A stretch of DNA of 64,000 bases from the NCBI RefSeq assembly GCF_012489685.1, contig NC_080044.1, positions 83,624,732 through 83,688,731 of the forward strand, written 5' to 3'. The DNA is from Lotus japonicus. Lineage: Eukaryota; Streptophyta; Magnoliopsida; Fabales; Fabaceae. This document shows, piece by piece, positions 1-64,000 of this stretch (its first letter is position 1; each line of letters begins with the position of its first letter). A program made the translations under genes and the position numbers. A model generated the notes under the pieces. It had not been told where the DNA came from. It saw only the letters and a list, made by a program, of their open reading frames with translations, and searched no databases.

Positions 1-1196
1 ACTCGACCGAGATCCTGCAACATACCTATCCAGTAGACGGTCGTGTGGTATCCACCGCTCTTGCTAGCAAAGAGCGTCGCGCCTAGCTGGTTCACCAGCC
101 AAATCCGTGCAGCGTCCTCATATCGGTGCTCTACAATGAAATGAATTCAGTTAACAGTTAATAACAATACAATAATAATAGATACTATTTAATCAAGTAA
201 TAATTAAGACATACCCTCCAACGCAGCATCATACAGGGTCTGCAAGACCCCAAAGCGAATAGTCTGGCTCCTGTTCTTATCAAACTCAGCATGATAACGA
301 GCAACAGATCCTCCCATCAACTCAGCACATAGCGCTGCACACTCGTCCCTCTCCCCCCTCCCAGGCGTATAGAACCTCGACCCCATTGGGAGATGGAGAA
401 GAGCCGACACGTCGTCCAGGGTGATGGTCATCTCCCCAAACGGCATGTGGAAGCTACTAGTCTCCTCATGCCATCGCTCCACAAGGGCCAAAATGAGGCC
501 TGCATCTGTCTCCGAGTAGCTGCACCAGGGTAGCTGATGAAGACCCGTCTGCTCAATCAACTCTCGAACCCTCCTGTGACTGTCTGAATCACCATCACAA
601 GCAAGGTTCCAAACCTTCCCCCCAGCTGTGGCCACCCTCAAGTGTCGACGGTCCACATACCGCTCGTCTGTGCGTAGGAGTGCATGCCACGTCCAGGGAG
701 CCTTGTGATCAGCATAATGCGTGAGAAGCGACAGATCAACAGGCCCCCCCGGAAACGGCGGCAACCTCTGGATCAGGTCCTCCTCGCCACCCTGTGCCTC
801 TGGCACGACATCAGCATCAACATCAGGAGGAGGAATACTATCCTCGTCATATGACCCCTCCTCGCCGGATGACTCCTCGTCGGATGACTCATCGCCGGAT
901 GACTCATCGCCGGATGACGACTCGCCTGATGACTCCTCGCCTGCTGACTCATGGCGAGGTACCTCAACCATGGGAGACGGCGGAGTAGGAACTCGATCAG
1001 TAGGCTCAACTGGAGCTGGAGCTGAAGCCTCTACCATGGGCGACTGCATAGAATCAACTGGAGCTGGAGCTGAAGCCTCAACCGCGTGAGAGGTCGCAGC
1101 TTGATCGCCGCGCCGGCTAGAAGCATGTAATCGCCGGTGTCTATCCTCTGTAGGCCCCGCATCCTCACTAGCTCGAGACCTCTTTCTGTTCTTCAT
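1..1196 (-). CDS. Plant mobile domain (PMD/MAIN-like) protein, 3' end outside window
   Basis: Minus-strand gene; exon 1 is 1196-215 and exon 2 runs from 130 off the window edge. The intron 131-214 has GT...AG ends, and joining the exons keeps the frame (…ALE-EHRYEDAARIWLVNQ…). I chose the ATG at 1196; a longer reading from 1202 starts with GTG. The first ~150 residues are low complexity, with Pro/Ala repeats and an acidic Ser/Glu/Asp run (ESSGDESSDEES). From about residue 155 on, the protein matches the plant mobile domain (PF10536; often annotated as 'serine/threonine-protein phosphatase 7 long form homolog' or MAIN-like): WTWHALLRTDERYV, LPWCSYSETDAGLILALVERW, FHMPFGEMTITLDDV, LHLPMGSRFY. 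PMD proteins include Arabidopsis MAIN/MAIL1 and many copies carried by Mutator-like elements. No phosphatase domain is visible. Host gene or transposon-borne copy cannot be decided here. Confidence 0.8.
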
Positions 1197-2347
1197 TCTC
1201 ACTATATATTCAGAGCAAACATTTTCTAAATAAATTCACTGAATAAATTATACTCGCTCAATTACTAAATTTCTCAATTAAATCTCTAAATAAAATCACT
1301 AAATAATTCACGATGTTTATAACTAAATTAAAAACATTTTATAAATTAACTAAGCTAATTAGATTAGGTTTTATAAATAAACTAAGCTAATTATATTAAG
1401 TTTTATAAAAACATTTTATAAATTAAGTTTATAACTCTAAACAGACACCAAATACGGAACATTAAGTTTCATATCCAATACGGAACATTAAGTTTCGTAT
1501 CCAATACGGAACATTAAGTTTCATATTGAATACGGAACATTATGTTCCGTATCGAACCAGAGATCCATTAACGACATTGCATGAATGGAACTCGCCCCAA
1601 AGGCCAATTTATACACAATTTCAGCCAACATAACATCTACTTAAGCATAAATCGACTACCCTAGGGTTGCAAGATTCCATAATTCCAAGTTAAATGGTGA
1701 ATTCAAGTTGAAATCCAAACTTACTTACCTCTAGGTTCAATGCAATGAATGGGGAGAATGGGTTTGATGATGGAGACGATGGTACACTTTCCAGATGATG
1801 ATTGAGGCAAGGAGATCGTCGGTCTCGAAGATTGGAGAGCAAGGGTTTGAAATGTTTTGGAGCGCTGAAATGGGTTTTGGAAAAACCCCTGTCATTTACA
1901 TAGTAATATAATACGGAACTTTATATTCCGTATTGAATACGAAATTTAATATTCCGTATTCTTGTAAAGGGGGTTTTTCCGTAATTTCCCCACTTTAAGT
2001 GGGGCGCGGAGCCCCATAGGGGGGCCCCAAACCCAACTCCCATAAGTTAGAGACAAAAATATATTTATCCTATCAGTCATTTCTCAATTTTTTCTTTTCA
2101 AATCGTGGATTCAGGTTGAAAACATTATTCCATGAATCTATGGCTTCAATAGAACTCCAATTGTATAATTTTGATTAGTGATTGGGGGTAAACAATATTG
2201 AAAAAATATGCGATAATATATTTGGAGCAGAAACGACATGGTTATGGATTTTGCATTGGTTATGTGTGGGTGGTGAGGATTGGTGAAAGCTGAGCCCTAG
2301 AAGAAGAAGAAGTGTACATGGAAGAAAGGTAGAAATTGGTTGAAAAG
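1197..2347. other. Intergenic/leader region with 26-bp repeat family
   Basis: Holds no convincing gene. It contains four tandem 26-bp units at 1451-1554 and two related units at 1909-1963. A GC-rich hairpin-like stretch lies near 1998-2030 (GTGGGGC…GCCCCATAG). The short ORF at 2175-2369 has no recognisable content and overlaps the start region of the next gene. Confidence 0.6.
1451..1554. repeat. 26-bp tandem repeat, 4 units
   Basis: Units begin at 1451, 1477, 1503 and 1529, each starting AATACGGAACATTA. The fourth unit carries an inverted palindrome, GGAACATTATGTTCC. Two further diverged copies of the same motif lie at 1909-1963 with ATATTCCGTATT arms, so the motif brackets the probable leader/promoter of the PMD gene. 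A role is not known. Confidence 0.85.
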
Positions 2348-5300
2348 ATGAGGTGGTGTGGGATTGCAAGTGTGCCGTTAGGTTTGGGGTGCTGCTGGAG
2401 ATGGAAAGTGTTTGAGTGCTACCCAGTAAGCGTAAGCTTCTTCTTATCTCTGATATTTCATTCTGATTCTATTGGCATTCATTAAGATTAGAGATTAGAA
2501 CGATCTGTCTTGTTAATTTACTCAATGTAGTTGTGCTGAGCTGAGAGAGAGTTCCCTTACCCTGTCCTCATTCCTCAACCCAATTCTTTTCTTTTTTTTT
2601 CTGAAACGCTAAAGGAATTGGTTCCGCCTAAGCGCAATTGGAATGGTAAGGTCTTTTGTCAGAAAAGGCCAAATGCAGACGGAAATTCTCGTTGTGATCC
2701 GGAGCTGCGGTCGGTGCTTGAACTTGCGACCGAGTCGGAGTTGTATGAGATTGAAAGAATCCTTTTCGGTCCCAGGTGAATTGAGTTTCTATGGTGTATT
2801 GTTCTATTCATTTATGTATAATCATAATCATAATCATCATGTAATTAGTTTTAGTACTATTACTATTTTATACAAATACATTTTGTATCAGCTATTTGAG
2901 TCCTTTGCTGAAATCCATGACATTCACAACCACAAATACCCCGGAGGACCTCGATCGGTCCATGATTGGACTCGACCTTCAACTACGCCAACAATTTATA
3001 GCGGCCCTCGAGTCCCGCTTTTTCTTTCTTGCCGCTGATGCCCGCTCTACATTGAGGTTTTTGTTTGATTATAATTATAATCCTATATTATTACTTTCAC
3101 CATCATACTCCACATATATATATATATAATATTCTTTCGCAGGGGTTGGAGACCATCTTATAGAAATGTCTTACTTCACCTGAGGAAAAAATTGAACATT
3201 CCTTGCTCAACTCAATTGTCAACTCAGGACCTTGAGCTTGAAATTTTTCTCCACCTTTTGCACTACAACTCAACGTGAGTGTTAGTAAAACCCTTTATTG
3301 TTATTTTCAAACGAAAAGAAAGTGAAATATTTTGTAGTTCTCTAGTCATCATCGAAAGCTTGAATATTCGTGTAGTGAAGAATCAGGAAACTATCCAGGC
3401 TTGTCGGATGTATGCACTGCATTAGACTGTCAGGGCAGTCTACAACATGGACTCAGTCAGTGGAAAATGCAGTCAAAAGTTGGCGTAGAAGACCTTCGAT
3501 CAATTTTTTTGAAGGTTTTTTTACTTCAATTATTCAATTTACAAGTGACTGTTTTATTTGATCATAAATGTTAGGTGATAAGTTTTTTCCATTTTGTTCA
3601 TCTTGTTTTTTTAAGGGAGGTGGCATATTTACATTGGCAAAGATATATCAACTGGTAAGAGAATTATGTCTCCTTTATTTATTCTTTATCTTCAATGTAT
3701 CTCCAAGAGAAAGCATTTTAGTCTTTTTTACCCTTTTTCATGACCGGATGCTGACTTGCAGTTAGCTAGGAAATTATCTGGGAAAGTGCTGGTAGAAGCT
3801 GCTAATTACCAGGTTAAGAAAGAGATAATGAAGAAGGTATACATGGGTACTGCTGGCTGTTTTGGTAGCATGGGTAATATTTCTCAAGAATAAACTTAAG
3901 CATACATTTGCTCCTTGTGATTTCCAGGGTGGACAGTTGGCTATGATCAATCTAGAATCCAGAACAGCCTTGCTTGCAGCAAAACAGGTGCCAGATAAGA
4001 CAATTTATATGCTTCTATTGTTATGAAATTCTTTTATAGGATGTATTCTTGTGGTACTAAATTTCTAAATTATCTCCAGGTTGATAGATAGAATTGACTT
4101 TTTGAAGCCTAAATGTGTTATGTTGTAACCAATGTTTTGCACCAGTTACTTAAATGGCGAAATATGAAATATGGTTAAATTTCGACTCTCTCATTGTGGA
4201 ACCTCATAAATTGTCAGTTAATAAAAGACTTTTACCGCATTTGAGGAGCTAAAGTACTTTGTAGTAAAAAATTTGAGCACCAATTCGTTTTTAATGTTAC
4301 TACCTGAATTCCATAACTTATCTTAAGAATTAGTTATTTTCTTTGTCTCTTTCTTCTGTCTGTGTGTGTGTGTATTTTCAAAAGTAAATTGGTGTTTCAG
4401 TTTATGTTGATTATATAGTATGATTCTTATCTGAAGTTTGATTTATTTTAGGGTTTCCTTGGTGCTGCATCAAGATATCTGGGTTTTAGAAGCATGATTA
4501 CATTACTTGGACCTGTGTATGTCCTACTCCTCACCTTGTTTTCTGACTTCAATTTATAGCAGCTTTTGTATTTTTGTTACACTAACATGCTTTTCATTTA
4601 TATGAATTACAAAATAATATCACTAGGTTGAATCATGTATAATGACAAACCATACAAATCTAAAGCTTGTTTAATGGTTTGACCTACAAATTTTATTTAC
4701 TCACTGATAGAAAATAATCGGAGACATATTTACATATCAATAGCAATCTCAGCTTGAGTGCGTATTCATATTTTATATAGAAGAATTTTTAAGTATTTTT
4801 TTGTTGACCGTATGAATCATCTGTTCACTTTCCATAGTACAAAGTGCAGCATTTTCTTGGTGATTTGCTGTCGTAGTATTTTAGTTGAGATTTGGGGAAG
4901 GACCGATCTACATCAAAGGTTCTTTTTACGAGAATGTGCATGAAGGAAACTGTGTTTCCTCAAAAAGAAAAAACTATTGGGCATTTCAATTCTTTTGTAA
5001 GGACAACTGTCTCACCCACGCCTTGCTCTGTTAGTAACATGTAAGTTATTGTTCTTTGTCTAGTTAGTTTTGCGATCGGTAAGTTAATATGAAGCACCGA
5101 TTCTGACACAACACTGCGATAAGACATGACATCCGGACACAGCTAACCTCCAAAAAGTAGGACACCAGAACACCGCGCGCGCATGCACACACACACACAT
5201 ATATATAAACCCACATTCTCAAAGTCAAGACAAGTTAGATTCTTTACAAAGACAACATAAAAACAATTTCCTAAGCTCTGTGAGCTTCACAAAAAAAAAT

Positions 5301-6809
5301 ACTAAGAGAAATTTACAGAGTAACCACTTTGTCTAAACAAAAATGAGCTAATCTCATTGGTGAAAAGTATAACCTTTAGCTCCGTTTCGTCAAGTGACAA
5401 ATTAGCAATTTCTTTCATGGTGTAACTTTTAAGAAATAGTTTTTGAAAGATATAAGTGTGTGTCCAGCCAATAAGAGGTGTCGACTCGAGTGTCCGAGCT
5501 GAAAAAAATATTATTTTATTCGGACACCGCGAAGAAGTGTCTGACACGTGTCATGAGTGTCGGTGTCCGACACCGGGACACTCCATGTCTCAAAGGTGTC
5601 CGTGCTTCATAGAATTCACTAGAACCATGGTTGAACGTAGAAAGGAGCCTCGTAGAGAAGTCCTAGTGTGAAATATGGCATTTCTTTTATGTAATTTGGT
5701 GCACTTTATTTTGTCATGCTACTTAACATGGAGTCTGAATATTTCACTTGGTTTAAAAGAAAATGGAAGCTTTGAAAAGTGGTCATGGTTTCTTGTGTGG
5801 AACTGAAATAACTTTGTCCGGCTCTTCATTTATTATTCTCAGGTGTTCTTGTGCAATCTCTGAATTTTCTGCATTTTACCTTAAAAGTTTTCTTGTGGGG
5901 CTTGGGACTGAGAATGAAACATACAGGCAAATAGTTTCTGACACTTCTCCTTTAGTCCTTTTTAAGTGTCAAAATAATCTAGTGCAAGTTTTTCCAATTT
6001 TTCTTGCATCTTTAAGCTTTGCTTTTATTTCTCACCTTGTCCAATTGAGCCATTTTTTAATTGTGATTTGTGGCTAGTATCAACAGTCATTAGACAGATT
6101 TCTGTTATGCCATTCAGTAAGTTCGGTTAACTGGATCTTGTCTGGTACAGTTCACCATTAAGACTTGTCAGCAGCATATCTATTTCCTCTTTGCTTTCAC
6201 AGTTTGGTACTGTTGAGGTACTATAAGTTACTATTTCTGATCATTTTATTTGAATGCGAAACAGGCTTTGGGGGACATTTTTGGCTGATCTTGTCATTCA
6301 AATGCTTGGAACAGATTATTCTAGAATCTTGCGAACAATTTATGCTTTGGCTCAGGCAATATATATACTCTGTTCTTCCATTTTACACTTGTAGCATTGC
6401 CATCCTTGGTTTACCCGCACACCCAACTTGATATGATTTGCTTTATGTTGTGCTTATTTGGTATTTATACTGCACTTGTGGTCTCCGATCTACTATTTTT
6501 TCTTGTTTAATTGTTGGCCTTTGGGGGCAAAAGATGATATTGGCATATAACTATTTGCTCCTTTTTACAATCACATGGTTATTTTACCTATCATAGAATC
6601 ATGTCCATAAATGTCCTGTTTCTGGAGGAAATTTCAATTTTGTTGTCGTGCACCATTTGAATATCAATCTTAATATACTGAGATATTATCAGAATTATTA
6701 TTGCTATGAAACATTACTAGCTAGTTTTCTTACTTCCACCTTTTTGTGTTTGCTTCAGATTCGAGCCATCCGCACGTATAGGCTGCCATCTGATGTTACT
6801 GATGAATAG
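2348..6809 (+). CDS. YaaW-like (DUF3944-type) plant protein, 11 exons
   Basis: Exons: 2348-2425, 2615-2775, 2892-3056, 3143-3274, 3346-3514, 3616-3654, 3762-3836, 3928-3987, 4452-4516, 6265-6355, 6759-6809. They join in frame into 361 codons plus TAG. All introns are GT-AG except the tenth (6356-6758), which starts GC (CAG|GCAATA). Seen: ELRSVLELATESELYEIERI near residue 60, then NVLLHLRKKLNIP, the Gly-rich GGGIFTLAKIYQLLARKLSG, and a hydrophobic C-terminal part (LITLLGPVLWGTFLADLVI type) ending IRTYRLPSDVTDE. The helical order resembles bacterial YaaW: a DxxLxxL…EL start, a LYRxILLxVxKxLxL middle and a hydrophobic tail. That family call is from memory and is an inference. Function is unknown. 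Exon 1 and its ATG are the least certain part; the acceptor of exon 5 was chosen because only it keeps the frame open. Confidence 0.75.
5091..5612. mobile_element. Candidate MITE in intron 9 of the YaaW-like gene
   Basis: The stretch starts ATGAAGCACCGATTCTGACAC and ends GTGTCCGTGCTTCAT, an imperfect terminal inverted repeat of about 15 bp. The right part is dense in GTGTCCGACAC-type inverted motifs. It sits in the 1.7-kb intron 4517-6264, which is otherwise AT-rich. A clean target duplication is not visible, so the superfamily is not assigned. Confidence 0.45.
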
Positions 6810-8324
6810 CTAAGTAGGTTCATTTCACTGATTTGGTGGCTATGTTGGAATTTGGGCATCGTGGAAGTGGAGAATATAATAAATATCAAAACAAGACAAG
6901 CAGCACTTTTAAAATTTGTAAATATCTATATATTGGTATTTAGTGCTGAGCTAGGTCCTTCCATTGAAGATTTATTTATAGGCTGGGGTTTGGCTTGAAA
7001 GAGTCACTATAAGGTAAAGTATCACCACAATCTTTAATTGAGATATTAATTGTTGGAATTGTGATCAAGTGCTTATACAATACTCTCTTCGTTCCTATAT
7101 ATAAGTCTATTTTACCTAATTCTCTTAGATTAAGAAAAGTAGTTACAAGCAATAAATTTGTAAAAGAATTTATTCACTTTCCTAGACTACCCTTATTTGA
7201 TTTCTTATAAATTTCTCTCTCCAAGTTATTATTTCAAAACCTCATTGTCTCTTTCATATTAAATAATATGATGATAGTTTTGGAAAAAAATAATTAATGC
7301 TCCATTGATATTGTAAATGGTCTTAAATGGTCTTATATTTAGGAACAAGAAAAATACTAAAAAATTGTCTTATAATAAGGAACGGAGGGAGTATTTATCA
7401 AATTCATAATTGATGTTCAACGTTTTTTTTTGGCTTAATTACACTTTTGATCCCTGATGTGAGGCATCTGTGTGACTTTGGTCCCCATTTTTTAAAAATG
7501 CTATTTTGGTCCACCAGAGATCAATTTGTGCAATTTGAATCTTGCCGTCTAGTTGCCGACAGAGTTAGCCTATGTGGAGCTTATTGTTGACATGGATCTG
7601 ACAATTTTCCACAAGGCTGCCACTTCATTCAATAGAAAAATAATAATTAATAAACACAATTAATTCATTTAAGGTTAATTAAACAACATAAAAAAAATTA
7701 AATATAACCCTAAAATAGAAAATTATCAAATCTCAAATTAATCTTTGAATCTTCATCTTCTCCCTTTTCATCTTCTTCCCTCCTTGTCACCTAAATCTCT
7801 CTCTCACCTAAACAACAACTTGTCCCTCTCTCTTAACACACTGAATATCCCATACTCTTTATGTTCCTGATTTTTGTCCCTCTGTTTATGCTCCTTCTTT
7901 CTCACCTGTTTATGTTCCTCGTTGTCTCTGCGTCTCTCTTTCTGAATCTTTGGATTTTGATCGTCGTGAAAGAAGAAGTGGTGGTCTGCGCATATGAGCT
8001 TGTGGTCTGGTGGTTGTGGGTGGCCCGTCTTCTTCTTCTTCTTCCCAAATCCACTATGAAACCCTCCATCAACTCTGACCCTCACATTTATCATATCTAC
8101 ACCTTCAAACCTAGATATACATTGTGACGCATTGTTGTTTTGAGGGAGGAGGGTGTTGAGGTTGAGAGGAGGAGAGAGGAGAGGATGACTGAGCAGAGGG
8201 TGAAGAAGATGATTGGAATATGAGTAATTTGTTTTGAATTTGGTTGGGAAGATTATTTTGAATGTGGTTGGGAAGAAGATGAATCTGAGTGGAAGAAGGA
8301 AAGGGCGAAGAGGTTCTGGATTTA
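6810..8324. other. Intergenic: 3' UTR, Stowaway MITE, TIR-like left end
   Basis: 6810-7080 is probably the 3' UTR of the upstream gene. 7083-7391 is a Stowaway MITE. From about 7432 (GGCTTAATTACACTTTTGATCCC) the DNA looks like the left end of a long-TIR Mutator-like element. It runs up to 8324, where the FAR1-type MULE is inserted. The ORFs at 7804-8346 and 7861-8127 are pyrimidine/purine-rich and not recognisable. Confidence 0.5.
7083..7391. mobile_element. Stowaway-type MITE (Tc1/mariner)
   Basis: Ends are CTCTCTTCGTTCCTATATAT on the left and AAGGAACGGAGGGAG on the right, the classic Stowaway terminus CTCCCTCCGTTCC. It is flanked by TA at 7081-7082 and 7392-7393. Length is 309 bp, AT-rich, with no coding capacity. 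Confidence 0.85.
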
Positions 8325-9313
8325 GGTGCATACTAGGATACCTCAACGTTTACTCAGGTATGATACAGAAATAAGTTAGGGTATGACGTGGACCAATTAG
8401 AAAGGTGCAGGTGGCAAGGAATTTATTTTCAGTTATTTCATTTTTTAATAACCGAAAAAGGGAAAAAGAAATTAAGTTAACCTTAGTTAACCGAAGTTAA
8501 CCCAAGGTGGCAGGTAGTCAGAGTTGAATGACTACTCCACTTTTCCCCTTTCCAAAATTTTCAAAGTTATCTTCCCTTGCATCAGCTTTATCTTCCCGGA
8601 GAAGCTTTACTATTCCCAAACAAAGACCAAGCTCAGTGCAACTCCGCCGGTCCTTTCTCCTCTGAACTTCAAGGTACCGCTTAGTGTTTTGTCTCACTCT
8701 TTCCCTCTCTTCCTCCTTTGTCGTTACGTTTTTCAGTTTCAGTTTAAGTTTTCCGTTTTGTCTCTGATGTCGGTTTCCATTTACTTGTCGTTTTAATCGT
8801 TTGGTTTTTTGTTTTGTTTACATGCTTTGGTGCGTGTTCGTGTCTTGTTCGTGAAGGGTGGTAAAGCACGATCCTTTTGTCGCTTCTCTTTCATTATCTG
8901 ACGACTGTCACAAGGTTAGTTATTTTCTGTGTTCTGAGTGTTGATGTTAGGGATTTTAGGGATTTTGTGTTGCATGTTGATATTGTTGCGGTGTTTGGCC
9001 ATGAGTTTAGTGTTTGAGGTTTTGTTTTTCGATTATTGGGTTAATCCAATCTTTGTTGATATGGGGTTTGATCTGGTGTTAATGTTGGCATACCCTAAAA
9101 ATTTTTTTGATCTGGGATAGGGTTTGTGGTTGGTAATCTCTTTGAGTTTTCTCTGTTGTTTTTTGGTTGAGGTTTTTCTTTGTTGTAGATGTTGTTTACA
9201 GTTATGACATATGTGGCTCAATGGTAATGTGTATGACATATGCTTGTGGATAATTTTTTGATTCATAATTTTTTAGGTGATTTAATATACCTAAATTTTT
9301 TTATTGTGAAGCA

Positions 9314-10321
9314 ATGGATCCCTGTGGTTGTTCCTCTCGTAGAAATGCCCCAATGTTTTCAATCCCTATAATTCTGGGAGATTTTAACATGAGATTGCCA
9401 AAGGTTTTTTATGAAAGTAAGAAAAACGAAATTAAGAATGAGGTGCAGCTGACTGATCCTATGGGAAACTGTTTGAAGTTGAAAGTTTTGGTGGGGCCGT
9501 CTGGAGGGATTCTTTTTGAGGCTATTCCTATATTGGTTTCATTTTATGGTCTTCAAAAAGATCATGATATGGTTTTCATACATGAAGGGGGGAATAGGTT
9601 CAAAGTTGAAATTTATGATGAAAATAAAAAGCATTTCCCGTATCCAAATTATAGTGAAAAAGTGAAGAACAAAACACCAACCCATTCCCCTTCTCCAAAA
9701 CCCCCAACCCCAGAGGTTATATACTTGAGTTCTGACAATGATGAAGAGGTTGTGGTTGTGGCTGAGGAAGAGCTTGTTCATGAGGAGGAGGTTATGGCTG
9801 AGGAAGAGCTTGTTCATGAGGAGGAGGTTGTGGCTGCTGAAGAGGTTGTGGCTGCGTAAGAAGTTGCTGCACCTGGCCAACCTCAAAATGGAATTCAGAC
9901 CTTTGAGAAGAATGTGACTAGTTCTCTTGCTAGTGGTGGTCAGACTGTGGTAAGCATCGATGTTTGTATTTTTTTAGATAGATGCTTGTAGTATATGTAT
10001 ATGTCTCTCTAATGCAACTTTTTACTTTATTTTTTTCAGGCATTGCCACGGTCATATGTCCGTGTCCACCTTAGAGAGAACTGGCAATGTGTTTTATTGA
10101 AGAATGAAGGGGATGAAGAGTGGTACATTTGCAAGCTCTATTGGAGGAAGAGGAATGGAAGAATTACCGATTGCCATCTTGGCGATGGGTTTTACAAGTT
10201 TGTCACTGACAACTCTTTAGCCGAACACGACCGGCTGTTTTTCAGAACTGTTAATGGGTCCAATAACATTCTGCATGTTAGGATTGAGCTCCATAATGGC
10301 AATGGTGCCAATGGCAATTAG
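9314..10321 (+). pseudogene. Two-B3-domain gene with an in-frame stop between the domains
   Basis: Exon 1 is 9314-9949 and exon 2 is 10040-10321 (intron GTAAGC…TTCAG, phase 0). Domain 1 (residues ~18-95) has the B3/REM pattern: ILGDFNMRLPKVFYES…, LKLKVLVGPSGGILFE, FYGLQKDHDMVFIHEGGNRF. An acidic linker with EELVHEEEV repeats follows. Domain 2 (exon 2) reads LPRSYVRVHL…EWYICKLYWRK…HLGDGFYKFVTDNSLAEHDRL. The frame is broken by TAA at 9857-9859, yet it stays open on both sides: 30 codons from the stop to the donor, then exon 2. Without the stop the product would be about 305 aa. B3 proteins bind DNA. Noncoding leader exons probably lie at ~8530-8920. The gene lies inside the MULE, next to its left end, so it is probably element-encoded. 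Confidence 0.75.
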
Positions 10322-10477
10322 ATTAGTAGTTTTGTGGCCATGATTTCATGTTGAGGACAAATGATGTTTTCTATTGCACTGCTTATGTTTAGCGCTGGTT
10401 GAATAAGCTTTGCTTAAAATAAGTTTTATATTTTACTGCTTATGCTTATGCTTAATATTTGTTTTGTAGTTAAAGAA

Positions 10478-10988
10478 ATGGCCTCCCAATCCTTTACTTC
10501 CCCTAGATCTGGAAATTTTGTTAATGATGGAAGGCGTTGCAAGTGTGGTGTTTATCCGACCCTTAAGACGTCATGGACTAAGTTCAACTATGGGCGCACT
10601 TTTTATCAATGCCCTACTGGGGTAAATAAACTAAACCTAAACTAATTGGTGTGAAATATACTGTGTTATTCCTAATTCTTGATCTTAGTTTAAGTTCAAT
10701 GTGTAGGGGTGCAATTATTTTGATTGGGCTGAAGGTCCTACTCAAGCTGTGGATGAAGTACCTCAAATGAACCATTCTACTGTGAGTAATTCACGAAGTA
10801 ACATGGAGACCACTGCTGCTCAGATTGAGGAAGCCACTTTTAAAGTTTTGCTAGCTGATGCAAGGAGGAGGGAGGAAGCTTATGAGCAGGTTATTAGGGG
10901 CACTTGGGTGTTTGTTTTGGTTTGTATTGTGCTTGTGATTGTTGCAATAGCTTTTGCAAGCAAAATGGTTAGCCTTGGTGGAAGGTAG
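10478..10988 (+). CDS. GRF zinc-finger protein with C-terminal membrane segment
   Basis: Exon 1 is 10478-10621 and exon 2 is 10707-10988 (GT-AG, phase 0), giving 141 aa. The GRF zinc finger (zf-GRF, PF06839) reads RRCKCGVYPTLKTSWTKFNYGRTFYQCP and continues across the splice with GGCNYFDWAEG, so the four Cys ligands are split between exons. After a polar linker (ATFKVLLADARRREEAYEQV) comes one strongly hydrophobic segment, VFVLVCIVLVIVAIAFA, near the C-terminus, then KMVSLGGR and stop. The layout matches the common plant 'At4g04775-like' GRF proteins. It starts 157 bp after the B3 gene on the same strand and inside the MULE. Its last codons form the beginning of the 137-bp minisatellite. The frame is intact. 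GRF fingers bind nucleic acids in other proteins; the role here is unknown. Confidence 0.8.
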
Positions 10989-13118
10989 CTCTAAGAGAGT
11001 GAGAATAGGGATGCACACCGCCCTTGACCTAAGTATAAGAGCTCACGGATGCACACTCGATTCGGTCCACCTACGCCATCGGGAACCCTAATCAGTCACT
11101 AAAGGTTAGCCTTGGTGAAAGGTAGCCCTAAGAGAGTGAGATTAGGGATGCACGCCGCCCTTGACCTAAGTATAAGAGCTCACGGATGCACACTCGATTC
11201 GGTCCACCTACGCCATCGGGAACCCTAATCAGTCACTAAAGGTTAGCCTTGGTGGAAGGTAGCCCTAAGAGAGTGAGATTAGGGATGCACGCTGCTCTTG
11301 ACCTAATTATAAGAGCTCACGGATGCACACTCGATTCGGTCCACCTACGCCATCGGGAACCCTAATCAGTCACTAAAGGTTAGCCTTGGTGGAAGGTAGC
11401 CCTAAGAGAGTGAGATTAGGGATGCAGGCCGCCCTTGACCTAAGTATAAGAGCTCACGGATGCACACTCAATTCGGTCCACCTACGCCATCGGGAACCCA
11501 AATCAGTCACTAAAGGTTAGCCTTGGTGGAAGGTAGCCCTAAGATAGTGAGATTAGGGATGCACGCCGCTCTTGACCTAAGTATAAGAGCTCACGGATGC
11601 ACACTCGATTCGGTCCACCTACGCCATCGGGAACCCTAATCAGTCACTAAAGGTTAGCCTTGGTGGAAGGTAGCTCTAAGAGAGTGAGATTAGGGATGCA
11701 CGCCGCCCTTGACCTAAGTATAAGAGCTCACAGATGCACACTCGATTCGGTCCACCTACGCCATCGGGAACCCTAATCAGTCACTAAAGGTTAGCCTTGG
11801 TGGAAGGTAGCCCTAAGAGAGTGAGATTAGGGATGCACGCCGCCCTTGACCTAAGTATAAGAGCTCACGGATGCACACTCGATTCGGTCCACCTACGCCA
11901 TCGGGAACCTTAATCAGTCACTAAAGGTTAGCCTTGGTGGAAGGTAGCCCTAAGAGAGTGAGATTAGGGATGCACGCCGCCCTTGACCTAAGTATAAGAG
12001 CTCACGGATGCACACTCGATTCGGTCCACCTACGCCATCGGGAACCCTAATCAGTCACTAAAGGTTAGCCTTGGTGGAAGGTAGCCCTAAGAGAGTGAGA
12101 TTAGGGATGCACGCTGCTCTTGACCTAATTATAAGAGCTCACGGATGCACACTCGATTCGGTCCACCTACGCCATCGGGAACCCTAATCAGTCACTAAAG
12201 GTTAGCCTTGGTGGAAGGTAGCCCTAAGAGAGTGAGATTAGGGATGCAGGCCGCCCTTGACCTAAGTATAAGAGCTCACGGAGGCACACTCGATTCGGTC
12301 CACCTACGCCATCGGGAACCCTAATCAGTCACTAAAGGTTAGCCTTGGTGGAAGGTAGCCCTAAGATAGTGAGATTAGGGATGCACGCCGCCCTTGACCT
12401 AAGTATAAGAGCTCACGGATGCACACTCGATTCGGTCCACCTACGCCATCGGGAACCCTAATCAGTCACTAAAGGTTAGCCTTGGTGGAAGGTAGCTCTA
12501 AGAGAGTGAGATTAGGGATGCACGCCGCCCTTGACCTAAGTATAAGAGCTCACGGATGCACACTCGATTCGGTCCACCTACGCCATCGGGAACCCTAATC
12601 AGTCACTAAAGGTTAGCCTTGGTGGAAGGTAGCCCTAAGAGAGTGAGATTAGGGATGCACGCCGCTCTTGACCTAAGTATAAGAGCTCACGGATGCACAC
12701 TCGATTCGGTCCACCTACGCCATCGGGAACCCTAATCAGTCACTAAAGGTTAGCCTTGGTGGAAGGTAGCCCTAAGATAGTGAGATTAGGGATGCACGCC
12801 GCTCTTGACCTAAGTATAAGAGCTCACTGATGCACACTCGATTCGGTCCACCTACGCCATCGGGAACCCTAATCAGTCACTAAAGGTTAGCCTTGGTGGA
12901 AGGTAGCCCTAAGAGAGTGAGATTAGGGATGCACGCCGCTCTTGACCTAAGTATAAGAGCTCACGGATGCACACTCGATTCGGTCCACCTACGCCATCGG
13001 GAACCCTAATCAGTCACTAAAGGTTAGCCTTGGTGGAAGGTAGCCCTAAGAGAGTGAGATTAGGGATGCACGCCGCTCTTGACCTAAGTATAAGAGCTCA
13101 CGGATGCACACTCGATTC
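10967..13118. repeat. 137-bp minisatellite, 15.7 units
   Basis: Units start every 137 bp at 10967, 11104, 11241 … 13022; the last is cut after 97 bp. Each starts GGTTAGCCTTGG and contains CGATTCGGTCCACCTACGCC and GGGAACCCTAATCAGTCAC. Units are ~95-99% alike. 137 is not a multiple of 3 and the array has no long ORF, so it is noncoding. The first unit overlaps the 3' end of the GRF gene (stop at 10986-10988). Unit variants show a 6-unit (822 bp) block duplication. Confidence 0.97.
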
Positions 13119-13830
13119 TTATTCCAGTTAATTGCTAAGTTAATAAGTATTAATTTAAATGCATTGAATAACGATAAATGTGGCTGGCCCTAGTGGTAAA
13201 TGCAATGTCTTTTAAGTCCCATGACATGGGTTCGAATCCCATTGGGTCATTGTGTGTATTTTTTTTTCAAATCAATTTTTATTCCAGTTAATTGCTAAGT
13301 TAATAAGTATTATTTAAATGCATTGAATAGCAACAAATGTGGCTGGCCCTGGTGGTAAATGCAATGTCTTTTAAGTCCCATGACCCGGGTTCGAATCCCA
13401 TTGAGTCATTGTGTGTATTTTTTTTTCAAATCAATTTTTATTCCATTTAATAGCGTAGTTAATAAGTATAAGTTAAATGCATTGAATAACGACAAATGTG
13501 GCTGGCCCTAGTGGTAAATGCAATGTCTTTTAAGTCCCATGACCCGGGTTCGAATCCCATTGGGTCATTGTGTATATTTTTTTTTCAAATCATTTTTTAT
13601 TCCAGTTAATAGCGCAGTTAATAAGTATAATTTATAAATGCATTGAATAGCAACAAATGTGGCTTGCCTTGATGGTAAATGTAATGTCTTTTAAGTCCCA
13701 TGACCCGGGTTCGAATCCCATTGAGTCATTGTGTGTATTTTTTTTTCATATCAATTTTTATTCCAGTTAATAGCGTAGTTAAAGGCACCTAAGTTAATGC
13801 ATTGAATAACAACAAATATGGCTGGGACCA
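13119..13830 (+). repeat. Tandem array of ~159-bp tRNA-like (SINE-like) units, 4.4 copies
   Basis: Units begin ATTCCAGTTAATTGC at 13121, 13281, 13440, 13599 and 13760 (partial). Each full unit has a box-A-like TGGCCCTAGTGGTAAATG and, ~40 bp later, a box-B GGGTTCGAATCCC, then GTCATTGTGTGTATTTTTTTTTC. The spacing fits an RNA polymerase III type-2 promoter of a tRNA-derived SINE, and the T run could end transcription. The 5' and 3' flanks do not pair as an acceptor stem, so these are not working tRNA genes. The array abuts the minisatellite. Confidence 0.85.
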
Positions 13831-13975
13831 ACAGAACACAGTGCAAATTAATTAAAGTGTATGCTATTAGGTATCAACATTTCCATTAATCAATCCAAAA
13901 ACTACCACAACCTAAACTACAGTCTATCAAAGTGTCTTCACCATCTACTCCTCCGCATCATCATCCCCAACAACA

Positions 13976-16818
13976 TCAATCTTCTCCACTGCTATCGCTA
14001 ACATAAATGCGTGCAGCCTTGGCCTTCCGCTCAACTTCATTTAAGCAACCCACAAACTGTGTCACAACAATAGTTTAGTTACAAAATCTGAAAACATAAT
14101 CTTGGCAGACAAAATTTAATCCCTTTCAAGAACACATTCACACTTACAGTTGGGACTTGTGTAGAAGATCCAGGTTCACATATGCGAATCCCAGGGTATG
14201 ATGGAAAAGTGAACCCATCCATGATGTTCATTCCAGGATGAAAATACTCCTGGGTCAAAGGAGTCATAAAAGGATAATTCAAATCTTGAGAACAAGCTTC
14301 ATTAACACTCTGATCCTGTAAAACAAAGTTAAATCTAAAATGCTCATGGACATGTACTGATCAAAAATGAATGACACAAAGATGGCCCACAAGGATAATA
14401 CCTTGCCTTTGCCTTTTCCAGCATCTTCAAGTGAGGAGACTCCAGGCATAGTTACATTATATGGCAATACCTCATCAACCTACACACACAAATTAATTTT
14501 AAATCACTACTAAACTGAAACAAGTAGAATAAAATATTATAGTTTAAGAACTCCAAATGTATGCTAACATCATCAAGCTCCACAGATGAATCACTCATAG
14601 CAGTGTCGTGGGAACCAACTCCTTGACCTTCACGCATTTCCGGGCATGTGCGAATTGTATGACCAGGCATTCTGCATCTTGAGCATAACCTTGTCTTCTT
14701 CCCACCTTTCTTCTTGCGCCCCTTTGTGATCACCACAGCGGGATCACCAATCAAGAATGGTCCAGTGCGGATGGTTTTGTTTCCCACCCTACGCTTTTGA
14801 ACACTGTCAGCCAACTTATATATGTCCTGCAAGACTTGAGAGAAATCATTCACATTCTCACAAGCTATTTCACTTAGTATGTTGCAAGCAGCAGAAAGCA
14901 CACCCCTCCTTAACATCGCCAATTTCTTTGAATCATTGCCAGTAACAGTGTCATTAATCTGATTCATGTAGTCCACCTTAGCCGTCCTTGACCACCGTTT
15001 ACAAATAAGACTATCAGGAACTTCAGCCAGTCTCTCATTTCTTATTGCACATATCATGTGAGAACAAGGAATTCCATAATACTCAAAGTGACCACAATCA
15101 CACACAAACTTTGAAGAATTCTTGTCATATAACACCACATACTCACGCCTTTCATACAAAGCCTTGTTCATCTTCACCATCACCACATCATTGACCTCAG
15201 TCCTTTGGATAATATTTAAGCCACCCACATATTGAATCTGAGTTTTAACTTCATTGAACATGCTCCTTGTCAATTTCTGGGAGAAACCTCGCTCAATATA
15301 ACCAAGGGAAGTAGTGTGCAAAGGTTCTGTATACATTGTGTTAAAATCAGCAACTAACTCATTGTGTCGGTACTCCTTCACAGCCCTCTCAAAATTATGA
15401 ATGAAATCAATCAAACTGTTTTTACATTAAACATAGCTCTTGATGAATGAACTGATCCCTTCACACATTGACGTGGTTCTTATGCCTGCAAAGAATTTGT
15501 CCCTCATAAATGCAGTTGCCCACATTTCTTTCATCCCATACATTCTTGTCAACCACTCATCATCACCAAATCCATACTTCTCCATAACCTTAGCCCAAAC
15601 ATGGTCAAATCTATCCGGATTGAAGTTGCCATAAATCAGAACTTTAAAATCATCCAAAAAGTCTGAATTCTTAAGTTTCTGTAGCGCTTTTTGTTGAATA
15701 TGCCAACCACACAACCTGTGACGGGCATTAGGAAAGACACAACTTATTGCTTCTTTCATTGCTAAATCACCATCTGTAACAACACCTTTCGGGTGCTTCT
15801 GAAACATACACTCAGCAAATGTCTCCAAAACCCACTTATAAGTCTCGATCGACTCATCCGTAACCAAAGCACAAGCAAAAACTGTTGTCTGCCCATGATG
15901 ATTGTAGCCACAGAAAATCACAAGAGGCTTATTATACTTGTTCCTCTTATAGGTGCTGTCAAAGGCAATTACATCGCCAAAAGCATGGTAATCCACTCTG
16001 CTCACTCCATCACTCCAAAATAAGTCTTTGAGATTTTCATCTTCAGTTTTAGTATACTTGGAGAAAAACATTGGATCACCCTCAGCCTTAGCCTGAAAAT
16101 ATGACAAAGCAGCAACTGCATCTCCGTTTCCTACCCTTATCCGCTTCTCCTTATCAATGTGATTGAACAGATCCTTCTTCGTAAAACCCAATGCCTCATG
16201 ACTACCTTTCTGCCCCAGCATCAAGCCCATTATGTTGCAAGTCTTCACCCCATGTAGCTTAAGGCTATTGATCTGAGCCTTGTCAGAATCATTGAGGTGC
16301 CGAAAGGAAGAAATCAAGTGGACTTTATCCACAGGTGCCAGAACATGGTTGTGATTCCTGACAAAGTAAGCAACTTTCCACTTACCTGAGTTGCTTTCAA
16401 AGCGAACACGGAAGCGAGCTGGACATGACACCCTGGTAATTCCCTTTGAAACTCTAACCCGGTCCCTCTGCTGCAAGTATTTTCTATGCCTCACCCCCTC
16501 TTTGCTGCATACCAGTTGACGAGTAACAATGTAACCGTTAGCAGAACGATAGATATTGTCTTTCCTTACACCAAAACCATAACACTGACCATATCTTTCA
16601 TAGAACTTAATCGCATCCTCTTCAGAATCAAATTCCATACCCATTATATCATCTTCTGTCAAATCTAATATGCTCTTCTCATACACAGCACCATCATCGT
16701 ACTCATCCTCCACTCCAGTAGAACCACCATTTTCCTCAGATAATTCATGCCCATTGTTACTTAAACTGACATGGGCTTCTTCCTCTCCATTTTCACCAGA
16801 TTGTACATTACTTTCCAT
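13976..16818 (-). pseudogene. FAR1/FRS-type MULE transposase gene with one in-frame stop
   Basis: Exons on the minus strand: 16818-14569, 14479-14402, 14315-14148, 14056-13976, all GT-AG and phase 0; 858 aa if read through. Order: acidic N-terminus; FAR1 DNA-binding domain (~70-160: MEFDSEEDAIKFYERYG, CPARFRVRF, HNHVLAP); MULE transposase core with DDE-type acids (VIAFDSTYK, KGVVTDGD, then E in TTSMCEGISSF) and the CGWHIQQKA signature; SWIM zinc finger (CDCGHFEYYGIPCSHM, ~578-595); CCHC knuckle (CSRCRMPGHTIRTC, ~711-724). TAA at 15429-15427 interrupts the frame right after FIKSYV. The frame then continues at once (CKNSLIDFIHNFERAV), with no plausible intron. It is the transposase of the surrounding MULE; its ATG lies ~410 bp inside the right TSD. 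The stop makes this copy probably inactive unless read through. Confidence 0.88.
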
Positions 16819-17455
16819 TACCTAACCAACTTCAGAATGGTACATTTTCATATCCAAAAAATCGAAGCTATACTAAATCAACACAACAAACACAACCTAA
16901 ATTCACCATTTGAGAAAGGCCTAAACTTGAAAAACCCATAAATCGAAAGAAACACACACAAATACTAAATAAAGAGGAGAAGGACTTACAGTAACACAAA
17001 ACAAGAGCTTAGAACCCTAAATGTCGAATTCCGAAAGAAACTCACAAACAAACACTTCAAATAGCTTCAGGAGCTAACCAACAAGCCTTCGCTGCTTACA
17101 GTGGAGCCTTCGCCGCCGTTGTCGCCTTCACTGCCATAATCGCCTTCACCGCCGTGCACTCTTTGTTCTGCTCCCTCCAAAGGTGACAACCCACTTCAAT
17201 TTCCCTCTCAGAAATTCAAAGCCTCGAAATGTGTTAACCACAGGGGGACCCACATGGGTTCACTAACCTTAACTCATCTTGGATATAATAATAATGAATA
17301 ATAAATATGTCTTTTTCTTATATTTTTGGAAAATGTTAAAAATTGAAACAAATATTTAAATACGGTACCAGGTGTCGATCCCCCATTGGTACACGTTATA
17401 ACTCGTCAGTCGTGTATCATACATTGGGGGTATGGTAGAATCCGCCCTGGATTTA

Positions 17456-18472
17456 TGTTTGAAGAATGGGAGGTATGAAGGTTGAAGAAGGTGATGTAGC
17501 AAATATTATTTTTTTAAAAAGTAATGCTTAAGTGGCAAAAATATTAATAAAATATTAACCCAAGTCAGTGATTTTTGTTAACAATTGACGGAAAACTGAG
17601 GATCGGACCTTATATGCTTCCAGAGGTTTTAAAACTTATTTAAAATTTTACTTCATAGTAAAGTAATTAATTCATAAGTGTGTTATGTTTATCTATTAGA
17701 TTGAATGCCAATGTGTTTTTTCTCAATCCAACAACTTTGTTTGGTGGTAAAAAATGTCTTGGAAAGCCAAATATCTCAATTAAATGTGAGTAGATACTAG
17801 ACATTAGGCTATGACTATTTCTAAAGAGACTTATATGGTTAAATCATTATATAGTCTAATATGTTTAAACCTAAAAATAAGTCAATAATTATATAATTTC
17901 AAGATATTATAATAAAAATATAATGTAAACCAATAAAATAAACATACATATTAGGCCAATTAGACTTACAATGTTTTATGAGCAGTTTAAGCTTGATTTT
18001 TTTAACTAAATAAGCTCTTACAAAAGAATTTGCCTTGTGTATTTATTAATTTCTAGTCTCACATGAGTCTAATATAAGGTTAGGCTATAAACTCGTACGA
18101 ACGGTTTGCCCTATTTTCATCCATAAAACGAGGAACATAGTATTTATAGCGTTATCTAACTATGAACTATTAATTTTTTAATCAATAATAATTATGGTGA
18201 TTTACTTTATCTTTTAAAGTGAGCGTAATTATTTAGTAAAATCAAATATTGTAGTTTATAATTGAAAGATGAAATCAATTTTACATTTGCATCATTTCAA
18301 AAACAAACAAAAAAACAAAAAATTACATTTGCATAATGTTACTCGTTTTAGAACCTAGGACGCGCGTATTATTAGAACCTACGACGGAGAGTGGTAAAAA
18401 AAAGCGCATCTTGATACCACCAACGCATACTCAAATAGACACTAAATAATTGGAAGTGTTGTCTAATGAGTT
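17456..18472. other. AT-rich intergenic DNA
   Basis: No gene seen. 17456-17640 directly continues the DNA left of 8316 once the MULE is removed, and contains a Mutator-like end motif (CCGTCAATTGTTAAC, complement). The rest is AT-rich with no clear repeat structure. Confidence 0.5.
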
Positions 18473-19788
18473 GGGTGATGATCCTCTTAAGTGGGGAAAA
18501 CCTTGAGGAAATAATGTGAGTAGATCTCAACCTTCAATTTCTTTTAAAACAGATCAAAGGTTAAAATTAAGAGAATATTAGATAGTGTCTTTTATGTGTG
18601 ATGTACCCAATCATTTCCTTTCTCTACCCAATCCTCATACCTTAAAGTTAACACAGCCTAATTCATTTTCGTATACTATGATAAACGTAAATCATTAAAT
18701 AATTGTAGAAAAATTAAACCACCCAAAATTTACGAAAGCACGCTAAAACATTGCAGACATGGAGATGGAGCAAGGAAATATACAATTAACTAGCCAATAT
18801 ACCACTAAGTATCCTAATATACAACATGCAGGTCTAATTGAAAAATATAGCAAGGAAAAAGAAGAATTTTCTTTCTATAACTTATCTCCTCAAGCATCAT
18901 TCCTTGCTTTCTTCTATTTAACAAGAGAAAACGTGAAGAGAAACCGAGCAACAACACGCAACACACATTATTCTCTTGATAAGTTTATTGAGTATTTTAG
19001 GTTTGGATGATTTAATTTTTCTACAGTGATTAAATGATTTACGTTTATCATACTATACGAAAATGAATTTGGATGTGTTAATCTCATGGTATGAGAATTA
19101 AATACTCTAGGGGTCCCTGAAATTGTACCCCGTATCAAAATAAGTCCCTGAAATTTTTTTTTCCGATTCCGGATCCCTGGAATTGTTTTTTTAATCAGAA
19201 TAAGTCCCTACGCCGGAGAAGACGGTGGTTGACGACGGCGGTCATGGCGGCGCTACGACCAGGGTGTTGGGCCGGCTTCGTCTCGTCCTCAGGAACTCAG
19301 TGGTGGTGGTCTCGTGGGCTGGGTCGTCACAGTTGAAGAGAAAAGGCCAGTCGCAAGTTGATTTCTTCTCGCCGGAATTTATGGAGCTTCTCGGTTTCTT
19401 CGTTTTAGCTTTGTTTCTTGCGATTTCTTCGCCCAGATCAGATATATGAAGGTCTAGGAGTGTTTTAAACATGTTATTTCATGGTTTGTGGAAACAATGA
19501 GGAGGCAACCACTGTCTTCTCCGGCGTAGGGACTTATTTTGATCAAACAAATTTTTCTAGGGACCCGGAATCGGAAAAAAAATTTCAGGGACTTATTTTG
19601 ATACGGGGTACAATTTCAGGAACCTACAGAGTATTTCCGAAAAGAAATGATTGAGTACATCACACATAACATACACTATTTAATCTTCTCTTAGTTTCAG
19701 CCTTTGATATGTTTTAAAATAAATAGAGGGTTGAGATCTACTCACATTATTTCCTCAAATTTTTCCCCACTTGAGAGAATCGCCACCC
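18473..19788. mobile_element. Long-inverted-repeat (Mutator-like) element, split by a nested MITE
   Basis: Left arm ~18473-18718 is inverted against the right arm, which is now in two parts (19005-19097 and 19637-19788). The match is long and close: GAGGAAATAATGTGAGTAGATCTCAACC, then AAAACAGATCAAAGG, then CATTTTCGTATACTATGATAAACGTAAATCATT. Ends are GGGTG…CACCC. Flanks are CTAATGAGTT (18463-18472) and CTAATAAGTT (19789-19798), a 9-10 bp target duplication with one change. The core 18719-19004 holds a small ORF (18759-19010) with no recognisable domain. Confidence 0.8.
19100..19636. mobile_element. Nested long-TIR MITE (AAATACTCT…/GTCCCTGAAATTGTA family)
   Basis: Inverted ends of about 130 bp: AAATACTCTAGGGGTCCCTG on the left and, on the right complement, AAATACTCTGTAGGTTCCTG. 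The match continues through CCGATTCCGG and GTCCCTACGCCGGAGAAGAC. It interrupts the right arm of the 18473-19788 element. The interior is GC-rich with no recognised gene; the ORFs at 19225-19449 (+) and 19242-19472 (-) overlap each other and look like chance. Confidence 0.8.
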
Positions 19789-20150
19789 CTAATAAGTTAC
19801 ATGCAACTCTACCTCTTTTGAAAGAGTAATTCTTATGTGGGCCCAAACCAAATACCTTACATTTAAAAGAAAGGCTTAAATACTCTGGAGGTCCCTGAAA
19901 TTGTATGACGTATGAAAATAAGTCCTTGAAAAAAAAAATTCCGATTCCGGATACCTGAAATTTATTTTTTAATTTAAATAAGTCCCTACCCGTGTTGTGT
20001 GCTTATGTGGCTCAATTTTTGCACAATCAGCTATTCCACGTGGCTTTTTTATTTTTCTTTTATTACACATGAATTAATCAATTACTAATTAAACATTTTC
20101 TTATTAAAATTAATCCCTAAACCAAATAATCCCTAATCCCTAACAATTAA

Positions 20151-21733
20151 ATTAGAAAAAAAAGAAGAAGAAGAAGCAGAGGTTAGGAATTCAGGAGGAA
20201 GAAGAAGCTTCGCTGGTGACAGAGGCGAAGGTTGAACGGAGAAAAGGCGACGGCGGGGACGGTGGATAGAACCTCCATCGCTCCGCCACGAGACCGCCGT
20301 TCTGGAGCCAGAACCTTCTCCAAGCATAGTCGTCGTCAGATCGAGGGAGAGAGAAAGGGATCGACCATAACGATGAAGATGACGAACTCAGGCGAAAGGG
20401 ACAACGAACCCAGAACGACGACGACGAACTCATGCGACAACGATTGAGCGTCCATGATCGACTCTTAATCATGGATCCACCACACCCAGATCCAACATCA
20501 TCCTCCTCCAACAACAACCCACAATTCCAACAACAACCCACATCCTCCAGCAGTCCACATTCCATGGATATGAAGAGAAACCCTAAAGAAAGAGGGTTGA
20601 TAGTTGCAGAAAGAGTGTTCTTCGCTGATTCGATTTTGCCCACAAGAACCAGATTTGGATTCGGTTTTGCTTTGATTTAGTGTACCAAGCAGGTTCATAC
20701 CCAGAAGGAGAAGAGGCAGAAATATGAGTTTTTCTATTTGAAATTGAAATATGAAATTGGGGGTTTTTCTATTTGAAGCTACCATTGCTGCAGCCATAAA
20801 GTTTGCAGGGAAGAGAGAAAGGGATGGTTATCCAGATGCACATCTATCTATCTACTTCTACTACACCTTAAAAGAGAGACAAGAAATCCCTATTCATAAG
20901 AGAACTTCCAATCTGGGTCGTCTATTTGACTATCTCTCCATTTTAACTCTTTAATCCTGGCCCTTCATCTGTGAGACTTTTTTCTCATGTATTCTACTCG
21001 CTGACGTCACAGAACGCGTTGATGGAGTATGCGATGAAGGAGAGGAGTGTATCCATGGTTTGATTTCGTGGGTAATCGTCATCCCTGCAGGCCCTGTCTC
21101 TGTAGCGTGAGGATCGTCATTCTTTCAGGTACGTCCTCTGTTCCCGTGGTTAGGTTTAGGTTTGGTTGCAGAAGGAAGCAGGAATACGAAATGTTAGGTT
21201 TTACTGTTGAGCACAATTTTGTATCAAATTTCGTCACCATGATCCATGTTTCTTCAATCCTTTATGTGTTAGGTGAAAATCAGAAGGAAGATAATAGATT
21301 ATTCAGGAAATTGTTTAATTTGTTGTCAGAAGCTGAACGAAGTCGGAAAGAGTTCCTATTTCTTCGTCAGTTTAGTACAAGAAGGTTGGTATCCAGTCTG
21401 TGCCAGCCTATTTATTTGTTGAGAACAATTTCAATTGTGACTGGGTTTCCCTTCCAATTGTCTATAAATACTCTCATTGTTTGTTGTATATGTGTGCTTG
21501 CTTATTCATTCCTGTTGCTGCTATTTCTCCTACTATCTTATAATCGCTCTCCCCTGCAATCTTTTAGATTAGTTGATACTTGATTGAGTCAATGTTGCAT
21601 GATTGAGTCCATGCTCATGCCACATTTGTTTACTGATTTGAGATTAAGCAATCTCTCTGCATGGTTTCTGCTATCGTTGTGTTACTAACTTACTATTCTT
21701 CATTTATACAAACTAAACGGGTTCCTTTTTTAG
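20151..21733. other. Interior of the 7.7-kb element, unrecognised gene-like DNA
   Basis: 20160-20680 is GC-rich with several overlapping short ORFs on both strands, none with a recognised domain. 21047-21583 is an open + frame of 178 codons, rich in hydrophobic residues at its end and without a known motif. It may be captured leader or exon DNA like the Rab piece next to it. I would not call a gene here. Confidence 0.4.
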
Positions 21734-21974
21734 GCTCTACCTACTTCCAAAGGCCAAGCTCTTGCAGATGAGTATGGTGTCAAGTTCTTTCAGACTGTGA
21801 GTAGCAATATGCTTGACAATAAGTTTCATTAATTTATATGTGATTTCTTTTATATTCATATTAATTAAAAAACAAATGCAGAGTGCAAAAACAAACTTGA
21901 ATGTGGTGGAGGTTTTCTTTTCAATAACAAGAGACATCAAGCAGAGCCTTGCAGACACAGATTCTAGAGCTGAG
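21734..21974 (+). pseudogene. Captured RABE1/Rab8-type GTPase fragment (two exons with intron)
   Basis: The first piece is 21734-21796 ([21 protein letters not shown]). The intron 21797-21881 has GTGAGT…GCAG ends. The second piece is 21882-21974 ([20 protein letters not shown], then [11 protein letters not shown]), followed by a donor-like GTATTT. It covers the G5 SAK motif region and the following helix of a plant Rab8/RABE1 GTPase. The rest of the GTPase (P-loop, switches, prenylated tail) is absent. The kept intron points to DNA-level capture rather than retroposition. It lies inside the long-TIR element. Confidence 0.8.
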
Positions 21975-24900
21975 GTATTTTTTTAACTCTTTTTTGTCTG
22001 TACTTCTTTTTCTTGTGAAATATGAGTGTATGCATGAATTGAGCCTTCTCTCTCTCTCTCTAGATTTTTTATCTGTTTATAATGATTATGCAGATGATTC
22101 TAATGAATTGGCTAAGAATAATGATGATGGAGAGGATACTTTCAAGTTGTCATATTCTGATGCTGAGTGAAGAATTAGAGGAAAAGAACCTTCAGAAAAG
22201 TTTTGTTCCTTGAACAAACCTCAAAGATGGATGAGGTATTTTGCTTGCATGTGCCTAAGGTATTTTACTTGCATTTGAATTTGGGGCTGAGGTATTAATT
22301 TGTTTGATACATGTGGTGCCAAGAAGATTATTATCAAAGATGCTGCTGCTCCGAATTACACATCTAGAAAGCCAAGTAAATAAGTTGCAGGTAACTGTAT
22401 GTTTTAGTAATCTTTGGTAAAAAAACTTTTGGTAATCTTGTGAGAGCTTTTTTCTGATATTGTAGGTATCATGTCATTTCTTTCTTTCCATTTGTGTTTT
22501 CTTTTCACCTTACTAAGAGAGAAATTATTCTTTGAAACTAAAGCCTACTTGGCTTTGCTCAAAATACTCACAGAAAGTTAGTTACTGCTGTTGATTTTTC
22601 TTGCAGTTAGTTAGTCACTGCTGTTTTTTTTTTCCCAATGATTTAGCATCTCACTTATTCATTGTTATCAATGTATCTTTGTCTCTTGCTGCAGAAATCT
22701 TCCAAGTGAAACTTGGGCCCCTAAATTAGCAAACTAGCAAAGAACATGAGCAACTTGAAGTCATGCCTCTTCCAGAAAAATCTATGGATGCTGAAAGACT
22801 AGGACCTGAAAATTAGTTTTTCAAAGAGAAGGTGGAAAAGGAGGCCAGATTGTGGACAAAGTTGAAATTGCAGTTCAAATTACACACAACCAAACCGGTG
22901 TCACTATTCACTGAACAAGTTATTTTTCCTCTTTTCACACTTATTTAATATGTGAACCCATCTTCCATGTTTCTGAGGCTTCTTTGGAACATAATATAGT
23001 TGGAGATAATTTATATTTTATATGTTAGAAACATATTTTAGTCTCATGTTAAGTAGATCCAAGATTCAAACTTAACTCACAAAGTGTTTCTTCTTTAAGA
23101 ATTATTATCCCCACTTAACTCTTCCTAGAATCAGAACCTGAAATACTCATTCAAGAAATCTTAATCCTGATATTAGTATACAATTGAGAGGCATTTATTT
23201 CATAGTTTCTTAAATCCTCACAGATTAATTAACACTATGGATATTACTGCGACAAATTCACACCAAACTCATGCAAATGAGAATTGAAGTGCATGATTAA
23301 AATGCATTATGTTAAAGATTCCCATGGTAATGATTTTGATGATTGGTGTTGGCCTGATCATCCTCCTAACTTGACACTTTGAACCCAGAGATTAGATCCT
23401 GGTGGTATGCTATGTTTTATTTTCAGAGTTCTGTTGGTTCCACTCCTCTTTCCAAATGGAATGTGCCTTTCGTCTTCAATGGTCTTGAGGTTTGTTAATT
23501 TTTTCAAAGGTTTATTTATTTATTTATTCTTGTGGTTTTTATCATGTTTTTGGAATTGGAATCTTCGTTTGCAAAGTTTTCAAAGGTGACACTTTCATCT
23601 CATGCATTTGGGTTAGGGAAAAGGGAAAGAAATGATGTGCTTTGTAAGGAACTCATTATCACCAGCATCCATTTCCATGATAATGATTGATGATATGCAT
23701 GCAGACCTTATGACCCAAGCATTTATCGTGTATGCTGGAGAAATCATTAGGATAATTAACAATTTATCCACATGGTGACTCTAATCATCAATGACCTCAT
23801 AATTTGGGATTATCTATGACACAAATGTTCCCCCAAAGCACTATGTCCAGCAGAAAATAAAATACATGTTGAAAATTAATAGAGGCCAGCATCATCCCAC
23901 CTATAGGTTTCACACTTAGTGGTTACGGACTTGTGGTCCCAGAGGCTAGAGTAGTAGCTTGGTTGTTGTACTTGTGCCAAGTTGGACTTGAGAAGGAGGA
24001 TGGGAGTATGATGAAAAATAACAAAACACTCCTGAGTGAAGATTCAACTAATGTAAGAAGATTTTGGAATTTGACAGCTTCATATGAAGCTAAACCGTTG
24101 TGGTATTTACTTATTGCAGGTCGATGTCTCGAGTTGTTTGCTTTGGCATATGAAATCTTTGTATTTAGTCAGTTTTGGAGAACTACTAGAGTGATGTGTT
24201 TAGTCTTTAACTTTGTAATTGTCTTTGATTTACTCGGAAGTTTCTCATTACTAAAGTGTGCCTAATTGCAGGTACTTGCCTAAAGTTGGTTTGATATGGA
24301 CTTTGCAGGCCATCGCTTAGTGGCAATATCATCTATTAGGATATTATCATGATTGTGTTGATTTTTTAAAAACTCATAAAATAGAGAACAACTTTCATTC
24401 AGGTGCTATTTGGTATTGGTGATTTAAATTGTAACTCAGTCATGATTTTGACTTGGACATACAATTCCTATATACAGGTTGTAGGAAATATATGTCAAGA
24501 TTTTATTTTAGTTAATTTTACCTTAGGAATGCTAACCACTGACCCTAAATTTAAGTTGGTTCTACTATTTATATTTTTGAAATATTTTCTATCTAAAGAT
24601 ACAAAACTACAGTTGAGAACTGTTTAGTACCTAACTATAAAAGTAAGTTTGTTATCATGTAAAAGTAATGGTATTCCATAAATAAATTCCAATATAAATA
24701 ACAAGTTATATTATTTTTACATACATTTAACACTATTTCGTTTATTTAAAAACATTATTAATTATAATTTTTTGGTTAATAATAGACATATATGATATGG
24801 TTTAGTAATGTATTTTCAATTTCAAATCTTACAAATTTTGATTATTGTGTAATGGGCATCCTTCACATAAAGTTATTTTTTTAACTACATAAATTTAGAG

Positions 24901-25176
24901 ATTAAACACGAGTGCATCACAATAAAATTATGAAAACGTGTTTTGTAATATTTTTTCTTATAAATTCTTAATATAATATATTTTTAGTTTTTATCAATAA
25001 GTAATTTTAACTTTTAAAATTATGGTGCCTTCTTTTCCTATGTAACCAAAAAATTATGGAGGGTGGACCTTCTTTTTGTCCACCAATGCACTAGGAGTAT
25101 ATAAAACTTTGCACGAGGGGTATTTTAGAATTTACTACTTCCTTTTTCTGGATGGGTACCACTTTGCATCTTCTTC
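21975..25176. other. Interior of the 7.7-kb element after the Rab fragment
   Basis: No convincing gene. Short open pieces such as 22081-22170 (DDSNELAKNNDDGEDTFKLS…stop) and 23933-24265 could be further captured exons, but I cannot assign them. 24650-25140 is very AT-rich. Confidence 0.4.
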
Positions 25177-25185
25177 CCCCTCTCT

Positions 25186-26690
25186 ACGGAGGAATTTACG
25201 GTACACATATGAAAGCTTGTGTAAGGTTGCACAAGTGACTTTTGACCTGCAATAGAAGGTTTAGCCGGTTTTTAAAAAATAAAAAAAAATACATATTTAT
25301 TAATTACAATAATTAACTTGTGATAATTTTAATTAAGTTAATTAATCTATTAAACTTGAATTGTTCTTCATCATCAACATAATAGATTCTGAAACAAAAT
25401 AACCCAGATCTGAAACAAAATAACCCAGATCTCTCCCCCTTCCAAATATGCCAAATATGCCAAATATGCCAGTACTCAATGTTACAGAGGAAGAACATAT
25501 AACATAAGGAAGAACATATAACATAAAACCTGCATCTCCAGTATCATCATTGTTCTGCTAAATCAATATAAATTACAGAAATACAAAGCATCTCCAGTAT
25601 CATAATTGTTCTGCTAAAATCAATATACTGTAAATTACAGAAATACAAAGCTTGAACCCAGAAAAAAGGGGGTTAGATCTTTACATGAATGTGTTGCTCA
25701 AAACAAAAGAAAAGGATTACAGATCTGAGAAATTCATCACCCAGTAACAACTGAAGAAACAGATTGGAAGAGAGATCCAGAGAGATTGAGAAGCTTGATA
25801 CAAACAACACCAACAGGAAGTTTGAAGCAACAGGAACCTGGTATATTAATCATCCATAATCGCATTGATCAACCCATCGGCCTAGTAGGACAAAGAGCAA
25901 TGGTCGATCCAGATGTTCCGCGCGCCGAAGATGGAGATCCGTCGCCGTCCGATATACCTCTCCACCCAACCGCAGAAACCCAAAATCGCAACACCAGGAA
26001 AAGGTGCGAACTTGGTGATCTGGACCTAGAGAAAGAAGGGATGGTGGCGGTGGCGCGACGAAGCGGTGCTGGACGAGGCCGCGCGTACGCTGGATGATGC
26101 GGTGGCAGTTGCGCGGTGCCGGGGCCACACCGTGTCGGCCCTCCTTGCCATGCCATCACTCGTCTTCCCCAGCCCACAACAACACCAACCAATCACGGCA
26201 ACCCCAACCCACCACCGATCTGGTGGTTGTTGGTCCTCCCCTCTTCAGATCTAGAGCGATCGGCGCTGGAACCGGCGAGGAGCGTGGCGGTGGAGCTGTT
26301 TTGTGGAGGAAAGAAGGAGAAGAGGTGGTGGTGCGCTTGAGAAGGAAGGAAACGGGGTCATGGGGTAGAAGGAGGTGGTGTGGCAGCAAGGCCAAGGAGG
26401 TGATGGTGGCGGCGAGACCATGGGAGAGATGGAGGAGGTGGCAGCTAGGGTTTTGTGCTTATAGGAGAAGATGGAGGGTTAATGGGTTTCTGTTGATGAA
26501 AAATATTTTCTGGTGAAGGAGAGAGAAAAGGAGCAAATTAAGATAAAACAAATTTTTAAAATTAATTAAAAGATAAATGTTTAATTAAGAAAATATCTAT
26601 TTTGATTTTTATTTTAAAAACTTCTTATTGCACGTCAAAAGCTACATGTGTAACCTTACACAAGTTTTTACTTGTGCATGTTAAATTTTT
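25186..26690. mobile_element. Nested non-autonomous MULE with 9-bp target duplication
   Basis: Direct repeat CCCCTCTCT lies at 25177-25185 and 26691-26699. The ends are inverted: left …GCTTGTGTAAGGTTGCACAAGTGACTTTTGACCTGCAATAG, right complement …ACTTGTGTAAGGTTACACATGTAGCTTTTGACGTGCAATAA. The element is 1505 bp. Its middle (25880-26470) is GC-rich with overlapping ORFs on both strands, possibly a captured gene piece, but no domain is recognised. It sits inside the 7.7-kb element. Confidence 0.8.
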
Positions 26691-27604
26691 CCCCTCTCTG
26701 CCGCCCTTCAAACCTACAATCTTCCACCACTAGCCAGCTCTCGCCTCTCTTCTCAACTTTTTTTTTATTTATCATTTATGCATTTCTAACTAAAACGATA
26801 ACAAAGTTATTATATAATTATTATTAGAGAAAAAGTTTCATGCACCAACCGTGTAAAACTTGTTTACAACGTTAACCAATCAGATTTTGTAAATGATAAT
26901 AAGACAGTAAACACTCCACATACATGTGTTTTATATACATTAAAGCTATTAATCGTTTTAGTGTCACCTATATACCGACAAAGATAATAATAAAATGTGT
27001 TGATTTTAGATAATTGAGTAGATTATATGTGAATTAATTTGTTCACCTTAATAATTTACAGAATTAAATAAGTTTAAATCGTAGAATCGCTCGTCCGTGC
27101 ATTGCACGGAAACGGGATACTATCCTAGTAAAGAAGATGAGGAGATGTCTTGAGGATGAGGGATGAGGTGGTTGGTGGAGAGGGAAGGGCTTGAAGATGA
27201 GTTTTGTTTTTTTAGGATTAACTAGTTTGAGTTAAATTATAATTAAGTTAATAAGATGTTGAAGACTTAATTAAGTTTAATTATTAATTTGAGATTAATG
27301 TTGATTTTCGTTTAATCATATCATGTGGCATTAATTTGTTAGGGATTATGGATTATTAGATTTGAGGGATTAATTTTAAGATTAAAATGTTTAATTATAA
27401 TTGATTAATATATGTGTAATAAAAGAAAAATGAAAAAGCCACGTGGAATCGATGACTGTGCAAAAATAGAGCCACATAAGCTCCTAACACGGCTAGGGAC
27501 TTATTTAGATTAAAAAACAAATTTCAGGGATCCGGAATCGGAAAAAAAATTCAGGAACTTATTTTCATATACCATACAATTTCAGAGACCTATAGAGTAT
27601 TTAA

Positions 27605-28985
27605 AATGCAACTCTCTATCCTCCTCCTCTCCACATTATCTGCTTTGAGAATATATGAGTGTATGGGGATCCGAAGTAGTGGCAAAGGCCACTCTCCCCA
27701 ACAACACCACATTGTTGATCATAACCCAGATGGAAAGCTAGAAGCTCCAATTCAACAATATTATGGCCTCGTTTGGAAAAACAGCTTAATTAAGCACTTA
27801 TGGTCATAAGCGCTTATGACATAAGCGTTTATTCATAAGCTATTTTTGAAAATTTATTGAAATAAATTAAAAATAAGCTGTATATAAGCATAAGTTGTTT
27901 TTCATAAGCTATCCTGAGTAGCTTATGAAAATAAGCTGAAAATAGCTTATGGCAGGTCAGAAGCTGTTTGCATAAGCCCTCCCAAACACTGGCATAAGAG
28001 CTTATGTTGTCAGATAAGCTCAAATAAGCTCTTCCAAACTGGACCATATTGGCTCCACTTCCCAGCTTCACCTCCAATTTTTTTGCGGTCTCTAACAATT
28101 CAGCTCATTTTAGTAGCCAAAATCAAAACCTTTCTTAACTAAGACACATATTCTGAGATCTTTTTAAGATCTCACACCTGAATTAAAGGGGAAATATTGA
28201 GAACAATAAAACTTAGTCTAGTTTTGGGAGAGGAGGCGAGAAGGGACGGACACTGGGCAGTGCAGCCAAGCAGTGCGATGGAGGTGACTGGTTGGTCAAG
28301 AGGCAATAAGCACCAACGCGACATAGTGACTCTGGCCTAATTGTTCACTGTTGCTGAGTGGTGGAGAGCCTCAAACCATGTTAAAAATGACCATATCACG
28401 CTAAAAAGGATCAAAATCCATAGATAATCACATAACATTTTACAAGTTATTTCAACGGGAAGCATGAGCATACCAATAAATATATTTTTGTTAATTGGGA
28501 ATGAAGCTGATAATTGATTGGGAATAAAAGAGAGGCCGAGCATAATAATAAGTAAGTTTGGGCAAACCTGCACTTAAATCTATTCACATTCTAATGGTTT
28601 TCTACAGCATGCATCAATTCAAAAAATGGTTTCAATGCTTGATATGCTTTTACCCTTAATAAAATTCAAACACATTCTAATTTGAATTCAACATAACCAT
28701 ATAAATAATTGGAAAAGTGCTGTCTAATGAAAACACTTAGAAATGATCAGTTCCATAACAAAAATATTAAACTAATGAAAATCAACAATTCAATCTTAGA
28801 ATAAAAACCCATCATCCCCATTTCTACAAACACCTCAAATGCATTTAAAAAAGGCAAAATAAAAATCCTTTAATCTCATTACAATTTCAATTCAAATGGA
28901 ACCATTACAAAATAATAACAGCATATCAGGTTATGCTACTATACTCAACTAAAAAGGAACAGAGTAAACAAAGCAAACCACAATG
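27605..28985. other. Intergenic region downstream of RPL12
   Basis: It contains one MITE (27764-28046) and otherwise AT-rich DNA. The 3' UTR of RPL12 is expected in ~28850-28985. Short ORFs here are unsupported. Confidence 0.6.
27764..28046. mobile_element. MITE with AAGCTTAT-type internal repeats
   Basis: Ends TGGCCTCGTTTGGAAAAACAG and, on the complement of the right end, TGGTCCAGTTTGGAAGAGC. The body is built of ATAAGCTTAT-like inverted motifs (CATAAGCTATCCTGAGTAGC). This type of small repeat is common between legume genes by my recollection. No clear target duplication. Confidence 0.65.
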
Positions 28986-29534
28986 CTAAACGATGTTAAT
29001 CTTGGCACCCGCTTCTTCTAGCTGCTTCTTAGCATCCTCAGCCTCTTCCTTGGAAACTGCTTCCTTGAATTTCTTCGGCAACCCTTCGATCAACTCCTTA
29101 GCCTCCTTCAGCGCCAGGCTCGTCATCGCCCTCACGGCCTTGATCACCGCGATCCTGGCGTTGGAAGGCACCTCCTCGATCACCACGTCGAACTCTGTCT
29201 TCTCCTCAACAGCTGCAGGGCCCGCGTCACCGGTTGCCGCTCCGCCGGGGACGGCAACCACGGCGGGTGCGAAGGCGGCTGCGGAGACCCCGAGTCTGTC
29301 CTGCAGGTGGTCGACGAGGCTCTTTGCCTCCTCTAGCGTGAGGTTCGCGATTTCGTCCCCAAGCTTCTCGATTATTTCCGGCGCGGCGACGGCGGCAACG
29401 ATGGGGCGGAAGCGGGTGGCGCGGCGGGTGAGGGGCAAGTAGAGGAGGGAGGGTTTGGTGCGGGAGTGCGTGGGATAAGGGGAGGGTGTAGGATAAGAAC
29501 GGAGGGTGAGGGTTGACAGGGTGGTGGTTGCCAT
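28986..29534 (-). CDS. RPL12: 50S ribosomal protein bL12, chloroplastic
   Basis: Single-exon gene, 182 aa, complete. The first ~50 residues are rich in Ser, Thr, Pro and Arg and lack acids, as a chloroplast transit peptide. The mature part follows: N-terminal dimerisation helices (EKLGDEIANLTLEEAKSLVDHL), an Ala/Pro/Gly-rich hinge, and the C-terminal globular domain (EKTEFDVVIEEV, NARIAVIKAVRAMTSLALKEA, ending EEAGAKINIV). Length and order fit plant plastid bL12, which forms the flexible stalk of the 50S subunit and recruits translation GTPases. The chosen ATG is the one that gives the transit peptide. A purine-rich (GGGAGA)n tract lies at 29566-29603, just upstream in the probable leader. 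Confidence 0.97.
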   Translation of the reverse strand: MATTTLSTLTLRSYPTPSPYPTHSRTKPSLLYLPLTRRATRFRPIVAAVAAPEIIEKLGDEIANLTLEEAKSLVDHLQDRLGVSAAAFAPAVVAVPGGAATGDAGPAAVEEKTEFDVVIEEVPSNARIAVIKAVRAMTSLALKEAKELIEGLPKKFKEAVSKEEAEDAKKQLEEAGAKINIV

Positions 29535-30632
29535 TTTGTGAGGTAGATTTATGGTTTGGAGATTAGAGGGAGAGGGAGAGGGAGAGGGAGAGGGAGAGAG
29601 AGACTGTAGTTAAAGTGAAGAGTGAGTGTTGGATTGGATTGGAGTGAGGGGGAAGAACAAAAGGAAGAGAAGAAGATAGGATAAGGAGCTTTTGGCGTTT
29701 GCTTATAGGGGCCTTGAAATTCGTTTTACGTAATTACCCTTACCCGAAAGATTCAGCGTGGCGTGTGAGGATAGTTTCTTCATGCCTCAAATCCAATCCA
29801 CTTATCCTCTGTTTAATTGCAGTTTTAGTTTTCCGTTTTTATAACAGTTTTCAGAAACAATTTTAAAAAATAGTTTTTAGAAGAAGAAAACAGTTTCAAT
29901 AACATGTTTTCTAGCATTTGAATAACTGATATCTGAAAACAACTAAAAACAGAAACTAAAAACATTTTTTAACTGTTTTGATTTTTTAGTTTTAAAAACT
30001 GAAAATGAGAATTGTTTTGAAAAACTATTATACTAGGAAAATAATATGGAAAAGAAAGTGAAAGTTAGGATGTATTAAGACTCTAAACGAAAAATAAGAA
30101 GCAAAAGAAGAAAAATATGGTGACTTTTGGTTGGATTTGAAATGAAGAGTTCACAAATAAAGTAAATCCCCACATTTGATTGAGAAGTCAATTGTGCAAA
30201 TCATGATCATATGCTTGCATAACAAGTAAATGAAATTTTCACCACTAAGACCATAAGATATATAGCATAACAAATTATGGTGTTATTTAACTCTTAAACA
30301 TTAATTTTGCAATCGACAAGTCACAAGTGTGATAATTTATTTTATCTTCAAGTGAGGAAATCACTTCAAGTCAAATTTAACTTTGTAGTGTATAATGCTA
30401 TTCTTTGTTTTTTCTTCTCTCGAATTAGAACTTCAGTTTACTCATCAACCTTTAAAGAAAACGCAAGACCGAGGTCATTTGTCATATCATCACTTTATTT
30501 TTCGGATATCTTTATTATCATATAGTAACTTCAGGATCCCGTGAGTCCATTGCTATAAAATACAACTTATTTAGAGTAAGATACTACAAAACATAGATGC
30601 AAGCAATAACAGTGTTTTCTCGTTTTCCTTCT
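29535..30632. other. Intergenic between RPL12 and DCD
   Basis: 29566-29603 is a GGGAGA microsatellite in the RPL12 leader. 29810-30030 is AT-rich with many GTTTTTAG/CTAAAAAC inverted motifs and may be a worn MITE. No gene seen; the ORF at 30307-30525 has no support. Confidence 0.55.
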
Positions 30633-33600
30633 CTAGAACATCTTTCCAGTACCATCCTGCCTAGGAATAGATTCATTAACATCCATTTTCTGCCAATTCC
30701 CAACAAAAGATGCCAGCTGATCGACCTTGTCATACAATCCTAAGAGACCACCTGTATGTATGAAGAGGATCTTTCTCCCTTCCCATTTCTTTGGATTTTC
30801 ATTCATATCATTCAGCATAGCATATGCAGCCTTGCCGCTGAGAGGGTATTAAGTATTAACAACCGAATATCAAAGTCATGTAAAATCAGCAATATTCAAC
30901 ATAAAACATATAACTACGTGCATCGTGCTTGAAAAGAAGTATTAAATGAAAAGTAGAAAATTTGATTACACAAAGTTCACAAGATAGACATGGGCTTTTG
31001 GATCCACTTACCAAGGAGTAATTATTTTTACAGCTATAGACTAGTAATTAATTAGTAGAGATAATCCTACTAAAATAAGACAAAGAAAACTAGAGTTTGT
31101 GAACAAGAGATTCATGTGATGTTCAAAGAATGGTCTTCTGTGAGTGAAAAAAGGAAGATAAAGAAGTAATTTTGTTCTTAATAGATCCAAAGAGAGCACT
31201 CTCACAGTAAACAGTGTGGGGAACAAATAAATACCTGTATACTGGGTCAAGAACAACACCAGTAGCTTCAGCAACTTCTTTTACAAACTTAAGCTCCTCG
31301 GAAGTGTTCATTGCATACCCAAGACCCTTCGCCTGAAGACAGAAACCATCAATCAAAAATCAATGTTAACCCAACTGAAGAAGTAAGATTTCCAGATCAC
31401 AAACATATATGTATTCATAGACACATTCTTGTCATGACTTGTCACACAAGCACATTAGGTTTGCCAGTTAGACAATTGATTTGCACAGTAGTTACAAGCA
31501 AGTACTCCTTTCCCCTCTAGATAAGGAAAACTCCAAAATTTAATAGAGCATGAAGAAGAAATAGTATGTGTATAATTTCAAAAGCAACCTGATAAATCTT
31601 TACGACATGGGGGATGCCTGTTCTACCCCCCATTTTACTAAGGCACTCACATTTTGTATGTGTACAATATCTCTTGAGTTAACACCAGCTTTGAGTCCAT
31701 CAAGCAAGCCTTGGACAAAGTCGTGGAAGTAATCTGGGTCATCACAAACAGAGAATGCATGTACCTGCAGGAAGCAATAAATGATATAAATAATATGCAA
31801 AAACATGAACTATGTCAGTCTTCTGCGTGGAAGACATACCCTTGCTTTCAAGGTACTCAATGATGATCCCAGTGATAGACCAGCAATTGTACCTCCACTG
31901 GAAATTAATAGATGTAGCAAGTTAAATAGATGAAAATATCGTGGTGTTTCAATTAAAATATAATACATCTTACAAATAAGAACTCAAGCATTGAATGTAA
32001 ATTTTCATCACTAAATCCTGATTTACCATGTTAAACACACTTTAGAAGGGAAATTGTTACTTACATATTCTAAGATGCCATGAAGGTATAAAAATTAGCA
32101 CCTCTAATATAAAAAGAATCCAACCAAGGGGAAAATATGATCGTTAAGGGCAAAGATATAAAGAGAATCCAATCAAGGGCAAAAATATTATAAGTCAAGT
32201 AGATTAAAACCTGCCACAAGCCACAACAATATCATCAAACTTGACATTGCTTGTACCACTTTGAATCTGCTGTTCAATTTCCCGAACTGACTCTATATAA
32301 CCCCTGAATAGAATAATTTAATCATAATAAGAATATAAAATAAATAAATATTATAGCATCTAAAATCAAGACATGGGAAACTAAGCAGTTCAAAACTTTA
32401 ATCACTAAGGTTCTCACCAACTTGATAACGAATACTTTTTAGTAAGAAATATTAAAACAACCGAAGTTGGATGTTGAGATGTTTAGACAAACAAAAATTA
32501 GAACTTTCAGATCTCTTTTAGCAATTACCAGCAGAAAAAAATTAAATAGCTGATAAACAATAATACATTCATGAAAAAACATCTTCACTCACAGATTTTT
32601 ATTTTTGAAGGCTGATATCATTGTCTACCCAGACATTAACTCATGAATAACTGGTTTTGTTCTAAGTTGAATAAAAAACGCAGTAAACATGATTAAATTT
32701 TAGATTACATTTGCAAAAACCAAACATGTAGCATTAGTTGTGTTTGTCCTATTATTGACAAAGTATATCAAGGGAGAGAACTGTACACAGCTGGCCTTTA
32801 AGGGGTGAACTGTTCCACCAAGTGAAACTTCACCTACAACGTTAGGAGTTCAAATTCTGGAGTAGATATTATGAGAAGGGTTTTATTTAATCATCACCTC
32901 TAACTCAATGGTTATTCTTACCGCTATTTTATGAGAATACCCAACCAAAGATAATAAATACTCTTTACAGATGTCATGAACTAGATAGCATAAAAGTTTA
33001 TTCGGTTAAATAAAGGCACTAGTTTTATATTACATCTCTAACACACTCCTCGTGCAAACAGCCTTTTGGACTGGAAGCATGAAAAGTAAAAGTCCAGCCT
33101 AACGTGTTGAAATTTTACCAAGAAAATGAGGGCAAGAGTGATCAAATTCTAAACAACCAACTATCCAAAAAGTCTAAACTGTTGGGTCACTTCAATGGAG
33201 AGATACGAATGGTTATATTACATTTCTAACAGTAGATAATATCATCAATACCTTAAGAATGTTATAAAAAGAAATGACCTTAATATGATAGTCTCACTCA
33301 CCATGTTCCAACAGAGTTTGATCCACCGACAGGAATAACGTATGGCTTCCTCCCTTCCTTTATCAACTTTTCTTTTAGGATATTGGTAAGTGTCTATGGA
33401 AAAGTTGAATACACAATAATATAAATATCATGGAGCAATATGCAGAATTAAAATATAGCATCTTAGCTGATTCAGAAAAGAGTTGCCAGTAAACAGGAAA
33501 GACTTTACTTCCAAAATATGTACCAGTCACATAGAAATACAATTGAGAAAGGGAATCTGTGAAATAATCTGATGAGAAACAGGAATGAATTGGAAGTATG

Positions 33601-34469
33601 AAGCAAATAAGAGAAAGTAAAAGAGTAAAGGGAGACCCACGACACTTCCAATTTGCGCATATTCTTCCTTGGATATAAGTTGAAGGTGAGCTCCAACGAA
33701 ACGCTCAACCAGGAGATTACCAATGAGTCCGGGATCTTGGTCAACAAGGAGCTAAGAAAAGCATAAAAAGGAAAAATTGAAAAGAAAAAAAAAATGATGT
33801 TTGAGAATGTAATGAGATGAGAATTAGATTACCTTAGAAGTGCGGAGAATAAGAAAAGGGTCAAGATTTAAATACTTAGCAGCAACGGCAGTGGCACGAC
33901 AATGGTTGCTTTGGATGCCTCCGATTGTAATGACAGAGTCAGCACCTTGCGCAATCGCATCGGCCATCAAGAACTCCAATTTCCTGACTTTGTTCCCACT
34001 CAATTGCATTCCAGAGAGGTCGTCACGCTGCAAAATCTTCGTCTCCGTCAGCAAAGCAATGAATGAATCGATTGAGAAACTGGAACCCAGTCCAAATAAA
34101 GAGGAAGGAAGGAGTGAATTCATTCACCTTGAGCCACACCTCCGTATTCGCTGGCAAGTTGGGAAGGTTCCATCTGTGAATTGGAGTGGGAAGCTGATAC
34201 GATATGACAGAGAACAACAGCAACAACGAGATGAGAGGTAATTGATTTCATCAATTAACTATATTGAAAGGAATAGATAGTTGATTGAGTAAGATAAAGA
34301 TACAAACATGGGCAAGAGAGAAGATATGAGAAGGTAAAGGGTGGAGGTGGGATGCCCAGGAAGGAGGAGTGTAGGGCTTCACGCTGAGGAAGTCGAAGCT
34401 TGACGATGCCATGAATAGATTGCGGATGCGGGTTGAGATTGAGTTGAAAGCTTCCGTCCGGGTAGCCAT
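30633..34469 (-). CDS. DCD: D-cysteine desulfhydrase (PLP enzyme, ACC-deaminase family)
   Basis: Ten exons on the minus strand: 34469-34308, 34193-34128, 34027-33833, 33751-33641, 33393-33302, 32303-32211, 31897-31840, 31764-31651, 31332-31235, 30837-30633. All introns are GT-AG and the joined CDS is 397 aa. The N-terminus looks like an organelle targeting sequence. The core shows the fold-type II PLP pattern: [20 protein letters not shown] (the Lys of GNK is the expected PLP lysine), [46 protein letters not shown] and [12 protein letters not shown]. It converts D-cysteine to pyruvate, H2S and ammonia. Plant members are usually DCD rather than true ACC deaminases; the split between the two is by family knowledge, not tested here. 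Frame and splice sites look intact. Confidence 0.93.
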
Positions 34470-35693
34470 TAAATTAACATTACAGTTTCATTCTTTTGTT
34501 CATATTTGATTTGATACCAGGAACAAAAATAATTATATCTGCGTTTGTCATTTCTACCTAATAAGCTAACTGAAAGCTAAAAAGTTAGTTGAAAACTAAT
34601 AAGTTAGTTGAAAGTTGAAAACTAAAAAAAAATTACATCATTGATATGTTTGGTAAAACCAGCTGTTGAACAAATTGAAATTATAAAATGATATAAAAGG
34701 ACACATTTGTATAATTCTTTTTTACATTTAACATTAATTTATTTACAGATTAATACATATATGATTTTAAAATAATTACTACTTTAAATATTTTAATTTA
34801 GTTCAGATTATTTATCATCTTAAAAATATAATATTAATTTTTAATTTATTTTCGTTTTTATTTTTATTAATCTAAATATAATAAAAAAATAATTTTATAT
34901 TTTCATTTAATAAAGTAAGCTTATATTTGTCTAAATTAAAAAAAAAATCACATTAACAATTGAATAGTAATTATTTCAAAATAAAAATAATTAGAGTTAA
35001 GTGTTTTATAAATATAAAAAGGGTAATGATAAAATTTTATTAAAATGATAAGAATAAATAAAATTAAAAAATCCAATAAGCTTTAAACTTTAAACTATAA
35101 GTTATCTGAGGTAGCTTATTAAAAAAGTTTAAAACTACTGAAATAAGCTCATTTACCAAACACCTTTAAAGAGCTTTTAAGGTAGTCAAATAAACTATAA
35201 TAAGGTCATACCAAAGTGACCCACTTCCTCACCATTGTATGCAAAAAATGAAGAAAAAAACATGTTTTGTTGACACCTCATACATACCTCAACTTAATTA
35301 GGTCCTATGCGGATTGGTTTTTCGTTTTATATTCTAAAAATCAAAATTAGCTTTTAGTTTCAAAAATTTAGTTTTAATTTTTTTTTACCAACTATGTAAA
35401 TTCACAATAATTATTACCGTTCTAAGACATTTTCTGTTAATATTACTTGATGGCGAGAGGTGGTGGTGCTTGAGGAGGCGGAGGTTGATGTTACGTGAGA
35501 TGACAACGATGGTGACGATGAATGTCAATGAACGTGGTGGTGGAGAGTGGAGGTGGTAAAAGGTGGAGGGCAGGAAGGTGGTGGTCGTGGCAGTGGTTGG
35601 TGGTGATGATCGTGGTGGTGGTGGTGGTAGTGGCTAAATAATGAGAAATGATAAATTATGTGATAGGAACCGAAGAAGTAGAGATAGATAAAA
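34470..35693. other. Intergenic upstream of DCD
   Basis: 34550-35180 is AT-rich with AAGTTAGTTGAAA and AAATAAGCTCATTTACCAAAC motifs, perhaps an old MITE. 35450-35640 is a G-rich, GGT-repeat stretch on the + strand. No gene seen. Confidence 0.5.
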
Positions 35694-37339
35694 GGCTTAA
35701 ATAAGTTTTTGGTCCCTAACCTTTACCATATGTTTGGTTTTGGTCCCTCGCCGGAGTAAATGTGGGTTTTAATCCTAACCTTTGTTAAAAGGTTTGGTTT
35801 TGGTCCCTCCGGAGCTATGGGTCAACGCCGGAGCTCCGGTGGCCCATGTGGCATGACCACGTAGGACTATTGAGCTTATGTGGATTTTTTTTCATTTCAA
35901 ATATTAAAAAACATAATTAAACCTCAATATTTATTGTCCCTAATTAACCCCCATAAATAAATCTTTCCGATGTACCAAAAAAAAAACCTCCCTAAATAAT
36001 TGCATATATTATAAATAAAAACATTAAAAATTGGAAATTCAAGACAATCTTGAGTCTTCATCTCAGCATTCTCCAGCAGGGCCTGCAACCTCCAATCCAA
36101 TGGATCTAATCCCCAAAGCCTCAGCTTTCCTCCGATTCATCATCCTCTCCCGGCGACTACGAACTCAACCCCGACGGCCACCGACAACCACCGACAACCA
36201 CCTCCTCATCTCACCGAAACAGAGCCACCACCACAAGCTCCCAGTCATGGCCACAAAACCACCGCCAGACCTTGTTCTCCCATGGCTATTACCCTCTGGA
36301 TTCAGAAAATCATTTTCCAATCTATTGCAGTAGAAGAACAAGTTCATAGAAAAAGGTAGAAAATAACGAGAGAAACCCGATGGTGGACAGATCTTGCAGC
36401 TTTTCTCCCACAATCTTTCCAAGCCTCTATTTCAACCCACCCCCTCTTCTCTCTGACCATGCAGATCCCACCCACCACCGCCAATAAAGCCCCAAAATTG
36501 GTAGAGAGAGAGAGAGAGAACGACGAATCTGATTCTTCCATCACGCCACGGCGGTGGAACGATGGCAAAGAAAGAGGACGGCGGATCTAACTGGGTAGAT
36601 GGAGTACCCACACCATTTGGGAACCCTAATTTCAACCAATATCAAAAACATAGTCCAAAAGGATTGAAGATGGTGCTGAAATTGTGGCTTGTAGTAGTAA
36701 AATTCCTTTGTTGAGATGATCATATCTCCAATCCAACAATTATTTTCGCAACTTTTTTTTCCTTGCAGCCAAGTTGCTACCCAGTTCATAACCAATTCAT
36801 TTTCTGTTTTATTAATATTTTCTTTTTATTTACCTTAAGTTATGGAGTTCAAAAAATACCTTAAGTTATGTGTTCTAAGGAATTACCGGAATTTCAAATT
36901 TTAGGTGCTAAAAAAACAAATTGATAATGGAGAAGGAGATATTGATGATGGATAGGAAGAAAAATAGGAACTGTTATGGATTGCACGGCATAGAGCAGAT
37001 TTGAGTTAAAAAATTTAGGATTAAAATTAAAGATTTGATTAGGGATTAAAGTTATATAAATTAGGTTTTTTTTTTAAGAATTTTAAATTAGGATTACAAT
37101 TTCTTTTTAAAAAATTAATTATGTTTTTTTAATTTAAAAGAAAAAAATCCACGTCAGCTCATTAATCCCACGTGGCCATGCCACATGGGCTACCGGAGCT
37201 CCGACGTTGACTCAAAGCTCCGGAGGGACTAAAACCAAACCTTTTAACAAAGGTTAGGGACTAAAACCCACATTTACTCCGGCGAGGGACCAAAACCAAA
37301 CATATGGTAAAGGTTAGGGACCAAAAACTTATTTAAGCC
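35694..37339. mobile_element. Non-autonomous MULE, perfect 9-bp target duplication
   Basis: Direct repeat TAGATAAAA at 35685-35693 and 37340-37348. Inverted ends of ~230 bp are close to identical: GGCTTAAATAAGTTTTTGGTCCCTAACC and so on inward through CGGAGCTCCGG and CCACGT. The 1646-bp element has a middle with overlapping ORFs on both strands (36031-36333 +, 36165-36795 -), none recognised. The high arm identity suggests a young insertion. Confidence 0.92.
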
Positions 37340-37384
37340 TAGATAAAAAGACAAAAATGAGTGGAAAAATAAGATGGTTGTGGA

Positions 37385-38155
37385 TAGGGGTGGGAATAGG
37401 CTAGGCCTAGGTAGGCTTTGCTTAAATAGGCTTAGCCTGTTTAAAAATCTTAAGGCCTGAGCCTGGCCTATGGCCTATCAAAGGCTTTTTTTCGAGCCTG
37501 GCCTGGGCCTTCCGAAAGCCTGGCTTGGCCTGGTAGCCTGTTTAAAGACCCGTTTCACAACAAGAGTTTTACGTTTGTTAATAAATTTATCTGTAAAGAA
37601 GTTATCAAACTTATAAGCTAACGGGTTAAATTATACTAAAATAATATTTTCAACAATCAGACTTATAATATTATCAGCTAATAGGTCGTGATGAAACTAA
37701 ACGAGATTATGTTGGTTTCTTAGAGTTGAAGAGCCAATTTAAAATCACACGCCATATTAAGATATTTAAATACGTCATATATTTATTTTTAAAAAGACTT
37801 ATAACTTTGAATCGTTATATAAGTCAATTTGCTTAAATATACTAAAATCTCAATAAGTATATAATATCAAGATATTATTATAAATTTTTAATATATAGAC
37901 ATCATCAAGGGTAAAATATATTTATACTTATCATATTTACAATTTACCAAAAAATACTAATCATATTTACTTAAATAGGCTAGCCTGTAAGGCTTACAAG
38001 ACTTGTTGAATGGCCTGAGCCTGGCCTTTTTAACTAAATAGGCTTTTCAAAAAGCCTAAGCCTTGGCTATTTACCAATTTGGTCTGGCCTGGCCTGGGCC
38101 TGTGGTAGGCTAGGCCATAGGCCCCTACGAACGGCCTGGCCTATTCCCACCCCTA
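37385..38155. mobile_element. hAT-type non-autonomous element with 8-bp target duplication
   Basis: Ends TAGGGGTGGGAATAGGC and GCCTATTCCCACCCCTA are perfect inverted repeats. The flanking direct repeat GTTGTGGA lies at 37377-37384 and 38156-38163, the 8 bp expected for hAT. The body is rich in AGGCCTGGCCT-type motifs near both ends and AT-rich in the middle. It lies 46 bp after the MULE. Confidence 0.92.
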
Positions 38156-38359
38156 GTTGTGGACAATGCTAATTGATATGAAAATTCAGGATGCCCCTCA
38201 TGAAGGAATATGGCCACAGAAATAGTCCAACTTGCCTTTTGAGTTTCAAACTTACACCAATCAAATCCTTATCCTTAAAAATAACAAGCACAAAACCAAC
38301 GCAGAAAAACTTGATCCCCAGCTCTCTTTCTTACTTTCAGTGTGTGATTGTTGTCATAT

Positions 38360-41300
38360 TCAGACCTCCTTCAACATGCAACCGGTGATCTCATCCAGAA
38401 GCGCACTAAGGATATGCTTTTCTGTTTCTCTTATAACATCATATTTTTCCATAAATGCATATGTCTCGTTATTCCAACCTAAATCCCACATGCAGTCTAT
38501 GTCTGGATCTTTGTCATATACATCATGTTCAAGCATTTTAGGCAGGTAGTCCTCAAACACATCAACTTGAGAACTTCTTTTTCTACCGTAAAATTTAAGC
38601 TTCTCCATGTCTTCACTCAGCTGCCTAACCAAGTCATCGAGTGATCTTATTTTCACGGTACTGATTGATATCTTTGAACAAATATGAACTTTGAGTTCCT
38701 GCCGTATCCCCTTTCTTTTCATTACTTCATATCCACAATCTAATATCAGTTTGCTTCCTTCATCTTGAATCTCCAGATCACCACCTTGAAGAATGTTATC
38801 CGGGAAGTTGAGTCTGAAAAGTGCTTCTGCAGTGCTGACGAATGATTGACTCATGACCAAAATCAACTTGAGGCACTTCTCACTTTCTGTTAGTGGTTGT
38901 TGGATGCTTATTTCAGAAATGCTATGATCTTGTAATTGTGAGTGCTTAGTACCAATTCTGCCTTCCTGAATTCCTGTGATATTAAACAAATGTAAGCAAA
39001 ATCTAATACTAAAATTGATTCCTTCCATGTTTAATTTATTAAACTTGGGTGAAACCAGCTAACTCACATCTACAATTTGGATAAACGTCATGGGTTGTGA
39101 CCAAAAGAAAAGAACAGTATAGAAGATTAGACATAAGGTCTAAAAGTGCTGTTGTCCCTTCTGTGAATTTCATTCGGTTGTTTGTGTTATTTTTACTTTT
39201 TTTAACAAAAATGTCTCCGTTATAAGGTTGAGGTATATCAATTCATCATGCTCTTTACCCAAGTGGATATAACTGTGTGGCTTATCATTGCATCCCCATC
39301 CCCAGAAGGCTTGATGGTGGATGTTGCTTTGTTTTTAGCCATGCTTCTACTAAGCTGAATCAGAAAAATAAAGTAAAAAAAGATTTTGGTGGATGGTGCA
39401 CGAAAGATTGTGACTATATGAAGGAAGAGGGAAAATGATAGATGAGGGGCCAGTCATTGTCATTTCTTAATATGCTAGCACTACGTAGCATAACTGTTGG
39501 GTCCAGGTGGGCCAGCATCCTGCCTGCAGGTAGCATTCGAAACGGGGCGCTGTCTGCTACGCTATAAGAAATAACGTTGCGCCCTCACTAACACCAATTG
39601 GTTTTGGCGTAGTGGTAAGCGCGTGATCCTACAAGTGGTATCAGAGCCAGGTCCCGTGTTCGAATCCCACGGAAGGCATGCTGTGCAGCTAGTTTGGCTG
39701 GCAGGTGCTGGGGGGGATTGTTGGGTCCAGGTGGGCCAGCATCCTGCCTGCAGGTAGCATTCGAAACGGGGCGCTGTCTGCTACGCTATAAGAAATAACG
39801 TTGCGCCCTCACTAACACCAATTGGTTTTGGCGTAGTGGTAAGCGCGTGATCCTACAACATAACATGAGATGTTATTTTAATTTTGGGAAATAAAACTTG
39901 AATCCTAACTCCTAAGTCATAATTATACTCACCATTTGTTATATGCGGTGCAATTTCACCGGTCTTGAATCCTTCACCTGCTTCCAACAGAACAGCTTGA
40001 TCTTGCAAATTGATCGCTACTGATTTCACATCTTGGTAGTGCTACAGATTTAAAAAGAATTATGTTAGCTTGCGAAGATCTTTGGTGTTAAATAAATCAT
40101 TCTGCTTAATTTATATTTTGTTCACTATGAGACTGTTTTAGATCCTAGCAAAAATGAACTTACCAAATCATTGGGAAGTAAAGCTACTGATTCTTGTGGG
40201 CTTTTAAGTTCTCCACCACCACAGCAATATAATGTAGGAAGAAGCTCAGCTTCTTTATGTGGTTGCAACCTCACATTCAATGGTTCAGCCACCGCCACAG
40301 TTTCTAGTTCATTGGAGCAAATGATATGTGCATCTGCTTGTCTGGACATGCTCACACTTTCTTTCTCTGCTCTGTTCAGGACATTGAATTTATCAGCTTC
40401 TCTATCTCTTGCTTCTTGCAAACTGGGAATCTGTTCTTTTCCCTGTTCAGTGATGAGCTTTGCTCCATTTCTTCCAGTCAATATTTGATCAAACTTTCCA
40501 GGCATGTCGACTTTTAACTTTCTGGTATTCTTTATTTTCTTGCTAGCCAGTTTATGAACATGTTTTTCATCCTTCAGTGTTTTGACGCCATGCTTTCCCT
40601 TAGCTCGTACAAATTCTCGTTCTCTTGGAGAGAAAGTTTGGCCCAACTTCCTATTATTGATAATTTCTTTTAGTTTCTCATTTGTGTTGTTGGATTCTTC
40701 ATCTCTGACTAGATCGTGATCATCATTGTGACTACATAAAAAGCCTTTTGATTTCATAGCAGCAACATTTTCTCCAGAGTTTTTCTTGTACAGTGTGGCT
40801 TGGTTTATGGATGGATGCTTCTTATGAAGATTGATCAATTGTTGAGGGGGTTTTGATGAACTCTTGGATGTCATTTCACTCCCTCCTTGTGGTCTCATCA
40901 TCAACATGTATTCTTCCCTCTGCTGGAGCTGCTGTTCTCTATGATGTTTTTCATACTGACTCCCATTTTTGGAGAGTAGGTGTGACTTTGGAACTCCAAG
41001 ATGGTTCTGAGGCTTCTTTTCATTGTTCAATATGTCCTTGCTTGTGTTTCTTTTTTCTGGTGGAATGAAGCTTCCACTGATTTCTTTTTCAACTCGAATC
41101 AAATCTTTAACTTCTGATGTTTTGTGCACTTGATCCAGCTGGGCCAGCATACTATTTAGAATTGGATCATTGGTTCTTCCCTTGACTGTGCCTTTTTGTT
41201 CTCTGTTGCTGTGATTTGGCTGATCCTGTTTTCTTCCTGTCATCTTAGCATCATTTTGACTTTCTCTAATAAGGTTCTTTTGAGCAGAACTTTTATTATG

Positions 41301-43427
41301 CTTGTCTATTTTGGTGGTGGTCTTGTCAAATCTTTTAAATGCTTTTATTCCATCCAGGTTCCTCCATAGTGGTTTTCCATTCTGAACAACCCCCTCAAAG
41401 CTGGCCTTTTGGAGGAGAGAACCAAACATCAGTTCCTCATACTGATTTGCGGGTATTTTGACGGTTTCTACAACTTTTTGATTTTTCTTAGCCAGAGGTA
41501 TCAAATTTTCTATTTGTTCTTTCTTCAGTTCAGTCTTCTTGGTGCTACTTTCTGCAGTATGCTTGGATGTCATTCCATGATATCCTTCTACTTTTTGTGT
41601 ATTACCTGAATCCTTCTGATGCATGTGTTTTGATTCCATTTCCACTTTCTCAGGAAGGTTGTCCAGCCCCATTAATTTGGCTATTACATTAGGGATCCTT
41701 CCGCTCTCTGGATTGGAAACCATCTGGCTTTTCTGTTTTGAAATTTCAGAGCTAGAGCTAGTTGATCGCATCTGAGAAACCTGTATTTTCACATTTTTGT
41801 TGTCTCTATTTGAGTTTCTGACTTCCTTGGTGCTGGTGAGAGTAATAAGCCTCTGCATGGAAACAGCCTTGTGAACTTGGTGGTGGTTTTGGGCATGCCT
41901 TGAGGGCTTGTCGAAGGAGAAAGTCGGTCGGGCCAGTTGCATTTGCTCAGAATTTTCCATCCTTCTATTGTCATCATCATCATTTTCCTCCTCTAATAGT
42001 ATGAGCCGACTTTTGTTCTGCCCTTGTGGGGCTGAACTTTTCTGCATGTCTACTAGCATCCTGAGAGACTCTTCCAAATCAATGGCTCCTTGTAATAGTT
42101 CCTTTGCAAATTGTAATGAATATGTATCCATGTTAAGACCATCAGAGCAGGCTCTCAATATGTGGTTTATTTTTTGTGCACCTTTGGATATTTCATGTAT
42201 CTGCATAAGAGAGAGATTAGGAGTGTGTCTTGTTGAAGCTACTTGCCTATCTAAATTGATTCCTCTTTCTGACAAGCCGAGTTCCACTGATCCCCTTTTG
42301 ATTTGATGAAGGAAACCCATAATTGCATCCCTATAAGAAAAATCCCCCCTTCTTAGTTTCCCTCCATTCTCAAAGGCAAAAGCCAGGGCTTGGGACATAT
42401 GGCCTGAGCTCTGACCTTTCCCATATGGAATAATCTGATTTGACAATTCTCCAGTGTTTATTGATCTGTGCCTCCTCCTGTTCAGCATCTCCCCAGTTCT
42501 GGAACTAAGCTGCGTAGTATCAAACAATTTAACCAACAAATTTTATGGCTATCTGCTTTCATTTAGGCACACAATACAACACGTCACTTACATTTTCATT
42601 AGCTTTTGTATTTCTGAATCCTCTGAATGTTTGCTTGGTGCAAGCGTGTGCATCTGTTTGAACATGTTTGCAAAAATTAAAGAACAGAAACATCTGCTTT
42701 TCATTTTTCATTTTCACTATGGTAGATACAGTGAGCAGATATTATAATGCTATAAAATTTAATTTCCAAACAATATCTTGCTAATTTCAACCATAAATCA
42801 GGATACATGAACAGTGGGAAGCAATAGATAGACTAGACCAGAAAAATAGGTAGAAAGAATAGTTCTATTGATAAAATCCCAGTTTGGAAATCCTACATCA
42901 AGGTGGTGCTAGAATCCTAAATGGTTAAGAACAGAATTACAGAAAGAAAACATATGTGTGGGCTTTGTAGAGGCCAGCACTCTCTCGCTTCCAAGATCAC
43001 ACAATAAACAAGCTTATTAAGTACAGAGCCTAGATTAAAGGACTTGAACTGGGAGCATGCATGTATCATGGTAGAAGGGAAAGAAGGGGGAACAAGGAAA
43101 TCCAGAAAAGATGAAATTGAACTGCGAAGTGAAGCACCCAGAAAAAATATGAATGTTTTTATTACAAGAGCATACCAAGAAGAAACCATAAAAAATGTCT
43201 AATTGAAATTGAATAGCTATTTTTTGTTGGAAGGACAGTTCTGGGGAATAGATTTTCAGAAGCCGACGAAACTAGTTAATGTTAATAGAAAGTGCAAAAA
43301 TCTAGCACTGAAACTTACCTGTTGGTAAATGGTGGGATTGGTTAGACCTCTGAGATGGAGTCATTCGCTCTTTCCTTAGGCGAAGATCATCGAGCAGCTT
43401 CTGTGCAAAATCTGATCTCTTGGCCAT
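38360..43427 (-). CDS. TRM/LONGIFOLIA-like protein (DUF3741 and DUF4378)
   Basis: Five exons on the minus strand: 43427-43319, 42653-42592, 42509-40164, 40041-39933, 38973-38360. The CDS is 1079 aa with GT-AG introns. The N-terminus is MAKRSDFAQKLLDDLRLRKE, typical of one TRM-related group. A VIAKLMGL motif (DUF3741) lies near residue 330. The large middle is polar and disordered, Lys/Glu/Ser-rich. The C-terminal exon holds DUF4378 (SVALLPNDL…, LILDCGYEVMKRKG, LDDLVRQLSEDMEKL, ending DEITGCMLKEV). TRM proteins recruit TON1/TRM/PP2A complexes to microtubules; some databases call this group 'PIG-P related', which I would not trust. A TRIM retrotransposon sits in intron 4 (38974-39932). Reading frame is intact. 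Confidence 0.88.
39495..39858 (+). mobile_element. TRIM (miniature LTR retrotransposon) in an intron
   Basis: Two direct 140-bp copies, 39495-39634 and 39719-39858, look identical base for base; each starts TGTTGGGTCC and ends CCTACAA. Directly after the first comes GTGGTATCAGAGCC, the primer binding site for initiator methionine tRNA. Just before the second is a purine run, GGTGCTGGGGGGGA, as a polypurine tract. The internal part is only 84 bp. Flanks share CATAAC (39489-39494 and 39859-39864). It is in the antisense orientation to the host gene. Identical LTRs suggest a recent insertion. Confidence 0.92.
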
Positions 43428-44630
43428 TTTCTGCTAACAATGTAAGCTTCAAAATTGCGTAGTGTACGCCTATTTGTTGCGCATACAATACCAGAGAGGA
43501 GAAATGTTGTGTTCCTTCGTTCAATGGTTGAGAGAGTACTATCAAAGTTGGGTGAGGGGTAAGGTCTGTCATCTGTCATCAAGCAATAAATTGATATATA
43601 TATATATATATATATATGTGAATATTTGACACTGAGGAAGATTGACGTGAAAGTTATAGCTCTCAGTCACTCACTTAGTGCGTGTATGCGGGTGTAAGCA
43701 TCTCACTTTTATTCTATTTCAAGCAATTCCTGAGGTGAGATCTCAACATGGGGCTTCTTCCATAAGTTTATATACCAATACCATTCCATTCATTATGGAT
43801 ATGCTGGACCAAAGCTTGTTAAATATAAAGAAAAGGAATAATAACCAATTAACCAAAACTCTAATAACAAAGAGTGCATGTGAACACGAATTAGGATACT
43901 TGATGCACGAATCCTTTTACGAAACTTCATTGTCATGACACCATTGTTCTACCCTCCTAATGCTACTGCTACTGCTAGGTGTGTTTAATAAAACTATCAA
44001 CCTCCAGCTTCCTGCAAACTTTTTTCTTATTGAATGTAAGTGTCGGAGACACATAATGAATATAACCAATTAAAAATCTAAGATAACCTGAAATTAAATT
44101 TTTAATAAATCTTGTTATTTTTATTGTTATTTAAACATATCATTACCAACAAGGTGTAGCACAACTGGTAGATAGTTGAGCTCCTTAAGTATCTAGTTCA
44201 GGGTTCGATTCCTGGGTGGTGCGTATGGAGAAACATTTGTTGGGAGAAGTCTACCCACTGTTCAACATCGGTGAGGTATGAAGAAAGATGATTCTGACAA
44301 GGATGATTCTGACAAGAAATGAACTTGAATGATCTCCAAGAGTTGCAAATTAAACTTAAAACTCTAGTTTTCAAATCGTGCATTGAATAACATAAACAAA
44401 ATTAAGAACAATATGATATTGGTTCATTGAACTTAAATTTTAAAAAATTGCAACAATAAATCCTCAGCCTTTTTCAAAAAATTAACAAAATTATAATTTA
44501 ATATACTACACGAGATACCATACCTAAAAAAAATCTTCAAACCACATAATTCACCAAAAAAAATCTCTTTTGAAAAACAGAAATCATATATATTTGATAA
44601 CTTCAATAACTTTATTTATATTTCACCAAA

Positions 44631-44673
<43 letters not shown>

Positions 44674-44715
44674 GTTATTGTCTAAGCATATTAAAACAAT
44701 TTATTTATGATTCAT
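43428..44715. other. Intergenic upstream of the TRM-like gene
   Basis: A (TA)n microsatellite lies at 43592-43617, about 165-190 bp upstream of the ATG, so close to the promoter or leader. A tRNA-derived SINE-like sequence lies at 44151-44350. A second (TA)n tract lies at 44636-44671. No gene seen. Confidence 0.6.
44151..44350 (+). repeat. tRNA-derived SINE-like sequence
   Basis: Box-A-like TAGCACAACTGGTAG (from 44157) and box-B GGGTTCGATTCC (44201-44212) are spaced as in a tRNA-type RNA polymerase III promoter. The sequence then runs into a non-tRNA body. The ends do not form an acceptor stem, so it is not a tRNA gene. The 3' boundary is approximate. Confidence 0.6.
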
Positions 44716-45251
44716 TAGGAGTGGAAATGAGCTGGGTTAGGCTAGGCTTTGCGAGGCCTAGGCCTGGCCTGCATTCGGAGCTTGCGGCCCAAGCCTTGGC
44801 TTGCCAAATTGTAAAGCTCGACTTGCCTTCTAGGAGGCTTGACCTGGCCTACTTGCCCAACAATATCCTCTTAAAGAGGCTAATATGCATTGGGGATAAT
44901 AGGCCCAAGCTAATAGGTCAACGAGCTTATAAGCTTTTACACATATCATTGCATTTCTATTTTCATTTTTCAATTTATATTGACAAACACAAACATGATG
45001 CTGCCACCAAGCCTAATGGGTTTTTTGGTATATATTATTTAGTATAATATATTTATTAAATTACCAAAAAAAAATTAAGTGAATGGGTCGGCTTATCAGG
45101 CCTAACAGATTTTTTGGTTAGCCTAGGCTTAACTTTTTTAGCTAATCAAGTTTTTTAAAAAACTTAAGTTTGACATTTTTAGCAAATAAGTCCGGTATAG
45201 GCTCGAACTTTGGTAGGCCTCGACGAGCCGTCTTGCCCATTTCCACCCCTA
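44716..45251. mobile_element. hAT-type MITE, older relative of the 37385 element
   Basis: Ends TAGGAGTGGAAATGAGC and GCCCATTTCCACCCCTA are imperfect inverted repeats of the same type as at 37385-38155. Flanks TGATTCAT and TGGTTGAT agree at 6 of 8 bases. AGGCCTAGGCCTGGCC-type motifs lie near the ends. More diverged, so older. Confidence 0.8.
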
Positions 45252-45534
45252 TGGTTGATTCAGTTGGGTATATGTTTGGCTTAAGAGATTCACAGAGATT
45301 GTTACAACATATCTTATTTTATCATGTAGATTTATTTTTACCACGTCAGATAAACAAAATATGAGGCGTCACCATATATTGTGAGTGACTCTTCATCTTT
45401 TATGCTTGAGTTTGAGCTTATTCTCATTATAAGTGAGCTTCTAATAAATTGAAATCAATAACAGTTATATCCAAAACACATGCACTTTTATAATTAAAAA
45501 GAGTAAAAACTTTAATGCACTTCTATACATATTG

Positions 45535-46210
45535 TTTGGGGCATGTGGAAGTGGCAGAATAGCATTGTGCTTGATCCCCAGCCTTGGCCGATTCAGGTAG
45601 CGTGGCATAAGCTCTACCATGACCATGATTATCTGGTTCGTTTTTTGCGAGGATAGATGATGGCCAATTTCTGAGCGTCCATTGGAAACCTCCTATGTCA
45701 GAGTTTGTGAAGCTGAACATAGATGGAAGCTTCCAAAAAGCAAAGGGTCAAAGGATATGGTTGGAGGAAGCGCAGTTTCGTCAAGTACTTCTCTTTTATG
45801 AAAGGAGAAGGAGATGATAGAAAATGTGAGACTTTGGAGAGTTGAAACTCGACCTGTTACATCATGGACTTATAGATGTGGTCTCTTTGAGCTAGCTATT
45901 GTGAATATCGTTTGTTGCTTAATTTGCGAATTAAGAGAGATTGTTATTTGATCATTTTTTTCAAGGGAGTGGTAAGTGAGGCTACAAGTTCTTTAAATGG
46001 TATGATGATGAGGTTAATGCAACAGAAAAGAAGGTGATTGTTGGGTTGTTAAGGAAAATTGAAGCTATGAAGTAGATAGATTTAGGGTTTGTGTTTGACC
46101 ATTTTCATGATGTTGGTCATGGTATTATTGGTTGCTTACGTAACAAAATAGGATTTGTTTGGGAATTTTTTTTTTATCTATCTTTAGTGAGAATTGGTCA
46201 AGTTACGAGG
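45535..46210 (+). pseudogene. Relics of LINE RNase H and of a GRF zinc-finger gene
   Basis: 45672-45735 reads WKPPMSEFVKLNIDGSF, the start of the RNase H domain found at the C-terminus of plant LINE polyproteins. 45980-46073 reads YKFFKWYDDEVNATEKKVIV…LLRKIEAMK and stop, which resembles the tail of plant GRF-finger proteins. 46081-46170 reads FDHFHDVGHGIIGC, like a worn zinc knuckle. Stops and frame changes separate the pieces, so nothing is functional. The GRF assignment is weaker than the LINE one. Confidence 0.45.
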
Positions 46211-46211
46211 T

Positions 46212-46463
46212 TTAGGTGTTACTGTGAACCTTATTCCCATGTCCCTCATCACTCTTACCAGTAACCTCATCTCTCTGAAATAATTCTACAGATGCATCAA
46301 ACTCAGCTCCTTTCTCAGCATCATATTCCAGAACTTCAACACGTGTCTCCAGTTTGTTCTCAATAAAGACATCCACTTGACTATGCCGCTTGACATCTAT
46401 CAACAATTGCCTAACATTTTCATCACAACTAAGAGGCATGTGCAAGTCACATACCTGAACCAA
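46212..46463 (-). CDS. Small ORF, possible MuDR/PMD-type N-terminal relic
   Basis: An 83-codon frame (MVQVCDLHMPLSCDENVRQL, then VKRHSQVDVFIENK). The VxRHSxVDVFIExK pattern is faintly like the N-terminal region of MuDR-type proteins. No supporting domain or intron structure is seen, and it lies among transposon relics. Likely a fragment. Confidence 0.25.
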   Translation of the reverse strand: MVQVCDLHMPLSCDENVRQLLIDVKRHSQVDVFIENKLETRVEVLEYDAEKGAEFDASVELFQRDEVTGKSDEGHGNKVHSNT

Positions 46464-46596
46464 GTCAGATCTTCTCTCTCAAATTAGGTAAAAAATAGGA
46501 GGTAACCATGTGCAAGTCACGTACCTGAACCAAGTTAGATTTTTTAAGTGCAAACGACATTAAATGTGGAGGACAGAAACTGAGATATTTTTTTTT

Positions 46597-48239
46597 GGCT
46601 TCAAGGGTTGAATGAACCTTGAAATTGTAAAAGGAATCAGTTACAATCCTTGAAAAAATTTTACATCAAATTGGGTCCTTTTTTTTTAATTCAATTAAGG
46701 ATAAAGGCTGCCAGACATCAATTTTATCCTACTAAGCAATTCCACGTGGCTTTTTTAAAATTTTTTTAAATCAAAAAATTTATTTTTTATTTCCAACTCA
46801 TATATTAAAGCATAAATAAAAAAATAAAAAACTTAATAAAATCCTAATCTAAATATAAACTTAATTTTTTTTAAATACAAACTAGACGAAGCAAAAGCTA
46901 AACAATGGAAAAGCAAGAACCCAGCAGTGCTCAAACTAAAGCCAGACAACCAAATAAGTCTTGCCAATAACTATTAAGTGCATAGACACAAAAGCACAAA
47001 AGCAGAAGAAACCAAATTGGGGGTAAATACTTTCGATGTCCATCTGTAATTGCAACGAGTAGCATCCCCCAAACTTGGAATTCACCGTTGAATGTTGATG
47101 AGTAACTGAAGCAGAAAAAGAAAAATTGTGGATATGGATCAACTTCCAGCCTCAAATTTACCCTCTAAGCTAGGAATTAAAGCAAACCCAAGCATAAAGA
47201 AAAGACTTTCGTCGCCGAGGGAATTGATATCCCACTATGAATCTCAAGGGATGGAAACTGAAGAAGCCTCCTTGAAGGTGATAGAGGATCTCCAGAAGGC
47301 ATTGTTTGGGGTAATATTCTCTGGTAGAGGTAAAAAAGACAAGCTTTTGACTGATTCTTCTACGAAGATGGATGCAGTCAATAACAGACTCAACATTCTT
47401 GACATGAAGCTTGATTCAAAGCCTGTGTATGCATTCAATTAAAAAAGACAAGCTTTTGACTTCTACAAAATGCTCAAAACCCAAAACACCCACCGCTCAC
47501 AACCCCCACCCCCACCGCTGCAACCCACATCCAACCCCACCCATCGCAACCCAACCAAAACCCTGAAACCCTCACCTACCGAAACCCAGAACCAAGAACC
47601 CTCACCCACCGCAGACCCACCCAAAACACCACACCCACCTCCACTACCGCAACCCCCATCATCCAACCCATAAATCTCAACCAATCTCTCACCCCCAAAC
47701 CTCCATCAGACCAGTCAAGTAAAACCCCAAAACCTGAGAATAATAGGAGGTTCTGGATCAGGGTAATCTGAGTTCATGGGGTTTTGGTTCAATCTAAAGA
47801 TGGATGATGGATGATGAAGAATAAGAGATGATGAAGAGATGCAGAACGCATGCAGAACAAACAAACAAAAAATGAAGGAGAGAGGATAAGGAATGAAGAT
47901 GATTAGATTAAGATTTGGGGCTGAATAGATAAGATTAGAGAGTATTAGTGATTAGTTTAGATTTTGTATTAAGATGTTATTAAGTTTTTATTTTTAATTT
48001 AGGTTAATTTATGACTTGGAATTAAAAAATTAAGTTTTGAAATTTTTCAATTAAAAAAAAATAAAAATGCCACGTGGAAAAGCTGAGTAGCCTAAAATTG
48101 AAGCCACATCACCGTCTGACACCATTTGTCCTTAATTGGATTAAAAAAAAAATTACAGGGACCTAATTTGATGTAAAAAAATTTAGGTCATGAAACTGAT
48201 TCCCTTTGTAATTTTAGGGGTTATTTGACCCTTTAAGCC
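46597..48239. mobile_element. Long-TIR Mutator-like element with a captured ORF
   Basis: Inverted ends of ~180 bp: left GGCTTCAAGGGTTGAATGAACC, right complement GGCTTAAAGGGTCAAATAACC. They continue through TTTTACATCAAATTGGGTCC, TTAAGGA…A and TCCACGTGGC. The element is 1643 bp. The flanks are T-runs, so the target duplication cannot be read. Inside, 47128-47442 (+) is an open, gene-like frame, followed by a Pro-rich low-complexity stretch (47470-47690). Confidence 0.82.
47128..47442 (+). pseudogene. Captured exon-like ORF (SPRELISHYESQG)
   Basis: A 104-codon frame with balanced, protein-like content: KKRLSSPRELISHYESQGME, SLKVIEDLQKALFGVI, SGRGKKDKLL, NRLNILDMKLDSKP. I recall plant proteins with the same SPRELI-HYESQG…SGRGKKDK…ILDMKLDSKPGYG run, but cannot name the family. 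It ends in YAFN stop, where the host protein would go on. It lies inside a long-TIR element, so transduplicated gene DNA is the best reading. Confidence 0.5.
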
Positions 48240-48482
48240 TAATTTTTTTTTTGGTAAATAAAATAGGAGGTAACCGTGTATGCATTCGTGTGAGTTTAAA
48301 AAATACAATTAAACCTTAAAAATAATTATTTTTGGTGCAAACAAAGAAAAAACAGCTTATATTTTTCTCAAAATCTCAAAAAAAAAAAAATCCAGATAAA
48401 TCGGAAAAGACATTAATCGCTTTTCTTTAAAGAGGGTTAGCGGAGCGGCGTGGGGAGATTGTGTTTGGGAATCAAATCAAGG

Positions 48483-48866
48483 ATGTCGGATCCATACGAG
48501 CGGGTGAAAGGAGGAAGATTAGCATTCAAAGGAGGAACCCTGGCCACTCGCACCGATAATCCTAAGAAGAGAAAGAAAGGGAAGAAGAAGAAGGACAAGA
48601 ACCCTAACGACGAAGACGAAACCCTGATAGTCATAGATAAACAGGGTGATGGATCCGAATCAGCAGCAGCAGCAGCAGCAGAAGGGGAAGAGGAAGAGGC
48701 GTACACGATTGATGCGGCGAAGCGAATGAAATACGAACAACTCTTCCCGGTTGAAGCCAAGAAGTTCGGTTACGAACCCAAAACCAAAACCAAAACCAAC
48801 TCCAAGTCCGTTGAGGAGGCCCTCGATGATCGCGTCAAGAAGAAGGCTGATCGTTACTGCAAATGA
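48483..48866 (+). CDS. FAM32A-like protein
   Basis: Single exon, 127 aa. The ATG at 48483 gives the family start MSDPYERVKGGRLAFKGG; a longer reading from 48450 starts with GTG and is rejected. A lysine-rich stretch (KKRKKGKKKK) is a likely nuclear signal. After an acidic/Ala linker comes the conserved C-terminal part: YTIDAAKRMKYEQLFPVEAK, RVKKKADRYCK. FAM32A (DUF1754) in animals is a spliceosome C-complex factor that helps exon joining; the plant role is inferred from that. The Ala run comes from a GCA repeat at 48661-48680. The minus-strand ORF over the same bases is its shadow. Confidence 0.93.
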   Translation: MSDPYERVKGGRLAFKGGTLATRTDNPKKRKKGKKKKDKNPNDEDETLIVIDKQGDGSESAAAAAAEGEEEEAYTIDAAKRMKYEQLFPVEAKKFGYEPKTKTKTNSKSVEEALDDRVKKKADRYCK

Positions 48867-49423
48867 ATTGTGAGCGAGTCTTGTTCTATTTCAATTATTT
48901 ACCCACTCACACTCACACTCACTTCTTCTTTTGTTTCATTTATTTTGGGGTTTCGCTTTCTTCATCACAAAACAATCTGTGGCGTGCCTTTCCTCAAAGT
49001 TTATTTGTTTGTTACCCGCCGCACCCATTGATAACACCATCCATTATCAGACTTACTCCTATTCATAGTTGCCCTTGTGAGTTTTGTGTAGCTTAATATG
49101 CTGTTGATTGATGGTTTTATCATGTGTTTACTGTTAGGTTTTCAGCTATTGATAATTTAATTTATTTTGTTTGTAGTAGGTTGTGGTGCAATGGAGCAGT
49201 TGAGCATGCATCACCAACCATTTGCGGCCATTGTATTGTATTCTGCTTCATAATTTGGATACACTTTAGAGCTCTGAATATTTTGAAGGAATCAATGTTC
49301 TGAATATGCTATAGTTTCATTCATCTCTGTCTCAGATGTAGTGATTAGCTCTCTTGACTTTTAATCTAATAATGTATCACTATCACTTGCAGTATGTACA
49401 AATTAAAATTACGATGGAGGAAC

Positions 49424-49664
49424 TAGTTTGGAGGTGTATGGTGAATTTGTTTCTTATTCAGGATTGTAGGCAAATTAGTAGACTTTCATAATTTCTCTGT
49501 TAGAAGGTAACGCAATGTAGCACAGCCCATTCTCTTGCTAAATTTGCTTTGGTCTCTCCTGATCATATCTGGATTGAAGAGGTTATTTATTGTATTCAAA
49601 CTGATGTTACTTCGGATATGCTTCCATCCTTTTCTTATTAATGAAATCAGTGTTTTGCTGTAAA
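49424..49664 (+). mobile_element. 5'-truncated LINE (L1-type) with 19-bp target duplication
   Basis: The direct repeat AAAATTACGATGGAGGAAC at 49405-49423 and 49665-49683 brackets the piece. The inside reads AHSLAKFALVSPDHIWIEEV…SDMLP then stop, the RNase H C-terminus of plant LINEs, followed by a short 3' UTR and an A-run. About 240 bp remain, a typical 5' truncation. Confidence 0.88.
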
Positions 49665-50199
49665 AAAATTACGATGGAGGAACAAGAAAGTTTCGTGAGA
49701 GCGACCCGTTGGAGTGGGTATGCGGCATGACGATAATAACTTGTGCGAATTAGATGACATGACAATGTCAAGTAGATTATTGTGTCTATCTTTCACTTTA
49801 TAAATATTTTAGGATCTCACATATTAGTACATATAAAGAGACAGATAGTTACGAAAGTTTTACATAATAGTACATGAGAATATAATGATCCGTGATATTT
49901 TACATCACACAATTTGTCGTGACGAGAGAAGTCATGATATAAACTAAGCCATGGCGAGAGAAGTCATGGTATAAACCAAGCCATGCAACATTAGATTAGA
50001 TGGTTTTTGTTTTTCTTAATTCCTTCAGTCCTTCTAATTAACCTGATTTGCGTTATTAAGAAGGATTTTATTTTGAGAAATGGTTAATATGTACTAATTG
50101 TGTAAAGAATGTTTACATTGTCATCCAATCATGTTTTGAGAAGTTTTCCACATCATCATTTAAGATGATAAAATTTAATTAAACCAAGTAAAAACTACC

Positions 50200-50740
50200 A
50201 CTACCATGTTATTCAAATGTGAAGCTGAGCTTTGGGCTTTGGGCGTGCTAGTTTCGAGCTTATCGTTCGTGATGCGTCGTGCTAGTTTCGAGCTTATTGT
50301 TCGTGACGCGTTGGGGAAATTGTTAGCTTGTACAATGTGTCTTCGATATGCAATTAGCTCCTCTCTTAGAGTTTTTGTTTTACTTGGGTGACTTGTGTCT
50401 TAAGCGTGTTTTCTTTTCTTGTCCAAAACACCTTATTTTTTAGACTGGTTGTTGCATGTTTATAACCTTTGGAGGAATGACACTCCCATCAATACTTATG
50501 TGGGGGGTATTGTTTGTGACTGTCATGCTATGGCTTTAGTCTGTATAGTGTCGGAGCTTATGTTTGTTAGACACATTGGCAATAATGTAGCAGACTATCT
50601 TGCTAGGCTTGCGTTTTCACACCCTGATTGTGTTTGGGTGGAATAAGGCCTTGTTGGTCGTGCTCCATTTTAGCATTCTAATGAACTGAACCTTGACATT
50701 TTACCTTATGAATGAATTTTATTTTTCGTATAAAAAATGT
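50200..50740 (+). mobile_element. Second LINE RNase H fragment
   Basis: 50209-50390 reads KCEAELWALGVL… and FELIVRDALGKLLACT. 50560-50645 reads RHIGNNVADYLARLAFSHPD, then CVWVE and stop. Together these are the E-, D- and C-terminal parts of a LINE RNase H, broken by frame changes. A 34-bp tandem duplication (CGTGCTAGTTTCGAGCTTAT…) lies at ~50246-50313. It ends in TTCGTATAAAAAA. No clear target duplication. Confidence 0.7.
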
Positions 50741-51707
50741 GATTGGTTGATAGTATGAAAATTTTCTACAGGTGCATAGAGTAACTCTTTTTTTAGGATG
50801 TTGCATTTTTAAGGGTTTTATTGTCCTTGTGGAATGTTGTTATATTGTTCCAACTTCCAACTAACATACAATGATACAAACTAATTATAAGCTTCTCGTT
50901 TATGCGCACCACTGGATTAGCTTCGACGATCCTCTTTATTTCTCAAGTATTCTTTTAAATTTTGTATTATGATTATATGAAATGTACCATCTTAAAGAGC
51001 CAACCTAGTTCACTGGGAATATTTTCAATCTTCTTTTTTATTTTATTATTTAGCTGGGTTATAAGAGTGATTAAAGTAGTTTATGTTTAATTCTCTTAAA
51101 GTATTGATTGTAAACCTCGTGTAAATACTAAATATAGAAACCTTAAGATGGCTATTATATTTGACATTTTATACTTTTTGACATTTTTCACTCATGTTCT
51201 CACCGGTTCAAAAAATGGTAGATGTTTCTCATGAATATAATAGCCAAGGATTTCCGCGGTTCGAAAGCAATTTTGTGATCTAATTTTAAGTAGGAAAAAA
51301 TTTACTACATTATAAGTACTCTTTGTAATATTATCCAATAAAAAACTCAGTCACCCACTTTTTTAATATTTTATAAATTTTATGAATGTGAAAACTTCCC
51401 TCAACATACATTTTTCAACCTACATATCATGTTGTAATTAGGCATGTTATAGTTGAACAACAGTAAAAACATAATTTTTCTATTACTTTTTTCACGAACA
51501 AAAACATCATTCAAATGTGAGAAGAGAAGTACTATAAATTAACATCGTATAAGTGGTGACACTGACATATCCTCCAACCAGTGATCAACTTCATCAAGCA
51601 GTGAGAGAGCATGGCAGTGCACTGAGTGCAGTGCAGGGATTCCTCAGCAGAAGGATAGCTTTCCCCATTATTTATGATTGAGTGGTTAATACTTCATAAG
51701 GTCAAGG

Positions 51708-54700
51708 TCAAATTTTCATCTTGCCTTGCAAATCCATATCACGATAGATGTGCCATTTTTTGTATCTCTGATCTCCATTTAAAACAGGTCTAAGCCGAGG
51801 AGCAGTAGTGCAAGTTGCACAACAACATCCGCTTAGATCCTTTGCACATTCTCTGCAGCATCTGCAAGACAATGATTAACATGCATGGCATGAATGAATC
51901 ATATTTCAAATTGAGAGCAAACTGTAAATCACCATGCAAAAATACAGGATAAGTCTATTTAAAATAACAGGCATGAAACAGAGAAAGGCGACTTACAAAA
52001 AAAGTAAATTACAGTCAAGATTTGCACAGTTCCTATGTCTCAACTCACTGACTTGCATATTACATATGTAACATTTTGCGAATCTATCATCTCCAGAAAC
52101 TGGAGTCGCCTCTGCTTCAGCTGTGGCCCAGGCATAGTAAACAGGAGGAGGGAGAGACAGACGGGAGTCAAATACAAATAAATTTCCTACCCATTCTGCA
52201 GGGCCTTCACTCTTTAAATAGTGAGAAACACCTCCCTTGAGGGTATACAAATTCTGAAATCCCTGCTGCCTGCCATATCGGATCAAAGTTTCAATGCACT
52301 TATTATTAGAATTAGGGAGATCTAACTCAACCCAAAAGCTAGCTTAAGAGTTGAGGGTTGCTCTACCCTTTATAAAAACTTGTTTGATCATATCTCTAAC
52401 CAATGTGGGACTTCTAATACTTATAATAAAATGATTAATGCTAATGTGTTATCATATTTTTACCATCTAGAAGTTAAATATTTTGTTTTTTTCAATAATT
52501 TTGTTTTTACCATCTAGAAGTTAAGTAATTTTAGAAAGTAATGATTGAATTTGAAAGGTAGTGCAATGTTTGCGAAATATGTTGTGAAAAATAAGATGGG
52601 CTCAAAGAGTCAGGTGGGCCAGTCTTTGTTGGAGTTAGTTGGTTAGCGCCCCGACATGGGGAGGAAAGATATAGGGGGAGAGAATGCAAGTGAGGGCAGT
52701 TGCTGGTAAGTCAGTTATAGGTGGGAGAGACCACGCTCTCAATTTCCTAGGGTACAACATGATGCAAAAAACTGAGATTTTCTAGGGCAATTGCTGGTTA
52801 ATCAGTTATATGTCACCTAAAGGAAGGAGCTTCCATACCCAACATAAGCGTAACCTCACTATCAGAAATCTGATATTGAAAAAATGGTAGCTGAAATTTT
52901 AGAAGCTGAGATAATTAGGCCTTTTAATAGTCCATATTCAAGCCCTATCATATTGGTTAGAAAAAAAAGATATGAGTTGGATGTTATGTGTGGATTATGG
53001 GGCTTTGAATAAAATCACTATACCTGATAAATTTATTATTCACAGTTATAGATGAATTGTTGAATGAGATAGGGGGTAAGGATATTTTGAAAATTGGATT
53101 TAAGGTCAGAGTATCACCAATAAGATAGAGAAGACTGCATTTAGGACTCATGGGAGCCACTATGAGTTCTTGGTTTTACCTTTTGGGCTTGCTAATGCCC
53201 CTTCTTCTTTTCGATCCTTAAAGAATTAAGTGTTGAAACCCTTAATAAGAAAGTATGTTTAGTATTTTTTGATGGTATTTTCGAGTATAGCTTGTCTATG
53301 GATGAGCATGAACAACATTTGGGGACTGTTTTGAATCTCTTATAGAAACATGACTTGAAGGTCAATGGAAAAAAATGTACATTTGGCCAGGAAAATTTGG
53401 AGTATTTGGGCCAAATTATTTCTGCACGTGGTGTTTCTGTTGACCCTAAGAAGCTGGAGGCTATGTGGCTACTATCTATTCCCATAGATGTCAAGAGTTT
53501 AAGGGGATTTTTGGGGCTTAGTGGCTATTATAGGAGGTTTGTGCAAGGATATGGCAGGATTCTGTGACCTTTAACTCAGCTGTTGAACAAAGACAATTTT
53601 CAGTAGGGAGCAGATTCCAAAAAGGGGCATTTGATCCGTTGAAGCATGCCAGGACTTCTCTTCGTATATTAGTTGTTCCTGAATTTTTAAAGACCTTAGT
53701 TTTGGAAACTAATGAATCTGGGCATTGGTTGGTGGTTGTCTTGTTACAGGAAGGCAGACCCTTAGCTTTTTGGTGTACTACATTGTCCGACAGAAATCAG
53801 AGACAATATGTCTATGATAGAGACTGATGGCTGTTATGAAGGCAGTGTGGAGGCATTATTTCTTGGGAAATCCCTTTATTATTACAACTGATCAGAGAAG
53901 TCTTAAATTCGTGGCAGATCATAGGTTGTTGGGAGAAGAGCAGTTTAAATGGATCTCTAAGCTTGCAGGTTATGATTTTAAGATTCAGTATAAACCAGGG
54001 AAAGATAATTCAGTAACTAATGCATTGTTCAGGAGGAGTTCTTTTTGTGCTATTTCAGTCATAAAGATGCATGATTTTGAGGAATGGAATATGAGGAGCT
54101 GATGAGGGATGAAAAACTAAATGCATTCCGAAAATTATTCAGGATTTGATTGTAAATCCTGATTCCCATTCATGATATGTTTTGAAGGAATAAAAGCTAT
54201 TTTTTCAGGGCAGATTGGTGTTCTCTAAATCTTCCTCTAGAATTCCTATCATTCTTAAGGAACTCCATTCTTCTCTCATGGGAGGACATTCAGGGGTGTT
54301 GAGAAGTTATAAAAGGATGGCTAATGTGGTTTATTGGGATCGAATGAAGGCTGATATTAAAAAAAATTGTTGTTGCTTGTGATGTTTGTCAAAGAAACAA
54401 GTGTGATAATTTGTCCCCTGCTGGATTACTGGAACCTCTCCCTGTTCCCACACAGGTTTGGGCAGATATTCCTATGGATTTTGTTGGAGGCTTGTCTAAA
54501 TATATGGGAAAGGATACTGTTTTCGTAGTAGTAGACGAGCTTAGACAATATGCCCATTTTATTGCCTTAAGCCATCCTTTCATTGCCACTGGTGTAGCTG
54601 CTGTTTTTCTTCAAGAGATTGTCAGATTTCATGGTTTTCCCTCTTCCAACAGTGATTCAATATTTTTGAGCAATTTTTGGAAGACACTTTTTAAGGCAGA

Positions 54701-57700
54701 ATTAAAGTTCAGTTCTGCATACCATCCTCAAACAGATAGGCAGACTGAGGTTGTTAATAGATGTTTAGAAGTTTATTTGAGGTGCCTCAATGGTTCCAAG
54801 CTTAAGAAGTGGGTTTCTTGTCTTTGTAGGGCAGAATTTTGGTTTAACACCAATTATTCAGGGATCTACCATTCCTTCAAGGATTGAGGAGGTCAATCAA
54901 CTCATCAGCAGCAGAGATGAGTTATTAGCTGATTTGAGGCACAATTTGCTTCAATCTCAGGATTTGATGAGATCTTATGCAAATAAATATAGAAGGTATG
55001 TTGAGTATGCTGTAGGAGATTGGGTCTTTTTGAAGATGCAACCTTATAGAAGAAAGTCATTGGTTAAGAGGTTGAATGAGAAACTTGGTCCTCGGTTTTA
55101 TGGACCATTTCAGGTGCTGGAAAAGGTTGGGGGAGTAGCTTATAAACTGGACCTTCCTTCTCACAGTAGAATTCATCCAGTTTGTCATGTTTCTCTTCTT
55201 AAGAAGGCGGTTGTGGATTCTTTCCAATCTCAGCCATTGCCAACAATGTTGTCTGAAGAACATGAGTTGCTGGTTTATCCTGAATTTGTCTTAGACATAC
55301 CTGAGACGGCTCCTGGGGATGTGGAGGTTTTAATTCAGTGGCAGCATCTTTCTTCATGTGAGAATAGTTGGGAATATGCGTCCAGAATTCGTGAAGCTTT
55401 TCCAGACTAGTAGGAGTCAGCCTCTTATTACTAAGGTGTACAGCAGGAAATGTAAGAGAGTAACAGGGGATAAAAACCCTGCACTCTCCAGCTGAGTTAG
55501 TTGTTAGTTTGTAACAGAATGTAATTCTGTTTGGAGTTGTGGTCATAGCAGTTAGTTCAAAATTGTTAGATCTATAAGAGTGAATATCTGAGTGAAGGAA
55601 GGTAGGAAATTAATAGTCAATTGTGGGAGAGGGCAGGACTCCTGAAATCCAGGGTGTATCTGTTCTTACTGAGAGTCATTTCTCTTTTCAATACAATTCT
55701 TCTTCATTTCTCTTTAGTTTGGAGGAGAATATTAAACGATGCTTTTTTTACTTACCAGTAACTAACATACAAACCAGAAATTGTAGAGTGAATCATTGTC
55801 TTATAATATACAAAAGAATTTTAGAGTGCATCATATTATCAGTGTATTTGAGAATTTAACACATATGTGACCATGTGTTGAAAGTTGAAACCAATAACAT
55901 CTGCTGAAGTTCAAGCTGGAAGTAGTATGATTTCTTTTCTGAAAATAAAAGAAAAGGCCAAAAAGGATGCAAATATATATATTTAAAGTACAAATAACTA
56001 TTTACCTTAGCATTGTAGAATACACATCACAACGAATCCCTCCAGTGCAATACATCAATATGATTGCTTTTTCTTTATCCACATTTGATAAAGGATCTGA
56101 AGCAGTTATCTAAAGAAGGAAGTATAACAGAGGAGTGCATTAATAGCCAAAACGAAGAGATAAATTTCTAAACTTTGAACCAGTGATTCACAGATCCCAA
56201 CCTAAGATCTAGGCAAAAGGGGTTCACCCCTTAGCCAAATGAGCAAAATGCATTATATGAAACCTGAATTGGCAGCTAGAATGCTAGTCTTATCATAAGA
56301 TAATATAACAAATGAAAACAGTATTTTGTGAATAAAAGTGTTAATGCAAGAAAACCAAGATTTTATAGCATTACTTTGACTTGAAAATAAGTATTACAAC
56401 TTGATGGCATGGTTCAGCTTTATCACGAGATCAAATGAGTCCTCTTTCCTATATTAGTTCACATTTGGTCACTGACACATAAAATTATGGCCCGACCTGT
56501 TCCTTAGTCAATCCGAACGAAGTACTCCTAAAGCAGTCCACATTAGGTCTCTGAGCCCCACAAAAATGTCCAATATCCCACTCATAACCTGAATAACAAT
56601 AATGATACTAAGTTCATCAGAAGAACTTCTAACCATGAAAATGATAAATATTCTAAAAATAGTACAAAAGGAACCACAAATACACAACCAGATGTCGAAA
56701 AAATTGAATTGGAGATCTCCACAAAAACAGAAACTATGTCAGGAATGAGCAAGAAAGTTTCTGTTAAGACCATCATGCCAAAGGAGTCATTCATTAGTGA
56801 TGTTAGTGTCTTAGTGATGGTGGTGGTTGATGGAGAGCAGTGTGATGGTGGCAGTGTTGTAGGGTGGTGATGGCGGCAGTGGCGGTGGTGGTTTGATGTT
56901 GGTGTTGGAAGGTGATCGTGATGGTGGTGGTGATGGCGGTGGCGATAGCTATGGCGGCAACATTGGTGGCGGCAGTGGTGGAGGCGGCGTTAGTGGTGGC
57001 AATAGAGGTGGTGGTGGCGGTGGCGGAGGGTGGTGGTGGATTAAGTATTTTCATGTAACTTATACCTCACACTCTTATCATGCCTTATCTATCATCTATA
57101 TGGTGGATAATATAATCCATCATTTTAATGTATAAGAGTGGAATGATGGATAAACCTATACAATACAATGTTAGCACCAAACAATGTAAAATTGTATAAT
57201 GTATCATATGAACTTATACTATCATGCCTAAAACGACATACCAAACGAGCCATCAAAGTCCTAAAACTCTCATCTATTATTTCACTGGTGTTATTTATGT
57301 ATACTGTCATATCCTACCTCTACTAACTACCACAAACTAACTATGTGGGATTACATAGCACCTTACTCTAATTTCCAATGGTTGTCTACAATTTTCTAGC
57401 AACTTCCCAATCACTTGCCTTGTCCAGCCATTTCCCAGCAAAGTTCTTTCCAAAAAAGGTGAGTGCTTAGACTAGAGTTATCCGAATTAATTTGGGATGA
57501 ACTTGATTTTGGAAACTTGACTTTGCTCAAAACTTTATAAAGAAATGATTTATGGTTGTAACCTTTATCTCAAAATGAGTTCGAAATAAAATTTAGTATG
57601 AAACTCCCATGCTAACACAAGCTATTTAGCCTAACATGTATTTATGAGCAGAAGTAATGTTTATTGAATACAACCAAACATAAAGGTTGATGCACTTATG

Positions 57701-58848
57701 AACTGTAGAACCTTTACCATTTCTCACATCCAATAGAACGTAATTTCTGTTAGGATAATCTTTTGAAGTAAGATCATTTTTATTGATGGCTGCCAATCTA
57801 CCCCTCCATTCGGAAGGTGCTAAAGGTATTGCCCTCATTGAAGGATCAAGCAATGGAAGATGTGATATGCCACCATCAAACTGAGGACAAATGAAAGTAA
57901 AAAATTGATAGTGTTATTTTAAAGCCACAACCATTGTCATAAACAAAATAAAGACATTAAGACAAAGAAAACGTAGAAACTTGTAGGAAAGCTCCAGTAC
58001 AAAGAATAAACTCAACTAAGAAAGGTAAAGATAATAGAAATTTCCAATGGATCGTAGCTTGAAAAAAAAAAACAATACAGCTATGCCCATGCAGACAAGG
58101 AAAATCTTAAAGAAGATTTTATGGCATAATAACGTGGCTTGCCTGTACTAATGAAGGCTTATACCGTAACTTCAATGTTGGAAAGCTATGACCCTTTTCT
58201 GATGGAGACATCTGAACCATGATGTCAGAAAACCTGTTGTCCTCTTTTAACCAGTTGACATATGCCAGAGCATCTTTTGATGGCCCGCTATACTGTAGTA
58301 ATATATCACAACAGAAGGAGATATTTGGACTGTGAAACAGTGTGCAGAAGACTAGTAGCTACTAGCATAAATATTGTAAAATGTTGAGTAAGTATTTAGG
58401 GCAAATTGCACTTGACCTCCCCTTTATTTTATGAACTCCTTCATACATCATTTAGAATAATAGGGAGATGTTAAGTGTTATAATGAGTAATCCTAGGGCA
58501 GCTCAGTGCAAACATAATAAACCTACAAATATTTATTAAACAAAATGATTAGAAGTTTAGAACCCTCCCATGTTTTTCCATGCAATAAGTAGGTCATGTC
58601 AGTGAAAATGTTCCCTTTTGAAAATGTTCATTCTATTTCCAAACTGATTGATGGTGAAATAAAAGCTAAGATTTGGTCATCACATGGCATTTTTCCAATC
58701 AGGTTAAATAAGAAAATATATCTGTATATCTTTTAATGTGGAAATACACTTGTGGTGGAATGAATTACTGACCAGTACATGGGGTAAAACTAACCTGCGC
58801 ATTAATCCCTTGTTCACTCAAATAGACTCTTCCTTTGATGTCCAGATC
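51708..58848 (-). CDS. STR7: Rhodanese-like protein 7 / TrhO-type tRNA hydroxylase, 5' end missing
   Basis: Seven exons on the minus strand: 58848-58795, 58292-58143, 57880-57718, 56588-56497, 56109-56006, 52269-51997, 51861-51708. They join in frame. Seen: [31 protein letters not shown], rhodanese domain with the active loop [31 protein letters not shown], then a Cys-rich tail ([30 protein letters not shown]). This order fits plant STR7 and bacterial TrhO (UPF0176), which makes 5-hydroxyuridine at tRNA position 34; activity here is inferred. The intron after 58143 begins GC (CAG|GCAAGC). The intron 52270-56005 carries a gypsy relic. The first exon(s), with start codon, were not found; they may lie beyond the retroelements past 58849, outside the window. 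Confidence 0.88.
52590..55727 (+). mobile_element. Decayed Ty3/gypsy retrotransposon in the STR7 intron
   Basis: It lies in intron 52270-56005, antisense to the gene. Pieces in order: reverse transcriptase from ~52812 ([17 protein letters not shown], then [12 protein letters not shown] at ~53168), RNase H ([40 protein letters not shown]), integrase (~54411-54887, [13 protein letters not shown]) and a chromodomain-like C-terminus ([18 protein letters not shown]…IREAF) ending at 55410. Several frameshifts, stops and a worn RT catalytic region show it is dead. gag and protease are absent. 55490-55727 may be the 3' LTR; no 5' LTR is visible. It is related to the element at 60113 (shared PAGLL-PLP-PTQVW). 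Confidence 0.85.
56812..57040. repeat. GGT/GGC trinucleotide-rich tract
   Basis: Imperfect GGT/GGC/GAT triplet repeats in an STR7 intron (GGTGGTGGCGGTGGCGG). ORFs here on both strands (Gly-rich +, Thr/Ala-rich -) are products of the repeat. Confidence 0.8.
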
Positions 58849-60112
58849 CTGTCGTCAACAGACTAAAAATTATACCCGGGGAGAAGAGGAATACACAATG
58901 AATTTTGTGGCAAAACAAACAATGAGCTTGAAATTCCATGTTTTCTACTCCTTGTCATTATCAACTGGCAACATCAAATTAACCGCTGTTGAAGAAAGCA
59001 TTCATGAAGAAATTGATTTAGCACCAGCAATACTCTTCCTACTGACTTCAAGATACCAGAATTCACGACGAGAACCTTATTTCGAATCTGCTACCTAATG
59101 ATACTAGCAGAGGAAGGGCTATACGTAAATAGTGCACTTGTTGACTGGACAATTAAAAGAAAAGAAGTAATGAAATCTCCTAGAACAATGTAGAATATAA
59201 AAGGCAATAATTATTGAAGTATAAGCACATTGTATATAGGCATGTAGAAAAAAGCTGAATTATGTGTGTTAGTTTCAGCTGTTTGTTAGAAGAAAGAAGT
59301 TAGTTAATACTTTTTTTAAGTAGTTCAGTCAGTAGTTATAGCTGAACATGAGCATCATTGTATATAACCGTGTACATTTATTTGGTTCAATGAGAATTTG
59401 AGTTTTTCTCCTTCATTTCTGTTATTCGATCTCCAATGTGGTATCATAAGTTTTCTTCTCTTCCACGTTCTGAACTTGGCTATTATCTGAGTTCTTCCCT
59501 TCCTTCAGCCCGTGTTTCTTCATCATTGCATTAATGGAGTCTTGAAAATCCTTTTTACCGGCACCATTCAGACAATCCAGGTCTTGTGTTGGTCTCTCAA
59601 TTGCTCACCGGAGATAACAACAATTCCCGGAACCGTGCCATGTCGACAGCGTTCAATGTGAAGAACAAAATCGGGTTCGTTAATGATACTATTATTAAAC
59701 CTGCTGCTGATGATCCACATTTGCAGGCTTGGGAGTTGGGATGAAATCCAAGATTATCTTCCTCAGCATAATTGCCAATGTGGCGGAAGTCGAGTGCTGT
59801 TGGGTTACTTTCATCAGGAACAGGTTATGCAATTCTTGATGGGTTTAAATGATTCATTCAACCAAGTTAAGAGCCAAATTCTCCTCATGACTCCTTTTCC
59901 TCCTATCAATCAGGTCTTTTCCATGGTGCTCCAAAAGGAAAAGCAGAGGGAAATTACCTTTGTTTCTTCAGAAACGCAGTCACATGTTGCTTTTGCTGCC
60001 CAATCTTCTACAAAAGAAAAATTCATCAATGAAGACAAGGATAAGTGATGAGTATAGGCCTCCAATCAAGAAGGTGTATGAGAGAAAGAACAAGGGGAAA
60101 GCCACAGCTTAA
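58849..60112 (+). mobile_element. Truncated Ty1/copia relic and flanking DNA
   Basis: 58849-59262 shows nothing recognisable. 59263-59435 looks like a short LTR (TGTGTGTTAG … CTCCA), followed by the primer binding site TGGTATCATAAG at 59439-59450. Copia gag pieces come next: DNPGLVLVSQLLTGDN and AMSTAFNVKNKIGFVND (~59570-59740), then after a frame change HQEQVMQFLMGLNDSFNQVK (59806-60048). The element is cut at ~60112, where the gypsy LTR starts. No protease, integrase or RT is seen. Confidence 0.75.
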
Positions 60113-60428
60113 TGTGTTTGTTATAGTTAGTTAGTATCCAGCTGGCAAGTTAGTTGTTTCTGTTAGTGGCCAGCTGGCAATTTCTGTTAGAGATGCATTC
60201 TGTTAGCATCTGGGAGATAGTATAAATAAAGGGAAGGGGGTAGTTAACGAGAAGTTATTGAGTTAGTAGGTAATTGTGGAGAGACTGGTCTCTCGAACAA
60301 CCAGAGGAAGAACTAGGGTTCATTCCACCATTTCTGTACCTTGAGCTCTGGTTCTCATTGAGAATCTGAGTCTCTATTTTCATTCAAATTCAATCTAGTT
60401 TCAGTTCAGAGTTCTACAGTGTTCATCA
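60113..60428 (+). repeat. 5' LTR of a Ty3/gypsy element
   Basis: Begins TGTGTTTGTTATAG and ends CTACAGTGTTCATCA. Two bases later comes TGGTATCAGAGC (60431-60442), the initiator-Met tRNA primer site. A TATA box (TATAAATA) lies at 60221-60228 and probably starts the genomic RNA. The 3' LTR is outside the window. Confidence 0.85.
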
Positions 60429-60469
60429 ATTGGTATCAGAGCTCCATCCAGGAGCTGTGGTATCGATCT

Positions 60470-63400
60470 ATGGTAGCTAGCAGAATGGAATCTCGAGTTG
60501 ATGCGATCGAGAGGTTTATCGAGGCTATGAATCGCGACAGGGAAGAAGAGCGCAGGAACCGCGACGAAGAACGACGAAATCGAGAGGAAGATCGCAGAGA
60601 GCGTGCGGCGGAGAGAGAGCGTGTAGAGGAGCGACTTCGCACCTTGGAAGCGATTGTAGAATCGCTGTCCAGGAAGTTCGACGGCGAACGCGATGACGGA
60701 GGCAGCGGCGGGCGAGATCGCCGGCAAACAGGGGAAGAGCGAACGGTGAATGGTGGCAGCGTGGGAGGCCAGAGAGTAGAACACGAAGAGGAGAGAACAC
60801 CGCGCACCGAGAATCCGCAAGCGGAGCGGTGGCGGAAGCTTGATATTCCGGTGTTCCAAGGAGAAGAAGATGCGTACAGTTGGATTCAGAAGTTGGAGAG
60901 ATACTTCCGATTGAAGGGAGCGAAAGAGGAAGAGAAGACGCAAGCTATCATGGTGGCTCTTGATGGAAGGGCGTTGAGTTGGTACCAATGGTGGGAGACT
61001 TGTAATCAGGTAACTACGTGGGACAAGTTCAAGGAAGCGTTGCTGGAACGTTTCCAACTCTCATCTGCTTCAAGTCCTTTTGCTGCGTTGCTAGCTCTTA
61101 AGCAAGAAGGAAGTGTAGAGGAATTTGTGGCTCAATTTGAGAGATTTGCAGGCATGTTGCGAGGGGTTGAAGAAGAACACTACATGGACATTTTTGTCAA
61201 TGGACTCAAGGAAGAGATTGCAGCAGAAATCAAGCTCTATGAGCCTAGAACTCTAGCAATCATGGTCAAGAAAGCATTGATGGTGGAACAGAAGAACCTG
61301 GCTGTGAGTAAAGCAGGGGTTGGCAGCATTAGCAGGTACAATTCTTCTTACAAACCACCTTTTAAAGCTTCAACTTATCAGAAAACTGTGACAATTGATA
61401 GTGGACAGAAGAGTGGAGTAGGTAGTGTTGTTCAAAACACAGTACAATCCTCTAGTGGAAGTGTTAGTGATAGAGTAGGGAGCAAGCCAGCAAGGGGAGG
61501 GGTTTTCAAAAGGCTTACTGGGGAAGAAATGAAGGAGAAACTAAGGAAAGGGGAATGTTTTAGGTGTGATGAGAAATTTGGCCCAAACCATGTGTGTAAG
61601 AATAAGCAACTCAGAGTCATGTTGCTGGAGGAGGAAGGTGAGGAAGAAGAAGAGGAGACTATAGAGGCTCAGCCAGAAGATTCAGGAGAAATTATGGAGT
61701 ATAAGCAACTATCACTCAACAGCATACAAGGACTCTCTACCAGGAAATCACTTAAGGTGTGGGGAAAATTGCAGGAAACTACTATTGTTGTGCTCATAGA
61801 TTGTGGAGCAACACACAACTTTATTTCAGCTACTTTGGCAAGAGCTTTGGAACTAAAGATTACTGAAACTTCCTCTTATACAGTGGAAGTTGGAGATGGA
61901 CATAAGGTGCAAGGTAGAGGGGTTTGCAAGAATGTTAGTGTGCAGATCCAAGGGTTCATGGTAACACAAGACTTCTACTTGTTTGGGTTGAGAGGTGTAG
62001 ATGTCGTGCTGGGTTTGGAATGGCTTGCAAGCCTAGGGGATATAAAGGCCAATTTTGAAGAGCTCACCTTGAAGTTCAAGCTGGGGAACAGCAAAGTGGT
62101 ACTCAAGGGTGAACCTGAGCTGTTGAGGAAAGGTGCCTCACTGAATGCAATGGTCAAAGCCATTCAGCAACAGGGTGAGGGGTATGTTCTGCAATGCCAG
62201 ATGTTAGAAAAGGAAGTGGCCCAACCAGAAGACACTCCAGAGTTATTAAAAGCAGTCTTGGCAGATTTTCCAGCATTATTTGCTTCACCAACTGAACTGC
62301 CACCTCAAAGAAGACATGACCATGCAATACATTTGAAGGAAGGGGCATCTATACCTAACATTAGACCCTACAGGTATCCCCATTTTCAGAAAAATGAGAT
62401 AGAAAAATTAGTTGCTGAAATGCTTAATGCAGGCATCATTAGACCAAGTATTAGCCCTTATTCAAGTCCAGTCATATTGGTGAGGAAAAAGGATGGTAGC
62501 TGGAGGTTTTGTGTAGACTATAGGGCCTTGAACAAGGTCACGATCCCCAATAAATTTCCTATCCCAGTTATTGATGAACTATTAGATGAGATTGGTCCAG
62601 CAAAGGTGTTCTCCAAGATAGATCTTAAATCCGGTTACCATCAAATTTTGATGAAGGCTGAAGATGTAGAAAAGACAGCATTTAGGACACACGAGGGGCA
62701 CTATGAGTTTTTGGTGATGCCATTTGGCCTCACCAATGCTCCCTCCACATTTCAGTCCTTAATGAATGAGGTGTTGAGGCCAGTTTTGAGGAAGCATGCA
62801 CTAGTCTTTTTTGATGATATTTTGATCTTTAGCTTGACCATGGAAGACCATGTAGTACACTTGACACAAGTACTGCAGCTAATGGAACAACATGACTTAA
62901 AAATCAATGGCAAGAAGAGTGTGTTTGGAAGAGGGCAAATAGAGTATTTAGGCCATGTTTTGACTGCTGGAGCAGTGGCGGCAGATCCAAAGAAGCTGGA
63001 AGCTATGTGGATGTGGCCAATTCCAAAGGATTTGAAAAGCTTGAGAGGGTTCCTTGGGCTGACTGGATACTATAGAAGGTTTGTTAGAGACTATGGAAAA
63101 ATAGCTAGGCCGTTAACACAGCTCTTGAAGAAAGATAGTTTTCAGTGGGGACCAGGCCCTCAGCAAGCTTTTGAAGCCCTCAAGCAAGCTCTCACTGAAT
63201 TACCCACCCTAGCTGTTCCTGATTTTTCAAAGGTTTTTGTATTAGAAACAGATGCTTCTGGTACAGGGTTGGGAGCAGTGTTGTCTCAGGAAGGAAAGCC
63301 CTTGGCATTTTGGAGTGCTACACTCTCAGATAGGAGCCAAGCTAAGTCAGTATATGAGAGAGAATTAATGGCAGTGGTTAGAGCCGTCCAAAGATGGAGA

Positions 63401-64000
63401 CATTACCTTATGGGGAGGCACTTCATCATTAGGACAGATCAGAAAAGTTTGAAATTTTTGACTGAGCAGAAGGTCTTGGGAGCAGAACAGTTCAAGTGGA
63501 TTTCTAAGCTCTCAGGTTATGATTTTGAAATACAATACAAACCTGGAAAGGACAACTCTGCAGCTGATGCCATGTCTAGGAGAAGTTCTTACTGTGCACT
63601 CTCAGTCCTCAAGGTTAATGACTATGAGGAATGGCAAACTGAAGTGTTACAGGATCCTAAATTGCAAGCAATAGTGCAGGATCTGATTCTGGATCCAGAA
63701 GCTCACAAAGGCTACTCTCTAAGAGACCACAAGCTGTTCTACAAAGGGAAGCTGGTGCTGTCCAAGCAATCCTCTAGGATTCCCATTTTGTGTAAGGAAT
63801 TCCATGCTACCTTGTTGGGGGGGCATTCTGGTTTTTTCAGAACTTATAGGCGGTTGGCTGCAGTGGTCTATTGGGAGGGCATGAAGAAAGACATTAAGGA
63901 CTATGTAGCTGGCTGTGACACTTGCCAGAGGAATAAATTTGACAATTTATCCCCAGCAGGTCTCCTTCAGCCATTGCCAATTCCTACACAAGTATGGACC
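60470..64000 (+). CDS. Ty3/gypsy gag-pol polyprotein, open to the window end
   Basis: The frame from ATG 60470 has no stop through 64000 (1177 codons) and continues outside. Order: Arg/Glu-rich coiled N-terminus; gag (retrotrans_gag; YSWIQKLERYFRLKG, SWYQWWE); CCHC-like knuckle (CFRCDEKFGPNHVC); protease with DCGATHNF in place of the usual D-S/T-G; reverse transcriptase with the VFFDDIL catalytic motif; RNase H (ETDASGTGLGAVLSQEG); integrase HHCC zinc finger (H…H…CDTCQR); then the start of the integrase core. All parts are in one frame with no gap, so this copy may be young. The large minus-strand ORFs at 60401-61057 are shadows. Confidence 0.93.
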   Translation, partial: MVASRMESRVDAIERFIEAMNRDREEERRNRDEERRNREEDRRERAAERERVEERLRTLEAIVESLSRKFDGERDDGGSGGRDRRQTGEERTVNGGSVGGQRVEHEEERTPRTENPQAERWRKLDIPVFQGEEDAYSWIQKLERYFRLKGAKEEEKTQAIMVALDGRALSWYQWWETCNQVTTWDKFKEALLERFQLSSASSPFAALLALKQEGSVEEFVAQFERFAGMLRGVEEEHYMDIFVNGLKEEIAAEIKLYEPRTLAIMVKKALMVEQKNLAVSKAGVGSISRYNSSYKPPFKASTYQKTVTIDSGQKSGVGSVVQNTVQSSSGSVSDRVGSKPARGGVFKRLTGEEMKEKLRKGECFRCDEKFGPNHVCKNKQLRVMLLEEEGEEEEEETIEAQPEDSGEIMEYKQLSLNSIQGLSTRKSLKVWGKLQETTIVVLIDCGATHNFISATLARALELKITETSSYTVEVGDGHKVQGRGVCKNVSVQIQGFMVTQDFYLFGLRGVDVVLGLEWLASLGDIKANFEELTLKFKLGNSKVVLKGEPELLRKGASLNAMVKAIQQQGEGYVLQCQMLEKEVAQPEDTPELLKAVLADFPALFASPTELPPQRRHDHAIHLKEGASIPNIRPYRYPHFQKNEIEKLVAEMLNAGIIRPSISPYSSPVILVRKKDGSWRFCVDYRALNKVTIPNKFPIPVIDELLDEIGPAKVFSKIDLKSGYHQILMKAEDVEKTAFRTHEGHYEFLVMPFGLTNAPSTFQSLMNEVLRPVLRKHALVFFDDILIFSLTMEDHVVHLTQVLQLMEQHDLKINGKKSVFGRGQIEYLGHVLTAGAVAADPKKLEAMWMWPIPKDLKSLRGFLGLTGYYRRFVRDYGKIARPLTQLLKKDSFQWGPGPQQAFEALKQALTELPTLAVPDFSKVFVLETDASGTGLGAVLSQEGKPLAFWSATLSDRSQAKSVYERELMAVVRAVQRWRHYLMGRHFIIRTDQKSLKFLTEQKVLGAEQFKWISKLSGYDFEIQYKPGKDNSAADAMSRRSSYCALSVLKVNDYEEWQTEVLQDPKLQAIVQDLILDPEAHKGYSLRDHKLFYKGKLVLSKQSSRIPILCKEFHATLLGGHSGFFRTYRRLAAVVYWEGMKKDIKDYVAGCDTCQRNKFDNLSPAGLLQPLPIPTQVWT

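Follow-up and report, generated by a model that had tools for sequence, protein, structure and literature searches.

A defective FAR1-type Mutator-like element of Lotus japonicus with B3 and GRF genes convergent to its transposase

A Mutator-like element of 9,122 bp lies at positions 8325-17446 of the Lotus japonicus DNA analysed here (64,000 nucleotides in all, hereafter the window), and it is probably a defective copy of a multi-gene family of FAR1-type elements in which a B3 gene and a GRF gene are accessory to the transposase. The B3 and GRF genes are on the plus strand and converge on the minus-strand transposase, in agreement with the layout given in a preliminary description of this DNA. 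The element is flanked by an exact 9-bp target duplication, CTGGATTTA, at 8316-8324 and 17447-17455. Its terminal inverted repeats, GGTGCATACTAGGATACC on the left (8325-8342, plus strand) and GGCGGATTCTACCATACC on the right (17429-17446, minus strand), match at 13 of 18 positions; the same or nearly the same left end is found in copies L033-L037, and the same right end in other copies with unrelated flanks. Further inside, the motif GTATGATACA is located 34 bases from the left end (8358-8367, plus strand) and, inverted, 25 bases from the right end (17413-17422, minus strand), while ACGTGKACCAAT is found 62 and 51 bases from these ends, which gives a spacing between the two motifs of 28 on the left and 26 on the right. 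Motif comparison of both ends placed ACGTGGACCAAT at 8386-8397 (plus strand) and ACGTGTACCAAT, inverted, at 17385-17396 (minus strand), 51 bases from the right end. The two 400-base ends align locally with a score of 77, whereas 300 single-base shuffles reached at most 50, and global alignment of the outer 120 bases gave 81, whereas 500 shuffles reached at most 73. The ends are absent among the 25 longest of the 28 pairs returned by an inverted-repeat finder because they are short and imperfect. A MULE domain, a duplication of 8-11 bp and terminal inverted repeats, the features that define the Mutator superfamily, are all present.

Other copies in the genome bear out these borders. Seven of them (L003-L009) match the right end to its final base and three more (L002, L012, L018) to within at most 5 bases, and the flanks given for these right-end copies are all different. 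Left ends were fetched for seven other copies (83-98% identity): five have an exact 9-bp duplication with B3 and GRF inside, and two (L031/L002 and L032/L003) have altered left ends and no matching duplication. Other copies also retain the subterminal motifs on the left. In two elements of about 60% identity, the gene set lies between related ends flanked by exact 9-bp duplications (TTGTTTTTA and AAATAAAAT). No convincing duplication was found for the 75% identity element L013/L038, nor a left end for the B3-only element L045.

The transposase gene (13976-16818, minus strand) has four exons, 16818-14569, 14479-14402, 14315-14148 and 14056-13976, and all three introns are GT-AG. Pfam detects FAR1 (E=2.2e-20), MULE (3.1e-29) and SWIM (5e-5) domains in its ORFs; the CCHC knuckle, which had been read as part of the same protein, stays below threshold (E=0.078). 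The domain arrangement expected of Jittery-type transposases, FAR1 at the N-terminus and SWIM at the C-terminus, is thus found in the window, a likeness in domain content; the transposase tree covered the window and 31 chosen relatives. Scans of viral and prokaryote contigs with the relative P0003 found no relatives. Codon 464 of the window transposase is an in-frame nonsense codon (15427-15429, minus strand), a position at which the frame stays open in P0003 and in several genome copies.

B3 is a sequence-specific DNA-binding fold, and the B3 gene was initially described as encoding two such domains. Exon 1 (9314-9949, plus strand) encodes an N-terminal B3-like domain, 74% identical to that of the relative P0002, followed by an acidic linker, and exon 2 (10040-10321, plus strand) encodes the C-terminal B3 domain. 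Pfam calls only the second (E=2.5e-7), whereas the first has no Pfam match even at E=10; its counterpart in a distant element gives a weak B3 match (E=0.014), and comparison of the two domains, profile against profile, found no similarity. AlphaFold models of the B3 protein (mean pLDDT 34.0) and of its first domain alone (39.6) were too poor to use; fold searches with B3 models returned nothing at E<=0.001, and sequence searches against solved structures nothing credible. Codon 182 is an in-frame nonsense codon (9857-9859, plus strand), while P0002 is open through the linker. With one nonsense codon each in its transposase and B3 genes, the window copy is defective and can give no full protein from either; if it moved after this decay, it therefore moved in trans.

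The GRF gene also has two exons on the plus strand. The first (10478-10621) encodes the zinc finger, for which the exon ORF alone (E=4.2e-5) is slightly under the Pfam cut-off and the whole relative P0001 (6.6e-8) is over it; the second (10707-10988) encodes the end of the finger, a helical region and, judged by hydropathy, a C-terminal transmembrane stretch (residues 115-133, mean hydropathy 3.06). The gene had been described as a GRF finger joined to a membrane segment, and both parts are recovered. Protein searches gave a single relative each for B3 and GRF, both from L. japonicus; since a hit requires 5-residue words in common and the method is weak for short proteins that evolve fast, this is no proof of absence elsewhere.

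Both genes may be expressed from a single promoter at the left end. A candidate 5' splice site of an untranslated leader (CAAG/GTACCG, 8674-8675, plus strand) is retained in five of seven copies (L031, L033-L036), is one base short in L032 and is weakly aligned in L037. A candidate acceptor upstream of the B3 start (9269-9276, plus strand) is retained in all seven (L031-L037). A second candidate acceptor, TGTAG, lies 8 bases before the GRF start (10465-10469, plus strand), and in all ten other copies read (L031-L040) this motif is found 7-10 bases ahead of that start. From these conserved splice sites we consider it an even chance that the left-end promoter makes both messages, with a common leader spliced to either the B3 or the GRF acceptor.

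The gene set recurs throughout the genome. We counted as partners the B3 and GRF genes located downstream of, and convergent to, a transposase place within 45 kb. Among the 64 places of at least 55% identity, 57 have GRF, 42 have B3 and 41 have both. All ten places at 94-100% identity, the window included, and all five at 74-75% have B3, GRF and hence both; at 83-88%, three of five have each gene and the same number have both; at 55-67%, the 44 places include 24 with B3, 39 with GRF and 23 with both. B3 was found in six of the 13 places at 45-53% identity and GRF in none, and neither gene in any of the 15 places at 37-41%. The expectation by chance, assuming a uniform spread, is about 0.007 per 45 kb per place for each gene. 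Partners on the same strand as the transposase were limited to one B3 and no GRF, and within 45 kb upstream we found B3 in 0 of 92 places and GRF in 1 of 92. The two genes are likewise ordered with respect to each other, as GRF lies within 3 kb downstream of B3 on the same strand at 53 of 83 B3 loci, and upstream at none. In many members of a large clade, then, the transposase is accompanied by convergent B3 and GRF genes, and the outcome that would have spoken for a one-off cargo, copies sharing the transposase and ends but never these genes, is not what the genome holds. Sixteen GRF-positive places in the 55-62% band show no B3, and the 3.6 kb read before one of them, L041, contained none. 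Places without one or both genes indicate that neither is needed by all relatives, unless the missing genes have diverged past the queries.

Additional genes in MULEs are commonly put down to chance capture. In this family, that would mean that the ancestor captured a host B3 and a host GRF gene once and copied them along without any help from them, a Pack-MULE-like history within an autonomous element. We consider such passive carriage unlikely, even if MULEs are known to take up host genes, as described in the available text of two papers (PMC6446971, PMC13317346), and even if one or both genes are missing from some relatives. In a dN/dS comparison between the window and copy L012, covering the domains only, the transposase gave 0.26 (departure from neutrality P=3e-12), B3 0.52 (P=0.005) and GRF 0.55 (P=0.057). 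B3 and GRF evolve faster than the transposase in this comparison, as would be expected of cargo, but the B3 substitutions are non-neutral, and the reading frames, the order of the genes and the acceptor ahead of GRF persist at about 60% transposase identity, a divergence over which passive cargo should decay. The deep estimate comes from one diverged copy; closely related copies, with few changes between them, give 0.62-0.89 for B3. This one deep comparison supports purifying selection on B3, with GRF leaning in that direction too. CpG depletion was discarded as an indicator of past methylation, since it is stronger in an ordinary host ORF of the window (0.18) than in the genes of the element (0.26-0.37).

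Recurrence at about 60% identity, a constant order and orientation, and dN/dS values under 1 (significantly so for B3, at the borderline for GRF) favour the reading that B3 and GRF are standing genes of the element. The preliminary description had offered helper factors and captured host genes as alternatives; the same three lines of evidence favour the former, although both genes may have come from a host long ago. On balance we lean towards B3 and GRF serving the element as accessory proteins: B3 would bind the DNA of the element, and GRF, with its zinc finger and C-terminal membrane anchor, would be the partner of B3 at the nuclear or ER membrane.

The single most likely task, which we advance tentatively, is to relieve the element of host silencing, as VANC proteins do for VANDAL elements: B3 would bind motifs in interior arrays and clear DNA methylation from the element. 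The B3 fold is suited to sequence-specific binding, and candidate targets exist, as two tandem arrays lie between the convergent genes, one of a 137-bp unit (10964-13118, 15.7 copies, 97% matches) and one of a 159-bp unit (13115-13825, 4.5 copies, four units with a perfect pol III B box, GGTTCGAATCC). Arrays occur in five of the six copies whose middle was read, with types that differ between copies, and VANC targets likewise form fast-changing tandem repeats according to the available text of PMC5735166 and PMC10398659. Against this task, the type of array does not go with the type of B3: the B3 genes of the window and L005 are 93% identical but their arrays are unrelated, whereas L005 and L012 have homologous arrays and B3 genes just 66% identical, which speaks against simple coevolution of B3 and array. 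The B3-only element L045 also has no large array, and Pfam scans of the B3 and GRF ORFs, P0001 and P0002 gave no match to DUF1985. The B3-like 5-mer ATGCA, picked post hoc, was not retained as a candidate binding site in the arrays.

Next in likelihood, and rather doubtful in our judgement, is a part in recognising the ends or in integration, a role suggested for mudrB, in which B3 would bind the subterminal motifs and help the transposase to pair or insert the ends. The near-equal spacing of GTATGATACA and ACGTGKACCAAT at both ends, their retention at the left end of other copies and the MuDR-like layout are consistent with this role, but the transposase may already bind the ends through its FAR1 domain and zinc knuckle. 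Jittery, of the FAR1 group, is moreover described without a mudrB homologue in the available text of PMC6446971 and PMC9569675.

The place, order and reading frames of an accessory gene pair have thus been preserved across a clade of dozens of copies (both genes at 41 places), and this may account for some of the plant genes whose annotation says no more than B3-like, GRF-finger or FAR1-related. Term-based literature searches for the gene set or its parts found no such set in the text they covered, and the few papers returned looked unrelated. Jittery-type FAR1 MULEs form group 36 and are listed with one ORF in the available part of PMC6446971. They resemble the Lotus element in their N-terminal FAR1, MULE and C-terminal SWIM or CCHC domains and in duplications of 8 or 9 bp, as far as PMC6446971 and PMC9569675 could be consulted; in contrast to the single ORF listed (PMC6446971), the Lotus element adds B3 and GRF between its ends, and the measured units span about 9-23 kb. 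Maize MuDR also has a transposase convergent with a further gene and 9-bp duplications, but that gene is mudrB alone, whereas the Lotus element has two, B3 and GRF, and a FAR1-type transposase; the parallel with MuDR drawn earlier is one of layout only. Abermu, from barley and others, is a MULE of more than 8 kb with three ORFs, one of which is encoded on the opposite strand and changes more rapidly than the transposase, as in the Lotus element; the available text places it nearest to MuDR, with ORF2 in the same direction as the transposase and no function assigned to the extra ORFs, whereas both extra genes of the Lotus element oppose the transposase and have known domains (PMC9168764). Unlike Pack-MULEs, the Lotus element keeps its transposase, and its additional genes are recurrent and conserved instead of being host fragments that replace it. 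The Arabidopsis VANDAL elements share with it accessory genes that lie beside the transposase and evolve faster, as well as interior tandem repeats that turn over. They differ in having degenerate or no terminal inverted repeats and VANC proteins with DUF1985, whereas the Lotus element has such repeats, its accessory proteins are of B3 and GRF-transmembrane type, and its repeat and protein types do not track. It is conceivable, although we hold it to be somewhat less likely than the silencing-relief task itself, that this FAR1-MULE clade evolved its own module of a two-domain B3 protein and a membrane-anchored GRF finger, expressed from one alternatively spliced transcript and lifting silencing or guiding transposition through fast-changing arrays, independently of VANC. 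If B3 and GRF do act on the element, this would be a second plant transposon system, after VANDAL, in which to study escape from silencing, with ready comparisons in one genome between transposase places that have both genes, GRF only, B3 only or neither.

Many members of one transposon clade carry a gene set made up of B3 and GRF genes as an established component. The Mutator-like element that the preliminary description placed at 8325-17446 holds up: it is bounded on both sides by the exact 9-bp repeat CTGGATTTA, 13 of the 18 terminal bases agree between its ends, and two inner blocks are common to both. The claimed FAR1-SWIM transposase opposite B3 and GRF genes was likewise confirmed by domains and convergent strands. 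The transposase (-) has four exons, 858 codons and FAR1, MULE and SWIM domains; its codon 464, presumably downstream of the catalytic part, is a nonsense codon. The B3 gene (+) has two exons and a nonsense codon at 182. The GRF gene (+), of two exons and 141 codons with one C-terminal transmembrane stretch, encodes a protein 99% identical to L. japonicus P0001 over 96% of its length. Two tandem arrays separate the convergent genes at their 3' ends, and the 137-bp array starts within the last GRF codons.

Two other frames were seen in the window. An ORF at 204-1235 (-) encodes a plant mobile domain (Pfam PMD, 3.1e-16), which is also listed for P0050, a Lupinus FAR1-MULE relative; the ORF is probably part of another transposon. 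A long open frame at 60362-64000 (+) resembles, by eye, a Ty3-type retrotransposon polyprotein, and part of it (62336-63997) shares 66% DNA identity with 52820-54461.

Searching the L. japonicus assembly (553.7 Mb, 65 contigs), where the window occupies C4:83624732-83688731, with the transposase gave at least 92 places; scoring covered 91 of the 1,219 first-look candidates, which makes the counts for large families lower bounds biased to close relatives. Among the matches listed, nine places besides the window show 94-98% identity, several of them open where the window copy has its nonsense codon. In blastn comparisons of the element with these and other loci, the right end matched to its final base in L003-L009 and within 5 bases in L002, L012 and L018; the match ended 87 bases short in L010, at base 8416 in L011, and earlier in more distant loci. 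The flanks of L001-L009, L012 and L018 all differ. Left ends were read for seven copies, and five (L033, L034, L035, L036, L037) carry the exact 9 bases of their right sides (L005, L006, L007, L008, L012), giving units of approximately 12.9, 15.3, 12.0, 23.4 and 9.1 kb from locus coordinates. In the other two (L031, L032), the left ends are altered and the right-side 9 bases are absent there.

The preliminary description proposed a search for paired genes between TIRs with 9-bp TSDs; in this genome, B3 and GRF recur with the transposase in other copies. For GRF, scoring of 150 of 212 candidates gave at least 104 exon matches, which merged into 84 loci. B3 gave at least 117 matches with the L. 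japonicus relative P0002 as query (124 of 182 scored) and at least 129 with a second-family B3 (129 of 183 scored); 97 and 70 of these, respectively, were merged into 83 loci, the omitted ones adjoining included matches or repeating first-list loci. Partners were counted, among the places listed, when downstream, convergent and within 45 kb of the transposase. At 94-100% transposase identity (window included), all 10 places have B3, GRF and both; at 83-88%, 3 of 5 have B3, 3 GRF and 3 both; at 74-75%, all 5 have each and both; at 55-67%, 24 of 44 have B3, 39 GRF and 23 both; at 45-53%, 6 of 13 have B3 and none GRF or both; and at 37-41%, none of 15 has either. The two partnerless places at 83-88% are C3:57255820, short with two stops, and L011, a partial element match with a distant GRF match upstream. 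P0002, found first as a database protein, is itself the B3 gene of an element (C1:78386446-78387501), convergent to an 87% transposase place (C1:78381460). Transposase and GRF lie 2.8 to 42.6 kb apart, and the longest distances possibly span nested insertions or other elements.

Sixteen places in the 55-62% band have GRF 12.6-42.6 kb away and no B3 found; these are possibly very large elements with a different gene set. Eleven GRF matches of 49-52% identity and near-equal scores (e.g., C1:82631450, C2:76051402, C6:65381507), one of them upstream of L011, have no convergently placed transposase of the window clade, and are perhaps carried by another transposon.

Borders of diverged families were sought by scanning for 9-bp repeats with inverted ends. 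For two elements of 60-61% transposase identity, the top candidates were TTGTTTTTA (L019/L039) and AAATAAAAT (L022/L040), each with 16 of 25 end bases matching, versus 13 for the runner-up. Their ends are of one type, GGYNNNTNCTGTGRTGCC, similar to the window ends, and both contain B3 and GRF matches. The same scan gave no convincing duplication for a 75% element (L013/L038). Within the 49% group, L045 combines an open transposase with a convergent B3-like gene of two domains, and gave no match in the GRF search; L045, L047 and L048 are 98-99% alike as far as a shared right end, and the left end of L045 was looked for and not found. Adjoining the 60%-family element, L039 has an HSP70-like open frame, judged by eye (2521-3600, -).

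A candidate TGTAG acceptor 7-10 bases upstream of the GRF start is present in all ten other copies read (L031-L040), elements of ~60% identity included. Of the close copies, 7/7 retain a candidate acceptor ahead of the B3 start, and 5/7 a candidate leader donor. Together, these signals point to a single left-end transcript that would be spliced to either B3 or GRF.

We compared the middles of the window element, L005, L007, L012, L019 and L045. Arrays consist of nested 87-212 bp units in L005, 146 bp x 2.5 and 160 bp x 3.3 in L007 (both resembling window arrays), 49 bp x 19.6 in L012 and 100 bp x 7.4 in L019; no large array was found in the L045 middle. By alignment score, the window and L007 units match (317 versus at most 23 in 200 shuffles), the window unit does not match that of L005 (17, reached by 89/200 shuffles) and is borderline with that of L012 (20, reached by 8/200), and L005 matches L012 (48, shuffle maximum 23). 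This pattern indicates that arrays turn over, out of step with B3, since B3 identity is 93% for window-L005 versus 66% for L005-L012. This lack of step is the strongest result that speaks against a VANC-type model, named after VANDAL VANC, in which B3 would bind the interior arrays and clear DNA methylation from the element.

The 159-bp repeats at 13115-13825, to which the L007 160-bp repeats are similar, have a perfect pol III B box, tRNA-like text and the look of a tandemly amplified SINE, with no Rfam or ARAGORN match. In the 137-bp array (10967-13118), CHG observed/expected is 0.33 versus 0.70-1.20 in 13 other stretches measured, possibly by chance because one unit is repeated.

Selection was estimated on domains only (Nei-Gojobori). 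For the window copy against L012, dN and dS are 0.069 and 0.262 for the transposase, 0.188 and 0.363 for B3, and 0.159 and 0.288 for GRF (Fisher tests on back-calculated counts, P=3e-12, 0.005 and 0.057). Further L012 pairs, all sharing this one diverged copy, gave dN/dS of 0.23-0.27, 0.52-0.55 and 0.20-0.50, respectively. Among close copies, ratios of 0.62-0.89 for B3 (concatenated pairs) and up to 1.24 for the transposase come from numbers too small for judgement.

A tree was built from the window transposase and 31 others picked from 114 relatives, with host FRS genes unmarked. The window sequence clusters with its relative P0003 and then joins proteins exclusively from L. japonicus. The proteins of Arachis, Cuscuta and Lupinus cluster by genus, the pattern expected of transposons, and those of Trifolium and Sesbania do not.

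In the open-licence literature, we found no publication that describes a MULE carrying B3 and GRF genes. MuDR is one MULE with extra, fast-evolving ORFs. FAR1-type MULEs of the Jittery group have one ORF in the table of PMC6446971. VANDAL (PMC5735166, PMC10398659) and Abermu (PMC9168764) are also described as MULEs with extra, fast-evolving ORFs.
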